A stretch of 31,348 bases of DNA from a virus. The DNA lies in IMG/VR virus record IMGVR_UViG_3300032046_006286, positions 1 through 31,348 of that record, one strand, 5' to 3'. Position numbers and translations under genes: made by a program. Of this stretch, positions 1-31,348 are shown piece by piece (positions within the stretch are counted from its first letter, which is position 1; every line of letters starts with the position of its first letter). A model generated the notes under the pieces. That model did not search any database, had not been told where the DNA came from, and saw only the letters and a list, made by a program, of their open reading frames with translations.

Positions 1-2406
1 ATGGATGCGACGAGCAAAGAGGGACTGACGGCCTTGACCGCGCCGGTGGCGGCGCTGGTGGCGGCGCGCGCGCCGGAGATTGACATCGGGCGGGCGCTGA
101 TTGACCTGCGCGGGCGGGTAGATGGGCGATGGAAATCGGCGCTGCGGCTGATCTGGCCATGCATCGCTAATCCCGGGGCGCGGGCGCACGAGGCGATGGA
201 TGCCGCGCGGGCGGCGGCGAAGGCGGGACTCGCGGCGCGGGATCTCACCACAGAGCGCACAGAGAGCACAGAGACGAATCCGTTGAGAACCGTGCAGTCG
301 CTGACGGAGCAGGAGCAGCGGCGGTACGGCCTGGTGGCGCCCTTGTTGGGAATGCGGGGCAGCGACCGGCGCGAGGCGGTCAACCAGATCGCCGCGGCGG
401 AACAGGTGAACGCCGGCACGGTATATGTATGGCTCAAGCGGGCGCGCGATGGCGCCGCGGGACTCAAGCGCAAGCGCCGGACCGATGCCGGGAAATCGGC
501 GCTGCCCGAAGGGGCGCGGCAGATGCTGCTGGCCCGCCGCCTGAATCCCCGGACGCGTGACGAGAACCTCGCGCTCTCGCTGCGTCTGGTCCGCGACCAA
601 TTCCCCGGCGCGAGCGAGGCGGCGTTACGGCACGTGGCGCGCTCGATCCCGGCGGCGGCCCGGCTCAGCCGCGAGGAATACGCCAAGCGGTTTTTGCCGA
701 CCGGCGAGTGGGTCGCGCCATATCCCAATCACTCCTGGAGCTTCGATTACACGATCGGCGATGTGAAATGCTGGGATGGCGACCCGCGGGTCAAGCCATA
801 CCGCCCGTGGGTGACGGCGATGATAGATGAGGCGACCGGGGCGCCGACAGCAATCCTCTATACCCGCGAGCACCCGGATCGGTATGCGCTGCGGTCGGTT
901 CTGCTGATGGGGATACTGCCGAAGCGGATCGCGGCCTCCGACGAGACCGCGCCCCAGAGAGAATGGCCGCAGCATGGCCTGCCCGAGCGCCTGCACGGGG
1001 ACAACGGGAAAATACAGCGGTCACTGTGGCTGGCGGATGTCTGCCGCCAGATCGGGATCGGCCTCGATGTGCAGATGGATCTCGCATTCTCCAATGCCTA
1101 TGAATCCTGGCAAAACGGGCACATCGAGTCGTTCTGGTGCCATTTGCACCAGATGTTCGAGGCGCGGTTCGGCGAGATCGGGGCTTACTGCGGGCGCGAC
1201 CCGGAGGCGCGCAAACGGAACGACGGCTACATCGGCGATTCCGGGCGCCTCAGCGATTGGAAGAAGCTGCCCACCTGCGCGGACATGAATCGCGGGGCGC
1301 AAGAGTGGATCTGCGCGGAGCTCCTGACGCGGATGCATTCGCGTTTGGGGATGTCGCGCAATGACGCTTGGCGGGCGACCGCCGAGGGGCACGTGAAGGT
1401 GCCGGACGAGCCGTGGCTGCGGCAGATACTGATGTTCAAGGAACGGAGGTTGGTGCGGCGCGCGCGGGTGGCGCTCAACGGATTCGCGTATTGGAGCGAG
1501 CGGCTCATTGACTACGAGGGCATCGAGGTCCCGGTGTGGTGGGATGCGGCGCATCTGGAGACCGTGCTTGTGCTGAATCCCGAGGGCAAGGAAATCTGTT
1601 GGGCCGAGGTCGAGCGTCCGCACGAATTGGGCGATCAGGAGAGCCTGGCCGATTATCGGCGCAAGCGGGCGGCGGCGACGCAACGGCGGCGGGAGTTCGC
1701 GGCGATGGCGGATGACGCCGGGGAGTTCCTGCCGGCGGCAAAGGTCGAGGATGTGATCGCGCGGCTGCGGGCGGGCGCGGTGGTCACGGGCAGGAGTGCC
1801 CGTGCTCCAGTCGCGGAGCCGGCGCCGCCGGCGGCGATCACCGTGTGGCCGCGGCCAATGGTCGAGCGCGCCGCGGATGAGGGCTTGGAATACCTGGCGC
1901 GGCGAGCGCGGGAGTTAACCACAGAGGGCACGGAGAGCACAGAGACGGATCCATTGCTGCTGCTCGCGCGCGGCGCCGCGGCACAGGCAGGAGTGCCTGT
2001 GCTCCATTCGGGCCTCACTTTCCACGGCATTGACATCGGGGCCGGCCAACATCAATCGCCCCCAGCGAGCGACCCAAGCGCGGACCAGGCCGGCCCCGAT
2101 GATTCATGCGGGGATTCACAGGCAGGAGTGCCCCTCGACGCCGCTCGGGGCGGGCCTGTGGTCCAGGATTCGCACGGGGATTCACAGGCGGGAGTGCCCT
2201 TCGACGCCGCTCAGGGCGGGCCTGTGGTCCAGGATGACCCGGGTCTGCCTGAATCTTTCGGGCGCTGGGTGCGGGATCGCTACGGGAAATATGGGGATGC
2301 GCCGCGGCAGCCGGCGCAGATGCGCAAGGCCGCGCGGGAGCAACTTGAAGCGAACTACGCGTCCGCGGGCGCGCGACCGGCGGCGACAGGGAGAAAAAGA
2401 CCATGA
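1..2406 (+). CDS. MuA-like DDE transposase
   Basis: This 801-aa protein is the likely strand-transfer recombinase that integrates the phage and drives replicative transposition. Residues about 115-215 hold helix-turn-helix-like segments (TVYVWLKRAR, then the region around RLNPRTRDENLA). The RNase-H-like core follows, with candidate catalytic residues D249 (WSFDY), D334 (HGDNGK) and E376 (GHIESFW). Residues about 750-801 form a basic tail where MuA carries its MuB/ClpX-interacting domain III. Residues about 590-746 are low-complexity and largely encoded by dispersed repeats, as are residues 83-92. MuA is 663 aa, so this protein is longer mainly because of these inserts. The ATG is the first base of the window, so an upstream start cannot be excluded. 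The downstream gene overlaps by ATGA. The motifs and the MuB-like neighbour make the family assignment firm. Confidence 0.93.
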   Translation: MDATSKEGLTALTAPVAALVAARAPEIDIGRALIDLRGRVDGRWKSALRLIWPCIANPGARAHEAMDAARAAAKAGLAARDLTTERTESTETNPLRTVQSLTEQEQRRYGLVAPLLGMRGSDRREAVNQIAAAEQVNAGTVYVWLKRARDGAAGLKRKRRTDAGKSALPEGARQMLLARRLNPRTRDENLALSLRLVRDQFPGASEAALRHVARSIPAAARLSREEYAKRFLPTGEWVAPYPNHSWSFDYTIGDVKCWDGDPRVKPYRPWVTAMIDEATGAPTAILYTREHPDRYALRSVLLMGILPKRIAASDETAPQREWPQHGLPERLHGDNGKIQRSLWLADVCRQIGIGLDVQMDLAFSNAYESWQNGHIESFWCHLHQMFEARFGEIGAYCGRDPEARKRNDGYIGDSGRLSDWKKLPTCADMNRGAQEWICAELLTRMHSRLGMSRNDAWRATAEGHVKVPDEPWLRQILMFKERRLVRRARVALNGFAYWSERLIDYEGIEVPVWWDAAHLETVLVLNPEGKEICWAEVERPHELGDQESLADYRRKRAAATQRRREFAAMADDAGEFLPAAKVEDVIARLRAGAVVTGRSARAPVAEPAPPAAITVWPRPMVERAADEGLEYLARRARELTTEGTESTETDPLLLLARGAAAQAGVPVLHSGLTFHGIDIGAGQHQSPPASDPSADQAGPDDSCGDSQAGVPLDAARGGPVVQDSHGDSQAGVPFDAAQGGPVVQDDPGLPESFGRWVRDRYGKYGDAPRQPAQMRKAAREQLEANYASAGARPAATGRKRP
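247..275 (+). repeat. ACCACAGAG-type half repeat inside transposase gene
   Basis: The stretch ACCACAGAGCGCACAGAGAG and its continuation is one arm of the inverted-repeat family seen complete at 20931-21000 and 26530-26598. Here it is read in frame as LTTERTESTET (residues about 82-92 of the transposase). A second copy at 1916-1945 encodes LTTEGTESTET. Confidence 0.85.
1785..1810 (-). repeat. GGAG-type hairpin repeat in transposase gene
   Basis: CACGGGC and GCCCGTG arms flank a short loop and are followed by CTCCA, the reverse complement of the TGGAG head. The copy is read in frame within the transposase (residues about 595-604, TGRSARAPV). Confidence 0.85.
1916..1945 (+). repeat. ACCACAGAG-type half repeat, second copy in transposase gene
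   Basis: It is a near-identical copy of the element at 247-275 and is translated in the same reading frame of the repeat, giving LTTEGTESTETDPL. Only the left arm of the full inverted repeat is present. Confidence 0.85.
1982..2006 (-). repeat. GGAG-type hairpin repeat in transposase gene
   Basis: CACAGGC and GCCTGTG arms followed by GCTCCA form a reverse-orientation copy. It is translated as QAGVPVLHS within the linker of the transposase. The same bases recur at 5758-5783, outside any gene. Confidence 0.87.
2109..2236 (+). repeat. 66-bp tandem duplication containing an expanded hairpin
   Basis: Two copies of about 62 bp begin at 2109 and 2175, so the period is 66 bp or exactly 22 codons. 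Each encodes DSQAGVP(L/F)DAA(R/Q)GGPVVQD. Each copy starts with the CACAGGCAGGAGTGCC repeat and closes with GCCTGTGGTCC, so the GGAG-type palindrome here carries an extra internal segment of about 20 bp. The copies differ at only a few positions, which suggests recent duplication. Confidence 0.9.
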
Positions 2407-2618
2407 GCAAGTTCACCAAGTTTCTGAGGCGCGCATTCGGCGGCGCCAGCTATGAGCGAATCAAGGCCCTGCTGATCGCCGAAGCCAAACTCACAATGGA
2501 GCGCGAGTTGACCCCGGCGATCGAGGACCGATTGGTTCTCGCCGGCCTGCCCCGCGCGCAGGCTAAAGGATTGGCCCTGGCGATCATCGAGACGGTAATC
2601 GAGGCGCTCAAGCGCTGA
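2403..2618 (+). CDS. Small helical protein of unknown function
   Basis: This 71-aa protein is translationally coupled to the transposase: its ATG overlaps the transposase stop as ATGA, and GGGAG lies upstream. It has a basic N-terminus (MSKFTKFLRRAFGG) and the rest is predicted helical (ERIKALLIAEAKLTMERELTPAIEDRL...). I recognise no domain. Its place between transposase and MuB-like ATPase suggests a helper in transposition or its regulation, but this is position-based inference only. Confidence 0.72.
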   Translation: MSKFTKFLRRAFGGASYERIKALLIAEAKLTMERELTPAIEDRLVLAGLPRAQAKGLALAIIETVIEALKR

Positions 2619-2651
2619 TCGGCGGCCGCCAAAGGCCACAGGAGGTCTGCG

Positions 2652-3380
2652 GTGAAGACGATCTCGTGGGACGGCATCGAGATTTACCCCATCAAGCCCT
2701 GGCAGGAATACCAGCGGCTACTGGCGGCGCTGGCGAGCCTGCGCAATGTGCGCGAGCGCCTGGCGCTGTTCATTGGCGAGCAGGGCGTCGGCAAGAGCCT
2801 GGGCGCGACCTACTTTGCCGAGCAGAACCGCCCGGCGGTATATATCGAGGCGCTGCCGGCGGCGGTTAATACCGAGTCGCGGCTGCTGCGGCAGATCGCC
2901 GGCGGGTGCGGCATGAATGACGCGGCGCCGAGCCGCTACGATCTACTCGTGCGCATCGAGGAGCATCTGCGGACCAGCGGCCAGGCGCTCATCATTGACA
3001 ACGCCGAGCGGCTGCGGGCGTACCGCTACCTCGACCTCGTGCGGCACATCCACGACCACGCCGGGGCGCCGATCGCCTTCTGCGGCACGCCGAGCATCGA
3101 GGCGGCGTTTAGCGAGCACCGCGAGCTCGCGGGGCGGGTGGTGCTGCACCGGCAACTGCGGTTGGCGACGGCGGCCGAGATCCGCCCGGCGCTTGAGGAG
3201 TTCAGCGACGAGTTGGCGCAACGCGTCTGGGAGATCACGCGCGGGCGGATGCGCGAGGTCATGGGGCTGCGGTTCAACCTGCTGGCGCTGGCGGCCGAGA
3301 ATAAGATCAAGCCGGGGACTATCGAACCGGAAATCGCGGACAAACTCAGGCAGCAGTTCATGCTGCGGGGGCGAGGGTGA
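2652..3380 (+). CDS. MuB-like AAA+ ATPase (transposition target selection)
   Basis: This 242-aa protein is the likely partner of the transposase. In Mu, MuB binds target DNA as an ATP-dependent filament and activates MuA. It has a Walker A motif G42-EQGVGKS-49 and a Walker B motif ending at D116 (ALIIDNAE), followed by FCGTPSIE, which fits a sensor-1 strand. The GTG start at 2652 is chosen because AGGAGG lies at 2640-2645. Mu B is 312 aa with an N-terminal helix-turn-helix domain. That domain is missing here, and the ATPase begins almost at once. A similar small HTH protein occurs 10 kb downstream at 12715. The family call rests on motifs and on adjacency to the transposase. Confidence 0.88.
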   Translation: MKTISWDGIEIYPIKPWQEYQRLLAALASLRNVRERLALFIGEQGVGKSLGATYFAEQNRPAVYIEALPAAVNTESRLLRQIAGGCGMNDAAPSRYDLLVRIEEHLRTSGQALIIDNAERLRAYRYLDLVRHIHDHAGAPIAFCGTPSIEAAFSEHRELAGRVVLHRQLRLATAAEIRPALEEFSDELAQRVWEITRGRMREVMGLRFNLLALAAENKIKPGTIEPEIADKLRQQFMLRGRG

Positions 3381-3381
3381 T

Positions 3382-3546
3382 GTGGCCCGGATGGCATTCG
3401 CGCTGATGCTGCTCGCGTTGGCGAGTCTGGCGGTGGGGATTATGCTTAACTTGGGCGTCGGTTTGCGCGGCCGTGATGAGCGCGAGGCGCGCCCGAAATG
3501 CCCGCGCTGCGGGCAGTATCTGCCGGCAAACGGAGGGCGACGATGA
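3382..3546 (+). CDS. Small membrane protein with CPRCG motif
   Basis: About 51-54 aa, with GTG at 3382 or ATG at 3391 as start. One hydrophobic helix (MAFALMLLALASLAVGIMLNLGVG) is followed by a basic stretch and a single Cys-Pro-Arg-Cys-Gly knuckle near the C-terminus. It begins directly after the MuB stop and its own TGA overlaps the next ATG (ATGA at 3543). One CxxC pair alone would need dimerisation to make a full zinc site. Function is unknown. Confidence 0.6.
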   Translation: MARMAFALMLLALASLAVGIMLNLGVGLRGRDEREARPKCPRCGQYLPANGGRR

Positions 3547-3794
3547 CGGCGATTGGAATGGCGATCTGGGCGTATCTCTGCATCTGCGCGGCGCTCGATG
3601 GATTCGGAACGGCGCCGTGGCACTGGTCGTTGGTGATCTGCACCGGGGCCGCGGTCGTTCTGGCGCTGGCGCGGGAGGAGTTGCGCGGCCGGCGGATCGC
3701 CCGCCGCGCGCAGGAATCGAGGTCGCGGAATGCGCCGCGGGTGATCGGCGAAAGCGTGGCTTGGCGCGGGAGGGATCCGTGGGCGAATCGGTGA
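3543..3794 (+). CDS. Small two-helix membrane protein
   Basis: About 83 aa with two hydrophobic segments (roughly residues 3-17 and 24-38) followed by a strongly basic, Arg-rich cytoplasmic-like tail. The ATG at 3543 is preferred because it overlaps the previous stop as ATGA. A longer reading from 3498 lies in another gene's frame. Two hydrophobic segments plus a charged tail resemble small holins, but holins normally sit near lysis genes and no endolysin is visible here. The holin reading is weak. Confidence 0.55.
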   Translation: MTAIGMAIWAYLCICAALDGFGTAPWHWSLVICTGAAVVLALAREELRGRRIARRAQESRSRNAPRVIGESVAWRGRDPWANR

Positions 3795-3895
3795 GACGGA
3801 TTCTCTTTTGGATGATTTGGCGGGTTCCGCTCGGGCGGTTGGCACCCTATATCCTTGGCTTGGCCCTGGGCCGTTGGCCGCGAAGGATTCGATGA
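3791..3895 (+). CDS. Possible 34-aa basic hydrophobic peptide
   Basis: The GTG at 3791 overlaps the preceding TGA (GTGA), and its own TGA overlaps an ATG at 3892. The peptide reads VRRILFWMIWRVPLGRLAPY and continues to RRIR: amphipathic, basic at both ends and membrane-seeking. The unbroken chain of stop-start overlaps is the main support. It has no recognised family. Confidence 0.4.
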   Translation: MRRILFWMIWRVPLGRLAPYILGLALGRWPRRIR

Positions 3896-3927
3896 CGACG
3901 ACTTCCGCCAGGGCGCTCAATGATTAA
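3892..3927 (+). pseudogene. 11-codon remnant resembling the start of the gene at 4280
   Basis: ATGACGACGACTTCCGCCAG at 3892 matches 18 of 20 bases of the start of the Gp16-like gene at 4280 (ATGACGACGACCTCCACCAG), then hits a stop within 12 codons. It looks like a duplicated gene start left on the other side of the ASCH gene, though the low-complexity MTTTS coding could arise by chance. Confidence 0.35.
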
Positions 3928-3944
3928 AGGCCGCGGCGAAAACC

Positions 3945-4283
3945 ATGATTCTTTTCAAGCCGGACAATGTGCGGGCGATCCTGAACGGTGACAAAACCGT
4001 TACCCGCCGGCGGTGGAAGCGCCCCCGAGCGTGCGTGGGTTCGATCCATCGCGCGCAGACGCAACTGTTTGGGGATGCGTTTGCTCGCCTGCGGATTACC
4101 TCTGTCTGCCGGGAAGAATATCCGGGTGCATCCGTAAGGCGGGGCCATGTGGCATTGATGTCCGAGGCGCTCAAAGAAGGTTTCATTTCCTGGGATACAT
4201 TCATGCGTGTTTGGGCGGCGATGCATGGCACGGCGGCCATCACGGAGCCCTGCTGGCGGATCGAGTTTGAGTTGGCCCCATGA
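3945..4283 (+). CDS. ASCH-domain protein
   Basis: This 112-aa protein has the usual layout of small ASCH (PUA-like beta-barrel) proteins: an N-terminal LFKPDNVRAILNGDKTVTRR segment, a FARLRITSVCREEYPG strand region, then SEALKEGFISWDTFMRVWA and a closing WRIEFEL strand. ASCH domains are thought to bind RNA or modified nucleotides, and some are RNases or amidohydrolases. The exact activity here is unknown. The ATG at 3945 is the first in frame. The TGA overlaps the next ATG (ATGA at 4280), so it is coupled to the Gp16-like gene. It may be a later insertion, because start-like sequences flank it at 3892 and 4280. Confidence 0.8.
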   Translation: MILFKPDNVRAILNGDKTVTRRRWKRPRACVGSIHRAQTQLFGDAFARLRITSVCREEYPGASVRRGHVALMSEALKEGFISWDTFMRVWAAMHGTAAITEPCWRIEFELAP

Positions 4284-5023
4284 CGACGACCTCCACCAGC
4301 GCCCCCACCCAGCGACAGATCGCGCGCCTGTACACGCTCGCCGGGCAAGCGGGGTTGGGGCACGATGAGGTCATCGGCCAGTTGCGCGCGGCCTATGGCA
4401 TCGAGACCACGAAGCGATTGACGCTACTCCAGTATGAGGAGTTCTGCCTGTGGATCCAGGGGCGCATCGGCGCGCGGCGTATTGGCGATGGGAAAGCGCC
4501 GGCGCGCGAAGGCCAACTCTGGCGGCGCGCCCAGGTCGCCAACCTGCTCGACCAGGAATGGATCGGCCCGCCGCCGCTCGCGGCCGATCTGCGCGACCGG
4601 CTGATTGACGTGCTCGATGATTTCCGGCTCTACCGCTCGACCGGGCGCATCGGCACGAGCATTTTGCGCGCGACCATCCAGCAGATCGGGCGGCACCGGA
4701 TCGAGATCGTCGCAGAGGCGTGCGAGATTTGGCTCGGCCACTACCGTGAGCGGAATGAGCAGTATTTCGCCGGCATCCTGCGCCGTCTCAAGCGCGAAAA
4801 CAAGGGCAAGGCGAAGGACGATAAGAGGGCGGCGGCGATGGATGAGCACCGCCATGCGACGGAGCTTGAGCATTATGGCTGGAAGCCGGTTGGGCGGTTG
4901 CCGGACGGGCGGCGCGTTTTTCATTCCGACCGCACCGGGCGGCACTGTGTTATGCGCGGTGACGAGACCGCGGGGCTGACGCGCGAAGAAATCAAAGCGA
5001 TTATCCGAGGCCCGGACCAATGA
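4280..5023 (+). CDS. Gp16-like (DUF1018-type) early protein with long C-terminal extension
   Basis: This 247-aa protein begins with a region (residues about 11-62: QRQIARLYTLAGQAGLGHDE, then LTLLQYEEFCLWIQ) that fits the Gp16 family found in the early region of Mu-like phages. Those proteins are usually only about 150-200 aa. The remainder is a mixed helical, highly charged region with basic stretches (RRLKRENKGKAKDDKR) and a C-terminal segment LPDGRRVFHSDRTGRHCVMRG. A role in DNA binding or early regulation is plausible but unproven. Its start overlaps the ASCH gene stop. Confidence 0.65.
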   Translation: MTTTSTSAPTQRQIARLYTLAGQAGLGHDEVIGQLRAAYGIETTKRLTLLQYEEFCLWIQGRIGARRIGDGKAPAREGQLWRRAQVANLLDQEWIGPPPLAADLRDRLIDVLDDFRLYRSTGRIGTSILRATIQQIGRHRIEIVAEACEIWLGHYRERNEQYFAGILRRLKRENKGKAKDDKRAAAMDEHRHATELEHYGWKPVGRLPDGRRVFHSDRTGRHCVMRGDETAGLTREEIKAIIRGPDQ

Positions 5024-5039
5024 CGCCGGAGGCGCATGA

Positions 5040-5339
5040 ATGATTACCCGCGACGACGCGCAACGCGCCCTGGCGCAGATGCAGCAACCGTTGTCGCCGC
5101 ACAACACTTTGGCGCTGACGCCCGGTGCATTCGAGATAATCGAGAACGCGGGAACGCTATTCATCCTCGCCGGCGGCGCGTATCTCAATCTGATCTCAAT
5201 CTATTTCGCCGGCGCCGTCATCGGCCACCAACTCGCGCTGGCTCAGGCTCAGCGATTGGCCGGAGAAACCATCTCCGGCGACCCCGATGCAAAATCGGAG
5301 ACAATGCCGAATGATGAGCGCGCAACCGAGCCGGGCTGA
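5040..5339 (+). CDS. Small membrane protein of unknown function
   Basis: This 99-aa protein has a hydrophobic central stretch (residues about 33-58, NAGTLFILAGGAYLNLISIY then FAGAVIG). GGAGG at 5028-5032 lies 7 bases before the ATG at 5040. That decides this frame over the alternative ATG at 5036, which is only 3 bases from the same site. The end overlaps the start of the next gene in another frame. No family is recognised. Confidence 0.55.
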   Translation: MITRDDAQRALAQMQQPLSPHNTLALTPGAFEIIENAGTLFILAGGAYLNLISIYFAGAVIGHQLALAQAQRLAGETISGDPDAKSETMPNDERATEPG

Positions 5340-5754
5340 GCGCGTGCTCGATCTGCTGCGCGGGCATCTCGGCCCCGCCAACGCGATCACCGCGTCCGAC
5401 ATCGGCGACCGATTGTTTGGCGAGAAGGGACTCGACCGCCAGGTGCGGCTCATCATCGAGGAGTTGGTCAAGGGGGGGCACGGGGAGATTCTGGCGACGA
5501 CCGGCGGCACCGCGTTTCCCGGCGCATCACCCGGCTATTTCTGGGCGGAAAATTGGCAGCAGGTGCAATCCTATTACGATGTGCTGGTCTCGCGCTTGGA
5601 GGAATTGCGGAAGCGCATGGATGCCGTATGGGCCGCGCGCCAGCGATTCCGTGATGTGCCGCCGGCGCAGGCGGCGCTAGATTTGGGCATCACGCCGCCA
5701 GCGATCGCCAAGCATCGTTGGGGGTTCGATCCGATCGGCAAAGCCCGCCGGTGA
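5311..5754 (+). CDS. Winged-helix-like DNA-binding protein
   Basis: About 147 aa. Residues about 10-70 (RVLDLLRGHLGPANAITASD, then IGDRLFG, RQVRLIIEELVKGGHGEILA) have the helix-helix-wing spacing of a winged-helix domain, with a GYFWAENW wing strand. A helical region follows (DVLVSRLEELRKRMDAVWAA), then LDLGITPPAIAKHRWGFDP. Start codons at 5311 and 5314 are both possible. GGAG at 5298-5301 favours 5311 over the upstream ATG at 5287. Likely role: early regulator or replication accessory. Confidence 0.65.
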   Translation: MMSAQPSRAERVLDLLRGHLGPANAITASDIGDRLFGEKGLDRQVRLIIEELVKGGHGEILATTGGTAFPGASPGYFWAENWQQVQSYYDVLVSRLEELRKRMDAVWAARQRFRDVPPAQAALDLGITPPAIAKHRWGFDPIGKARR

Positions 5755-5757
5755 TTT

Positions 5758-5783
5758 CACAGGCAGGAGTGCCTGTGCTCCAT
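5758..5783 (-). repeat. GGAG-type hairpin repeat after gene stop
   Basis: CACAGGC and GCCTGTG arms, then GCTCCAT, starting 4 bases after the stop of the upstream gene. It is identical in core to the in-gene copy at 1982-2006. The rest of the 86-base gap to 5841 shows nothing else but the Shine-Dalgarno-like AGAGG before the next ATG. Confidence 0.87.
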
Positions 5784-5840
5784 ATCCTGAGAACTTGTTC
5801 CCCATAGCTTCGGCGACGGGGGACGGAAAGAGGCAACGAA

Positions 5841-6233
5841 ATGGCACTCACGGCATTGCAGGAACGGAAGCTCGTCGGGGTTCTCAAAGAAGGCCTGAAG
5901 CTCACCGAAAAGCTCGCGGCGCTCGAGGCTCAACTCGACGGTCTGCGGCGCGAGGCGGCATCGGCGATGGATGACACATCCTTCATCGTGCAGGGCGTGG
6001 GCCGCATCACGCGCTCGCCGAATAGCCGCACGGTTGTTGATCGGAAGACGTTACTCAAGCGGCTGAGCGACATGGCCCAGAAGTTCTTCCTGAAGCCGAC
6101 ATACACCAAAGAAACCCTCGATGACGCCCTCGCCCAGGGCATCATTGACGGCGATCTCTACGGAAAGGTCGTCGAGATCAAGCAGGATGAGAAGCGGCCC
6201 TGGAAGGTTTCATTCGCGCCGGACCAGGGATAG
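5841..6233 (+). CDS. Hypothetical early protein with N-terminal coiled coil
   Basis: This 130-aa protein is preceded by AGAGGCAACGAA, the same leader style as the small terminase gene at 8202. Residues 9-45 form a probable coiled coil (EGLKLTEKLAALEAQLDGLR). The rest is a mixed alpha/beta region (GVGRITRSPNSRTVVDRKTL, then EKRPWKVSFAPDQG). Mu-like phages often carry the Gam end-protection protein at about this point, and the coiled-coil start is reminiscent of it. The C-terminal part does not clearly match Gam as I know it, so I leave it unnamed. Confidence 0.65.
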   Translation: MALTALQERKLVGVLKEGLKLTEKLAALEAQLDGLRREAASAMDDTSFIVQGVGRITRSPNSRTVVDRKTLLKRLSDMAQKFFLKPTYTKETLDDALAQGIIDGDLYGKVVEIKQDEKRPWKVSFAPDQG

Positions 6234-6349
6234 CGCGTATCCGTGTTGCCCGATTCGGGGCCGGGCGAGCGGCTAATGCGTAGGGGACTGCGCGGGCCAA
6301 ATCTGGGGCGACGGCTGCGAGGACCCCGGCCCCGATTGGACCAGAGATA

Positions 6350-6378
6350 TGGAGCACGGGCTTAAGCCCGTGCCTCCA
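6350..6378 (+). repeat. Extended GGAG palindrome with CTTAAG centre
   Basis: TGGAG, CACGGGCTTAAGCCCGTG and CCTCCA make an almost perfect 29-base palindrome with one extra C. The same architecture appears four times in the small terminase gene (8830-8970). It ends 19 bases before the next ATG. Confidence 0.87.
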
Positions 6379-6397
6379 CGGAATAAGCGATGCCGCG

Positions 6398-7480
6398 ATG
6401 AATTGCCTGCGCTGCCATAAGCTGCGCGTCGGCGGGCAGCTCCACGACGAGCTCTACTGCACCGCAAACCGCCCACCAGTCCGCATGTTCATGGAGGACC
6501 TCGGCCGCGGCGATTGCGGGCACGCGCCCGAATCCAAACACCAACTCTGGACCAAGGCCGAGGATGTCTGGCTGCGGCTGAATTACCAGCGGCGCGGCGG
6601 CGTCGAATGCGCCGAGTTCCTCCAACGGTCGCTCCGCATGACCTGCCGCCGCGCGCGGGAATTGGGCTTGGGCAGATGGCGGCGCCGCCTATGGACTGGC
6701 GCCGAGACCGAATATCTGCGCGAGCATTGGCGCGGCGGTGGGGAGGCGCGGAAGCGCGATCTGGCAGCTGATCTGAATCGCACCCCCGGAGCCATCGGCG
6801 CGCAGGCGAGCAAGCTAGGAATCACGCGGCGCAAAAACAGGCGCTGGTCGCTGGCCGAGTTGCGCTATCTGCGCAATCATATCTGGCGCGAATCCCTGAC
6901 TCTCATCGCCCGCGCCCTGGGGCGCACCCGGAGCGCCGTGCAGTTGGTGAAAAGGCGGAGAGGAATACCCGTCCGGCGCTTCTGGACGATGCGGCGCGTG
7001 ATGGAGCTTTTCCGCACTCGGAATGACCATCTTTTCGCCGCCGCGATCGCATCGAAGCGGTTGCCGGCAGTCGCTCGCCGCGACGAGATCGGGCGCATCA
7101 CGTGGCAGGTGCGGCCCAAGCATGTCATGGCGCTCGCGCTCCAATGCGCCCATGAATCGGCGGGTAATGGAAAGCGCGGGAGTTTGTGCTGGTTAACGAT
7201 AGACCCCGCGCGGCTGGATGCGCTGCGGAACGAATGCGATGGCGCGGCCGGCGCCGAGGAGCTATTGGAACGCTTGCGGCATGTGGTTTGCATCCGCGTC
7301 CCAGGTGCGGTGATCAAGGAATCGTATTACATCGCCGAAAAGCTCCGGCTCGCCGGACACCAGGGATCCGTGCCGAGCGGGAAGGATTATCTCCTGACCG
7401 ACGCCCCGCCCGATGCCATCGAGCGTCTGTTCATACCGAAACTTCGCGCGCGGATGCAGATCGCGCGGCACAATGGCTAG
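6398..7480 (+). CDS. Triple SANT/Myb-like DNA-binding regulator
   Basis: This 360-aa protein contains three tandem domains beginning LWTKAEDVWL (W51), LWTGAETEYL (W99) and RWSLAELRYL (W150). Each runs to a recognition-helix-like end (RRARELGL, GAQASKLGI, QLVKRRRGI). The spacing of about 50 residues and the conserved Trp/Glu pattern match SANT/Myb-like or GcrA-like repeats. A possible zinc-binding N-terminus has C3, C6, C21 and C40. The C-terminal half (residues about 195-360) is basic and unassigned. It is probably a transcriptional or middle/late gene regulator sitting just before the morphogenesis genes, where Mu keeps its Mor/C activators. That functional parallel is inference. Confidence 0.72.
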   Translation: MNCLRCHKLRVGGQLHDELYCTANRPPVRMFMEDLGRGDCGHAPESKHQLWTKAEDVWLRLNYQRRGGVECAEFLQRSLRMTCRRARELGLGRWRRRLWTGAETEYLREHWRGGGEARKRDLAADLNRTPGAIGAQASKLGITRRKNRRWSLAELRYLRNHIWRESLTLIARALGRTRSAVQLVKRRRGIPVRRFWTMRRVMELFRTRNDHLFAAAIASKRLPAVARRDEIGRITWQVRPKHVMALALQCAHESAGNGKRGSLCWLTIDPARLDALRNECDGAAGAEELLERLRHVVCIRVPGAVIKESYYIAEKLRLAGHQGSVPSGKDYLLTDAPPDAIERLFIPKLRARMQIARHNG

Positions 7481-7528
7481 CCGGCTTTGCCGCCGCCATC
7501 ACGGCCCCGGAAGGGGTGTTAGCGACCC

Positions 7529-7561
7529 ATGACGCGCATCATCTTGGGCGAGGCGCGAGAG
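7529..7561 (+). repeat. 33-bp perfect direct repeat, copy 1
   Basis: The repeat begins ATGACGCGCATCATCTTGGG and is identical to 7923-7955. The copies are 394 bp apart and flank one ORF (7573-7926). Confidence 0.95.
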
Positions 7562-7576
7562 GCGCTCAAGACATGA
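7529..7576 (+). pseudogene. 15-codon duplicate of the start of the gene at 7923
   Basis: The first 33 bases are identical to 7923-7955 (MTRIILGEARE), then the reading diverges and stops after 15 codons. It appears to be the orphan copy of a duplicated gene start. Its ATG and stop are both involved in ATGA overlaps with neighbouring readings. Confidence 0.55.
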
Positions 7577-7926
7577 GGTTCCGGCGCGGCATATGCTACG
7601 CGCCCGCGGCGCAAAGTGCGCGGCGCCTGGGACATGCTGCGCGCCGCCTAGAGCGCGAGCGCCAGCGCGCAGGGTTATTCGCCGGCGATGTGCACGAAAC
7701 GCCCCATGGGCGGCTGGCCCGACTGGATGCCGCCCATTGCTCCTGCGTGCGGCGCCTACGCGAGGGCGACGCGGCTGCCTGGATGCGCGCGCGGTGTCTA
7801 CTCGCGGCCATGCCGCAAGCGCAAGCCTCTGCTCTGCGGCGCGAGTGGAACGGCTCGCGCTGGCTCCCAGGTGGGCCGGAGTATCTGCTCGATCTCATTC
7901 GTAGTCGGCAGACGGTGAGAGCATGA
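7573..7926 (+). CDS. Hypothetical 117-aa protein between direct repeats
   Basis: The ATG at 7573 overlaps the short upstream reading as ATGA, and the TGA overlaps the ATG at 7923. The protein is Arg/Ala-rich, with four cysteines (ICYAP, HCSCVRR, ARCLL) and a better-defined C-terminus (ALRREWNGSRWLPGGPEYLL then DLIRSR). It fills a stretch with no other plausible gene and could be an inserted cargo gene. The high Arg content means the frame could still be spurious. Confidence 0.5.
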   Translation: MRFRRGICYAPAAQSARRLGHAARRLERERQRAGLFAGDVHETPHGRLARLDAAHCSCVRRLREGDAAAWMRARCLLAAMPQAQASALRREWNGSRWLPGGPEYLLDLIRSRQTVRA

Positions 7927-7955
7927 CGCGCATCATCTTGGGCGAGGCGCGAGAG
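7923..7955 (+). repeat. 33-bp perfect direct repeat, copy 2
   Basis: It is identical to 7529-7561 and provides the start of the 36-aa ORF. Confidence 0.95.
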
Positions 7956-8033
7956 CCCCCGATCGAGATCAAGGCCGAATACGTGGACATGATTCGCAAG
8001 CGTGTGGGAAAGGCGGGGGAAAATGTGGTATAA
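7923..8033 (+). CDS. Small 36-aa protein
   Basis: It reads MTRIILGEAREPPIEIKAEY and continues to RVGKAGENVV. Its start is the second copy of the 33-bp repeat, and it overlaps the preceding stop as ATGA. The final codons GTG-GTA-TAA coincide with the -10 element of the promoter at 8026-8034. No family is recognised. Confidence 0.45.
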   Translation: MTRIILGEAREPPIEIKAEYVDMIRKRVGKAGENVV

Positions 8034-8034
8034 T
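8026..8034 (+). promoter_or_regulatory. Extended -10 promoter TGGTATAAT
   Basis: A perfect TATAAT at 8029-8034 is preceded by TG at the extended -10 position. No TTGACA-like -35 lies at 16-17 bp spacing (the bases there are GGAAAG or similar), which is usual for extended -10 promoters. The context TGTGGTATAAT is identical to the promoter at 13649-13676. A start near 8041 would put the nested hairpin 8039-8133 at the very 5' end of the transcript. Confidence 0.6.
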
Positions 8035-8038
8035 GGCG

Positions 8039-8133
8039 GCGGAAAAACCAGATAAGGCGCGCGAGATGACCGCAGCGGGACGGCCCCCGGGCAACCGGGG
8101 CCGCTGATCCAACTGCGGTTTTGGCTTTTCCGC
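8039..8133 (+). ncRNA. Nested hairpin leader or small RNA upstream of small terminase
   Basis: Outer arms GCGGAAAA (8039-8046) and TTTTCCGC (8126-8133) pair. CCA/TGG continue after one mismatch, then ACCGCAG (8069-8075) pairs with CTGCGGT (8113-8119). An inner GC-rich stem with AGCGG/CCGCT and CCCC/GGGG ends in a GCAA (GNRA-type) tetraloop. The downstream arm contains GGTTTTGGCTTTT, so the element can act as an intrinsic terminator or attenuator. A 24-codon reading from 8033 crosses it, but the structure suggests RNA function. It lies between a promoter and the terminase genes. Confidence 0.55.
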
Positions 8134-8139
8134 ACCCAA

Positions 8140-8164
8140 CACGGGCAGGAGTGCCCGTGCTCCA
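8140..8164 (-). repeat. GGAG-type hairpin repeat in small terminase leader
   Basis: CACGGGC and GCCCGTG arms followed by GCTCCA. Compared with the copy at 5758, both arms have changed together (A-T to G-C), so pairing is kept. Confidence 0.87.
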
Positions 8165-8201
8165 TAGACAGCAAAGATCGCAGCACCAGAGGCAACAAAA
8201 G

Positions 8202-8987
8202 ATGCCGAACCTCGTCACGACCACGATTAGCCTTCCCCCGATCCGCCTCAGCTCGCGCTGCGCGATCTGCGGGATTTGGGAGACCAAGCCCGCCCTCTTC
8301 GACGAGATAAACGAGAAACTCCTCGGCGGGGTTGGACAAACGAAAATCGTCGCCTGGTTGCGCGCGAAGCACAAGTTCCGCACCAATCAGAACTCGCTGA
8401 GCCGCCACCTCAACCGCCACCTCATGCCCTACTTCGAGGACGCGCTGCTGATCGAGCGCACCGCGCTGGCAATCGCGCAGGCGACGGGGAGCCAAAGCAC
8501 GATGTCCCTCGCGGGAGTGATCCTGCGCATCCTGGCATCGAAGATCCACGACGCCCTGGGCGGCCTCGATCTCAAACGGATCAAAAACCTCGATCCGCTG
8601 GACCTGATGAAGGCCGCGACCGCTCTCGCCTCGACCATCGCCTATGCCGACCGCGCCGCCTCCGATTCCGCGCTCAAGGCCGAGGAGTTGGAGCTGCGCA
8701 AGCTGCGCCTAGCGAAGAGCAAAGAGGAGCTGGCGGCGCTGGCCGTGGACTGGCTGCGCAAGCAGCTCGCCGGGCGGCCCGATCTCGTCGAGCACCTGCG
8801 CGCGCAACTGGCGCTGCCGGAACCCGAAATGGAGCACAGGCTTAAGCCTGTGCCTCCAGGGGAGGCTGAACGCAGGCTGAAGCCTGCGGCTCCAGGGAGA
8901 GAGGCGGGCGGGCTCAAGCCCGCCGCTCCAGGGAACGCGGGACACAGGGTTAAGCCTGTGGCTCCACGGGACACGGATGAATCCTGA
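8202..8987 (+). CDS. Putative terminase small subunit (Mu gp27-like position)
   Basis: This 261-aa protein uses the ATG at 8202, with AGAGG at 8188-8192. The in-frame ATG at 8121 is rejected because it lies inside the hairpin element and reads through a repeat. C20/C23 (SRCAICG) precede an HTH-like region (QTKIVAWLRAKHKF, SLSRHLNRHLMPY) that could bind packaging sites. A long helical region with a charged coil follows (residues about 140-200). The last 50 residues are four in-frame copies of a hairpin repeat giving a repeated LKP(V/A)(P/A)PG peptide. It overlaps the large terminase start by 11 bases. The call rests on position and architecture rather than a sure family match. Confidence 0.65.
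   Translation: MPNLVTTTISLPPIRLSSRCAICGIWETKPALFDEINEKLLGGVGQTKIVAWLRAKHKFRTNQNSLSRHLNRHLMPYFEDALLIERTALAIAQATGSQSTMSLAGVILRILASKIHDALGGLDLKRIKNLDPLDLMKAATALASTIAYADRAASDSALKAEELELRKLRLAKSKEELAALAVDWLRKQLAGRPDLVEHLRAQLALPEPEMEHRLKPVPPGEAERRLKPAAPGREAGGLKPAAPGNAGHRVKPVAPRDTDES
8830..8970 (+). repeat. Four GGAG palindromes at exact 36-bp spacing, in frame
   Basis: The palindrome centres CTTAAG, CTGAAG, CTCAAG and GTTAAG lie at 8841, 8877, 8913 and 8949, exactly 36 bp (12 codons) apart. The stems differ (ACAGGC, GCAGGC, GCGGGC and ACAGGG versions) with mostly compensating changes. The array encodes the whole C-terminal tail of the small terminase. Confidence 0.93.
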
Positions 8988-10683
8988 CATCGGTAAGCTG
9001 CTCGATGATCTCACTGCGCCCGGGATCGAGGCGCCGCTCGATTTTTTCGCGGCCCACATCCACCCGCGCCGCAAGCCGTGGTCGCTGGATCGCCACGAAT
9101 ACCTGCGGCAGATCGTCGAGGACCCCGCGCAGCACATCGTCATCGAGAAAGCCGCGCAGCTCGGCGCGAGCACGGTCATGCTCGGGCGCATGATCCTCGC
9201 CTGCCTTCACGCGCGCAAAGTCGGGTATTTCTTGGAGTCCCGGCCCTACATGACGACCTTCGTGCAGGATCGCTTCGACCCCTTGATCGCCGCCGATCGC
9301 GCGCTCGGCCGCGCGGTGGTCGAGGGCCAGCATGAGACGGAGGACATCGCCGGTCGCCGCAAGCGGGCCGATAACGTCCGCCTCAAACACATCGGCCCCG
9401 GCAGCGCGTACTTCTGCGTGACCCAGAAACGCTCGGACATCAAGTCGGTGGACCTCGACCTGGTGATCCTCGACGAGGTCGCCGAGCTCGATCCCGAGCT
9501 CGTGGATTGGGTGGATGATCGCCTGCTGCACAGCGATTACAAGCGGCGCTACGAGTTGTCGCAACCCGATGTGCCCAACTGGGGGATTGACGAGCGCTTC
9601 AGGGAATCCGATCAGAAGTATTGGGCGCTACGCTGCCCGCGCTGCCGGGTGCGCACTATCGTCGAGCTTGAGTTCCCCGCGTGCCTGGCATGGATGGAGG
9701 GCGCGCGACGCATCCCCGCCGGCGACTTCGTGCTCGATGACGGTTGCCGCGGCCTGAGCCCCGATCATTTCCGCATCGTCTGCCCGCGCTGCTTCGCGCG
9801 CCTCGATCCGTCAGCCGGCGAATGGGTCGCCCAAAATCCCGGCGCGCGGATCTCCGGGTATCATCTATCGCAGCTCTATGGCCCCGCAATTGACGCCCCC
9901 GCCATCGCCCGCAAGTGGATCGGCGCCCAGAAGCGCCCGTCGAAGATGGCCAATTTCTACATCTCCTATCTCGGCCTGCCCTATGCCGGCGACCGCCAGC
10001 CGCTGACCGAGGAATTGCTGACCAGCAAGTGCGGCGACTGGCGCATCTCGCCCACCGGCCAGGGCGAGAATCTGCCGACCGGCGTGGCGTTCGCGGGGAT
10101 TGACGTGGGCGACATCTGCCACCTGGTCGTCGCGCGGCGCGGCGATGATGGGAAGTTCCGCGTGTTGTGGGCCGAGAAGACCGGCTCGTGGGCCCTGCTG
10201 GAGAAGCGCCTGCGGGATTATGACGTGCGCATGGCGGTCGTAGATGCCATGCCCTATAAGACTAGCGCCAAGGCATTAGTACGCAGTTTCAAGCGCGCGG
10301 CGATCTCCTATATGACCGGGCAGCAGACGCGTTATGCCATCGAGGACGGCGAGACGGATCCGGTGCACGTCATCAACTGCGACCGCACCGAGGCGAGCGA
10401 CGCCCTGGTGGATGCAATCACCGCCGGCGACCTGCTGCTGCCGCGCGCGAGTGAGCCGGTAGTCCCTGAGATCAAGGCGCATCTGAAAAACCTCATCAAG
10501 GACAAGCGCGCGGACGGCACATTCGCGTACAAGCGCGGCCTCGACGACCATTATGCGCAGGCGCTGATTCGGATGTTGCTGGCGGCCGGCGGCAGCCGCG
10601 CGCTGGGCATCGGTGTCTGCCACCATCTGGGCGGCGCGGATAAATGGATCATCGGCAAAAGCTCGGCCCCGAGGAGATGGTAA
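8977..10683 (+). CDS. Terminase large subunit (GpA/Mu gp28-like)
   Basis: This 568-aa protein is the packaging motor and nuclease that cuts and pumps DNA into the procapsid. The ATPase domain has a deviant Walker A E57-KAAQLGAST-66, like the GpA family, and a Walker B VILDE with D166/E167. A zinc ribbon follows with CPRC at 220-223 and CPRC at 269-272. The nuclease domain starts at GIDVGD (D376), with further acidic candidates in VVDAM and near the C-terminal GLDDHYAQALI. It overlaps the small terminase by 11 bases, and its TAA overlaps the portal ATG (TAATG). The length fits the family. Confidence 0.9.
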   Translation: MNPDIGKLLDDLTAPGIEAPLDFFAAHIHPRRKPWSLDRHEYLRQIVEDPAQHIVIEKAAQLGASTVMLGRMILACLHARKVGYFLESRPYMTTFVQDRFDPLIAADRALGRAVVEGQHETEDIAGRRKRADNVRLKHIGPGSAYFCVTQKRSDIKSVDLDLVILDEVAELDPELVDWVDDRLLHSDYKRRYELSQPDVPNWGIDERFRESDQKYWALRCPRCRVRTIVELEFPACLAWMEGARRIPAGDFVLDDGCRGLSPDHFRIVCPRCFARLDPSAGEWVAQNPGARISGYHLSQLYGPAIDAPAIARKWIGAQKRPSKMANFYISYLGLPYAGDRQPLTEELLTSKCGDWRISPTGQGENLPTGVAFAGIDVGDICHLVVARRGDDGKFRVLWAEKTGSWALLEKRLRDYDVRMAVVDAMPYKTSAKALVRSFKRAAISYMTGQQTRYAIEDGETDPVHVINCDRTEASDALVDAITAGDLLLPRASEPVVPEIKAHLKNLIKDKRADGTFAYKRGLDDHYAQALIRMLLAAGGSRALGIGVCHHLGGADKWIIGKSSAPRRW

Positions 10684-12605
10684 TGCGCATCGGCCCGCTG
10701 GATTTCAGCATCCATAGATTCGCGGAAAAGAAACCTCGGCCGCCCCTGGGCGAGACCGGCACCTCCGGCCTGAATATTTGGCGTGGGCTCGTCGCCGAGG
10801 AATATAATCCCGACCTGCGCGGCCCCGCGGCCTACGAGACCTATGACAAAATGCTGCGCGGGGACGGCCAGGTGCAGGCGGTCGAGCTGGCGATCTGGTT
10901 GCCGATCGGCGCCGCGGCGTGGAGCGTCGAGCCGGGCGACGACAGCGCCGCCTCGCGCGAAGCGGCCGATCTGATTTTGAGCAATCTGTTCGGCGGCATG
11001 ACCATTTCCTTCGCCGAGGTCCTGCGCCACGCGCTGCTCGGCGCGCTGACCGGGGTCGCCCTGCTTGAGCATGTTTGGGAGATCCGCGACGGCCTCGCCG
11101 CCTGGCGCAAGCTCGCGCCGCGCGCACCGAAAAGCATCCGCCAATGGGACATGGACATCGGCGGCGGCGTACAGGGAGTGGTGCAATGGGCGCGCGATGA
11201 GGGCGGCGGGTTTCGGGATGTGCGGATCCCAATCGAGAAGCTGATTCGGTTAACCTGGCGCGGCGATTATGGCAACCCCGAGGGGCGCGCGTTGCTGCGG
11301 CCCGCATACAAGCATTGGTTCACCAAGGACTGGCTCTACAAGTTCGCCAACATCGCGGTCGAGCGCGGAGCCGTCGGCGTGCCCGTCGGCCATCTGCCCG
11401 AGGGCTACAGCAAAACCGACCAGGATGATTTCCTGGATCTGCTCAAGGATTGGAAAGCTTCTGAATCCTCGGCTTTCGCGCTTCCCCCCGGCTATACCAT
11501 CGAGTTGTTGCAGATGCAGGTCCGCAGCCAGGGGTTCATGGCGCTGATCGAGCACCACGACGTTATGATCGCGCGCTCGGTGCTCGCGCAGTTTATCAAC
11601 CTGGGGACTACCGCCAGCGGATCGCGGGCGCTCTCGGAGGGGCAGACTGGGTTTTTCATTCTCGCCCTCAATACCGTCGCCGATTGGTTTGCGGAGCACA
11701 TCAACCGCTACGGCATCCCGCGCTGGTGCGCCTATAACTATCCGGGCCTCAAGGCGCTGCCGACGCTCGGCCATTCGAGCATCGGGACGGTGCTTGATCC
11801 GGGCGGCATCGCCAACGGTTTGGCGCAGCTCTGCGCGGGGCGGCTGCTGACCCCGGATGATGATCTCGAAAACGTGGTGCGCGGCTGGTTCGGGTTGCCC
11901 CCCCTGCCCGAGGAGCATACCCGAGCAACCGAGCAGCCAATAGAACGGCCGGTCGTCGCACATGGAGCACAGCCGCTCTCGGCTGTGGTCCGCGGCTCCA
12001 CCCGCCGGTACGATCCCGAACCGCACTTGGCCGCCGGGCGGCAGATGGCCGCAGACGAGCAGCGCTTCGAGGCGGCAATGGCGGAGGTTGTGACCGACCA
12101 GGAGCAACGGCTGCTCGCCAAGCTGGAGCCAATTATCGCCGATTTCAAGGCGGCGCCGGATGAGGAGAAAGGACGGCAGATTTCGCGGATGCAGGCGGTG
12201 AATGTCCCGCTCGTCGCCAAATATGAAAATCTCCTGCGCGGTTGGCTATGGAGCCTATTCAGCGTCGCCCGCGAGCGCGCGGCCGCCGAGTTCGGCGCCA
12301 AGCCAGGGGCGGTCACGAGCGCGATGCGCCAATGGATCGCCGCCAAAGCCCAGGTGTTGGCGCAGGACCACAGCGAGAAGCTGCGGGCCCAGGTTCTCCA
12401 TGAATTGCTCGATGTCATCCGCCAGGACCTTCCCACCGGCGACATCCTCAAGGTCCTGGGGCAGGCGGCGCGCGGGCGGGCGCGAGTGGATTTGACGGAC
12501 GGTTTGCGCGAGGCCGGCGAGCAACTCATCGAGGTCATCAACAACGCCCTGATCGGCATTCAGACGCGCCCTGGAGCACAGGCGCTCCCGCCTGTGGATG
12601 TATGA
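10683..12605 (+). CDS. Portal protein (DUF935 / Mu gp29-like) with C-terminal extension
   Basis: This 640-aa protein forms the dodecameric DNA channel of the head. The ATG at 10683 is chosen because GAGGAG (10671-10676) sits 6 bases upstream and TAATG couples it to the terminase. Upstream in-frame starts lie inside the terminase gene. DUF935-type features include GDGQVQAVELAIWLPIGAAAW, RPAYKHWFTKDWLYKFAN and QFINLGTTASGSRALSEGQ. After residue about 425 comes a repeat-encoded segment (AHGAQPLSAVV). An all-helical region of some 200 residues follows (e.g. AMRQWIAAKAQVLAQDHSEK), resembling the N-terminal part of Mu-F/SPP1-gp7 proteins. A second repeat supplies the last residues (GAQALPPVDV) and stop. 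Confidence 0.88.
   Translation: MRIGPLDFSIHRFAEKKPRPPLGETGTSGLNIWRGLVAEEYNPDLRGPAAYETYDKMLRGDGQVQAVELAIWLPIGAAAWSVEPGDDSAASREAADLILSNLFGGMTISFAEVLRHALLGALTGVALLEHVWEIRDGLAAWRKLAPRAPKSIRQWDMDIGGGVQGVVQWARDEGGGFRDVRIPIEKLIRLTWRGDYGNPEGRALLRPAYKHWFTKDWLYKFANIAVERGAVGVPVGHLPEGYSKTDQDDFLDLLKDWKASESSAFALPPGYTIELLQMQVRSQGFMALIEHHDVMIARSVLAQFINLGTTASGSRALSEGQTGFFILALNTVADWFAEHINRYGIPRWCAYNYPGLKALPTLGHSSIGTVLDPGGIANGLAQLCAGRLLTPDDDLENVVRGWFGLPPLPEEHTRATEQPIERPVVAHGAQPLSAVVRGSTRRYDPEPHLAAGRQMAADEQRFEAAMAEVVTDQEQRLLAKLEPIIADFKAAPDEEKGRQISRMQAVNVPLVAKYENLLRGWLWSLFSVARERAAAEFGAKPGAVTSAMRQWIAAKAQVLAQDHSEKLRAQVLHELLDVIRQDLPTGDILKVLGQAARGRARVDLTDGLREAGEQLIEVINNALIGIQTRPGAQALPPVDV
11963..12000 (+). repeat. 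GGAG-type hairpin repeat inside portal gene
   Basis: TGGAG, then CACAGCC and GGCTGTG arms around GCTCTC, closed by GCGGCTCCA. It is translated in frame at the boundary between the portal core and its helical C-terminal extension. The stem is the CAGCC version, also found at 18481. Confidence 0.85.
12572..12599 (+). repeat. GGAG-type hairpin repeat forming the portal C-terminus
   Basis: TGGAG with CACAGGC and GCCTGTG arms, read in frame as PGAQALPPVD just before the stop codon. The 109 bases between this gene and the next start hold no other recognisable element. Confidence 0.87.
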
Positions 12606-12714
12606 TGCTTTTTTTGCGCCAGGATGCCCCAGAATCGCTTGAGGGGTACGGAAGTACCAGTCGCGGCCTGAACGCCAGAATTGACCGCTATTGACCGGGG
12701 TCAGGAGCGAAACC

Positions 12715-13104
12715 GTGACGGCGTTGGAAGCCCTGAAACGCGAATCGCGCATGAGTTACCGGCAAATCGCCGATGAGTTGGGCTTGAGTAAGACCCATGT
12801 GCTGGGCCTCATTCGCGGGATTTATCCCTATCCGCAGGATGGCAATGTGCGGCGCATCCGCCGCCTGCTGATCGAGCGCGCGCGCCTCGAACGGTCATCC
12901 GATCCCGACTTCCTCGCCCAGATCCGCCAAGTCGCCGTGCCGTTCCTCCTGGAGCGCATCGTCCTGGAGCACAGGCACTCCTGTCTGTGTCTCCCGATGC
13001 CTGCCCATCCGCGTAAATCCGCGGCCAAGCTTCCCCTCCCACCCCTCCGGTCCCATCTGTGTGAATCTGTGCAATCTGTGGATGGCGTTCCCTCCCATGC
13101 CTGA
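12715..13104 (+). CDS. Small HTH protein, MuB-N-terminal-like, with repeat-derived tail
   Basis: About 129 aa from GTG at 12715, with AGGAG at 12703-12707 (7-base spacing). The upstream TTG at 12691 lacks such a site. Residues about 14-55 (SYRQIADELGLSKTHVLGLI, then RGIYPYPQDGNVRRIRRLL) match the pattern of an HTH followed by G-x-Y and a helix, as in the N-terminal domain of MuB. The final 45 residues are encoded by three kinds of dispersed repeat, so the functional protein may end near residue 83. Its place between portal and the Mu-F-like gene is unusual for a DNA-binding protein. Confidence 0.6.
   Translation: MTALEALKRESRMSYRQIADELGLSKTHVLGLIRGIYPYPQDGNVRRIRRLLIERARLERSSDPDFLAQIRQVAVPFLLERIVLEHRHSCLCLPMPAHPRKSAAKLPLPPLRSHLCESVQSVDGVPSHA
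12965..12989 (+). repeat. GGAG-type hairpin repeat inside HTH gene
   Basis: TGGAG with CACAGGC and a slightly degenerate GTCTGTG arm. It is translated as LEHRHSCLCLP. Confidence 0.82.
13009..13084 (+). repeat. AATCTGTG-type repeat with CCGCG palindrome
   Basis: CCGCGTAAATCCGCGG at 13009-13024 is followed by ATCTGTGTGAATCTGTGCAA and CTGTGGATGG (13054-13084). The second part recurs at 28669-28700, again just before an ATG. Here it lies across the HTH gene end and the start of the Mu-F-like gene. Confidence 0.8.
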
Positions 13105-13645
13105 AACCATTACCGAGCACCTACGCATGACCGCCACCGTCACCGTCCGCGCGCTCGACGCGCAGGCGCGCGAGGAATCGGCCGATCTGGCGCTGTGGCC
13201 CCTGGCGCAGCGCATTGCGATCCTCGATGAGCGCGTCTGCGAGCTCTGCGAGTACCTCGATGGGATGATCATGCGCCGCGACAGCCCGGATTTCGCGCAG
13301 TACGGTAAACCCGTACACATCAACGACCGCTGCCGCATCGCCTACATCGGAGCCGATGAAGTGGAGATTGACGAGCACGGCAGGCCGGTGCCCATGACCC
13401 CCGATTTCGTCGCCCCGCCGCTGGAATTGATCCGCAAGCACGGCCACTTCATCGCCGATCCCGATAGGTATGCGCCCCTGCGCATCCCCGCGCAGCCGGA
13501 GGGCCGCGATTTCGTCTTCAAGCGCGTCCGGGATCCGCGGTCGGGCGATCTGGTGTCCGTGATCGACTGGCGGACGCGGATGTACGAGATCCCGGGCCTG
13601 TTCCCCGAGACGATTCACATTCCCGCGCTGGTTCCCGTCGAATGA
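13097..13645 (+). CDS. Mu-F / SPP1-gp7-like minor head protein, C-terminal domain only
   Basis: This 182-aa protein carries the signature of the phage minor head (Mu F, SPP1 gp7) C-terminal domain. ILDERVCELCEYLDG holds C48 and C51, and YGKPVHINDRCRI holds H74 and C79, a likely metal site. Full-length relatives are usually over 300 aa and have a long helical N-terminal part, which is absent here and may have ended up on the portal protein. The ATG at 13097 is used. In-frame GTG at 13061 lies within a repeat. The start overlaps the HTH gene by 8 bases. The protein should help link portal, head and ejected DNA. Confidence 0.75.
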   Translation: MPETITEHLRMTATVTVRALDAQAREESADLALWPLAQRIAILDERVCELCEYLDGMIMRRDSPDFAQYGKPVHINDRCRIAYIGADEVEIDEHGRPVPMTPDFVAPPLELIRKHGHFIADPDRYAPLRIPAQPEGRDFVFKRVRDPRSGDLVSVIDWRTRMYEIPGLFPETIHIPALVPVE

Positions 13646-13648
13646 GCA

Positions 13649-13676
13649 TTGACAATCGCGCTCCCTGTGGTATAAT
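13649..13676 (+). promoter_or_regulatory. Consensus sigma70 promoter
   Basis: A perfect TTGACA (13649-13654) and a perfect TATAAT (13671-13676) are separated by 16 bp, with TGTGGTATAAT adding an extended -10. This is the strongest promoter-like sequence in the window. It begins just after the stop of the upstream gene. Transcription would begin near 13683, directly ahead of the structured element 13754-13828. Confidence 0.85.
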
Positions 13677-13682
13677 AACCGC

Positions 13683-13829
13683 GCAGTCAAATCAAATACT
13701 CGCGGCGCCGCCGGCTGAACGCCTGACCAGAGGGCCGAGCGGTAGTCTGATCTAAAAGCCGAGGAGATCCCGCCCGGGGCGTGGTGAGCATCGCCGCCCC
13801 GGAATCCGGGACAATCTCCGCGGCTTTTC
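13683..13829 (+). ncRNA. Predicted short structured transcript ending in terminator-like hairpin
   Basis: The region from the predicted start to the T-run is about 147 nt with no convincing ORF. Its 3' part (13754-13828) folds on inspection as AAAAGCCG with CGGCTTTT, GGAGAT with ATCTCC, CCCG with CGGG, CCGGGGC with GCCCCGG and GGTGA with TCGCC around a GCA loop. This ends in TTTT and fits an intrinsic terminator, or an attenuator in the leader of the protease-scaffold operon. The 5' half (13683-13753) holds a GCGGCGCCGC palindrome. It could be a free small RNA or a regulated leader, and the sequence alone does not decide. Confidence 0.6.
13754..13828 (+). terminator. Long bidirectional terminator-like hairpin
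   Basis: The perfect outer arms AAAAGCCG and CGGCTTTT enclose a GC-rich nested stem. A-run and T-run symmetry means it could terminate RNA on either strand. It lies 43 bases upstream of the protease ATG at 13871. Confidence 0.7.
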
Positions 13830-13870
13830 GCATTTACTGGAGCGCCCCGATTGCTCGGGGCGAATAGAAG

Positions 13871-15262
13871 ATGACCGAGCGCGAAATCGAACGCAGAGCC
13901 GGCTACGCCTTCAGCGACCTCAACCTCGCCGAGCCAGTCGCCGATCAGCCCTCCCAGCGCTGGCTGCAACTGGTGCCCATCGGCTCGTGGGAGCATTCGG
14001 ATTACGGCCAGCTCGACATCACGCCCGAGCGCATCGCGCGCATGGCCGCAAATTATGCGGCCGGCCTCCCCGGCATTGATCTCCCGGTTGACATCGAGCA
14101 CAACTGGGGCGAGGCGGTCGGCTGGATCCAAAACGTCGAGGCCCGCGCGGATGGCCTGTGGGGCCTGGTGGATTTCAATATCAAGGGACAGCAACTCCTC
14201 GCCGATCGCGCCTACCGCTACATCTCCCCCGAATGGTTCCCCGACTGGAAGGACTCGCGCGATGGGAAGCACTACGAGGACGTGGTGACGAGCATCGCGC
14301 TCACCAACCGCCCGTGGTTCAAGGATTTGCCGGCCATAGTCAACTCCGAATCCGAGCGCGGCCGCACCTACCTGGTGCCCGCCTATCGTTTCCGGTGGGA
14401 GAAGAAGGGTACGGAAATCTGGTATCGCGTGCGCGACCCCGGCGATTTCGATCCCGATACTTTCAGGTCCCTGGATATGCCCGGAGTCAAGGGCATTCGC
14501 ATGGTCATGGGCCGCCTCAAGCCCGAGAATGCCCCCAAGGGCCACGACCCGAAAAGCCTGGTCATCCAGGCCCTGCGGTTCGATCTCGACGAATGGACAA
14601 TGGACAAAGCGAAGGCTTGGGTCGCCAAGCACAAGGATAGGCTGAAAGCATCCGCCCCCGCGGATGAAATTAGTCGCGCCATCCGCGCGGCGGATAGAGG
14701 AGACAATCCCATGCCCGAAGTCCCGAATCCCGATGTCAAGCCCGACCCGGCGCCAAAGCCTGACCCCGGCGCCAGTTCGATCACCATGACCGAGTTCAAT
14801 GCGGTGAAGGCGGAAGCGGCCGCAAGCAAGGCCGCCGCGGAAGCCGCGAACAAGGCGGCCGCCGACGCCAATGCCCGCCTCGATCGCGCGCAGCTGCATG
14901 AGCGCATCGCCGGCCTGCGCTTCGGCGAGAACAAGCAGCGCGTGCTCGCGCCGGCGATGGTCGAGCAGCTCACGGATACCGCCCTGCGGTTCGCCGCCGG
15001 CGATGAGCGCGAGAAGTTCCTGACCGGCATCGCGGGCCTGTCATTCGTCGAATTGGGCGAGCGCGGCGATGGCGGCCACGAGCCGACCGGCGACGCCATC
15101 CAGCGGTTTAGCGAGGCGGTCGCCGCGAAGATCAAGGCCGATCCGAAGCTCCAGTACGCCGATGCCATGCGCCTCGTCGCCGCCGAGAATCCGCAGCTCG
15201 ACGCCGAGCGCGCTCGCGCGATCCGCGGCCAGCAGCCGGTGGTCCGCAGCGCCGCGAAGTAA
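13871..15262 (+). CDS. Mu I-like prohead protease with inserted domain and scaffold
   Basis: This 463-aa protein is the capsid maturation protease and scaffold precursor. The N-terminal part (residues 30-160) fits the Mu I family: VDIEHNWGEAVGWI with H77, and YRYISPEW with S119, the likely catalytic His and Ser. Residues about 164-257 form an extra domain (IWYRVRDPGDFDPDTFRSL, LKPENAPKG, LDEWTMDKAKAWVAKH) not expected in Mu I. Residues about 281-463 are the Ala/Lys-rich, coiled-coil scaffold with its own internal start. The gene follows the promoter and hairpin at 13649-13828. Its stop is followed within 5 bases by the 6 x 29-bp repeat array. Confidence 0.85.
   Translation: MTEREIERRAGYAFSDLNLAEPVADQPSQRWLQLVPIGSWEHSDYGQLDITPERIARMAANYAAGLPGIDLPVDIEHNWGEAVGWIQNVEARADGLWGLVDFNIKGQQLLADRAYRYISPEWFPDWKDSRDGKHYEDVVTSIALTNRPWFKDLPAIVNSESERGRTYLVPAYRFRWEKKGTEIWYRVRDPGDFDPDTFRSLDMPGVKGIRMVMGRLKPENAPKGHDPKSLVIQALRFDLDEWTMDKAKAWVAKHKDRLKASAPADEISRAIRAADRGDNPMPEVPNPDVKPDPAPKPDPGASSITMTEFNAVKAEAAASKAAAEAANKAAADANARLDRAQLHERIAGLRFGENKQRVLAPAMVEQLTDTALRFAAGDEREKFLTGIAGLSFVELGERGDGGHEPTGDAIQRFSEAVAAKIKADPKLQYADAMRLVAAENPQLDAERARAIRGQQPVVRSAAK
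14711..15262 (+). CDS. Nested scaffold protein (Mu Z-like internal start)
   Basis: An in-frame ATG at codon 281 of the protease gene is preceded by AGAGGAGA at 14696-14703, a strong ribosome-binding site. It would yield a 183-aa scaffold (MPEVPNPDVKPDPAPKPDP, then a coiled coil). This mirrors Mu, where gene Z starts inside I and makes the scaffold separately. Translation from this start is predicted from the ribosome-binding site and the Mu parallel. Confidence 0.75.
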   Translation: MPEVPNPDVKPDPAPKPDPGASSITMTEFNAVKAEAAASKAAAEAANKAAADANARLDRAQLHERIAGLRFGENKQRVLAPAMVEQLTDTALRFAAGDEREKFLTGIAGLSFVELGERGDGGHEPTGDAIQRFSEAVAAKIKADPKLQYADAMRLVAAENPQLDAERARAIRGQQPVVRSAAK

Positions 15263-15267
15263 TGTAA

Positions 15268-15441
15268 TGGAGCACGGGCGCTCCCGCCCGTGAATCTGGA
15301 GCGCGGGCGCTCCCGCCCATGAATGTGGAGCGTGGGCACTCCTGCCCGCGAATCTGGAGCGCGGGCACTCATGCCCGCAAATGTGGAGCGCGGGCACTCC
15401 TGCCCGTGAATGTGGAGCGTGGGCACTCCTGCCCGCGACTC
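15268..15441 (+). repeat. Six tandem 29-bp GGAG hairpin repeats
   Basis: Units start at 15268, 15297, 15326, 15355, 15384 and 15413, each 29 bp with the form TGGAGCRYGGGC, a CTCC-type loop, GCCCGYG and AATS. The last unit decays after its stem. Stem bases vary between units while mostly keeping pairing. The array fills the junction between scaffold stop and the next ribosome-binding site (AGAGAGAGG, 15448-15455). Confidence 0.95.
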
Positions 15442-15463
15442 CCGGCGAGAGAGAGGTTGAACC

Positions 15464-16495
15464 ATGAAAAGAGGTTTGATGCCCCAGTCGCTGCTCGCGC
15501 TGCTCGCGGCGATCCTGGTGCTCACAATCGCGGCTGCCGGCGCTTCCGCGACGACGTATTACGACCTCAAGGTCACACGCTGGCTCAATGTCACCGGCAC
15601 CGCAGCGCTGATGCGAACCAACGGCGTCGCCGCCGGCGGGCGCGGCCTTTACGTCGAGATCGAGCAGAACGCGACCGCACTGACCGGTACCCTCAACGGC
15701 CTGGTGGTCAGCATTACCAATGGCCCCACCGCCGCCCCCGGTGGCACGGTGCGGGGCCTCGAAGTCAAGGCTCGTGCAGCGACCGTTGATGGCACCGGCA
15801 ACACCATCGGCATGTTGACCGGCGCCACCATCAGTGCCGATCCAAAAGGCAAAGCCGCGACAACGCTGCGCGGCTTCGAGGTCATACTCAGCGGCGATGC
15901 AGCCGCAACCTCCACGACCGCCCAGGGCGTGCTGATTACCAATGAGTCAAGTGGGACGCAAACCAACAGCTACGCGATTGACATCAACAGCGGCACCGCG
16001 ACCGGCCACAAGGCCTTTACCTATGACGTGCAGTTTCAGAAGGGCGTGAAGATGAACAACGGCACGAGCGGTGTCTTGGGAGTCTCCGCCGCTTCGGTTC
16101 AGGTTGATTCCCAACCCGTCGTGCTCAATACGCGCCACCGGGTTACGACCGCCGAGGCCAACGCCGGACACAGCCTGCTCCCCGCCATCGCGGGCCGCAC
16201 CTACCGCGTTGTGCAATGCAAGATGATCGCGTATGGCGGCGCCGCCGCGACCTGCACGACCGTTGACATCCTGGGCACCCAGGGCACCTCAAGCGTCAAG
16301 CTCTGCGCCTTCGCGCAGGCGAGCCTAGCGCAGTCGGCCGTTCTGACAATGGGCGGCACCGGCGCCGCGGTGCTTGCGGACGGCGCGAGCTACGGGGCAT
16401 GTGACGCGAACACCGCGATCACCATCGGCGTCACCACCAACAACCTGGCGACTGCGACCGGCGTTGACGTGATCCTGGACTACACGATCGAATAG
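15464..16495 (+). CDS. Decoration-like protein with signal peptide and beta-repeat region
   Basis: This 343-aa protein starts at ATG 15464 after AGAGAGAGG. A classic signal peptide is visible: MKRG, a hydrophobic run LLALLAAILVLTIAAA, then an AxA-type site GASA before TTYYDLKV. Residues about 55-195 contain repeated short beta-strand motifs (GLVVSI, GLEVKA, GATISA, GFEVIL, GVLITN), suggesting a beta-solenoid. The C-terminal 120 residues (TTAEANAGHSLLPAIAGRTY through to ATGVDVILDYTIE) resemble a domain I associate with phage capsid-decorating or fibre proteins. The gene lies between scaffold and capsid genes. An export signal on a virion protein is unusual. Confidence 0.7.
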   Translation: MKRGLMPQSLLALLAAILVLTIAAAGASATTYYDLKVTRWLNVTGTAALMRTNGVAAGGRGLYVEIEQNATALTGTLNGLVVSITNGPTAAPGGTVRGLEVKARAATVDGTGNTIGMLTGATISADPKGKAATTLRGFEVILSGDAAATSTTAQGVLITNESSGTQTNSYAIDINSGTATGHKAFTYDVQFQKGVKMNNGTSGVLGVSAASVQVDSQPVVLNTRHRVTTAEANAGHSLLPAIAGRTYRVVQCKMIAYGGAAATCTTVDILGTQGTSSVKLCAFAQASLAQSAVLTMGGTGAAVLADGASYGACDANTAITIGVTTNNLATATGVDVILDYTIE

Positions 16496-16506
16496 CCAAA
16501 GGCTGA

Positions 16507-17007
16507 ATGATGAGACGGGATTCCATAGCCCCAAGGCTCCGCGTGGCAGCGGGAGTGGCTTCGCTGCTGACGTTGGCGGTCGGCATCGCGTGGGCGACTA
16601 CGATCTACAACCTGCGCGTGACCAAGACCGCCACCATCACCTGCCCCTTTCAGCCGACGCGGGTGGCGATGTTGATGTATTCCAACACCAGCGAGTGGAC
16701 GCTCACCAGCGCCAATTATGGCCGCGTTTACGATTGCCCGGGCCTCGCGGGGCAGGCGATCACCCTGCCCGCGAATGGCGCGGCCAGCGGGTCGTGGATG
16801 ATGTTCCTGGGCACCGGCAGCGACGCCTATGCCCCGGTCTTCAACGCCGCGACCGCCGACACATTGATCGGCCCCAATGATGCGGGGCTTGACAGCGTTA
16901 CGTATGCCAGCGGGCACCGCATTGGCTTGTGCCTGATGCTGATCAGCAACGGCACCTGCTGGACCGCGATCAACGTCGGCTCGACCACGATGACGGGTTC
17001 CAGTTAA
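16507..17007 (+). CDS. Second exported protein, N-terminal paralogue of its neighbour
   Basis: This 166-aa protein starts at ATG 16507 (16510 is also possible). It has an Arg-rich n-region, a hydrophobic run VAAGVASLLTLAVGIAWA and a likely cleavage before TTIYNLRVTKTATITC. That post-cleavage sequence parallels TTYYDLKVTRWLNVTG of the preceding gene. The rest is beta-rich with four cysteines (TCPF, DCPG, GLCLM, TCWT), which could form disulfides outside the cytoplasm. No family is recognised. It begins 11 bases after the preceding stop. Confidence 0.65.
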   Translation: MMRRDSIAPRLRVAAGVASLLTLAVGIAWATTIYNLRVTKTATITCPFQPTRVAMLMYSNTSEWTLTSANYGRVYDCPGLAGQAITLPANGAASGSWMMFLGTGSDAYAPVFNAATADTLIGPNDAGLDSVTYASGHRIGLCLMLISNGTCWTAINVGSTTMTGSS

Positions 17008-17060
17008 GTTTGATTCCATCGGGTCGCGCCCGACCGGGCGCCCCGAGAAAGGCGAAACAA

Positions 17061-17432
17061 ATGAGTCAGAGCAGAGCGATTCTCGCGCTGACGTGGCCCG
17101 CCGGAGCTGATCTGTCCGGCAGCCGGGGCTGCGCGGTTAAACTCGATGCCGGGACCGTGATCATCGCCGAAGACGACGAGTTCGGGATCGGCGTCCTCGA
17201 CAACGCCCCGACCGAGGGCCAGCCGGCGCGCGTCGTGCTTCTGGGCACCGCCAAGGTCCGCGCCGAAAGCTCATTCTCAGTGGGCGACGCTCTCTCGATC
17301 GGCGATGATGACGGTAAGTTCGACACCACGGGCGCCGCGGAACATGTGATGGCAATCGCCATCGAGGCCGCGGGCGCCGAGGACGATCTCGTCGAGGCGT
17401 TGCTGGTCCATTACTTCTCCAAGGCGGCCTAG
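17061..17432 (+). CDS. Capsid cement / head decoration protein (DUF2190-like)
   Basis: This 123-aa all-beta protein with GCAVKLDAGTVIIAEDDEFG, APTEGQPARVVLLGTAKVRA and SVGDALSIGDDDGKF fits DUF2190-type proteins. These stabilise the capsid lattice and usually lie directly before the major capsid gene, as here. The ATG at 17061 is chosen: upstream in-frame sequence from 16929 lies in the previous gene. Its TAG abuts two 29-bp hairpin repeats. Confidence 0.75.
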   Translation: MSQSRAILALTWPAGADLSGSRGCAVKLDAGTVIIAEDDEFGIGVLDNAPTEGQPARVVLLGTAKVRAESSFSVGDALSIGDDDGKFDTTGAAEHVMAIAIEAAGAEDDLVEALLVHYFSKAA

Positions 17433-17490
17433 TGGAGCGCGGGCACTTCTGCCCGCGAATGTGGAGCACGGGCGCTCCCGCCCGCGAATC
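17433..17490 (+). repeat. Two tandem 29-bp GGAG hairpin repeats before the capsid gene
   Basis: Units at 17433-17461 and 17462-17490 share the 29-bp period and sequence of the 15268 array. The first begins at the base right after the cement-protein stop codon. Confidence 0.94.
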
Positions 17491-17530
17491 CGAATCCGAT
17501 TTTGATTGACGGCAGAAAGCGAAACACGAA

Positions 17531-18475
17531 ATGCCTGAGCCAGGCGAACTTTACCTCGATCTCGATCTGACGAACGTCAGCATCGGGTATCGCAACCCCG
17601 GCTATGTGGCCGAGGGGCTGCTGCCGATCATCGGCGCCCGCGCGAAGTTCGGGAAATACCCGATCTTCGGGTTCGAGCGATTTGGGATTCCGCGCACACT
17701 GCGCGCCCCGCGCACCGCGTCCGAGCGTATTGATTGGACGCTGACTCGCGGCGTCTTCGAGTGCGATGAGCACTCGCTGGAGATGGCGCTCGATGACCAG
17801 GAACGGGATCAGCAGGGCTCCATCAATGCCGAGACGACCACGGTCGGCACCCTGACCGACAACCTCCTGCTTGCGCGCGAGAAGCGCGTCGCCGACCTGG
17901 TGACTGATGACTCGATCATCACCCAGGGCACCACTCTCGTCGGCGCCGACCAGTGGAATGACGTCGCCGGCACCTCGACTCCGGTCGAGAACATCCAGGC
18001 CGCGCACCAGACCATCCTGGAGGCGACCGGCCTGCGGGGCAACACGCTGCTCATTCCTGGGCCGGTCTTCAATGCGCTCGAAACGCACCCCCAGATCCGC
18101 GACTATCTGAGTTTCACCGGCACGGGCGGCACCGATGCCCGGCTGGTGACGCCGCAGATTCTCGCGGTCATCTTCCGCGTGCAGACGGTCCTGATCGCGG
18201 ACACGCTTTACAATGCGGCCAATGAGAACCAGGCCGCGGACCTCGACCCGATCTGGGGCGATAACGTGATTCTCGCGCACGTGGTCGCGGGCCCGGCGCT
18301 CGAAGTCCCGCGCCTCGGCGCGACCATCAACTGGGAGCAGCGCGGAGTGCCGCGCACCATTGACCGCTACCGCGAGGCGCAGATCAAGTCGGATGTCTTC
18401 GTCTGCGCCGAGCATGTAGATGAGGTCATCATGTGCGCGGCCGCCGGCTATCTGATCCAGGATGTGCTGGGCTAA
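17531..18475 (+). CDS. Major capsid protein
   Basis: This 314-aa protein is close in size to Mu T (305 aa). It has the alpha/beta composition of HK97-fold capsid proteins, with an N-terminal extended arm (MPEPGELYLDLDLTNVSIGY), a spine-like region (TDNLLLAREKRVADLVTD), the segment GNTLLIPGPVFNALETHPQI, and the C-terminal REAQIKSDVFVCAEHVDEV typical of capsid ends. It follows the cement gene and precedes connector genes, the standard order. The spacer before it has weak Shine-Dalgarno sequence but the same GCGAAAC-type leader as the cement gene. Hairpins on both sides may set its mRNA level. Confidence 0.85.
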   Translation: MPEPGELYLDLDLTNVSIGYRNPGYVAEGLLPIIGARAKFGKYPIFGFERFGIPRTLRAPRTASERIDWTLTRGVFECDEHSLEMALDDQERDQQGSINAETTTVGTLTDNLLLAREKRVADLVTDDSIITQGTTLVGADQWNDVAGTSTPVENIQAAHQTILEATGLRGNTLLIPGPVFNALETHPQIRDYLSFTGTGGTDARLVTPQILAVIFRVQTVLIADTLYNAANENQAADLDPIWGDNVILAHVVAGPALEVPRLGATINWEQRGVPRTIDRYREAQIKSDVFVCAEHVDEVIMCAAAGYLIQDVLG

Positions 18476-18480
18476 AGAGA

Positions 18481-18505
18481 TGGAGCACAGCCGCTCTCGG
18501 CTGTG
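18481..18505 (+). repeat. GGAG-type hairpin repeat after capsid stop
   Basis: TGGAG with CACAGCC and GGCTGTG arms around a GCTCTC loop, 5 bases after the capsid stop codon. It has the same stem version as 11963. Confidence 0.87.
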
Positions 18506-18555
18506 TATTACAGAGGGCGAGTGGTGCGCCGTCACACCGTCTTCACCGCTCCCAC

Positions 18556-18581
18556 ATGCGGCGGCTTAAAAACCGCCGCAT
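18556..18581 (+). repeat. ATGCGGCGG palindrome
   Basis: A 9-bp perfect stem ATGCGGCGG / CCGCCGCAT has an 8-base loop CTTAAAAA. It lies in the 160-base gap after the capsid gene and is a hairpin type distinct from the GGAG family. It may stabilise the capsid message or lower readthrough. Confidence 0.8.
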
Positions 18582-18603
18582 TGGGGAACCGTGAATCCGA
18601 ACC

Positions 18604-18629
18604 TGGAATACAGGCACTCCTGCCCATGA
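18604..18629 (+). repeat. Degenerate GGAG-type repeat
   Basis: TGGAATACAGGCACTCCTGC and following CCATGAATC keep the family sequence, but one arm no longer pairs at its end. The next gene starts 7 bases later, so the repeat occupies the ribosome-binding region. Confidence 0.7.
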
Positions 18630-18635
18630 ATCGCA

Positions 18636-19082
18636 ATGGCCGCCACCTACCATACGATTGAGAATATCCAGGCGCTGCTGACCTCCGCGCAGATTATCAT
18701 CAGCGATGACAGCGACCCGGACGAGACCACCATCGGGGGCTGGATGGATGAGACCGAGGCCAAGGTTGAGGCGGCGCTCAAGGATCGTTACACGCTCCCG
18801 CCGACGGGCAGCAAGGCGCTGCTGATGCTCGCCGAGATATGCGCGAAGTTCACCGCCGCCCGCGTCTGGAATGCCGTCTTCGGCGGGCAGACGGAACCCG
18901 GCCAGCGCACCTATGGCGAGTTGCTCTATCGGCAGGCCCAGGATTTGCTGAATGCGCTCGCCGCCGGTGACATCGCGTTTCCCGACGAGGAGCCGCTCAT
19001 AGATCCGGCCATCGGCCCCGGCTCGCCCGCCGCGGTCGGCATGGATCGGGATTCGGTTTTCACGATGGAGGATGTTTTCTAG
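18636..19082 (+). CDS. Head-tail connector protein (DUF1320 / Mu gp36-like)
   Basis: This 148-aa helical protein has TIENIQALLTSAQIIISDDS, WMDETEAKVEAALKDRYTLP and a following helical bundle region, a pattern of DUF1320 connectors that bind the portal ring. It follows the capsid gene as in Mu-like phages. Its TAG overlaps the next GTG start. Confidence 0.75.
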   Translation: MAATYHTIENIQALLTSAQIIISDDSDPDETTIGGWMDETEAKVEAALKDRYTLPPTGSKALLMLAEICAKFTAARVWNAVFGGQTEPGQRTYGELLYRQAQDLLNALAAGDIAFPDEEPLIDPAIGPGSPAAVGMDRDSVFTMEDVF

Positions 19083-19585
19083 TGCCGGATGCGCAGATCG
19101 AGTTCGCGGTAGAGATCTCCGGCGAGGTGCAGCTCCATCGTCTCGTTGATGGGCGCATCGGCGCAGTCCAGGATTTCCGCCCATTCTTCGACCGGGTGTC
19201 CAGCGACTTCTACGCTTTCGAGTCAAACGTCTTCGCCGCCGGCGGCGCCGCCGAGGGCCTCCCGGCCTGGCCCGCCCTGACCGAGCGTTATGCCCGCTGG
19301 AAGGCGCGCAAGTTTCCCGGCGCCGGGGTTCTGATTCAGACGGGCGCCCTGCGCAATGCGCTGACCGATCCCAAGGCGCCAGGCGCCATTTATGAGATTT
19401 CCAGCGAGGAGTTACGCATGGGCGCCGCCCGCATGACGCCCGACGGGAAATGGGATCTCGGCCTCATTCATCAGCGGGGCCGCGCCGATGGTTCCATGCC
19501 CGCCCGCCCGCCGCTGCGCCTCAGCCGCGAGCGCCGCACGCGCTGGATGGGGTTCCTGGCGGATCATATCTCCGGCGAATCATAA
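19082..19585 (+). CDS. Virion morphogenesis protein (Mu G-like)
   Basis: This 167-aa protein starts at GTG 19082, overlapping the preceding TAG. The motifs PAWPALTERYARWKARKFPG, GVLIQTGALRNALT and LGLIHQRGRADG followed by PARPPLRLSRE fit the phage virion morphogenesis / tail-completion family. The R-x-F-h-GLS-type C-terminal motif of that family is recognisable as PARPPLRLS. It probably joins tail to head. Confidence 0.8.
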   Translation: MPDAQIEFAVEISGEVQLHRLVDGRIGAVQDFRPFFDRVSSDFYAFESNVFAAGGAAEGLPAWPALTERYARWKARKFPGAGVLIQTGALRNALTDPKAPGAIYEISSEELRMGAARMTPDGKWDLGLIHQRGRADGSMPARPPLRLSRERRTRWMGFLADHISGES

Positions 19586-20049
19586 TGCCCACTGCCACCG
19601 AAAACCTGGTTGACGCCCTGATCCTCGGCCTGCTCGCCGTAATCCCAAATATGGCCGAGGCTGCGGGGCTCGCCGCGCCGACCGACATCGCGTATGGCGA
19701 GCCGGAGCTCACTCCCACCGCTCGCTGCCCCTACATCGCCATTGACCTGGGCGAATATAGGCAGAAGGAACTCTCCATCGGCGGGGGCATTCAGCGCGAC
19801 CCGAAGCTCGCGATCTACGCTTTCATCGCCGGCTCGGACAGTGAAACCGTCGCGCGCCAGATCCACCGCTGGGGCGATATTCTGTGCACCGCGGTTGAGG
19901 GGCTCAGGCTCGCCGACATCTCCCCGCTCATGGTCGCCACCGTTGATTTTTCGCCCAACTTCCGTCTGCGCGGCGGCAGTGCGCTCTTCCGCGCGGTCGC
20001 CGTCGAATGCAGCGGACAAATCTATCGCGCCCATGCCTCCGGGCCGTAA
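19585..20049 (+). CDS. Probable tail terminator / minor tail protein
   Basis: This 154-aa protein is coupled by TAATG to the upstream gene, which fixes the start at 19585. It has an N-terminal helix (ATENLVDALILGLLAVIPNM) and beta strands (CPYIAIDLGEYRQKELSIGG, KLAIYAFIAGSD) consistent with the alpha/beta tail-terminator fold. It sits directly before the tail tube gene. Family assignment is by position and secondary-structure pattern. Confidence 0.6.
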   Translation: MPTATENLVDALILGLLAVIPNMAEAAGLAAPTDIAYGEPELTPTARCPYIAIDLGEYRQKELSIGGGIQRDPKLAIYAFIAGSDSETVARQIHRWGDILCTAVEGLRLADISPLMVATVDFSPNFRLRGGSALFRAVAVECSGQIYRAHASGP

Positions 20050-20050
20050 T

Positions 20051-20074
20051 GTAGGGGCGCGGCACGCCGCGCCC
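20051..20074 (+). repeat. GTAG-headed palindrome before tail tube gene
   Basis: GTAGG is followed by a perfect 9-bp stem GGGCGCGGC / GCCGCGCCC with an AC loop. The GTAG head plus palindrome is the classic REP layout. It lies between the tail terminator stop and the AAGGAGAT ribosome-binding site of the next gene. Confidence 0.85.
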
Positions 20075-20087
20075 AAAGGAGATCAAA

Positions 20088-20921
20088 ATGCCCGCTCATG
20101 GATTTCTAGGAAACGTCCGCTACGGCGTCGAGGGAACGCCCGGCAGCCGCGTGCTTGAACCAGCCCTGGTGGACATGCCCGATTGGGTGCGCAGCGCCCG
20201 CCGCAATGCCGCGCGCGTCACCAACGAGACCACCGGCGTCGGCTCGCGCGATTCCCAGGGCCAGAACCTGCTCATGCGGCAGCCGGAGCTGGAGGTCGAG
20301 CTCGATGTCGCCGATCCGACGTTCCTGGCGCTCTGCCTCGCCACCGCCGGCGTCCTGCCGTCGCTCACATTCGAGGTCTCGCGCCTCCAGGCCGGCGCCA
20401 CGCTTGCGGAAATCTGGGTGGGTTGCCTGTGCAATTCGCTGCGGATTACCGGCGCCCAGCGCGAGCCGCTCCGCGCCACCGCCCAATTCTGGCCGCTCAC
20501 GGAAGAGTCCGATACCGGCCATGCCTGGGCCGCCCCGGCAGCGCGCCCATTCGGTTTCATCGAGGGGATCATCTCCAGCGGCGGCGAGGTCATCGGATTC
20601 GACATTGACCTCGACCAGGGCCTGATCCGCGATCAGTATATCTCGGTCGCGCCGCCCGCCGATCCCTATGCGCCCAGCTACGTGCTCGTCGGACGCCAGA
20701 GCCTCACCGCGCGCATCCGCAGCGCCTCGATCTATGACATCACCGAAACCGAGAATGTCATTGACGTGACGCTCGTCTTCGACAATGGGATCAACACCCT
20801 GACCATCGCCCTCACCGATGGCATCTACCAGGGCCAGGAAGGCAACATGCCCGCCGATGCCATCCAGGAGTTCGGCATCCCGATCAAGTTCGCCGCTATC
20901 GGCATCAGCAACGGCGCGTAA
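20088..20921 (+). CDS. Tail tube protein
   Basis: This 277-aa protein has a strong ribosome-binding site (AAGGAGAT, 20076-20083). It contains the motifs of phage tail tube proteins: GFLGNVRYGVEGTPGSRVLE at the start, LMRQPELEVELDVADPTFL, PFGFIEGIISSGGEVIGFDI and IYDITETENVIDVTLVFDN. There is no sheath-like gene before it, so it should polymerise as the tube of a non-contractile tail. It is followed by a complete inverted repeat of the ACCACAGAG family. Confidence 0.8.
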   Translation: MPAHGFLGNVRYGVEGTPGSRVLEPALVDMPDWVRSARRNAARVTNETTGVGSRDSQGQNLLMRQPELEVELDVADPTFLALCLATAGVLPSLTFEVSRLQAGATLAEIWVGCLCNSLRITGAQREPLRATAQFWPLTEESDTGHAWAAPAARPFGFIEGIISSGGEVIGFDIDLDQGLIRDQYISVAPPADPYAPSYVLVGRQSLTARIRSASIYDITETENVIDVTLVFDNGINTLTIALTDGIYQGQEGNMPADAIQEFGIPIKFAAIGISNGA

Positions 20922-20930
20922 TCGGCGATC

Positions 20931-21000
20931 TAACCACGGAAAGCACGGAGAACACGGAGATCGGATTTCCCCCTCTGTGCCCTCTGTGTTCTCTGTGGTA
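20931..21000 (+). repeat. Complete ACCACAGAG-type inverted repeat
   Basis: The left arm TAACCACGGAAAGCACGGAG and continuation (20931-20959) pairs with the right arm CTCTGTGCCCTCTGTGTTCT and continuation (20973-21000), giving a stem of nearly 30 bp. It fills the gap between the tail tube and tail chaperone genes. Confidence 0.93.
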
Positions 21001-21031
21001 AAAACCAAACCACACGGTAGGAGTGACGGCA

Positions 21032-21415
21032 ATGAATCGCAGCGAAAAGCGCGCAGCTCAGCGCCTCAAGGTCTCCAAGTACGCGCAATGGATTGCTCTC
21101 CCCCAATTCCCCGATGAGAAGATCCTGGTGCGGCCCATCACCATGTACGATCTGCTCCAGCTCCAAAAGATCGAGCGCGATGAGCAGAACCTGTGGCTGC
21201 TGGTCGAGCCCCTGATCGCCGACTGGACCTTCACCGACGACGACGGCGAGAAGTTGCCGCTGGCCGAGGATGCGATCCGCAACGAGATTCCGATTGCGAT
21301 CATCGGCGCCGCCATCGCCGCCGCGATGGCCCACGTCAGCGGCGAGGGCCGGCTCCCTTTCGTCGGGACATCATCGTCAGCGCCATCACCGGAGAGCCAT
21401 GCGAAACCCGATTAG
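21032..21415 (+). CDS. Tail assembly chaperone, unshifted product (G-like)
   Basis: This 127-aa protein starts at ATG 21032, with AGGAG at 21019-21023. It has MNRSEKRAAQRLKVSKYAQW, ILVRPITMYDLLQLQKIERD and a helical middle typical of tail chaperones that coat the tape measure. The reading ends at the TAG 21413-21415 after a Ser/Pro-rich tail. A CCCTTTC slippery heptamer at 21355-21361 allows a -1 shift into the following ORF. Confidence 0.82.
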   Translation: MNRSEKRAAQRLKVSKYAQWIALPQFPDEKILVRPITMYDLLQLQKIERDEQNLWLLVEPLIADWTFTDDDGEKLPLAEDAIRNEIPIAIIGAAIAAAMAHVSGEGRLPFVGTSSSAPSPESHAKPD

Positions 21416-21609
21416 CCGAGGACCCGCTCCTCGACCAATTGCTGCGCGAGTTCGCCATCGCCCAGGAGTTTCATTGGACCCTGCGCGAGATTCGCGCGAT
21501 GGAGGGATACCCGCATCCCGATCTGATCACGGCCGAGGAATGGCTGCTGTGGCTGGAGATTTCGCGGCTGGTTGCGGCGCATCGCGCCGACCAGATCCGC
21601 CGCCACTGA
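21032..21609 (+). CDS. Tail assembly chaperone, -1 frameshift product (GT-like)
   Basis: Ribosomes slipping -1 at 21355-21361 would join residues 1-110 to 82 residues of the overlapping frame (RRDIIVSAITGEP, ECETRLAEDPLL-type region, LLREFAIAQEFHWTLREIRA, EEWLLWLEISRLV) and stop at 21607-21609. The result is a protein of about 192 aa. The downstream frame has no suitable start codon of its own at its beginning, and its sequence is clearly protein-like. This matches the lambda G/GT and Mu 41/42 arrangement. The tape measure starts 7 bases later. Confidence 0.82.
21355..21361 (+). promoter_or_regulatory. -1 ribosomal frameshift site CCCTTTC
   Basis: The heptamer has the XXXYYYZ form and is correctly phased (C CCT TTC) in the upstream frame. 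After slipping, both tRNAs re-pair on CCC and TTT. No clear stimulatory stem was found by eye. Confidence 0.8.
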
Positions 21610-21615
21610 TCTAAC

Positions 21616-24291
21616 ATGCCCGAAGAAACCCTCGATATAGTAGTCCGCGCGAAAGACCAAGCGTCCGCCGCCCTGCAAAATGTCCAGCAGGGCATCCAGG
21701 GCGTCAAGCAGGCGGCGGTCAGCGCCACCGATGCCGTCCGCGCGCAGCAAATCAAAACCCTCCAGGGCGCCCTCGCCGATCCCACGGGTTTGAGCCGGAA
21801 AACGCGGCAGATGGCCGAGGAAACGCTCCACCACCTCGGCGCTCTCGTGCCCAAGGCACTCCCCGCGCCTAAAATCCCGGCGATCAAAATGCCGGTGTTG
21901 CCGCCACTCAAGCCGCCCGAGTTCAAGCCTCCCACCATCAGGGCGCCGCGCATCCAGCCGCTCGATATGCGGCCCGTCACCCAGCCCTTGGCAAACTTCC
22001 AGCCTCACGTCGCCCGCATTAATCTCCTCGGCGCCGGCATCCTCGCCCTGCAAGGCCCGCTGGGCGTGGTGGCGGGCTTGTTTCAGGGCTTGGGATCGGT
22101 CGCCGGGAATGTCCTCCGTTCCATCATCTCGGGCGTCATGAGGCTCGCCCAGGCGATTCTGTCGCTGGCCCTCGACGCCCTGCATAAGCTGACCCTCGCC
22201 TTTGGCGCGGCCGCCGCGGCCGCCGCCGCCCTCGTCGCGGTCGTCCTTAAGCTCGGCTTCTCTTACATTGGCTTCGCCAATGAGCAAAAAAATGCCCTGA
22301 CGGTCATGCTCGGTTCCCGCCGCGCCGCCGAGGGTCTTTATAACTGGATGGAAAAGCTAGCGGGATCCCTGCGCATTGACCCCAGGCCGCTGATTGAGGC
22401 CGGTCGGAAAATGGTCGCCTTCGGCATCAATGTCAAACAAACCCTGCCCTGGGCCCTCGATCTCGCCGCCGCCATGAAGGAGCCGATCGCAGGAGTCGCG
22501 GAGATGCTCGGGCGGGTCGAGATGGAGCAGGCGCTGATGCGCAGCCTCGCCGGCATGGGCATCGGCAAAAAGCGCCTGATGGAGGTCGGCGTCCAATTCA
22601 AGGGCGAGCAGATCGTCAACCGCGCGCAACTCATGGCGGGCCTCAAAGCCATCGTCACCCGCGATTTCCCCAACATGGCCGCGCAGGGACGGAGCGAATT
22701 GGCGCGGATTTGGCAGCAGATCAAAACCAACATCACCGAGGCCGCCGCCGAGATTTCCGCCGGCCCTTATCGCGTCCTTCAGGGCGCCGGCGATAAACTC
22801 CTCACCAGTTGGGAAAACCTGCGGAAGTCCGACGCCTGGACTCGCATCAAAGACCGCGCCGGCGGCGCGCTCGCCTGGATCGCGCAACAGATCACCGCCC
22901 TGATCGGCGGCGCGCCGCAGCTCCTCTCCTGGTTCGCGCGGATATTCGATGCCGCGCCCATCGAGGAGTTTTTGGGGATGATCAAGGGCGTCGCCGATTT
23001 CCTGCGCGGCGAGCTGCCCAAGGCCGCCCAGCGCGCGGGGGCGATCATCAGCGGCCACATGCGCGCCTCGGGCATTGATACGAGCAATGTTTGGCAGGCC
23101 GTGGGGACCTTCATCGTCAAGGCCATCGCCGGGGCCGAAGCCGGGCTCTTCGCATTCGCCGAGGAATGGCCCAAGGTCTTCGCGTGGATCAAACGCATCG
23201 CCAGTGATTTCGTGGCCAGCCTGCGCGCAACATTTGATACCCTGCTCATCTTCTTCGATGACCTCGGCAGCTCCATCGCCGAGATCCATGCCCTCATTCT
23301 CCGCATCGCCGGCGCCATCAACATCACGAGCACGGCCGCGATCGCTCTTTATAAAATTAGGAACCCGCTACAATTCGGTGGGGTTCGCGTCTTCAAGGAA
23401 GTCACCGCTGATATTAGGGAGGCGATCGCCACCAATGCGCGCTGGACAAAAGAGGCCGGCGCGCTCTGGCGCGGCGGGTACAAAGAGCGGCGGCGAATGG
23501 AGCAGCGCCCGCCCGCCGAGAAGGCTTATGAGGAATATGTCGCCCGCCCGCAATACGACGCCCGCCGCGCCGAGCAGCTCTATCAGGCGATGATCCGCGA
23601 ATCCAAGGCCAAACGGAAGGACGACGAGGGCATCGCTCCCTGGACTGCCGTCACCACCACCGTTGCCGCCGCGGTCGCGGCATTCAAGGCCACCAAGTTC
23701 GTCATGCCGCGCGTCCAACTGCCCCCGCCCATCCAGCCCGAGCGGATCGAGGATGCCGCACGCGGCGGCACCCACACCGGCGTCGTCGAGGGTATGGCCT
23801 CCATCGCCGACGATTTTGTGACCAAGGTTTGGGGCGCGAGCGCCGAAATGCTCAAACGGGCCGGCGTCAGCCCCATGTGGCTCGAATCTATCGGCGTCCA
23901 TACTGGAGCACGGGCACTCCTGCCCGCGCCCGCCGCCCTCCCTGGAGCACAGCCCGCAACTGGAGCACAGGCACTCATGCCTGTGGGCGCCAAGAAGGCC
24001 GAGGCCCTCCCTGGAGCACAGGCACTCCTGCCTGTGGGTGGGGTCCCTCCCGCCGAGCCCCCATCTTTCGCCGAGCGCATCTGGCGCGGCATGAGTACCA
24101 TGTTCCCCGCCGCCCCGCGCCTCGCCCCCGCCGCCGCCGGCGCCGGACCACCGATCCACGTCAACCTCGGCGGCCTCACCGTCAATTCCCAGGCCGATCT
24201 CGCGGGCGCCCTCAAATCTCCCGCCGCCAAGCGCGACTTCGAGCGCGCCCTCGAAAGTTTCCTCGGCGACTGGCTGCGGAGATATCGCTAG
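21616..24291 (+). CDS. Tail tape measure protein
   Basis: This 891-aa protein sets tail length. It starts with LDIVVRAKDQASAALQNVQQ, which is typical of tape measures. A hydrophobic, glycine/alanine-rich stretch follows at residues about 139-222 (including AFGAAAAAAAALVAVVLKLG) and then long helical regions. By the usual 0.15 nm per residue the tail would be roughly 130 nm, an estimate only. Residues about 763-807 (GARALLPAPAALPGAQPATG, GAQALMPVG, GAQALLPVG) are encoded by hairpin repeats. Its TAG overlaps the next GTG start. Confidence 0.88.
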   Translation: MPEETLDIVVRAKDQASAALQNVQQGIQGVKQAAVSATDAVRAQQIKTLQGALADPTGLSRKTRQMAEETLHHLGALVPKALPAPKIPAIKMPVLPPLKPPEFKPPTIRAPRIQPLDMRPVTQPLANFQPHVARINLLGAGILALQGPLGVVAGLFQGLGSVAGNVLRSIISGVMRLAQAILSLALDALHKLTLAFGAAAAAAAALVAVVLKLGFSYIGFANEQKNALTVMLGSRRAAEGLYNWMEKLAGSLRIDPRPLIEAGRKMVAFGINVKQTLPWALDLAAAMKEPIAGVAEMLGRVEMEQALMRSLAGMGIGKKRLMEVGVQFKGEQIVNRAQLMAGLKAIVTRDFPNMAAQGRSELARIWQQIKTNITEAAAEISAGPYRVLQGAGDKLLTSWENLRKSDAWTRIKDRAGGALAWIAQQITALIGGAPQLLSWFARIFDAAPIEEFLGMIKGVADFLRGELPKAAQRAGAIISGHMRASGIDTSNVWQAVGTFIVKAIAGAEAGLFAFAEEWPKVFAWIKRIASDFVASLRATFDTLLIFFDDLGSSIAEIHALILRIAGAINITSTAAIALYKIRNPLQFGGVRVFKEVTADIREAIATNARWTKEAGALWRGGYKERRRMEQRPPAEKAYEEYVARPQYDARRAEQLYQAMIRESKAKRKDDEGIAPWTAVTTTVAAAVAAFKATKFVMPRVQLPPPIQPERIEDAARGGTHTGVVEGMASIADDFVTKVWGASAEMLKRAGVSPMWLESIGVHTGARALLPAPAALPGAQPATGAQALMPVGAKKAEALPGAQALLPVGGVPPAEPPSFAERIWRGMSTMFPAAPRLAPAAAGAGPPIHVNLGGLTVNSQADLAGALKSPAAKRDFERALESFLGDWLRRYR
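23904..24037 (+). repeat. GGAG-type hairpin repeats inside the tape measure gene
   Basis: Full copies at 23904-23928, 23961-23987 and 24012-24037 and a truncated one at 23943-23952 share TGGAGCAC heads. All are in the same reading frame, giving repeated GA(R/Q)AL(L/M)PxG peptides. Confidence 0.9.
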
Positions 24292-26522
24292 TGGCGCTGC
24301 CCACCTATCGCCGCTTCCACGCCTACCAATCCGGCCGCCAACCGCCGTATTCGATTCAGGACTGGCCCATCATGCTCATGGATATGCCGGGCGATCCGCT
24401 CGCAACCTCCATCTACGACGCCGCGGTCGCCGCCCATGCCGGCCATGATTATCTCTATCTTCTCGAAGAGCGCCCCCTCGAAGGCGAGCCGTACAACACC
24501 CGCCGCATCACCAAACGCTATTGGGATGACGATGACCCGGTGCATCGCGCCGGCGACTTCATCGCCCACAGCGATCCCGGCGGCGCGCCCACCCATGCTT
24601 ACAGCCACCTGTCCGCTGATGCCGCCGGTGCCTACCTCTACAACATCGCGGTCCAGGCCGGCGCGTCCCCAGGATACCAGGGCGTCCGCGACACCATCGT
24701 CCTGTGGCAGAAGCGTTCCCCCAACGACCTCTCGATTGTGAGCTCGTGGGATGTCTCCACCATTCTCAACGATTTCGCCTTCGCCGCCGCCCCATGCCAG
24801 CGCTATCCCGCGACTGGCGAGCGCATGGATGAAATCTTCGGCGCGCGCCCCGCCCCCGCCGCCGGCCATGCTTACCTCATGCGCCGCTACTGGATCTGGC
24901 CCAGCATGGATCCCGATTATTGCTTGGTTTCGCAGCGGGCCGTCTTTGGCTGGGACATCATTGACTTCAACCTCGCCGCCGGCACATACTCGATTAAGGT
25001 TGACATGCCGCCGCCCGCCGGCGGCCACAGCGCCATCAAGCAGACCGTCGCTGTCCCAGGTCTCCACATGGCCGTCGCCGATGATGGCGACTCGATTTGG
25101 TTCTGCCAGAAACACGCCGGCCCCGCAGCCTCTAACTACCCGACGCGCACGGGAATCTGGCGCAGCGCAGATGGCGGAGCGAACTTCACCGGCCCCCAAC
25201 TCGCCGGCGCGGGCAATCACCTCAATCCCTATGACGCCGCCGCGGTTGATAATCAGCCGCTCCTGCTTTGGGTTGTCCCGTATTATAATGGTCCGCCGGT
25301 TGATCCAGATAAGACGGGCTTTCATATCCACGCGCTCAATCTGCGCAATACCGCCGATCCCCTGCCTTTCTATTGGGGGCGCCATCCCGCCCCTATGTCG
25401 GGAGGAATACCGCCCGGCCACGAACTTTGCGAGTTCGGCGTGGACTCCGACATGTGGCGCTACGTGCATCCCGCGCCCACTTTCTGCCGCTTCACCTACC
25501 ATGCGGATCCCGCGCTCCAGCGCCTGATGCTCCCCGGCGGCACCAAATGGACTGATTCGTCCCCCCATCATAGCCCGTGGTATTGGTCCGCACCGGCGAC
25601 GCCTTTTACCGGCGATTATGCTGCCCTCTGGCTCTTCGCCCCTCGCATCGCCGCTCCCGCGGACCTCAACCTCGTCCAGGACATCGCCGATCTCATCCAC
25701 ATCCACGTCGTCGGCGATGATGGCCTCCGCCAGTACCGCGCGCCGATCGCCGACGTTGCCGCCGCCGAGCCCACCGTCATCGGCGATTACGGCGTCGCCG
25801 GTTGCGTCCGGCAGCCGGACGGTTTGCTGCGGTTGCTGGTCTCGACTGAGACCGGAATCAGCGGGCTTACCTCCGACGACGACGGCGCCACCTGGTCCGA
25901 GCCCACCGATATTCCCGCCCTCGCCGGCTGCTCCCGCCCGTCGCTTCATCCTCTCGCCGCCGGCGCCGCCCCCCAATCCCCCGGCGGCGGCGGTCGCAAG
26001 CCGATGACCTATCTCCTCTCGGCCTGGACCGATGATGATATTCGCATTTATCGCGCCCAGGATGCCCAGGCGTGGGCGCAGATTTCCGTCCTCGCCGCGG
26101 GTGTCCCCGAACAGAAGACGGACCTGATCGTCAACCCCGATGGCCGTCTCCGCGCCTATTACTACAGCATCCAGGGCGACATCTACAGCCGCGCATCGGC
26201 CACCGAGGGTCACGGATGGTTTGCCGTGCCCCTTGCGCTCTCCGGTTGCACCCATCCTGCCGCCCTCATCCTCCCGCACGGCGAGGTTCTGCTCGCCGCC
26301 TGGCAGGGCGATCAGCTCGTGATCGCCCGCAGCCATGATGGAAAAGCCTTCGGCGCCCCGCTCAACGTCCGCGACGCCGGCGGCGCCGCCGTCCCCGAGC
26401 ACGGCTCGCCCCACAAAACCGCCCTCGCCCGCGCCCTCGATGGCATGATCTATCTCTGGTTCTTCGACTCCGACGAATTGAAAGTGACGACCTCCGATGA
26501 CTCCGGCCACACCTGGCAATAA
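24291..26522 (+). CDS. Asp-box (BNR) beta-propeller tail protein
   Basis: This 743-aa protein starts at GTG 24291, overlapping the tape measure stop. It carries Asp-box motifs of sialidase-type propellers: SADGGANF (292-299), SDDDGATW (528-535), a degenerate SHDGKAF (681-687) and SDDSGHTW (735-742), the last just before the stop. The protein is Trp/Tyr-rich throughout. Asp-boxes occur in sialidases and other glycan-binding or glycan-cleaving propellers. No full sialidase active site (Arg triad, Tyr/Glu) was identified, so a cell-surface glycan adhesin or depolymerase of the tail tip is the likely role. Typical transposable siphophages do not, to my knowledge, have this gene here. Confidence 0.7.
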   Translation: MALPTYRRFHAYQSGRQPPYSIQDWPIMLMDMPGDPLATSIYDAAVAAHAGHDYLYLLEERPLEGEPYNTRRITKRYWDDDDPVHRAGDFIAHSDPGGAPTHAYSHLSADAAGAYLYNIAVQAGASPGYQGVRDTIVLWQKRSPNDLSIVSSWDVSTILNDFAFAAAPCQRYPATGERMDEIFGARPAPAAGHAYLMRRYWIWPSMDPDYCLVSQRAVFGWDIIDFNLAAGTYSIKVDMPPPAGGHSAIKQTVAVPGLHMAVADDGDSIWFCQKHAGPAASNYPTRTGIWRSADGGANFTGPQLAGAGNHLNPYDAAAVDNQPLLLWVVPYYNGPPVDPDKTGFHIHALNLRNTADPLPFYWGRHPAPMSGGIPPGHELCEFGVDSDMWRYVHPAPTFCRFTYHADPALQRLMLPGGTKWTDSSPHHSPWYWSAPATPFTGDYAALWLFAPRIAAPADLNLVQDIADLIHIHVVGDDGLRQYRAPIADVAAAEPTVIGDYGVAGCVRQPDGLLRLLVSTETGISGLTSDDDGATWSEPTDIPALAGCSRPSLHPLAAGAAPQSPGGGGRKPMTYLLSAWTDDDIRIYRAQDAQAWAQISVLAAGVPEQKTDLIVNPDGRLRAYYYSIQGDIYSRASATEGHGWFAVPLALSGCTHPAALILPHGEVLLAAWQGDQLVIARSHDGKAFGAPLNVRDAGGAAVPEHGSPHKTALARALDGMIYLWFFDSDELKVTTSDDSGHTWQ

Positions 26523-26529
26523 AGGAATC

Positions 26530-26598
26530 AACCACAGAGCACACCGAGAACATGGAGAGGAGCAATTCTTCTCTGTGGCCTCTGTGATCTCCGTGGTT
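26530..26598 (+). repeat. Complete ACCACAGAG-type inverted repeat
   Basis: The arms AACCACAGAGCACACCGAGA and continuation (26530-26560) and CTCTGTGGCCTCTGTGATCT and continuation (26571-26598) form an imperfect stem of nearly 30 bp. It fills the gap before the next ATG at 26609 and leaves no visible ribosome-binding site for it. Confidence 0.92.
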
Positions 26599-26608
26599 CA
26601 ATAAACCC

Positions 26609-28666
26609 ATGCTCGTTGAGCTCCAGCTTGATACTGACCGCTTCTCCCCCAAGGACAAGGGCTTTGTCCTCGACCTCACCGGCGACGAAGCGTGGGATCT
26701 GGTCGAGAACGATCAAAACTGCGTCCTCGAACCCAATTCCCGTTACGTCATCCTCGACCCCATTCGGGATTTCCTGTGCGAGGAAAAGACGGATTTCACG
26801 CTCTCCGATGCCGCCAACTGGGAAGAGTTGGCCGATGTGACCTGGTTCACTGGCCGGGCGCTGCATCATCGCTCCATCGTGAACACCACCGCCACCTATA
26901 CCGCCGCTCTGGAGAAGAACCAGGCGACCATCATCGGCCTCGCCCTCGCCCGGCCGATTGACGACGCCCCGATCGTCCTCAAGTGGGGCATCGTATCCGG
27001 CGTCGCCCAAATCACCCTAACCCTTGAGGTCGGCAAGCGCCCCAAGGTCGAGATTCTCGACATCTCCCAATCCGTGCCCTACCCCACCATGACCTTCGAG
27101 CTTCCCGACGTGCTCGACGCCAAAACCCTTTTCGCGCAGCCTATCCGCATCGTCTGCCTGCCCCTGCGCCAGCGCCTCCTCATCTACTCCGATCTCTGGG
27201 GCGATTGGTGGATGTCCCCCGCCTGGGAGACCAAACCCTCGTGGTCATATCCGCCGCCCCCGGATCCCCCGGCCACCCATTATTACTGCCTCCGCGCCGG
27301 CCAGTTCAGCGTCAATTTCCAGGGCATCGGCTATCTCAGCTTCCGCCCCATGAGCTACCAGGCGACCGGCCAGTTCGACATCCCGTTCGAGCTTCCATAT
27401 ACCCCGACCGAGCTGCCCACGAGCGCGATTGACTGGGAGGTCTTCTCCGGCTGCGGCGCCATGCTCGCGCTCTACCGCCCCAATGGCGATCCTTATGAGC
27501 TTGGCGACACCGAGGGCTATGCTCGCGTCTCGCTCACCGGCCCCGCCACCCGCACCCCGATCGTCAACAAAATCAAGGTCATCTGGCCGCCGACCGCCGA
27601 GTTCGTCGAGGGCAATCCCGTCGCCCCCGATCTTATAGAGGCCGAGGAGATTCTTTCCGCCGATCCCGGCGCCGACTCCTGGCGCTTCGTCATCCGCCCC
27701 GGCCCCGGCGAGGCTGAGCTTTGGCATCGCCCCAATCTCCCCTTCCTCGTCACCGTTGATGGCGATACCCCGCGCATGGTCGGCTCCTGCGACACTCCGA
27801 CCCGCCGCGAATCCGCCGCCGATGGCGCCAATCAAACCTATGAGATCAAGCTCCGTTCCGGCCTCAAGCGCCTGGAGCACGCGTTGCTGGTGCGCGCCGC
27901 CCCGAATGCCGGCAACGATGGCATGGCCTTCGACGGCATGCCGCTCGATGATGTGATCACCTGGCTGCTCCAGCTCGCCGGCGCCGATGATTCCGAAATC
28001 CACGTCTCGGCCAACGCCACCGGCCTCCCCCAAGCGGAAGATGGTAAACCGCCGCTCTACAAGTTCGACGGCGGGGTTTCGGTCAAGCGCGCCATCGAGC
28101 AGCTCCGCGACGAATGGGCGACGGATTGGCTGTTCGGGCACCTGCCCGACGGCTTCCATTTCGCCGCCCCGCCCGATCCCGGCACCCCGTCATTCACCTT
28201 CCTGCGCGGCGAGGACCCCGGCGGCGATCCCGACCAGTATGTCGGCGAGCTTGAGATTTGGAGCGATGATTCCGAGTTTATCAATTACCTCGTGGTGTGG
28301 GGCCAGGATGATGAGGGCAATCCCATCCGCAGCGACGAGATCAAGGATCAGCCAAGCGTGGATGACCCCGAGGCTGATGATTACGTCGGCGACTGGCGCG
28401 AGTGCATTGTCATCAACTCCTCGATCAATACCGTCGCCAAAGCCAACATCGTGGCTAACAAAATCTGGTCAGTGGGGAATCACCTCCCGCGATTCGTCCG
28501 CTTCCAGGCCCACTTTCAGAAAACCCTGCGCCCCTGGTCCGTGGTGGAGGTCGAATACAGCGCCGGCGAAACGCCGACTTATCTCACCGTCCGCCTGCTC
28601 GAAATGCGTACCCGGTTTTTGCCCAATCTGGCGTTGACCGATTACTCCGGGGAGATCCTCTCGTGA
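26609..28666 (+). CDS. Baseplate hub-like tail protein
   Basis: This 685-aa protein starts MLVELQLDTDRFSPKDKGFV. The C-terminal half has features of gpD/hub-like proteins: DGMPLDDVITWLLQLAGADD, GGVSVKRAIEQLRDEWATDW and INYLVVWGQDDEGNPIRSDE, followed by strands near WSVVEVEYSAGETPTYLTVR. The first half is unassigned beta-rich sequence. Its place after the tape measure and before the fibre fits a hub that closes the tube and carries the fibre. The family call is tentative. Confidence 0.55.
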   Translation: MLVELQLDTDRFSPKDKGFVLDLTGDEAWDLVENDQNCVLEPNSRYVILDPIRDFLCEEKTDFTLSDAANWEELADVTWFTGRALHHRSIVNTTATYTAALEKNQATIIGLALARPIDDAPIVLKWGIVSGVAQITLTLEVGKRPKVEILDISQSVPYPTMTFELPDVLDAKTLFAQPIRIVCLPLRQRLLIYSDLWGDWWMSPAWETKPSWSYPPPPDPPATHYYCLRAGQFSVNFQGIGYLSFRPMSYQATGQFDIPFELPYTPTELPTSAIDWEVFSGCGAMLALYRPNGDPYELGDTEGYARVSLTGPATRTPIVNKIKVIWPPTAEFVEGNPVAPDLIEAEEILSADPGADSWRFVIRPGPGEAELWHRPNLPFLVTVDGDTPRMVGSCDTPTRRESAADGANQTYEIKLRSGLKRLEHALLVRAAPNAGNDGMAFDGMPLDDVITWLLQLAGADDSEIHVSANATGLPQAEDGKPPLYKFDGGVSVKRAIEQLRDEWATDWLFGHLPDGFHFAAPPDPGTPSFTFLRGEDPGGDPDQYVGELEIWSDDSEFINYLVVWGQDDEGNPIRSDEIKDQPSVDDPEADDYVGDWRECIVINSSINTVAKANIVANKIWSVGNHLPRFVRFQAHFQKTLRPWSVVEVEYSAGETPTYLTVRLLEMRTRFLPNLALTDYSGEILS

Positions 28667-28668
28667 TC

Positions 28669-28700
28669 CGAATCTGCGAAATCTGTGCAATCTGTGGATT
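28669..28700 (+). repeat. AATCTGTG-type repeat before fibre gene
   Basis: GAATCTGCGAAATCTGTGCA and TCTGTGGATT, following the hub stop by a few bases, match the element at 13054-13084. Both copies have the same orientation and both precede a CCCATGCC-type gene start. Confidence 0.82.
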
Positions 28701-28720
28701 GCATCCCTCGGGGTGCCCCC

Positions 28721-31348
28721 ATGCCTCGCGGTAATCGCATCTGGCGCGATCTCGTTCGCGGCCGCACTCCCGGTCAGCCGCTGGAAATGGATGTGCGTCT
28801 CACCACGCATCAGCGCCGCAATAACGAGGCCCTGCGTTCCCGCGCGATCGCGCCCCTCGGCCCGCCCCAGCATCTCTCCGAGATCGAAGGGCCACCGGGC
28901 GACACCGGCGCCGCCGGTCCAGGATATGCAGCCACTTCCGAGACCGAATTGACGATCGCCACCGGCACCCAAACCCTCACCACGCAGGCCGACTTGGCCT
29001 ATTCGGCCGGCTGCCGTGCGCGCATCAGCTATGATGGTGACAATTGGATGGAAGGCGAAGTCACCTCATATTCCGGGGCGATCCTCATCGTTGCGGTTGA
29101 TCTGACCGCCGGCTCGGGCACCTATCAGGAGTGGAACATAAATCTCGCCGGCGAGCCGGGCGAAGCTGGCGGCCCGGTCAGCACCTTCCTGGATCTCTCG
29201 GATACTCCCGCCTCCTATGCTGGCCAGGCAGGCAAGCGCCCCATCGTCACCGAGGCCGAAGATGGTTTGGAGTTCTCCAGCGTCGGCTCCGGCGATGTGG
29301 CTGTCGGCGCCACCGCCATCCTCGACGGCGGCAATCTCCTCCCGGATGGCTGCTTCGAATGGGATACCGTCGCCCCCGGCTATCCCGATCGTTGGACCAT
29401 CGTCGGCTCTACCTGCTCCGTCCACATCCTCAGCGGCGATTCCGTCGCCGGCGCCCGCTGCATCGAGTTTTACGACCGCACCGAAGCCGGCATGACCCGC
29501 ATCGTCGCCGATCCTGCCAATGTGCCCGACCATCCCGGCACCCTCCCCGTAGATGCCAACCGCGCCTATCTGCTGTCATTCTGCGCCCGCCGCGTGGGCG
29601 CCAATGACGGGAACCGCGTCGTGCTTCACCTCGGCTGCTATGACCGGGATTTCACCGAGCTCACCACCATTGACCTTGATGTCAATCCCCCGGCCGCTGC
29701 CTGGGAGTCCCATTCCCTGCGCATCGGCCCCGACGAGGATGCCGAGTGGCCCGCCGGCGCCGCCTATGTCCGCGCCTCCATCCGCGACCTCTCCACCGGC
29801 AACAATGCGGTCAACCGCGTGGACGCCGCCCGCCTCATCCTCATGCCCGAACACGACGAGATCGCCGCCGTCACCGCCGACCAGCACCATGCCGAAGATC
29901 ACGCCCTTGACGGCGCAGATCACACCCTCGCTGGCTCGACCGCGCGTTATATTCACAAAGCCACTTCCCCCACGGCCCATGCCCTTGTCGCCCCCGACAT
30001 TCGGGCCAGCGAACTCGCCATAGGCACCCAGATTCGCAGCGGATATGGCGGTCTGGGGCTGGGCCTAATCAATGATCTGGCGTTTCAGGTTGACCAGGAT
30101 GGCGATGGGGTTCCCGACTGGTGGGATTTCGTGCCTGGCGCGGTCGGCACGATGACCCTCACGACTGCGGAATCCTACTGGGGCGCCCAGTGCCTACAGA
30201 TTTCCCGCAGCGCAGGCGGCAACGTTGACGCCTATCCGTTGTTTCTGATTCTGTCTGGCGGCGGGGACAAGAACCGGCTCATGCCAGTAAACAGGGCTCA
30301 GAATCTATGGTTTACGTTGGTAGCCAAGCGCACCAACGGCGTCCTTGCGGGGAACTCGATTGAGGTCGCGCTGGTGGAATACGCCGCCGATGGCACGACC
30401 GTTTTGGCGACGACCTCTGTAATCACCCGTGAACCGACGACGAGTTTTGTCCCCTACTTCGGCGTTTTCCTTTCGTCTTCATTCAACGCAAGCACCCGAT
30501 ACATCGCCATACGGCTCCGCGACGCAAGCACCGGCGCAACTGCCGTCAACCGGATTGGCGCTATCTCGGCGATAGGCAGTATTGCGGTCATGGCGGTCGG
30601 CCTGGGTCAGATTAGCGAGGGGGAGATTGTCCTTGGCGTCACGTCGGCTTTTGGCCCGGTGATGGATTACCTAACTCCGGGCGCCGAGGACTCTGCGTTT
30701 CGCATACTTTCCGGCATCCCCGCCTGGCGGCAGCGCATCCGGCTCATAGACGAGCCGTGGGATGACATCACGACGTGGACAACCGTAGGCACCGGCACCG
30801 TCGAGGAAAGCCCGGACGGGCAACTCCACTTGCTCGCAAGTCATGGCGTGGGCACCGACATCAACGCGGGAAAATATCGCCTCGCGGTCGCGCCCGGCCT
30901 CAAGGAAGTGACAGCGGAGATTCTGGTCAAGTTCGACCAGCTCGCGGGCGGATTTGACGGGACGGACGGCACGACGCGCGAGTGTTTCGAGTTCACATTT
31001 TACAATGGGGCTAATCTGCTCCAAATCCTCTTCAGCACCGACAGCGTTTGGTTTAATACCGCGAGCGGGGTATGGACAAAACAGTTTGACACGACTTTCG
31101 ACAACACCTCCTGGTATCGCTTCCGAATCGTGTGCGGAGATACCTACGCATATCTCTTCGTCTCCGATGATGGAGCTGCATGGTCATATCTTGGAGCCTG
31201 CCAGAATGCTATCGCGGACGCGACGTTCAGCGGCTTGGTGAGGTTGCGGGTGGTCAACTTCCGCAACGCGGGCGCGGCGACGACGGAAGTGCACGTGGAC
31301 AATTTCACGTTGACGCCGGGGGCCGACTGGCCGCTGATTGCGGGATGA
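28721..31348 (+). CDS. Modular tail fibre / receptor-binding protein
   Basis: This 875-aa protein uses ATG 28721 (MPRGNRIW). The in-frame GTG upstream at 28685 lies in the repeat. Residues about 57-69 and 145-153 are short collagen-like GPPGDTGAAGPGY and GEPGEAGGP segments. Residues about 200-390 form a beta-sandwich carbohydrate-binding-like module (NLLPDGCFEWDTVAPGYPDR). D458-QDGDGVPD-466 is a calcium-binding loop of the TSP3/dockerin kind, opening a second such module. Residues about 677-870 (EPWDDITTWTTVGTGTVEES through to NFRNAGAATTEVHVDNFTLT) resemble a concanavalin/LamG-like domain. It probably binds host surface glycans. From about 30040 base composition changes, which suggests a swapped receptor-binding end. 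Confidence 0.78.
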   Translation: MPRGNRIWRDLVRGRTPGQPLEMDVRLTTHQRRNNEALRSRAIAPLGPPQHLSEIEGPPGDTGAAGPGYAATSETELTIATGTQTLTTQADLAYSAGCRARISYDGDNWMEGEVTSYSGAILIVAVDLTAGSGTYQEWNINLAGEPGEAGGPVSTFLDLSDTPASYAGQAGKRPIVTEAEDGLEFSSVGSGDVAVGATAILDGGNLLPDGCFEWDTVAPGYPDRWTIVGSTCSVHILSGDSVAGARCIEFYDRTEAGMTRIVADPANVPDHPGTLPVDANRAYLLSFCARRVGANDGNRVVLHLGCYDRDFTELTTIDLDVNPPAAAWESHSLRIGPDEDAEWPAGAAYVRASIRDLSTGNNAVNRVDAARLILMPEHDEIAAVTADQHHAEDHALDGADHTLAGSTARYIHKATSPTAHALVAPDIRASELAIGTQIRSGYGGLGLGLINDLAFQVDQDGDGVPDWWDFVPGAVGTMTLTTAESYWGAQCLQISRSAGGNVDAYPLFLILSGGGDKNRLMPVNRAQNLWFTLVAKRTNGVLAGNSIEVALVEYAADGTTVLATTSVITREPTTSFVPYFGVFLSSSFNASTRYIAIRLRDASTGATAVNRIGAISAIGSIAVMAVGLGQISEGEIVLGVTSAFGPVMDYLTPGAEDSAFRILSGIPAWRQRIRLIDEPWDDITTWTTVGTGTVEESPDGQLHLLASHGVGTDINAGKYRLAVAPGLKEVTAEILVKFDQLAGGFDGTDGTTRECFEFTFYNGANLLQILFSTDSVWFNTASGVWTKQFDTTFDNTSWYRFRIVCGDTYAYLFVSDDGAAWSYLGACQNAIADATFSGLVRLRVVNFRNAGAATTEVHVDNFTLTPGADWPLIAG

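Follow-up and report, generated by a model that had tools for sequence, protein, structure and literature searches.

Most of what is known about late gene expression in transposable phages comes from Mu, whose weak late promoters are switched on by an activator. The Mu C protein, binding a dyad element, activates weak, non-consensus late promoters that include those of lys and I, and the lys and I promoters have a 10-bp match in common (PMC4461284). In phage lambda the late promoter PR' is followed by the terminator tR', and a construct terminates ~116 nt after the start (PMC4604602). With Xp10 P7, polymerase bypasses terminators located before the late genes (PMC6624301).

Here we analysed a record of 31,348 bases from an uncultured, Mu-like virus in IMG/VR (the window, taken at its full length), which begins inside a Mu-like genome and is possibly a fragment. 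Two stretches, referred to as module 1 and module 2, each precede a block of late genes. The features that bear on them are given by position, with the strand where it was assigned.

1-2406: MuA transposase
2652-3380: MuB
6398-7480, plus strand: D5-like regulator (phrog_323)
8024-8034, plus strand: module 1 extended -10, TGTGGTATAAT, overlapping the final codons of a predicted ORF of 36 aa (7923-8033)
8041-8129, plus strand: predicted module 1 leader RNA of ~89 nt, placed from the -10 position (start 7 nt after the -10) and the T-run
8070-8118, plus strand: module 1 terminator-type hairpin CCGCAG..GCAA..CTGCGG with a GCAA tetraloop, -34.7 kcal/mol, terminator score 15.7
8119-8129, plus strand: module 1 interrupted T-tract, TTTTGGCTTTT
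8202-8987, plus strand: candidate terminase small subunit, by position only, opening the block 3' of module 1
8977-10683, plus strand: terminase large subunit (phrog_675, GpA_ATPase)
10644-12605: Mu-type portal
13649-13676, plus strand: module 2 promoter, TTGACA-N16-TATAAT with extended -10 TGTGG
13683-13828, plus strand: predicted module 2 leader RNA of ~146 nt
13758-13828, plus strand: module 2 terminator-type hairpin followed by TTTT, bidirectional (score 5.0 on the plus strand, 1.5 on the minus strand)
13871-15262, plus strand: Mu-like protease I / scaffold, opening the capsid block
17531-18475: major capsid

Family searches with the 8202-8987 reading frame returned no match. Within the late block, a small helix-turn-helix-like protein (12691-13104) lies between the portal and an F-like gene, these being weak matches.

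The sequence TGTGGTATAAT is a consensus extended -10 present in exactly two copies in the whole record, at 8024-8034 and 13666-13676. When one mismatch was allowed, no other copy was detected elsewhere in the record and shuffled sequence contained 0.00 copies. An earlier note had placed this promoter motif at 8026; the motif itself is real and its start lies at 8024. In module 2 the element is preceded, 16 bases upstream, by a perfect -35 (TTGACA), and module 1 has no recognisable -35. Across both strands of the whole record only two promoter-like sites scored at least 12 (13671 and 8029), and the same score detected no further strong promoter between either module and its late block.

These promoters could in principle be of the Mu type, with Plys- and PI-like late promoters dependent on a C-type activator and the hairpins being incidental structures at the 5' ends of the mRNAs. 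We regard this as highly unlikely, because the -10 elements are consensus and both hexamers of module 2 are perfect, whereas Mu late promoters are non-consensus (PMC4461284). The regions upstream of the two promoters also share no sequence, local alignment between them being at background, and the Mor/C activator family (PF08765) was not found in the record, from which the left end is missing. What speaks for activation is that the positions of the modules match those of the Mu lys and I promoters (PMC4461284), and that an activated promoter might lack a -35 as module 1 does.

The -10 of module 1 is followed in turn by CCGCAGCGGGACGGCCCCCGGGCAACCGGGGCCGCTGATCCAACTGCGG, a nested, GCAA-looped hairpin and TTTTGGCTTTTCCGC. 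The nested hairpin with a GCAA tetraloop after the promoter motif had been described before and is genuine (8070-8118), and the module ends were also given correctly, as GGCTTTTCCGC at 8123-8133 and GGCTTTTCGC at 13822-13831. For the predicted transcript region, 8040-8133, the folding energy is -47.8 kcal/mol (z -4.2, or -4.8 for a longer cut), and the predicted 5' end CGGAAAAaCCA (8040-8050) can pair with TGGcTTTTCCG in the tail (8122-8132). In the RNA of module 2, the terminator stem is long and nearly perfect, and a second hairpin lies upstream. In both modules the T-runs are short (TTTTGGCTTTT in module 1, TTTTCGCATTT in module 2). When 1042 windows, each 95 nt long, were scanned for folding, the modules ranked fourth and seventh, and several of the remaining outlier windows coincide with the repeats listed below. 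The module 1 hairpin also contains a 13-codon ORF (ATG..TGA, 8066-8107), probably by chance.

To score terminators, each T-run following a closed hairpin was evaluated with a formula of the d'Aubenton-Carafa type. On the plus strand of the 31 kb only 8119 (15.7) and 13825 (5.0) gave positive scores, and the single positive site on the minus strand is the reverse of the module 2 terminator. With a GC-rich hairpin directly before a T-run and a positive score, both modules are thus predicted to contain intrinsic terminators. Shuffled sequences held 0.49 terminator-like sites per plus strand, and 9 of 100 held at least two; two sites arise often enough that the terminators alone are only mildly unusual and not decisive. 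What argues most strongly for the modules being units is their co-location. In each module the terminator lies ~85-150 nt downstream of the promoter, and the chance under random placement that both of the sole strong promoters would have the sole plus-strand terminators 40-160 nt downstream is ~3e-5. The proposal that a promoter-then-hairpin unit stands before each morphogenesis block is thereby borne out, the terminator scores being positive and the co-location far beyond chance.

The same numbers bear on whether module 1 is an accident, with the TATAAT simply closing a small ORF (..Asn-Val-Val-stop) and the hairpin being one of many stable structures. TATAAT does occur five times in the record, counting both strands, and other windows contain comparable folds; however, the 11-mer is missing from shuffles and the pairing of promoter with terminator twice over is very improbable, making this explanation scarcely credible.

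Repeats are distributed through the record. A REP-like palindrome, TGGAGCACGGGCACTCCTGCCCGTG, is present with its variants in some 20 copies, some within ORFs (8139-8164, 15266-15441, 17433-17490, 12570, 12963, 18602, 23902, 23959, 24010 and others). Some copies are arranged in two tandem arrays that repeat every 29 nt, and one lies in the gap after module 1, ahead of the following gene. Its consensus was found once in GTDB genomes, in an Acidobacteriaceae MAG, and this single copy is too weak to name Acidobacteriaceae as the host. A second repeat family, ACCACAGAGGGCACGGAGAGCACAGAGA, occurs at 240, 1911, 20926 and 26524, with the copies at 20911 and 26521 in strongly folding stretches (z < -5). 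There is also an exact 34-bp direct repeat (7528-7561 and 7922-7955), each copy of which starts a small ORF, MTRIILGEARE; the 36-aa ORF begun by the second copy ends within the module 1 -10 box.

The earlier note had further suggested that the modules share a regulatory RNA design. This part was not supported. Local alignment of the module bodies gave a score of 9.0 against a background of 9.6 for random stretches of the same record, and a single RNA family covering both was rejected. Apart from an 8-mer match due to chance, the two have in common only the -10 element and an 8-base tail (GGCTTTTC). The RNAs differ in sequence, length and shape, and the pairing between 5' and 3' ends in module 1 is missing from module 2. 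Since the likeness is confined to the -10 and the tail, the best reading is that both modules converged on the host consensus for promoters and for terminators, laid out in the same order twice. The modules thus appear to be two independent promoter-plus-terminator units and not copies of one RNA.

It is improbable, in our judgement, that the modules are instead two phage small-RNA genes whose products act in trans or on phage proteins, with the late genes transcribed from elsewhere. The anatomy would be exactly right (promoter, structured RNA, terminator), and the module 1 RNA closes 5' to 3'; yet the two RNAs do not resemble each other, their positions coincide exactly with late-block borders, and no module RNA scored above the gathering cut-off of any Rfam 15 covariance model. 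A match to ar45 fell far under its cut-off and was set aside. The terminase neighbour also prompted the idea of a packaging-motor RNA like the phi29 pRNA, which no test supported. Scanning IMG/VR for TGTGGTATAAT with GGCTTTTC 75-105 nt later returned 25 matches, mostly from one unrelated low-GC locus resembling a small RNA, and none was seen to resemble the modules of this record. A like anatomy in an unrelated sRNA-like locus does lend the small-RNA explanation some support: in the contig L140 (6925-7043) and about a dozen similar low-GC isolate contigs, a conserved TGTGGTATAAT is followed by a structured stretch and GGAAAAGCC..GGGCTTTTCTTTT, with 119 nt from TGTGGTATAAT to GGGCTTTTCTTTT. This locus resembles a small-RNA gene and is unrelated to the record.

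Single-protein queries with the terminase, portal and capsid against IMG/VR, GTDB genomes and phage records identified no close relatives. A search based on a Mu-like capsid alignment recovered 502 relatives (best 33% identity). A recognisable protease was present in 76 loci. Many of these loci have a gap of 100-300 nt before the protease, and in about a dozen of the 76 this gap contains a terminator-like hairpin. In one distant Mu-like contig, L090, TTGACA-N18-CAGAAT is followed by a terminator whose end lies 61 nt short of the protease gene, the same order as in the record. Rhizobium phage RR1-B and Rhodobacter phage RcWaterboi have near-identical terminators before the first late block and ~50 nt before the protease, the non-coding gap lying mostly 5' of the pre-protease terminator. 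One terminator sequence is present three times in RR1-B (2924-2946, 10388-10410 and 22502-22524), and one near-identical to it twice in RcWaterboi (2147-2168 and 10410-10431), in each case at late-block borders. The similar terminators of L060, L061 and L066 were rejected as the same unit and are instead the ends of upstream operons.

The earlier note had proposed looking for the motif in other Mu-like phages, and the answer is divided: the order recurs in the distant L090, but the closest IMG/VR relatives (L060 and L061) have no promoter-terminator unit before the protease, nor do Mu-like prophages in 398 Acidobacteriaceae genomes, which are not closer. The arrangement is recurrent among Mu-like loci, not general.

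In another account the modules would be ordinary operon boundaries: the hairpins end upstream transcription, the promoters restart it, and a weak terminator leaks, with no dedicated factor. Terminators stand at operon ends before late blocks in many Mu-like phages, and short T-runs, moderate terminator scores and a bidirectional terminator in module 2 would all suit such a role. The order of elements does not. In both modules the promoter lies 5' of the hairpin, so that the hairpin would curb transcription from a late promoter of the phage itself; the sensible order, terminator and then promoter-like sequence, is found instead in two other loci, L069 and L080. We consider ordinary boundaries unlikely, though the likeliest of the rival readings.

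Taken together, the observations lead us to favour, with a probability of roughly 0.45, a reading in which the late blocks are held behind promoter-proximal terminators and read by controlled read-through. Directly visible in the DNA are the promoter motifs, the hairpins, the T-runs, their order and uniqueness, and the lack of any further strong promoter before the blocks. Each module would comprise a strong host-type (sigma70/sigmaA) promoter with an intrinsic terminator 85-150 nt later. Polymerase would start at ~8041 and ~13683, yielding structured leaders of ~90 and ~150 nt, and would mostly halt at the hairpin and T-run. The terminase-portal and protease-capsid blocks would then be transcribed by read-through alone, which a phage factor acting on polymerase, the most likely form of control, may increase late in infection. 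Both blocks would thereby be switched on together, remaining silent in the lysogen even though the promoters need no activator. A fully consensus promoter before the capsid genes of a phage of temperate type needs some other brake, and the predicted terminator, 150 nt farther on, provides it.

Several points weigh against read-through control: the T-runs are short, module 2 scores only 5.0 and module 1 lacks a -35. To these are added the absence of the unit from L060, L061 and the Acidobacteriota prophages, the reversed order in L069 and L080, the failure of the PF03589 search to find an antiterminator and the restriction of the 5'-3' pairing to module 1.

Controlled read-through would probably involve a dedicated antiterminator serving both modules. 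A search of the record with the antiterminator profile PF03589 found no Antiterm-family protein; many antiterminators are not recognisable from sequence. The modules contain no boxA-like sites, which are rarer across the record than expected by chance. The D5-like protein (6398-7480) occupies the place of Mu C and is a candidate late regulator, a guess from its position. A bolder version, which we hold to be rather unlikely, is that Mu-type control by the C activator has been replaced by parallel antitermination, in which a single factor of the phage, perhaps the D5-like protein, opens two unrelated terminators behind two constitutive promoters and so couples packaging to capsid synthesis.

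Looking forward, the order of promoter, terminator and then protease within ~60 nt offers a signature to look for in other Mu-like phages. As in Mu, where Plys and PI hold the corresponding places, the modules precede a block containing the terminase and the protease I gene; they differ from the Mu promoters in having a consensus -10 twice, a terminator-like hairpin downstream and no shared upstream dyad. Intrinsic terminators ahead of late blocks are likewise found in Xp10, an unrelated phage. The HK022 put RNAs are paired hairpins that are mutually similar. Like put, the structured RNAs of the modules lie just 3' of a promoter and could themselves affect termination, but the two are unrelated to one another in sequence and shape. 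The arrangement of lambda pR'-tR', controlled by Q antitermination, differs in being one unit where the record has two separate ones, and no PF03589 antiterminator was found here. By prediction, the record otherwise has the layout of pR'-tR': a strong sigma70 promoter, a short leader, an intrinsic terminator and the late genes beyond. The pair of units is therefore predicted to be a variation on an already known phage design for late control; if the read-through reading is true, a Mu-like genome would run its late switch the lambda way, twice in parallel.

Follow-up and report, generated by a model that had tools for sequence, protein, structure and literature searches.

Why should the last codons of a small terminase gene be written as a row of palindromes? 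The question is raised by a Mu-like phage whose source record, a whole viral record of 31,348 bases, was analysed at full length and is called the window here. Four 18-bp palindromes (8835–8960) lie in frame at the 3' end of its terS gene. A sequence-only reading had offered a packaging-related site, an RNA structure coupling the two terminase genes or a flexible tail as explanations. We conclude that the array is very probably no dedicated terminase device.

The terS array and two relatives of the phage

Beyond the genes collected in Table 1, cement and tail-tube proteins are encoded in the window, and other putative head and tail genes were named by position. "Small terminase" is a fair name for TerS, since one of three aligned TerS members, a relative, matches PF11985 Phage_Mu_Gp27 (E 1.6e-4) and since the gene lies directly before terL. 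Aligned with its relatives, the protein has a conserved body up to about position 8820, followed by a unique tail. The terL gene begins within terS, with an overlap of 11 nt. The stretch in which the array ends (8950–8976) holds only a weak Shine–Dalgarno match before the terL start.

The exact 36-bp spacing that had been claimed is indeed present: the four copies (8835–8863, 8871–8899, 8907–8935 and 8943–8971) follow each other with start-to-start distances of 36, 36 and 36 bp. The frame stays open and reads EHRLKPVPPGEAERRLKPAAPGREAGGLKPAAPGNAGHRVKPVAPRDTDES, which bears out the claim of encoded LKP-rich repeats. The stems differ in sequence and mostly still pair, again as claimed, three of them perfectly (CACAGGCT/AGCCTGTG, CGCAGGCT/AGCCTGCG and GGCGGGCT/AGCCCGCC) and one with a single mismatch (CACAGGGT/AGCCTGTG). 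What had been overlooked is that CTCCA follows every palindrome; read on the opposite strand, it forms a TGGAG foot preceding the stem. Tandem Repeats Finder did not report the array, presumably because the copies are too diverged.

Folding of 8825–8990 as RNA gave z = −5.9, and folding of the other strand as DNA gave z = −6.2; no shuffle was equally stable in either case. At minimum energy the RNA folds with unit 1 paired to unit 4, and these outer units enclose the inner hairpins. Additionally, when both strands were scanned for 8-bp stems carrying a TGGA(G) foot, 26 places were found in the window, compared with 0–3 in the controls (eight first-order Markov sequences). From the fold z-scores and these counts we can conclude that the array is not a product of chance. 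It is both a hairpin array and an in-frame coding repeat, and this claim of the sequence-only reading stands.

Table 1. Positions of genes and hairpin units in the window.
Feature	Position	Strand	Remark
Mu-type transposase	1–2406		
CTCC-loop REP-like unit	1785..1809	-	in frame, transposase gene
CTCC-loop REP-like unit	1982..2006	-	in frame, transposase gene
MuB-like ATPase	2652–3380		
CTCC-loop REP-like unit	5758..5782	-	4 nt past stop codon
Solitary double-foot unit, terS-array subtype	6350..6378	.	intergenic gap
CTCC-loop REP-like unit	8140..8164	-	gap before terS
Small terminase (TerS)	8202–8987	+	ORF, ATG at 8202; directly before TerL
REP-like unit 1	8830..8858	.	double foot (TGGAG...CTCCA), TTAA loop
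REP-like unit 2	8871..8894	-	tag TGGAG on - strand
REP-like unit 3	8907..8930	-	
REP-like unit 4	8943..8966	-	one stem mismatch
Large terminase (TerL), GpA-type	8977–10683	+	PF05876, phrog_675
Mu portal	10644–12605		
REP-like unit	11963..11987	+	variable linker of portal gene
REP-like unit	12572..12596	+	encodes final portal residues, past end of alignment with relatives
REP-like unit	12965..12989	+	past conserved part of gene at 12691
Mu F-like	13061–13645		weak match
GGAG-tagged hairpin, divergent stem	13838..13862	+	intergenic
Mu I-like protease	13871–15262		
Six REP-like units, 29-bp period	15268..15437	+	intergenic
Two REP-like units, 29 bp apart	17433..17486	+	intergenic, directly after stop codon
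REP-like unit	18481..18505	+	after putative major head protein gene
Hairpin, canonical GTAG tag	20050..20074	+	directly after stop codon
Three REP-like units	23904..24036	+	in frame near tape-measure gene end; stretch gapped in G005

Two syntenic relatives are available for comparison: G005 (33.8 kb; TerS 71% and TerL 76% identical) and G006 (15.2 kb; 62% and 75%). An alignment-based search turned up no TerS relatives beyond these two. Against the phage collection, TerS had no match and TerL only distant ones (<27% identity among the matches listed), and no TerL match was obtained in a direct search of viral_contigs or, at a cut-off of E 1e-40, in 246 genomes. A blastn comparison of the arrays with plasmids and phages gave nothing of use.

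The TerS proteins of both relatives show long identical blocks up to QLALP and then continue into shorter, unrelated tails with Pro, Lys and Arg. At their terminase boundary we found neither the array nor the tail peptide. The alignment proposed in the sequence-only reading as a check on uniqueness thereby places the tail in this phage only, among the three compared, and the pattern that had been named as counter-evidence, the same peptide without palindromes, is not seen in relatives that have neither. A three-sequence AlphaFold model of TerS, which is weak (mean pLDDT 54), has pLDDT values of 34–43 and no secondary structure from residue 204 onward. The suggested flexible tail is supported by this prediction of an unstructured segment and by its uniqueness among the three phages.

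The overlap of the terS stop with the terL start is kept in both relatives (by our reading 8 nt there, and 11 nt here). Because it is kept without hairpins, any coupling of the two genes would not require them. An RNA structure that tunes or couples the translation of terS and terL would fit the strong RNA fold (z −5.9), the end of the last stem 16 nt before the terL start, and the Shine–Dalgarno match of terL, which at −4.0 kcal/mol is weaker than in the two relatives (−4.8 and −7.9 kcal/mol), though the gap to G005 is small. We nevertheless regard this reading as improbable, given that the overlap persists in relatives lacking the array and that the elements are dispersed. An incidental effect of the array on terL expression is possible.

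Finally, the record is metagenome-derived and repeats can be breakpoints, so the repeats could be the joins of an assembly chimera. This is scarcely credible: the gene order from the MuB gene to the tail genes is that of G005, and reading frames cross the repeats.

A hairpin family spread over the window

The terS units are members of a larger family: the window contains about 25 hairpins that are built alike, with an 8-bp stem, a 2–4-nt loop and an unpaired TGGAG tag. A scan with the explicit tag T-GGAG/GTAG/GTGG gave 30 rows for these about 25 hairpins, as self-symmetric copies are listed repeatedly and one or two rows look like chance; the controls gave 0–3. Two subtypes with a common foot can be distinguished. 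The TTAA-loop subtype comprises the terS array and a fifth copy that stands alone at 6354–6373, while the sister CTCC-loop subtype (20 aligned copies) is scattered across the window. Neither the fifth copy nor the sister subtype figured in the sequence-only reading. The tag is GGAG in all four terS units and in the aligned copies.

In the CTCC subtype both sides have changed in 6 of the 8 stem pairs and 96.7% of the cells are paired, a result that none of 500 shuffles reached. The TTAA subtype covaries as well, with less power from its five units (97.5% of cells paired; 1 of 500 shuffles). Rfam covariance models gave no relevant match in the window; the sole match, at 25625–25715, was below threshold.

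Eight of the 15 independent sites are intergenic, although intergenic DNA makes up 9.9% of the window. Six of the 15 touch gene 3' ends, where random placement gives a mean of 1.0 (P 0.00045). Five genes carry hairpins in frame, namely those for the transposase, TerS, the portal (one copy in a linker and one at the very last codons) and the tape measure, and the gene at 12691. In the four genes whose copies could be set against aligned relatives (TerS, the portal, the 12691 gene and the tape measure), the hairpins occupy regions where the alignment varies, has gaps or has already ended. The periods of the coding arrays are all divisible by three (36 bp in terS, 66 bp in the transposase repeat, 57 and 51 bp in the tape measure), in contrast to the 29-bp period of the intergenic arrays, which is what tolerance of in-frame insertion predicts.

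This distribution bears on two further readings. If selection had acted on a functional Pro/Lys-rich repeat tail, the palindromes would be a by-product of codon choice. The frame is kept across all four units and the tails of the relatives are also Pro-rich with basic residues, but the same hairpins occur in intergenic DNA, where they encode no peptide at all, the tail sequences are not conserved, and the stems covary outside genes too. We give this reading very little credence. As little credence attaches to a pac-like DNA site that would serve the packaging machinery from the end of terS. The position inside terS beside terL would suit such a site, and strong palindromes are plausible as protein sites. 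A pac or cos site should, however, mark the terminase boundary of the relatives and be specific to it, whereas the array is absent from this boundary in both G005 and G006 and about 14 further sites carry the same elements. Packaging in Mu-type phages proceeds from an end of the integrated genome, and a mid-genome location would therefore be unexpected. A packaging site is, in our judgement, highly improbable.

The two terminase-specific proposals of the sequence-only reading, the packaging site and the coupling RNA, were thus rejected because the array is absent in relatives and its elements occupy about 15 places in the window, most of them far from the terminase genes.

G005 has hairpin families of its own, tagged GTAG with the stems GGGCGGTTC/GAACCGCCC or GGGCGATC/GATCGCCC, or GTGG with CACAGCCG/CGGCTGTG. 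By comparison of homologous gene coordinates they lie in gaps, several of which also contain hairpins in the window, namely those that follow the protease and the head protein and the one that precedes the tail tube. Different hairpin sequences in the same gaps argue for independent arrivals at tolerant places. The G005 tags (L028/L029, 13951–32853) are all on the + strand, except for one likely chance match and one symmetric copy.

Other repeats were noted in passing. The C-terminus of the transposase contains a 66-bp in-frame tandem repeat (2109–2235; DSQAGVP.DAA.GGPVVQD), and the G006 transposase has a gap at the homologous end. A second dispersed kind occurs at 244–276, 1915–1953, about 20950 and about 26560; within the transposase it reads TTERTESTE or TTEGTESTE, at the other places it yields HGDHRGHRE-like or HGKHGEHG-like peptides, and it is probably another host repeat family.

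Bacterial counterparts and a likely origin

REPs have a fully paired basal stem of 7–20 bp with a loop of 2–5 nt, ranges that include the 8-bp stems and 2–4-nt loops found here. They occur in many copies, mostly intergenic or near gene 3' ends, as do the about 25 copies at 15 sites in the window. The REP tag, GTAG or GTGG 0–2 nt 5' of the stem, is missing from the four terS units, and GTAG is seen only at 20050–20074. The terS array works like a REP cluster, and the GGAG at the tag position is a tag variant. We do not file it as a GTAG-superfamily REP, since the four units lack the GT[AG]G tag.

Short hairpin repeats of the REP-like kind are widespread in bacterial chromosomes, and many copies closely similar to the phage hairpins exist there. 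G115, a genome sampled from the phylum to which a Gemmataceae genome belongs (by inference Planctomycetota), gave 37 matches, mostly of the type AGTAGCACAGGCATTCCTGCCTGTG and with GTAG or GTGG tags; tag aside, this type differs from the window at 24012–24036 in one loop base. The CACAGCCG stem, present in the window at 11968 and 18486, is also found in G369 and G398, two genomes of another phylum. A further genome, G052, has 95 matches to the G005 hairpin family, many of them counted on both strands. No Y1_Tnp or cognate RAYT/TnpA_REP was detected in the window, G005 or G006. G115 has 14 Y1_Tnp matches, and on its contig 17 (L045 395–1002) two inverted GTAG hairpins bracket a Y1/RAYT-like ORF with HVH and tyrosine motifs. 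In G398 a RAYT-like ORF contains, towards its 5' end, a GTAG hairpin with the CACAGCCG stem (L046 1002–1025).

A host genome with the GGAG form was not found among the genomes scanned, and we claim none of the matched genomes as host. The GGAG-form pattern, with up to 2 mismatches, returned only chance-like matches or GTAG-tagged relatives from 246 genomes that share a phylum with G002 and 148 that share one with G001. The exact TTAA-subtype pattern had 4 single matches in genome_contigs, about as many as estimated for chance, and pattern scans of viral_contigs gave no or only chance-like matches.

Taken together, we think it likely that the array is a REP-like cluster with a GGAG tag which reached the phage from a host, could be accommodated in frame and took the place of a divergent tail. 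The elements would have come from the repeat pool of the bacterial host, moved as single-stranded DNA, probably by the REP-associated Y1 transposase (RAYT/TnpA_REP) of the host, and reached a prophage or replicating phage DNA in the way that has been suggested for chromosomes. Local multiplication would have produced the 36-bp head-to-tail tandem. The array would have landed in the C-terminal tail of TerS, which is divergent and probably disordered, and there have replaced or buried an older tail; it could be tolerated there because 36 bp are 12 codons, the frame is free of stops and the tail is divergent. The insertion was probably near-neutral for the protein, as the tail is predicted to be unstructured. 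Elements would have stayed wherever they were harmless. Stem pairing may be kept up by template switching, gene conversion or selection; template switching is reported to be able to generate RNA hairpins and to preserve them (PMC8794818).

We infer the host origin of the elements and their mobilisation by a RAYT, and comparison with the divergent relatives suggests insertion as such. The REP-like origin is supported by the window-wide family, the covariation, the absence in relatives, the near-identical bacterial hairpins and the bracketing of a RAYT-like ORF. It is weakened by the GGAG instead of GT[AG]G tag, by the lack of a GGAG-form host among the genomes scanned and of Y1_Tnp in the phages, and by the head-to-tail order of the units, an arrangement under-represented in the majority of known REP families (PMC3733652). 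Intragenic REP clusters that encode tens of residues are documented (PMC3733652).

The strand of the tags may hold further information. Of the asymmetric tags, those left of 9 kb (5 independent sites: 1785, 1982, 5758, 8140 and the terS array) are without exception on the - strand, and those right of 11.9 kb (9 sites) without exception on the + strand, with the flip between 8966 and 11963. A perfect strand sort of 14 sites would arise by chance about 1 time in 1000, counted post hoc. Transcription does not explain the flip, because all genes used point the same way (+). From left to right the fourfold-site GC skew of the window runs +0.13, −0.14, −0.27 and −0.48, and the third-position skew per gene changes sign at about 6–9 kb. 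The fourfold skew goes from +0.03 to −0.42 in G005 and from +0.16 to −0.12 in G006, while Mu is without such a trend. IS200/IS605 relatives target the lagging-strand template (PMC6006769), so the polarity of replication may underlie both the tag strand and the skew. One may speculate that REPs enter phage genomes as single-stranded DNA during phage replication and that their orientation records the direction of the fork, an idea we hold to be rather unlikely. If true, this Mu-like lineage would be replicated from both ends, RAYT-type elements would use its lagging-strand DNA, and phages would carry REPs between hosts. Should the flip hold in more phages, it would be a readable trace of REP insertion.

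The phage is an example of a genome colonised by REP-like elements so densely that several structural and packaging proteins have had their ends recast in frame. Term searches of the REP literature found no discussion of phage-borne REPs, which makes phages as REP carriers worth testing.

Comparison with known systems

The order of small terminase, large terminase, portal, Mu F and protease genes is the same in Mu and in this phage, and the gp27 family of Mu is matched by one relative of its TerS. In Mu, however, the terminase genes do not overlap (gp27 ends at 12891, gp28 starts at 12899), whereas here they do.

Like the array, Rickettsia palindromic elements lie in frame in protein genes (PMC10969869; PMC3733652). 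As described in these papers they are about 150 bp long (RPE-4 and RPE-6 are short and CGTC-tagged), in contrast to the GGAG-tagged units of 24–29 bp with their 36-bp period. BIMEs and REPINs are likewise clusters of REP hairpins, and units 1 and 4 of terS can pair, but this pairing follows from the self-palindromy of the units. A BIME or REPIN has an inverted REP pair as its unit; here unit 1 has both feet, and the tags of units 2–4 all stand in tandem on the - strand and form no inverted doublet. The hairpin–ORF–hairpin layout on contig 17 of G115 resembles that of a REPtron (PMC6006769, PMC8266576).

The array also closely resembles the REPs of the GTAG superfamily (PMC3733652, PMC6006769, PMC8266576). 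Shared with them are the unpaired tetranucleotide before an 8-bp stem, the 2–4-nt loop, compensatory stem variants, multiple copies in gaps and at gene 3' ends, clusters, double-foot units and in-frame copies. These REPs have a GT[AG]G tag, whereas the phage units have GGAG (GTAG in the one copy at 20050), form head-to-tail arrays and are phage-borne, and the phage itself lacks a RAYT. Judged by the papers searched, what is new is the GGAG tag, the occurrence in a phage and how many of its genes are affected.

Follow-up and report, generated by a model that had tools for sequence, protein, structure and literature searches.

Promoter-then-hairpin modules at both late operons of a Mu-like transposable phage

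Genes and features of the two modules

The window, by which we mean the whole stretch of DNA analysed, is a complete IMG/VR entry of 31,348 bases (65% GC) from a Mu-like transposable phage, and carries all its main genes on the + strand. The Mu-like gene set comprises a Mu-type transposase, a MuB-like ATPase, a large terminase, a Mu portal, a fragment-like Mu F ORF and a Mu I protease, and the capsid protein belongs to a transposable-phage family (Table 1). The ORF immediately 5′ of the large terminase gene matched nothing in Pfam or PHROGs and is probably the small terminase, judging solely by its position. Identity is 22-31% between the capsid and phage capsids, and 33-37% between the terminase and its matches in a few Acidobacteriota genomes. 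Five single-protein scans of viral_contigs (protease, portal, terminase, capsid and transposase core) recovered no relatives, and an alignment of eight capsid sequences was too divergent for use as a search query.

Table 1. Coordinates of the genes, predicted transcription signals and repeats discussed in the text
Feature	Position	Strand	Remarks
26-nt repeat TGGAGCRYRGGCRCTCCYGCCYRYG	1785, 1982, 5758, 8140	-	
D5-like DNA-binding regulator	6398..7480	+	5′ of P1; phrog_323 E 1.3e-16 (PHROGs)
P1, second copy of extended -10 TGTGGTATAAT	8024..8034	+	no good -35
Nested hairpin, then TTTTGGCTTTT	8070..8118	+	terminator score 31.9, top of + strand
ORF immediately 5′ of large terminase	8202..8987	+	
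Large terminase and Mu-type portal	8977..12605	+	3′ of P1; Pfam/PHROGs
26-nt repeat TGGAGCRYRGGCRCTCCYGCCYRYG	11962, 12571, 12964, 15267-15441, 17433, 17461, 18480, 18602, 23902, 23960, 24011	+	
Mu F-like ORF	ends 13645		directly 5′ of P2
P2, sigma-70-type promoter	13649..13676	+	TTGACA-16-TATAAT, TRTGn extended -10
Predicted leader or small transcript, ~146 nt	13683..13828	+	predicted start; fold
5′ stem-loop of predicted transcript	13704..13747	+	fold
Nested hairpin, AAAA 5′ and TTTT 3′, intrinsic-terminator-like	13754..13828	+	fold, terminator score
Small palindrome TGGAGC-GCCCCGATTGCTCGGGGC-GAAT	13838..13865	+	5′ of protease
Mu I-like head maturation protease	13871..15262	+	first gene 3′ of P2; PF10123 E 1.2e-14, phrog_328 E 2e-19
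Major capsid protein	17531..18475	+	3′ of P2; phrog_1005 E 2.8e-65

Promoter P2 combines a -35 hexamer (TTGACA, 13649-13654), a 16-nt spacer and a -10 hexamer (TATAAT, 13671-13676) with TG at -15/-14, the extended -10 forming the 11-mer TGTGGTATAAT at 13666-13676. All 12 of the 12 positions agree with the sigma-70 consensus. It is the sole 12/12 site in the record, against 0.00055 expected under a first-order Markov model of this 65% GC sequence (16-18 spacing, both strands), and the runner-up scores 10/12 with a 19-nt spacer. Transcription is predicted to start at about 13683, and the distance from the -10 to the start of the PF10123 protease gene is 195 nt.

Folding of the region 3′ of P2 (13683-13832) gave -69 kcal/mol, z -2.7, and that of the nested hairpin that abuts the TTTT tract gave -46.2 kcal/mol, z -5.0, which was equalled by none of 200 shuffles. 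The d'Aubenton-type terminator score of this hairpin is 21.9 on the + strand, the second-highest of that strand, and 18.8 on the - strand; to judge from its sequence, the hairpin is bidirectional in form. Its long stem and T run of only four caused a simple terminator scan to overlook it. Within the interval, the ORFs are of 37 and 28 aa on the + strand and 48 and 20 aa on the - strand, none with a convincing start; nor does the interval contain a tRNA or match any Rfam family. Searches with the gap DNA gave chance matches only against phages, and, against 396 Acidobacteriota genomes, nothing longer than about 60 nt, which we put down to chance; the hairpin pattern AGCCGNGGAGAT-N30-60-ATCTCCNCGGCT had no match in viral_contigs. 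A candidate leader peptide with a GTG start (13781-13867), ending 4 nt 5′ of the protease gene, was set aside because the only Shine-Dalgarno-like sequence, GAGGAG, lies about 13 nt off and within the stem. An earlier note on this DNA had claimed a near-perfect promoter with an extended -10, about 147 nt with no convincing ORF and a long nested hairpin with a TTTT tract, all of which the figures above bear out. Its placing of the promoter inside the head operon needs correction: P2 lies at an operon boundary, between the Mu F-like ORF and the protease gene.

The 11-mer TGTGGTATAAT occurs twice in the record, on the same strand, against 0.0007 copies expected. The second copy, P1, is likewise followed by a hairpin in a structured region (8041-8132; -46.7 kcal/mol, z -4.3). 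When the entire record was scanned, the hairpins just 3′ of P1 and P2 had the highest terminator scores of the + strand (31.9 and 21.9), and the leaders to the start codon are of about 160 nt at P1 vs 188 nt at P2. The -10 of P1 overlaps a 36-aa ORF at its 3′ end, the stop codon being inside the TATAAT. An exact 34-nt repeat (7528-7561 and 7922-7955) takes in an ATG and 11 opening codons (MTRIILGEARE); the copy at 7922-7955 is the opening of the 36-aa ORF that ends in P1.

Since promoters, like terminators, tend to lie in the longer intergenic gaps, of which there are few (about five of at least 150 nt), the raw figures overstate how striking the double co-occurrence at P1 and P2 is; allowing for gap placement and order, we roughly estimate its chance at a few percent. 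A one-off accident is nevertheless unlikely, because the promoter core is shared, the order is the same and both operons match those of Mu Plys and PI. The combination of TGTGGTATAAT and a hairpin, 5′ of terminase and 5′ of protease, provides a search signature for related prophages.

Comparison with Mu, other transposable phages and lambda

The late promoters of phage Mu are lys, I, P and mom (PMC4461284). P2 lies directly 5′ of the gene I-like protease, and a late promoter at that point follows the Mu plan, because Mu gene I encodes the protease and is the site of PI. The claim of the earlier note that the Mu scheme has no such late control at this point was therefore wrong, since Mu PI occupies the same place (PMC4461284). 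The likeness to Plys and PI is one of map position, with one module before the lysis/packaging block and one before protease gene I, and extends to a terminator-like hairpin within the same gap.

Mu late promoters have poor -10 and -35 elements and depend on the activator C. P2, in contrast, matches the consensus fully, a match that calls for no activator, and no member of the Mor/C family was found among the ORFs scanned. The order of the elements also differs: the terminator-like hairpin of Mu (17908-17947, score 11.9) precedes the element shared by the Mu lys and I promoters, TCCCGCACCT at 18004, whereas in the present phage promoter precedes hairpin at both late operons. From its similar distance to both start codons, we take TCCCGCACCT to be the 10-bp match named in PMC4461284.

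A non-coding gap of at least 190 nt before the protease gene was present in all nine transposable phages checked, including Mu, the gap of D3112 being filled with an anti-CRISPR locus. The G-I gap of Mu, 196 nt long in its annotated record, also contains the gyrase cut site (17879). The corresponding gaps measure 190 nt in B3, 214 in Bhz63, 226 in phiSHP3, 237 in Lsp-JY19, 250 in AFS-2018a, 275 in RR1-B and 284 in YPCBV-1, compared with 225 in the present phage; that of D3112 is expanded and contains AcrF2 and two small ORFs. The gap of Rhizobium phage RR1-B contains a strong intrinsic terminator (positions 7388-7410 of locus L006; score 45.8). No promoter of P2 quality was found in any of the pre-protease gaps of GC-rich phages. 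Mu-like proteases were found in Acidobacteriota, and the gaps 5′ of these contained no promoter of 8/12 or better; the motif TGnTA(T/A)AAT was absent from the + strand of all 17 relative loci.

Lambda pR′, its terminator tR′ and the Q protein (PMC4604602) offer a further comparison. As in the pR′-6S-tR′ arrangement, a strong promoter of constitutive type would yield a short RNA ending at an intrinsic terminator, with the late genes beyond; judged by sequence, a strong sigma-70 promoter and an intrinsic terminator do lie within about 200 nt of each other here. Lambda is a phage of another type, however, with one such leader vs two in the present phage, and has the Q gene next to the promoter, whereas the neighbours here are the D5-like protein 5′ of P1 and an HTH ORF 5′ of P2. 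No match to the Q family was found in Pfam or PHROGs among the scanned ORFs. Because no Q-like gene was seen, the resemblance is one of apparent logic only and not of family membership.

Possible roles of the modules

What recurs at both late operons is a promoter sequence followed, in the same order, by a high-scoring terminator-like hairpin; from this we infer that transcription starts and stops at the modules and that read-through is regulated. Tentatively, and with slightly less than even confidence, we favour a model drawn from the sequence in which P2 would serve the head operon as its late promoter, located where Mu has PI, with an early terminator in its 188-nt leader that is read through on induction, and in which P1 would behave likewise. 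Host RNA polymerase with the housekeeping sigma factor would initiate at P2 without an activator, and the hairpin would act as an intrinsic terminator, so that most polymerase would halt after about 146 nt and the protease and capsid genes would not be expressed in the lysogen. Once the prophage is induced, polymerase would pass the hairpin with the help of a phage factor, and the P1 module (8024-8118) would play the same role for the packaging operon. The leader model is supported by the perfect and unique promoter, the strong hairpin with its T run and the PI-like position, and also by the identical 11-mer at the heads of both late operons, the top-ranking pair of + strand terminators and the similar leader lengths. 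Against it stand the short T run at P2 (TTTTCGCATTT), a stem unusually long for a terminator, and the lack of a -35 at P1, where the -10 also overlaps the end of an ORF. The alternatives offered in the earlier note, a small RNA or a leader with a terminator, were the right pair, and the second copy at 8024-8118 adds weight to the leader.

The chief rival to the leader model is a stand-alone, moron-like unit in which P2 and the terminator would produce a small RNA of about 146 nt from the known insertion site that separates the G-type head gene from the protease gene, an explanation that we consider unlikely. Such an RNA could counter host defence, for example as an RNA anti-CRISPR, or have mRNAs of the host or the phage as targets. 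In P. aeruginosa Mu-like phages, anti-CRISPR genes are found in plastic regions of the moron type (PMC4378225), and AcrF2 and its two small companions occupy the counterpart gap of D3112. The P2 interval lies between two conserved phage genes with a promoter and a terminator of its own, at the same insertion site as in D3112, and no protein reads convincingly from it. It thus shares with the D3112-like G/protease morons and anti-CRISPR loci a gap bounded by promoter and terminator, here without a protein-coding gene, but unlike them it recurs at another operon, and a single inserted unit does not account for a promoter core and hairpin that are also present before the packaging operon. The RNA anti-CRISPRs (Racr) are similar in being short phage RNAs made from a strong promoter in an intergenic region, yet no CRISPR-repeat-like sequence was recognised by eye in the present phage. 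The short, chance-level DNA matches that were all the 396 Acidobacteriota genomes gave may also tell against an inserted unit of this kind.

It is less probable still, and in our view distinctly unlikely, that the hairpin serves to terminate transcription from the upstream operon (and, being bidirectional, any antisense transcription) while P2, an ordinary strong late promoter, reads through it sufficiently, or that it protects the 5′ end of the head mRNA. The symmetry of the hairpin, with AAAA and TTTT at its ends, and the hairpins in the same gap of Mu and RR1-B would fit such a role, but the Mu hairpin precedes PI, where it does not block the promoter, and this order is reversed here at both late operons. 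A gap maintained for some role of the DNA itself, for instance as a strong central gyrase site like that of Mu, with the promoter or hairpin secondary, seems highly improbable: the gap lies at 44% of the record, near its middle, and its Mu counterpart does hold the gyrase cut site, but this explanation would lead one to expect neither a perfect promoter nor the other module at 8 kb.

Returning to the leader model, our guess from position is that the D5-like protein encoded before P1 is the read-through factor, and the HTH ORF before P2 could be involved, again from its position alone. The D5-like protein, of 360 aa, apparently contains three tandem HTH repeats (Myb/SANT-like) and resembles GcrA weakly, below threshold (E 0.16). 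It counts against the leader model that no known antiterminator, Q-like, Mor/C-like or other, was found among the ORFs tested (Pfam and PHROGs); if the model is true, the read-through factor would be a new antiterminator to look for. To our knowledge, what is known of late control in transposable phages comes mainly from the Mu activator C, and our literature search found no transposable phage with late antitermination, a further point against the model. The arrangement is real and unusual, a variation on established late control at a known control point. We give a rather low probability to the reading of a transposable phage with constitutive late promoters, unlike the activated ones of Mu, in which early terminators are overridden by a phage factor and one promoter core is shared by two leaders. 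Should both late operons indeed be preceded by terminated leaders, the Mu-like group would have evolved or borrowed a second logic that has until now been linked to lambdoid phages.

Dispersed repeats and other hairpins

The palindromic repeat TGGAGCRYRGGCRCTCCYGCCYRYG, of 26 nt, is scattered through the record in about 20 copies, at gene junctions and within genes, among them a six-copy array with a 29-nt period before 15464. The small palindrome just 5′ of the protease gene is apparently a diverged copy of the dispersed repeat, the family assignment being our own reading. The commonest form of the 26-nt repeat had no exact match in genome_contigs or viral_contigs. Five stretches matched a degenerate form, and every one belongs to an Acidobacteriales MAG, a hint as to the host.

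Other dispersed repeats, of the ACCACAGAG.GCAC.GAGA and AATCTGTGCAATCTGTGGAT types, are present at 235-285, 1906-1956, 13064-13091 and 28680-28707. Repeats of this kind litter the genomes of some soil bacteria and are unusual in a phage. A further hairpin, at 12552-12618 at the end of the portal gene, is itself one of the palindromic repeats; GCTTTTTTTGCG comes directly after it, and the terminator score is 17.6.
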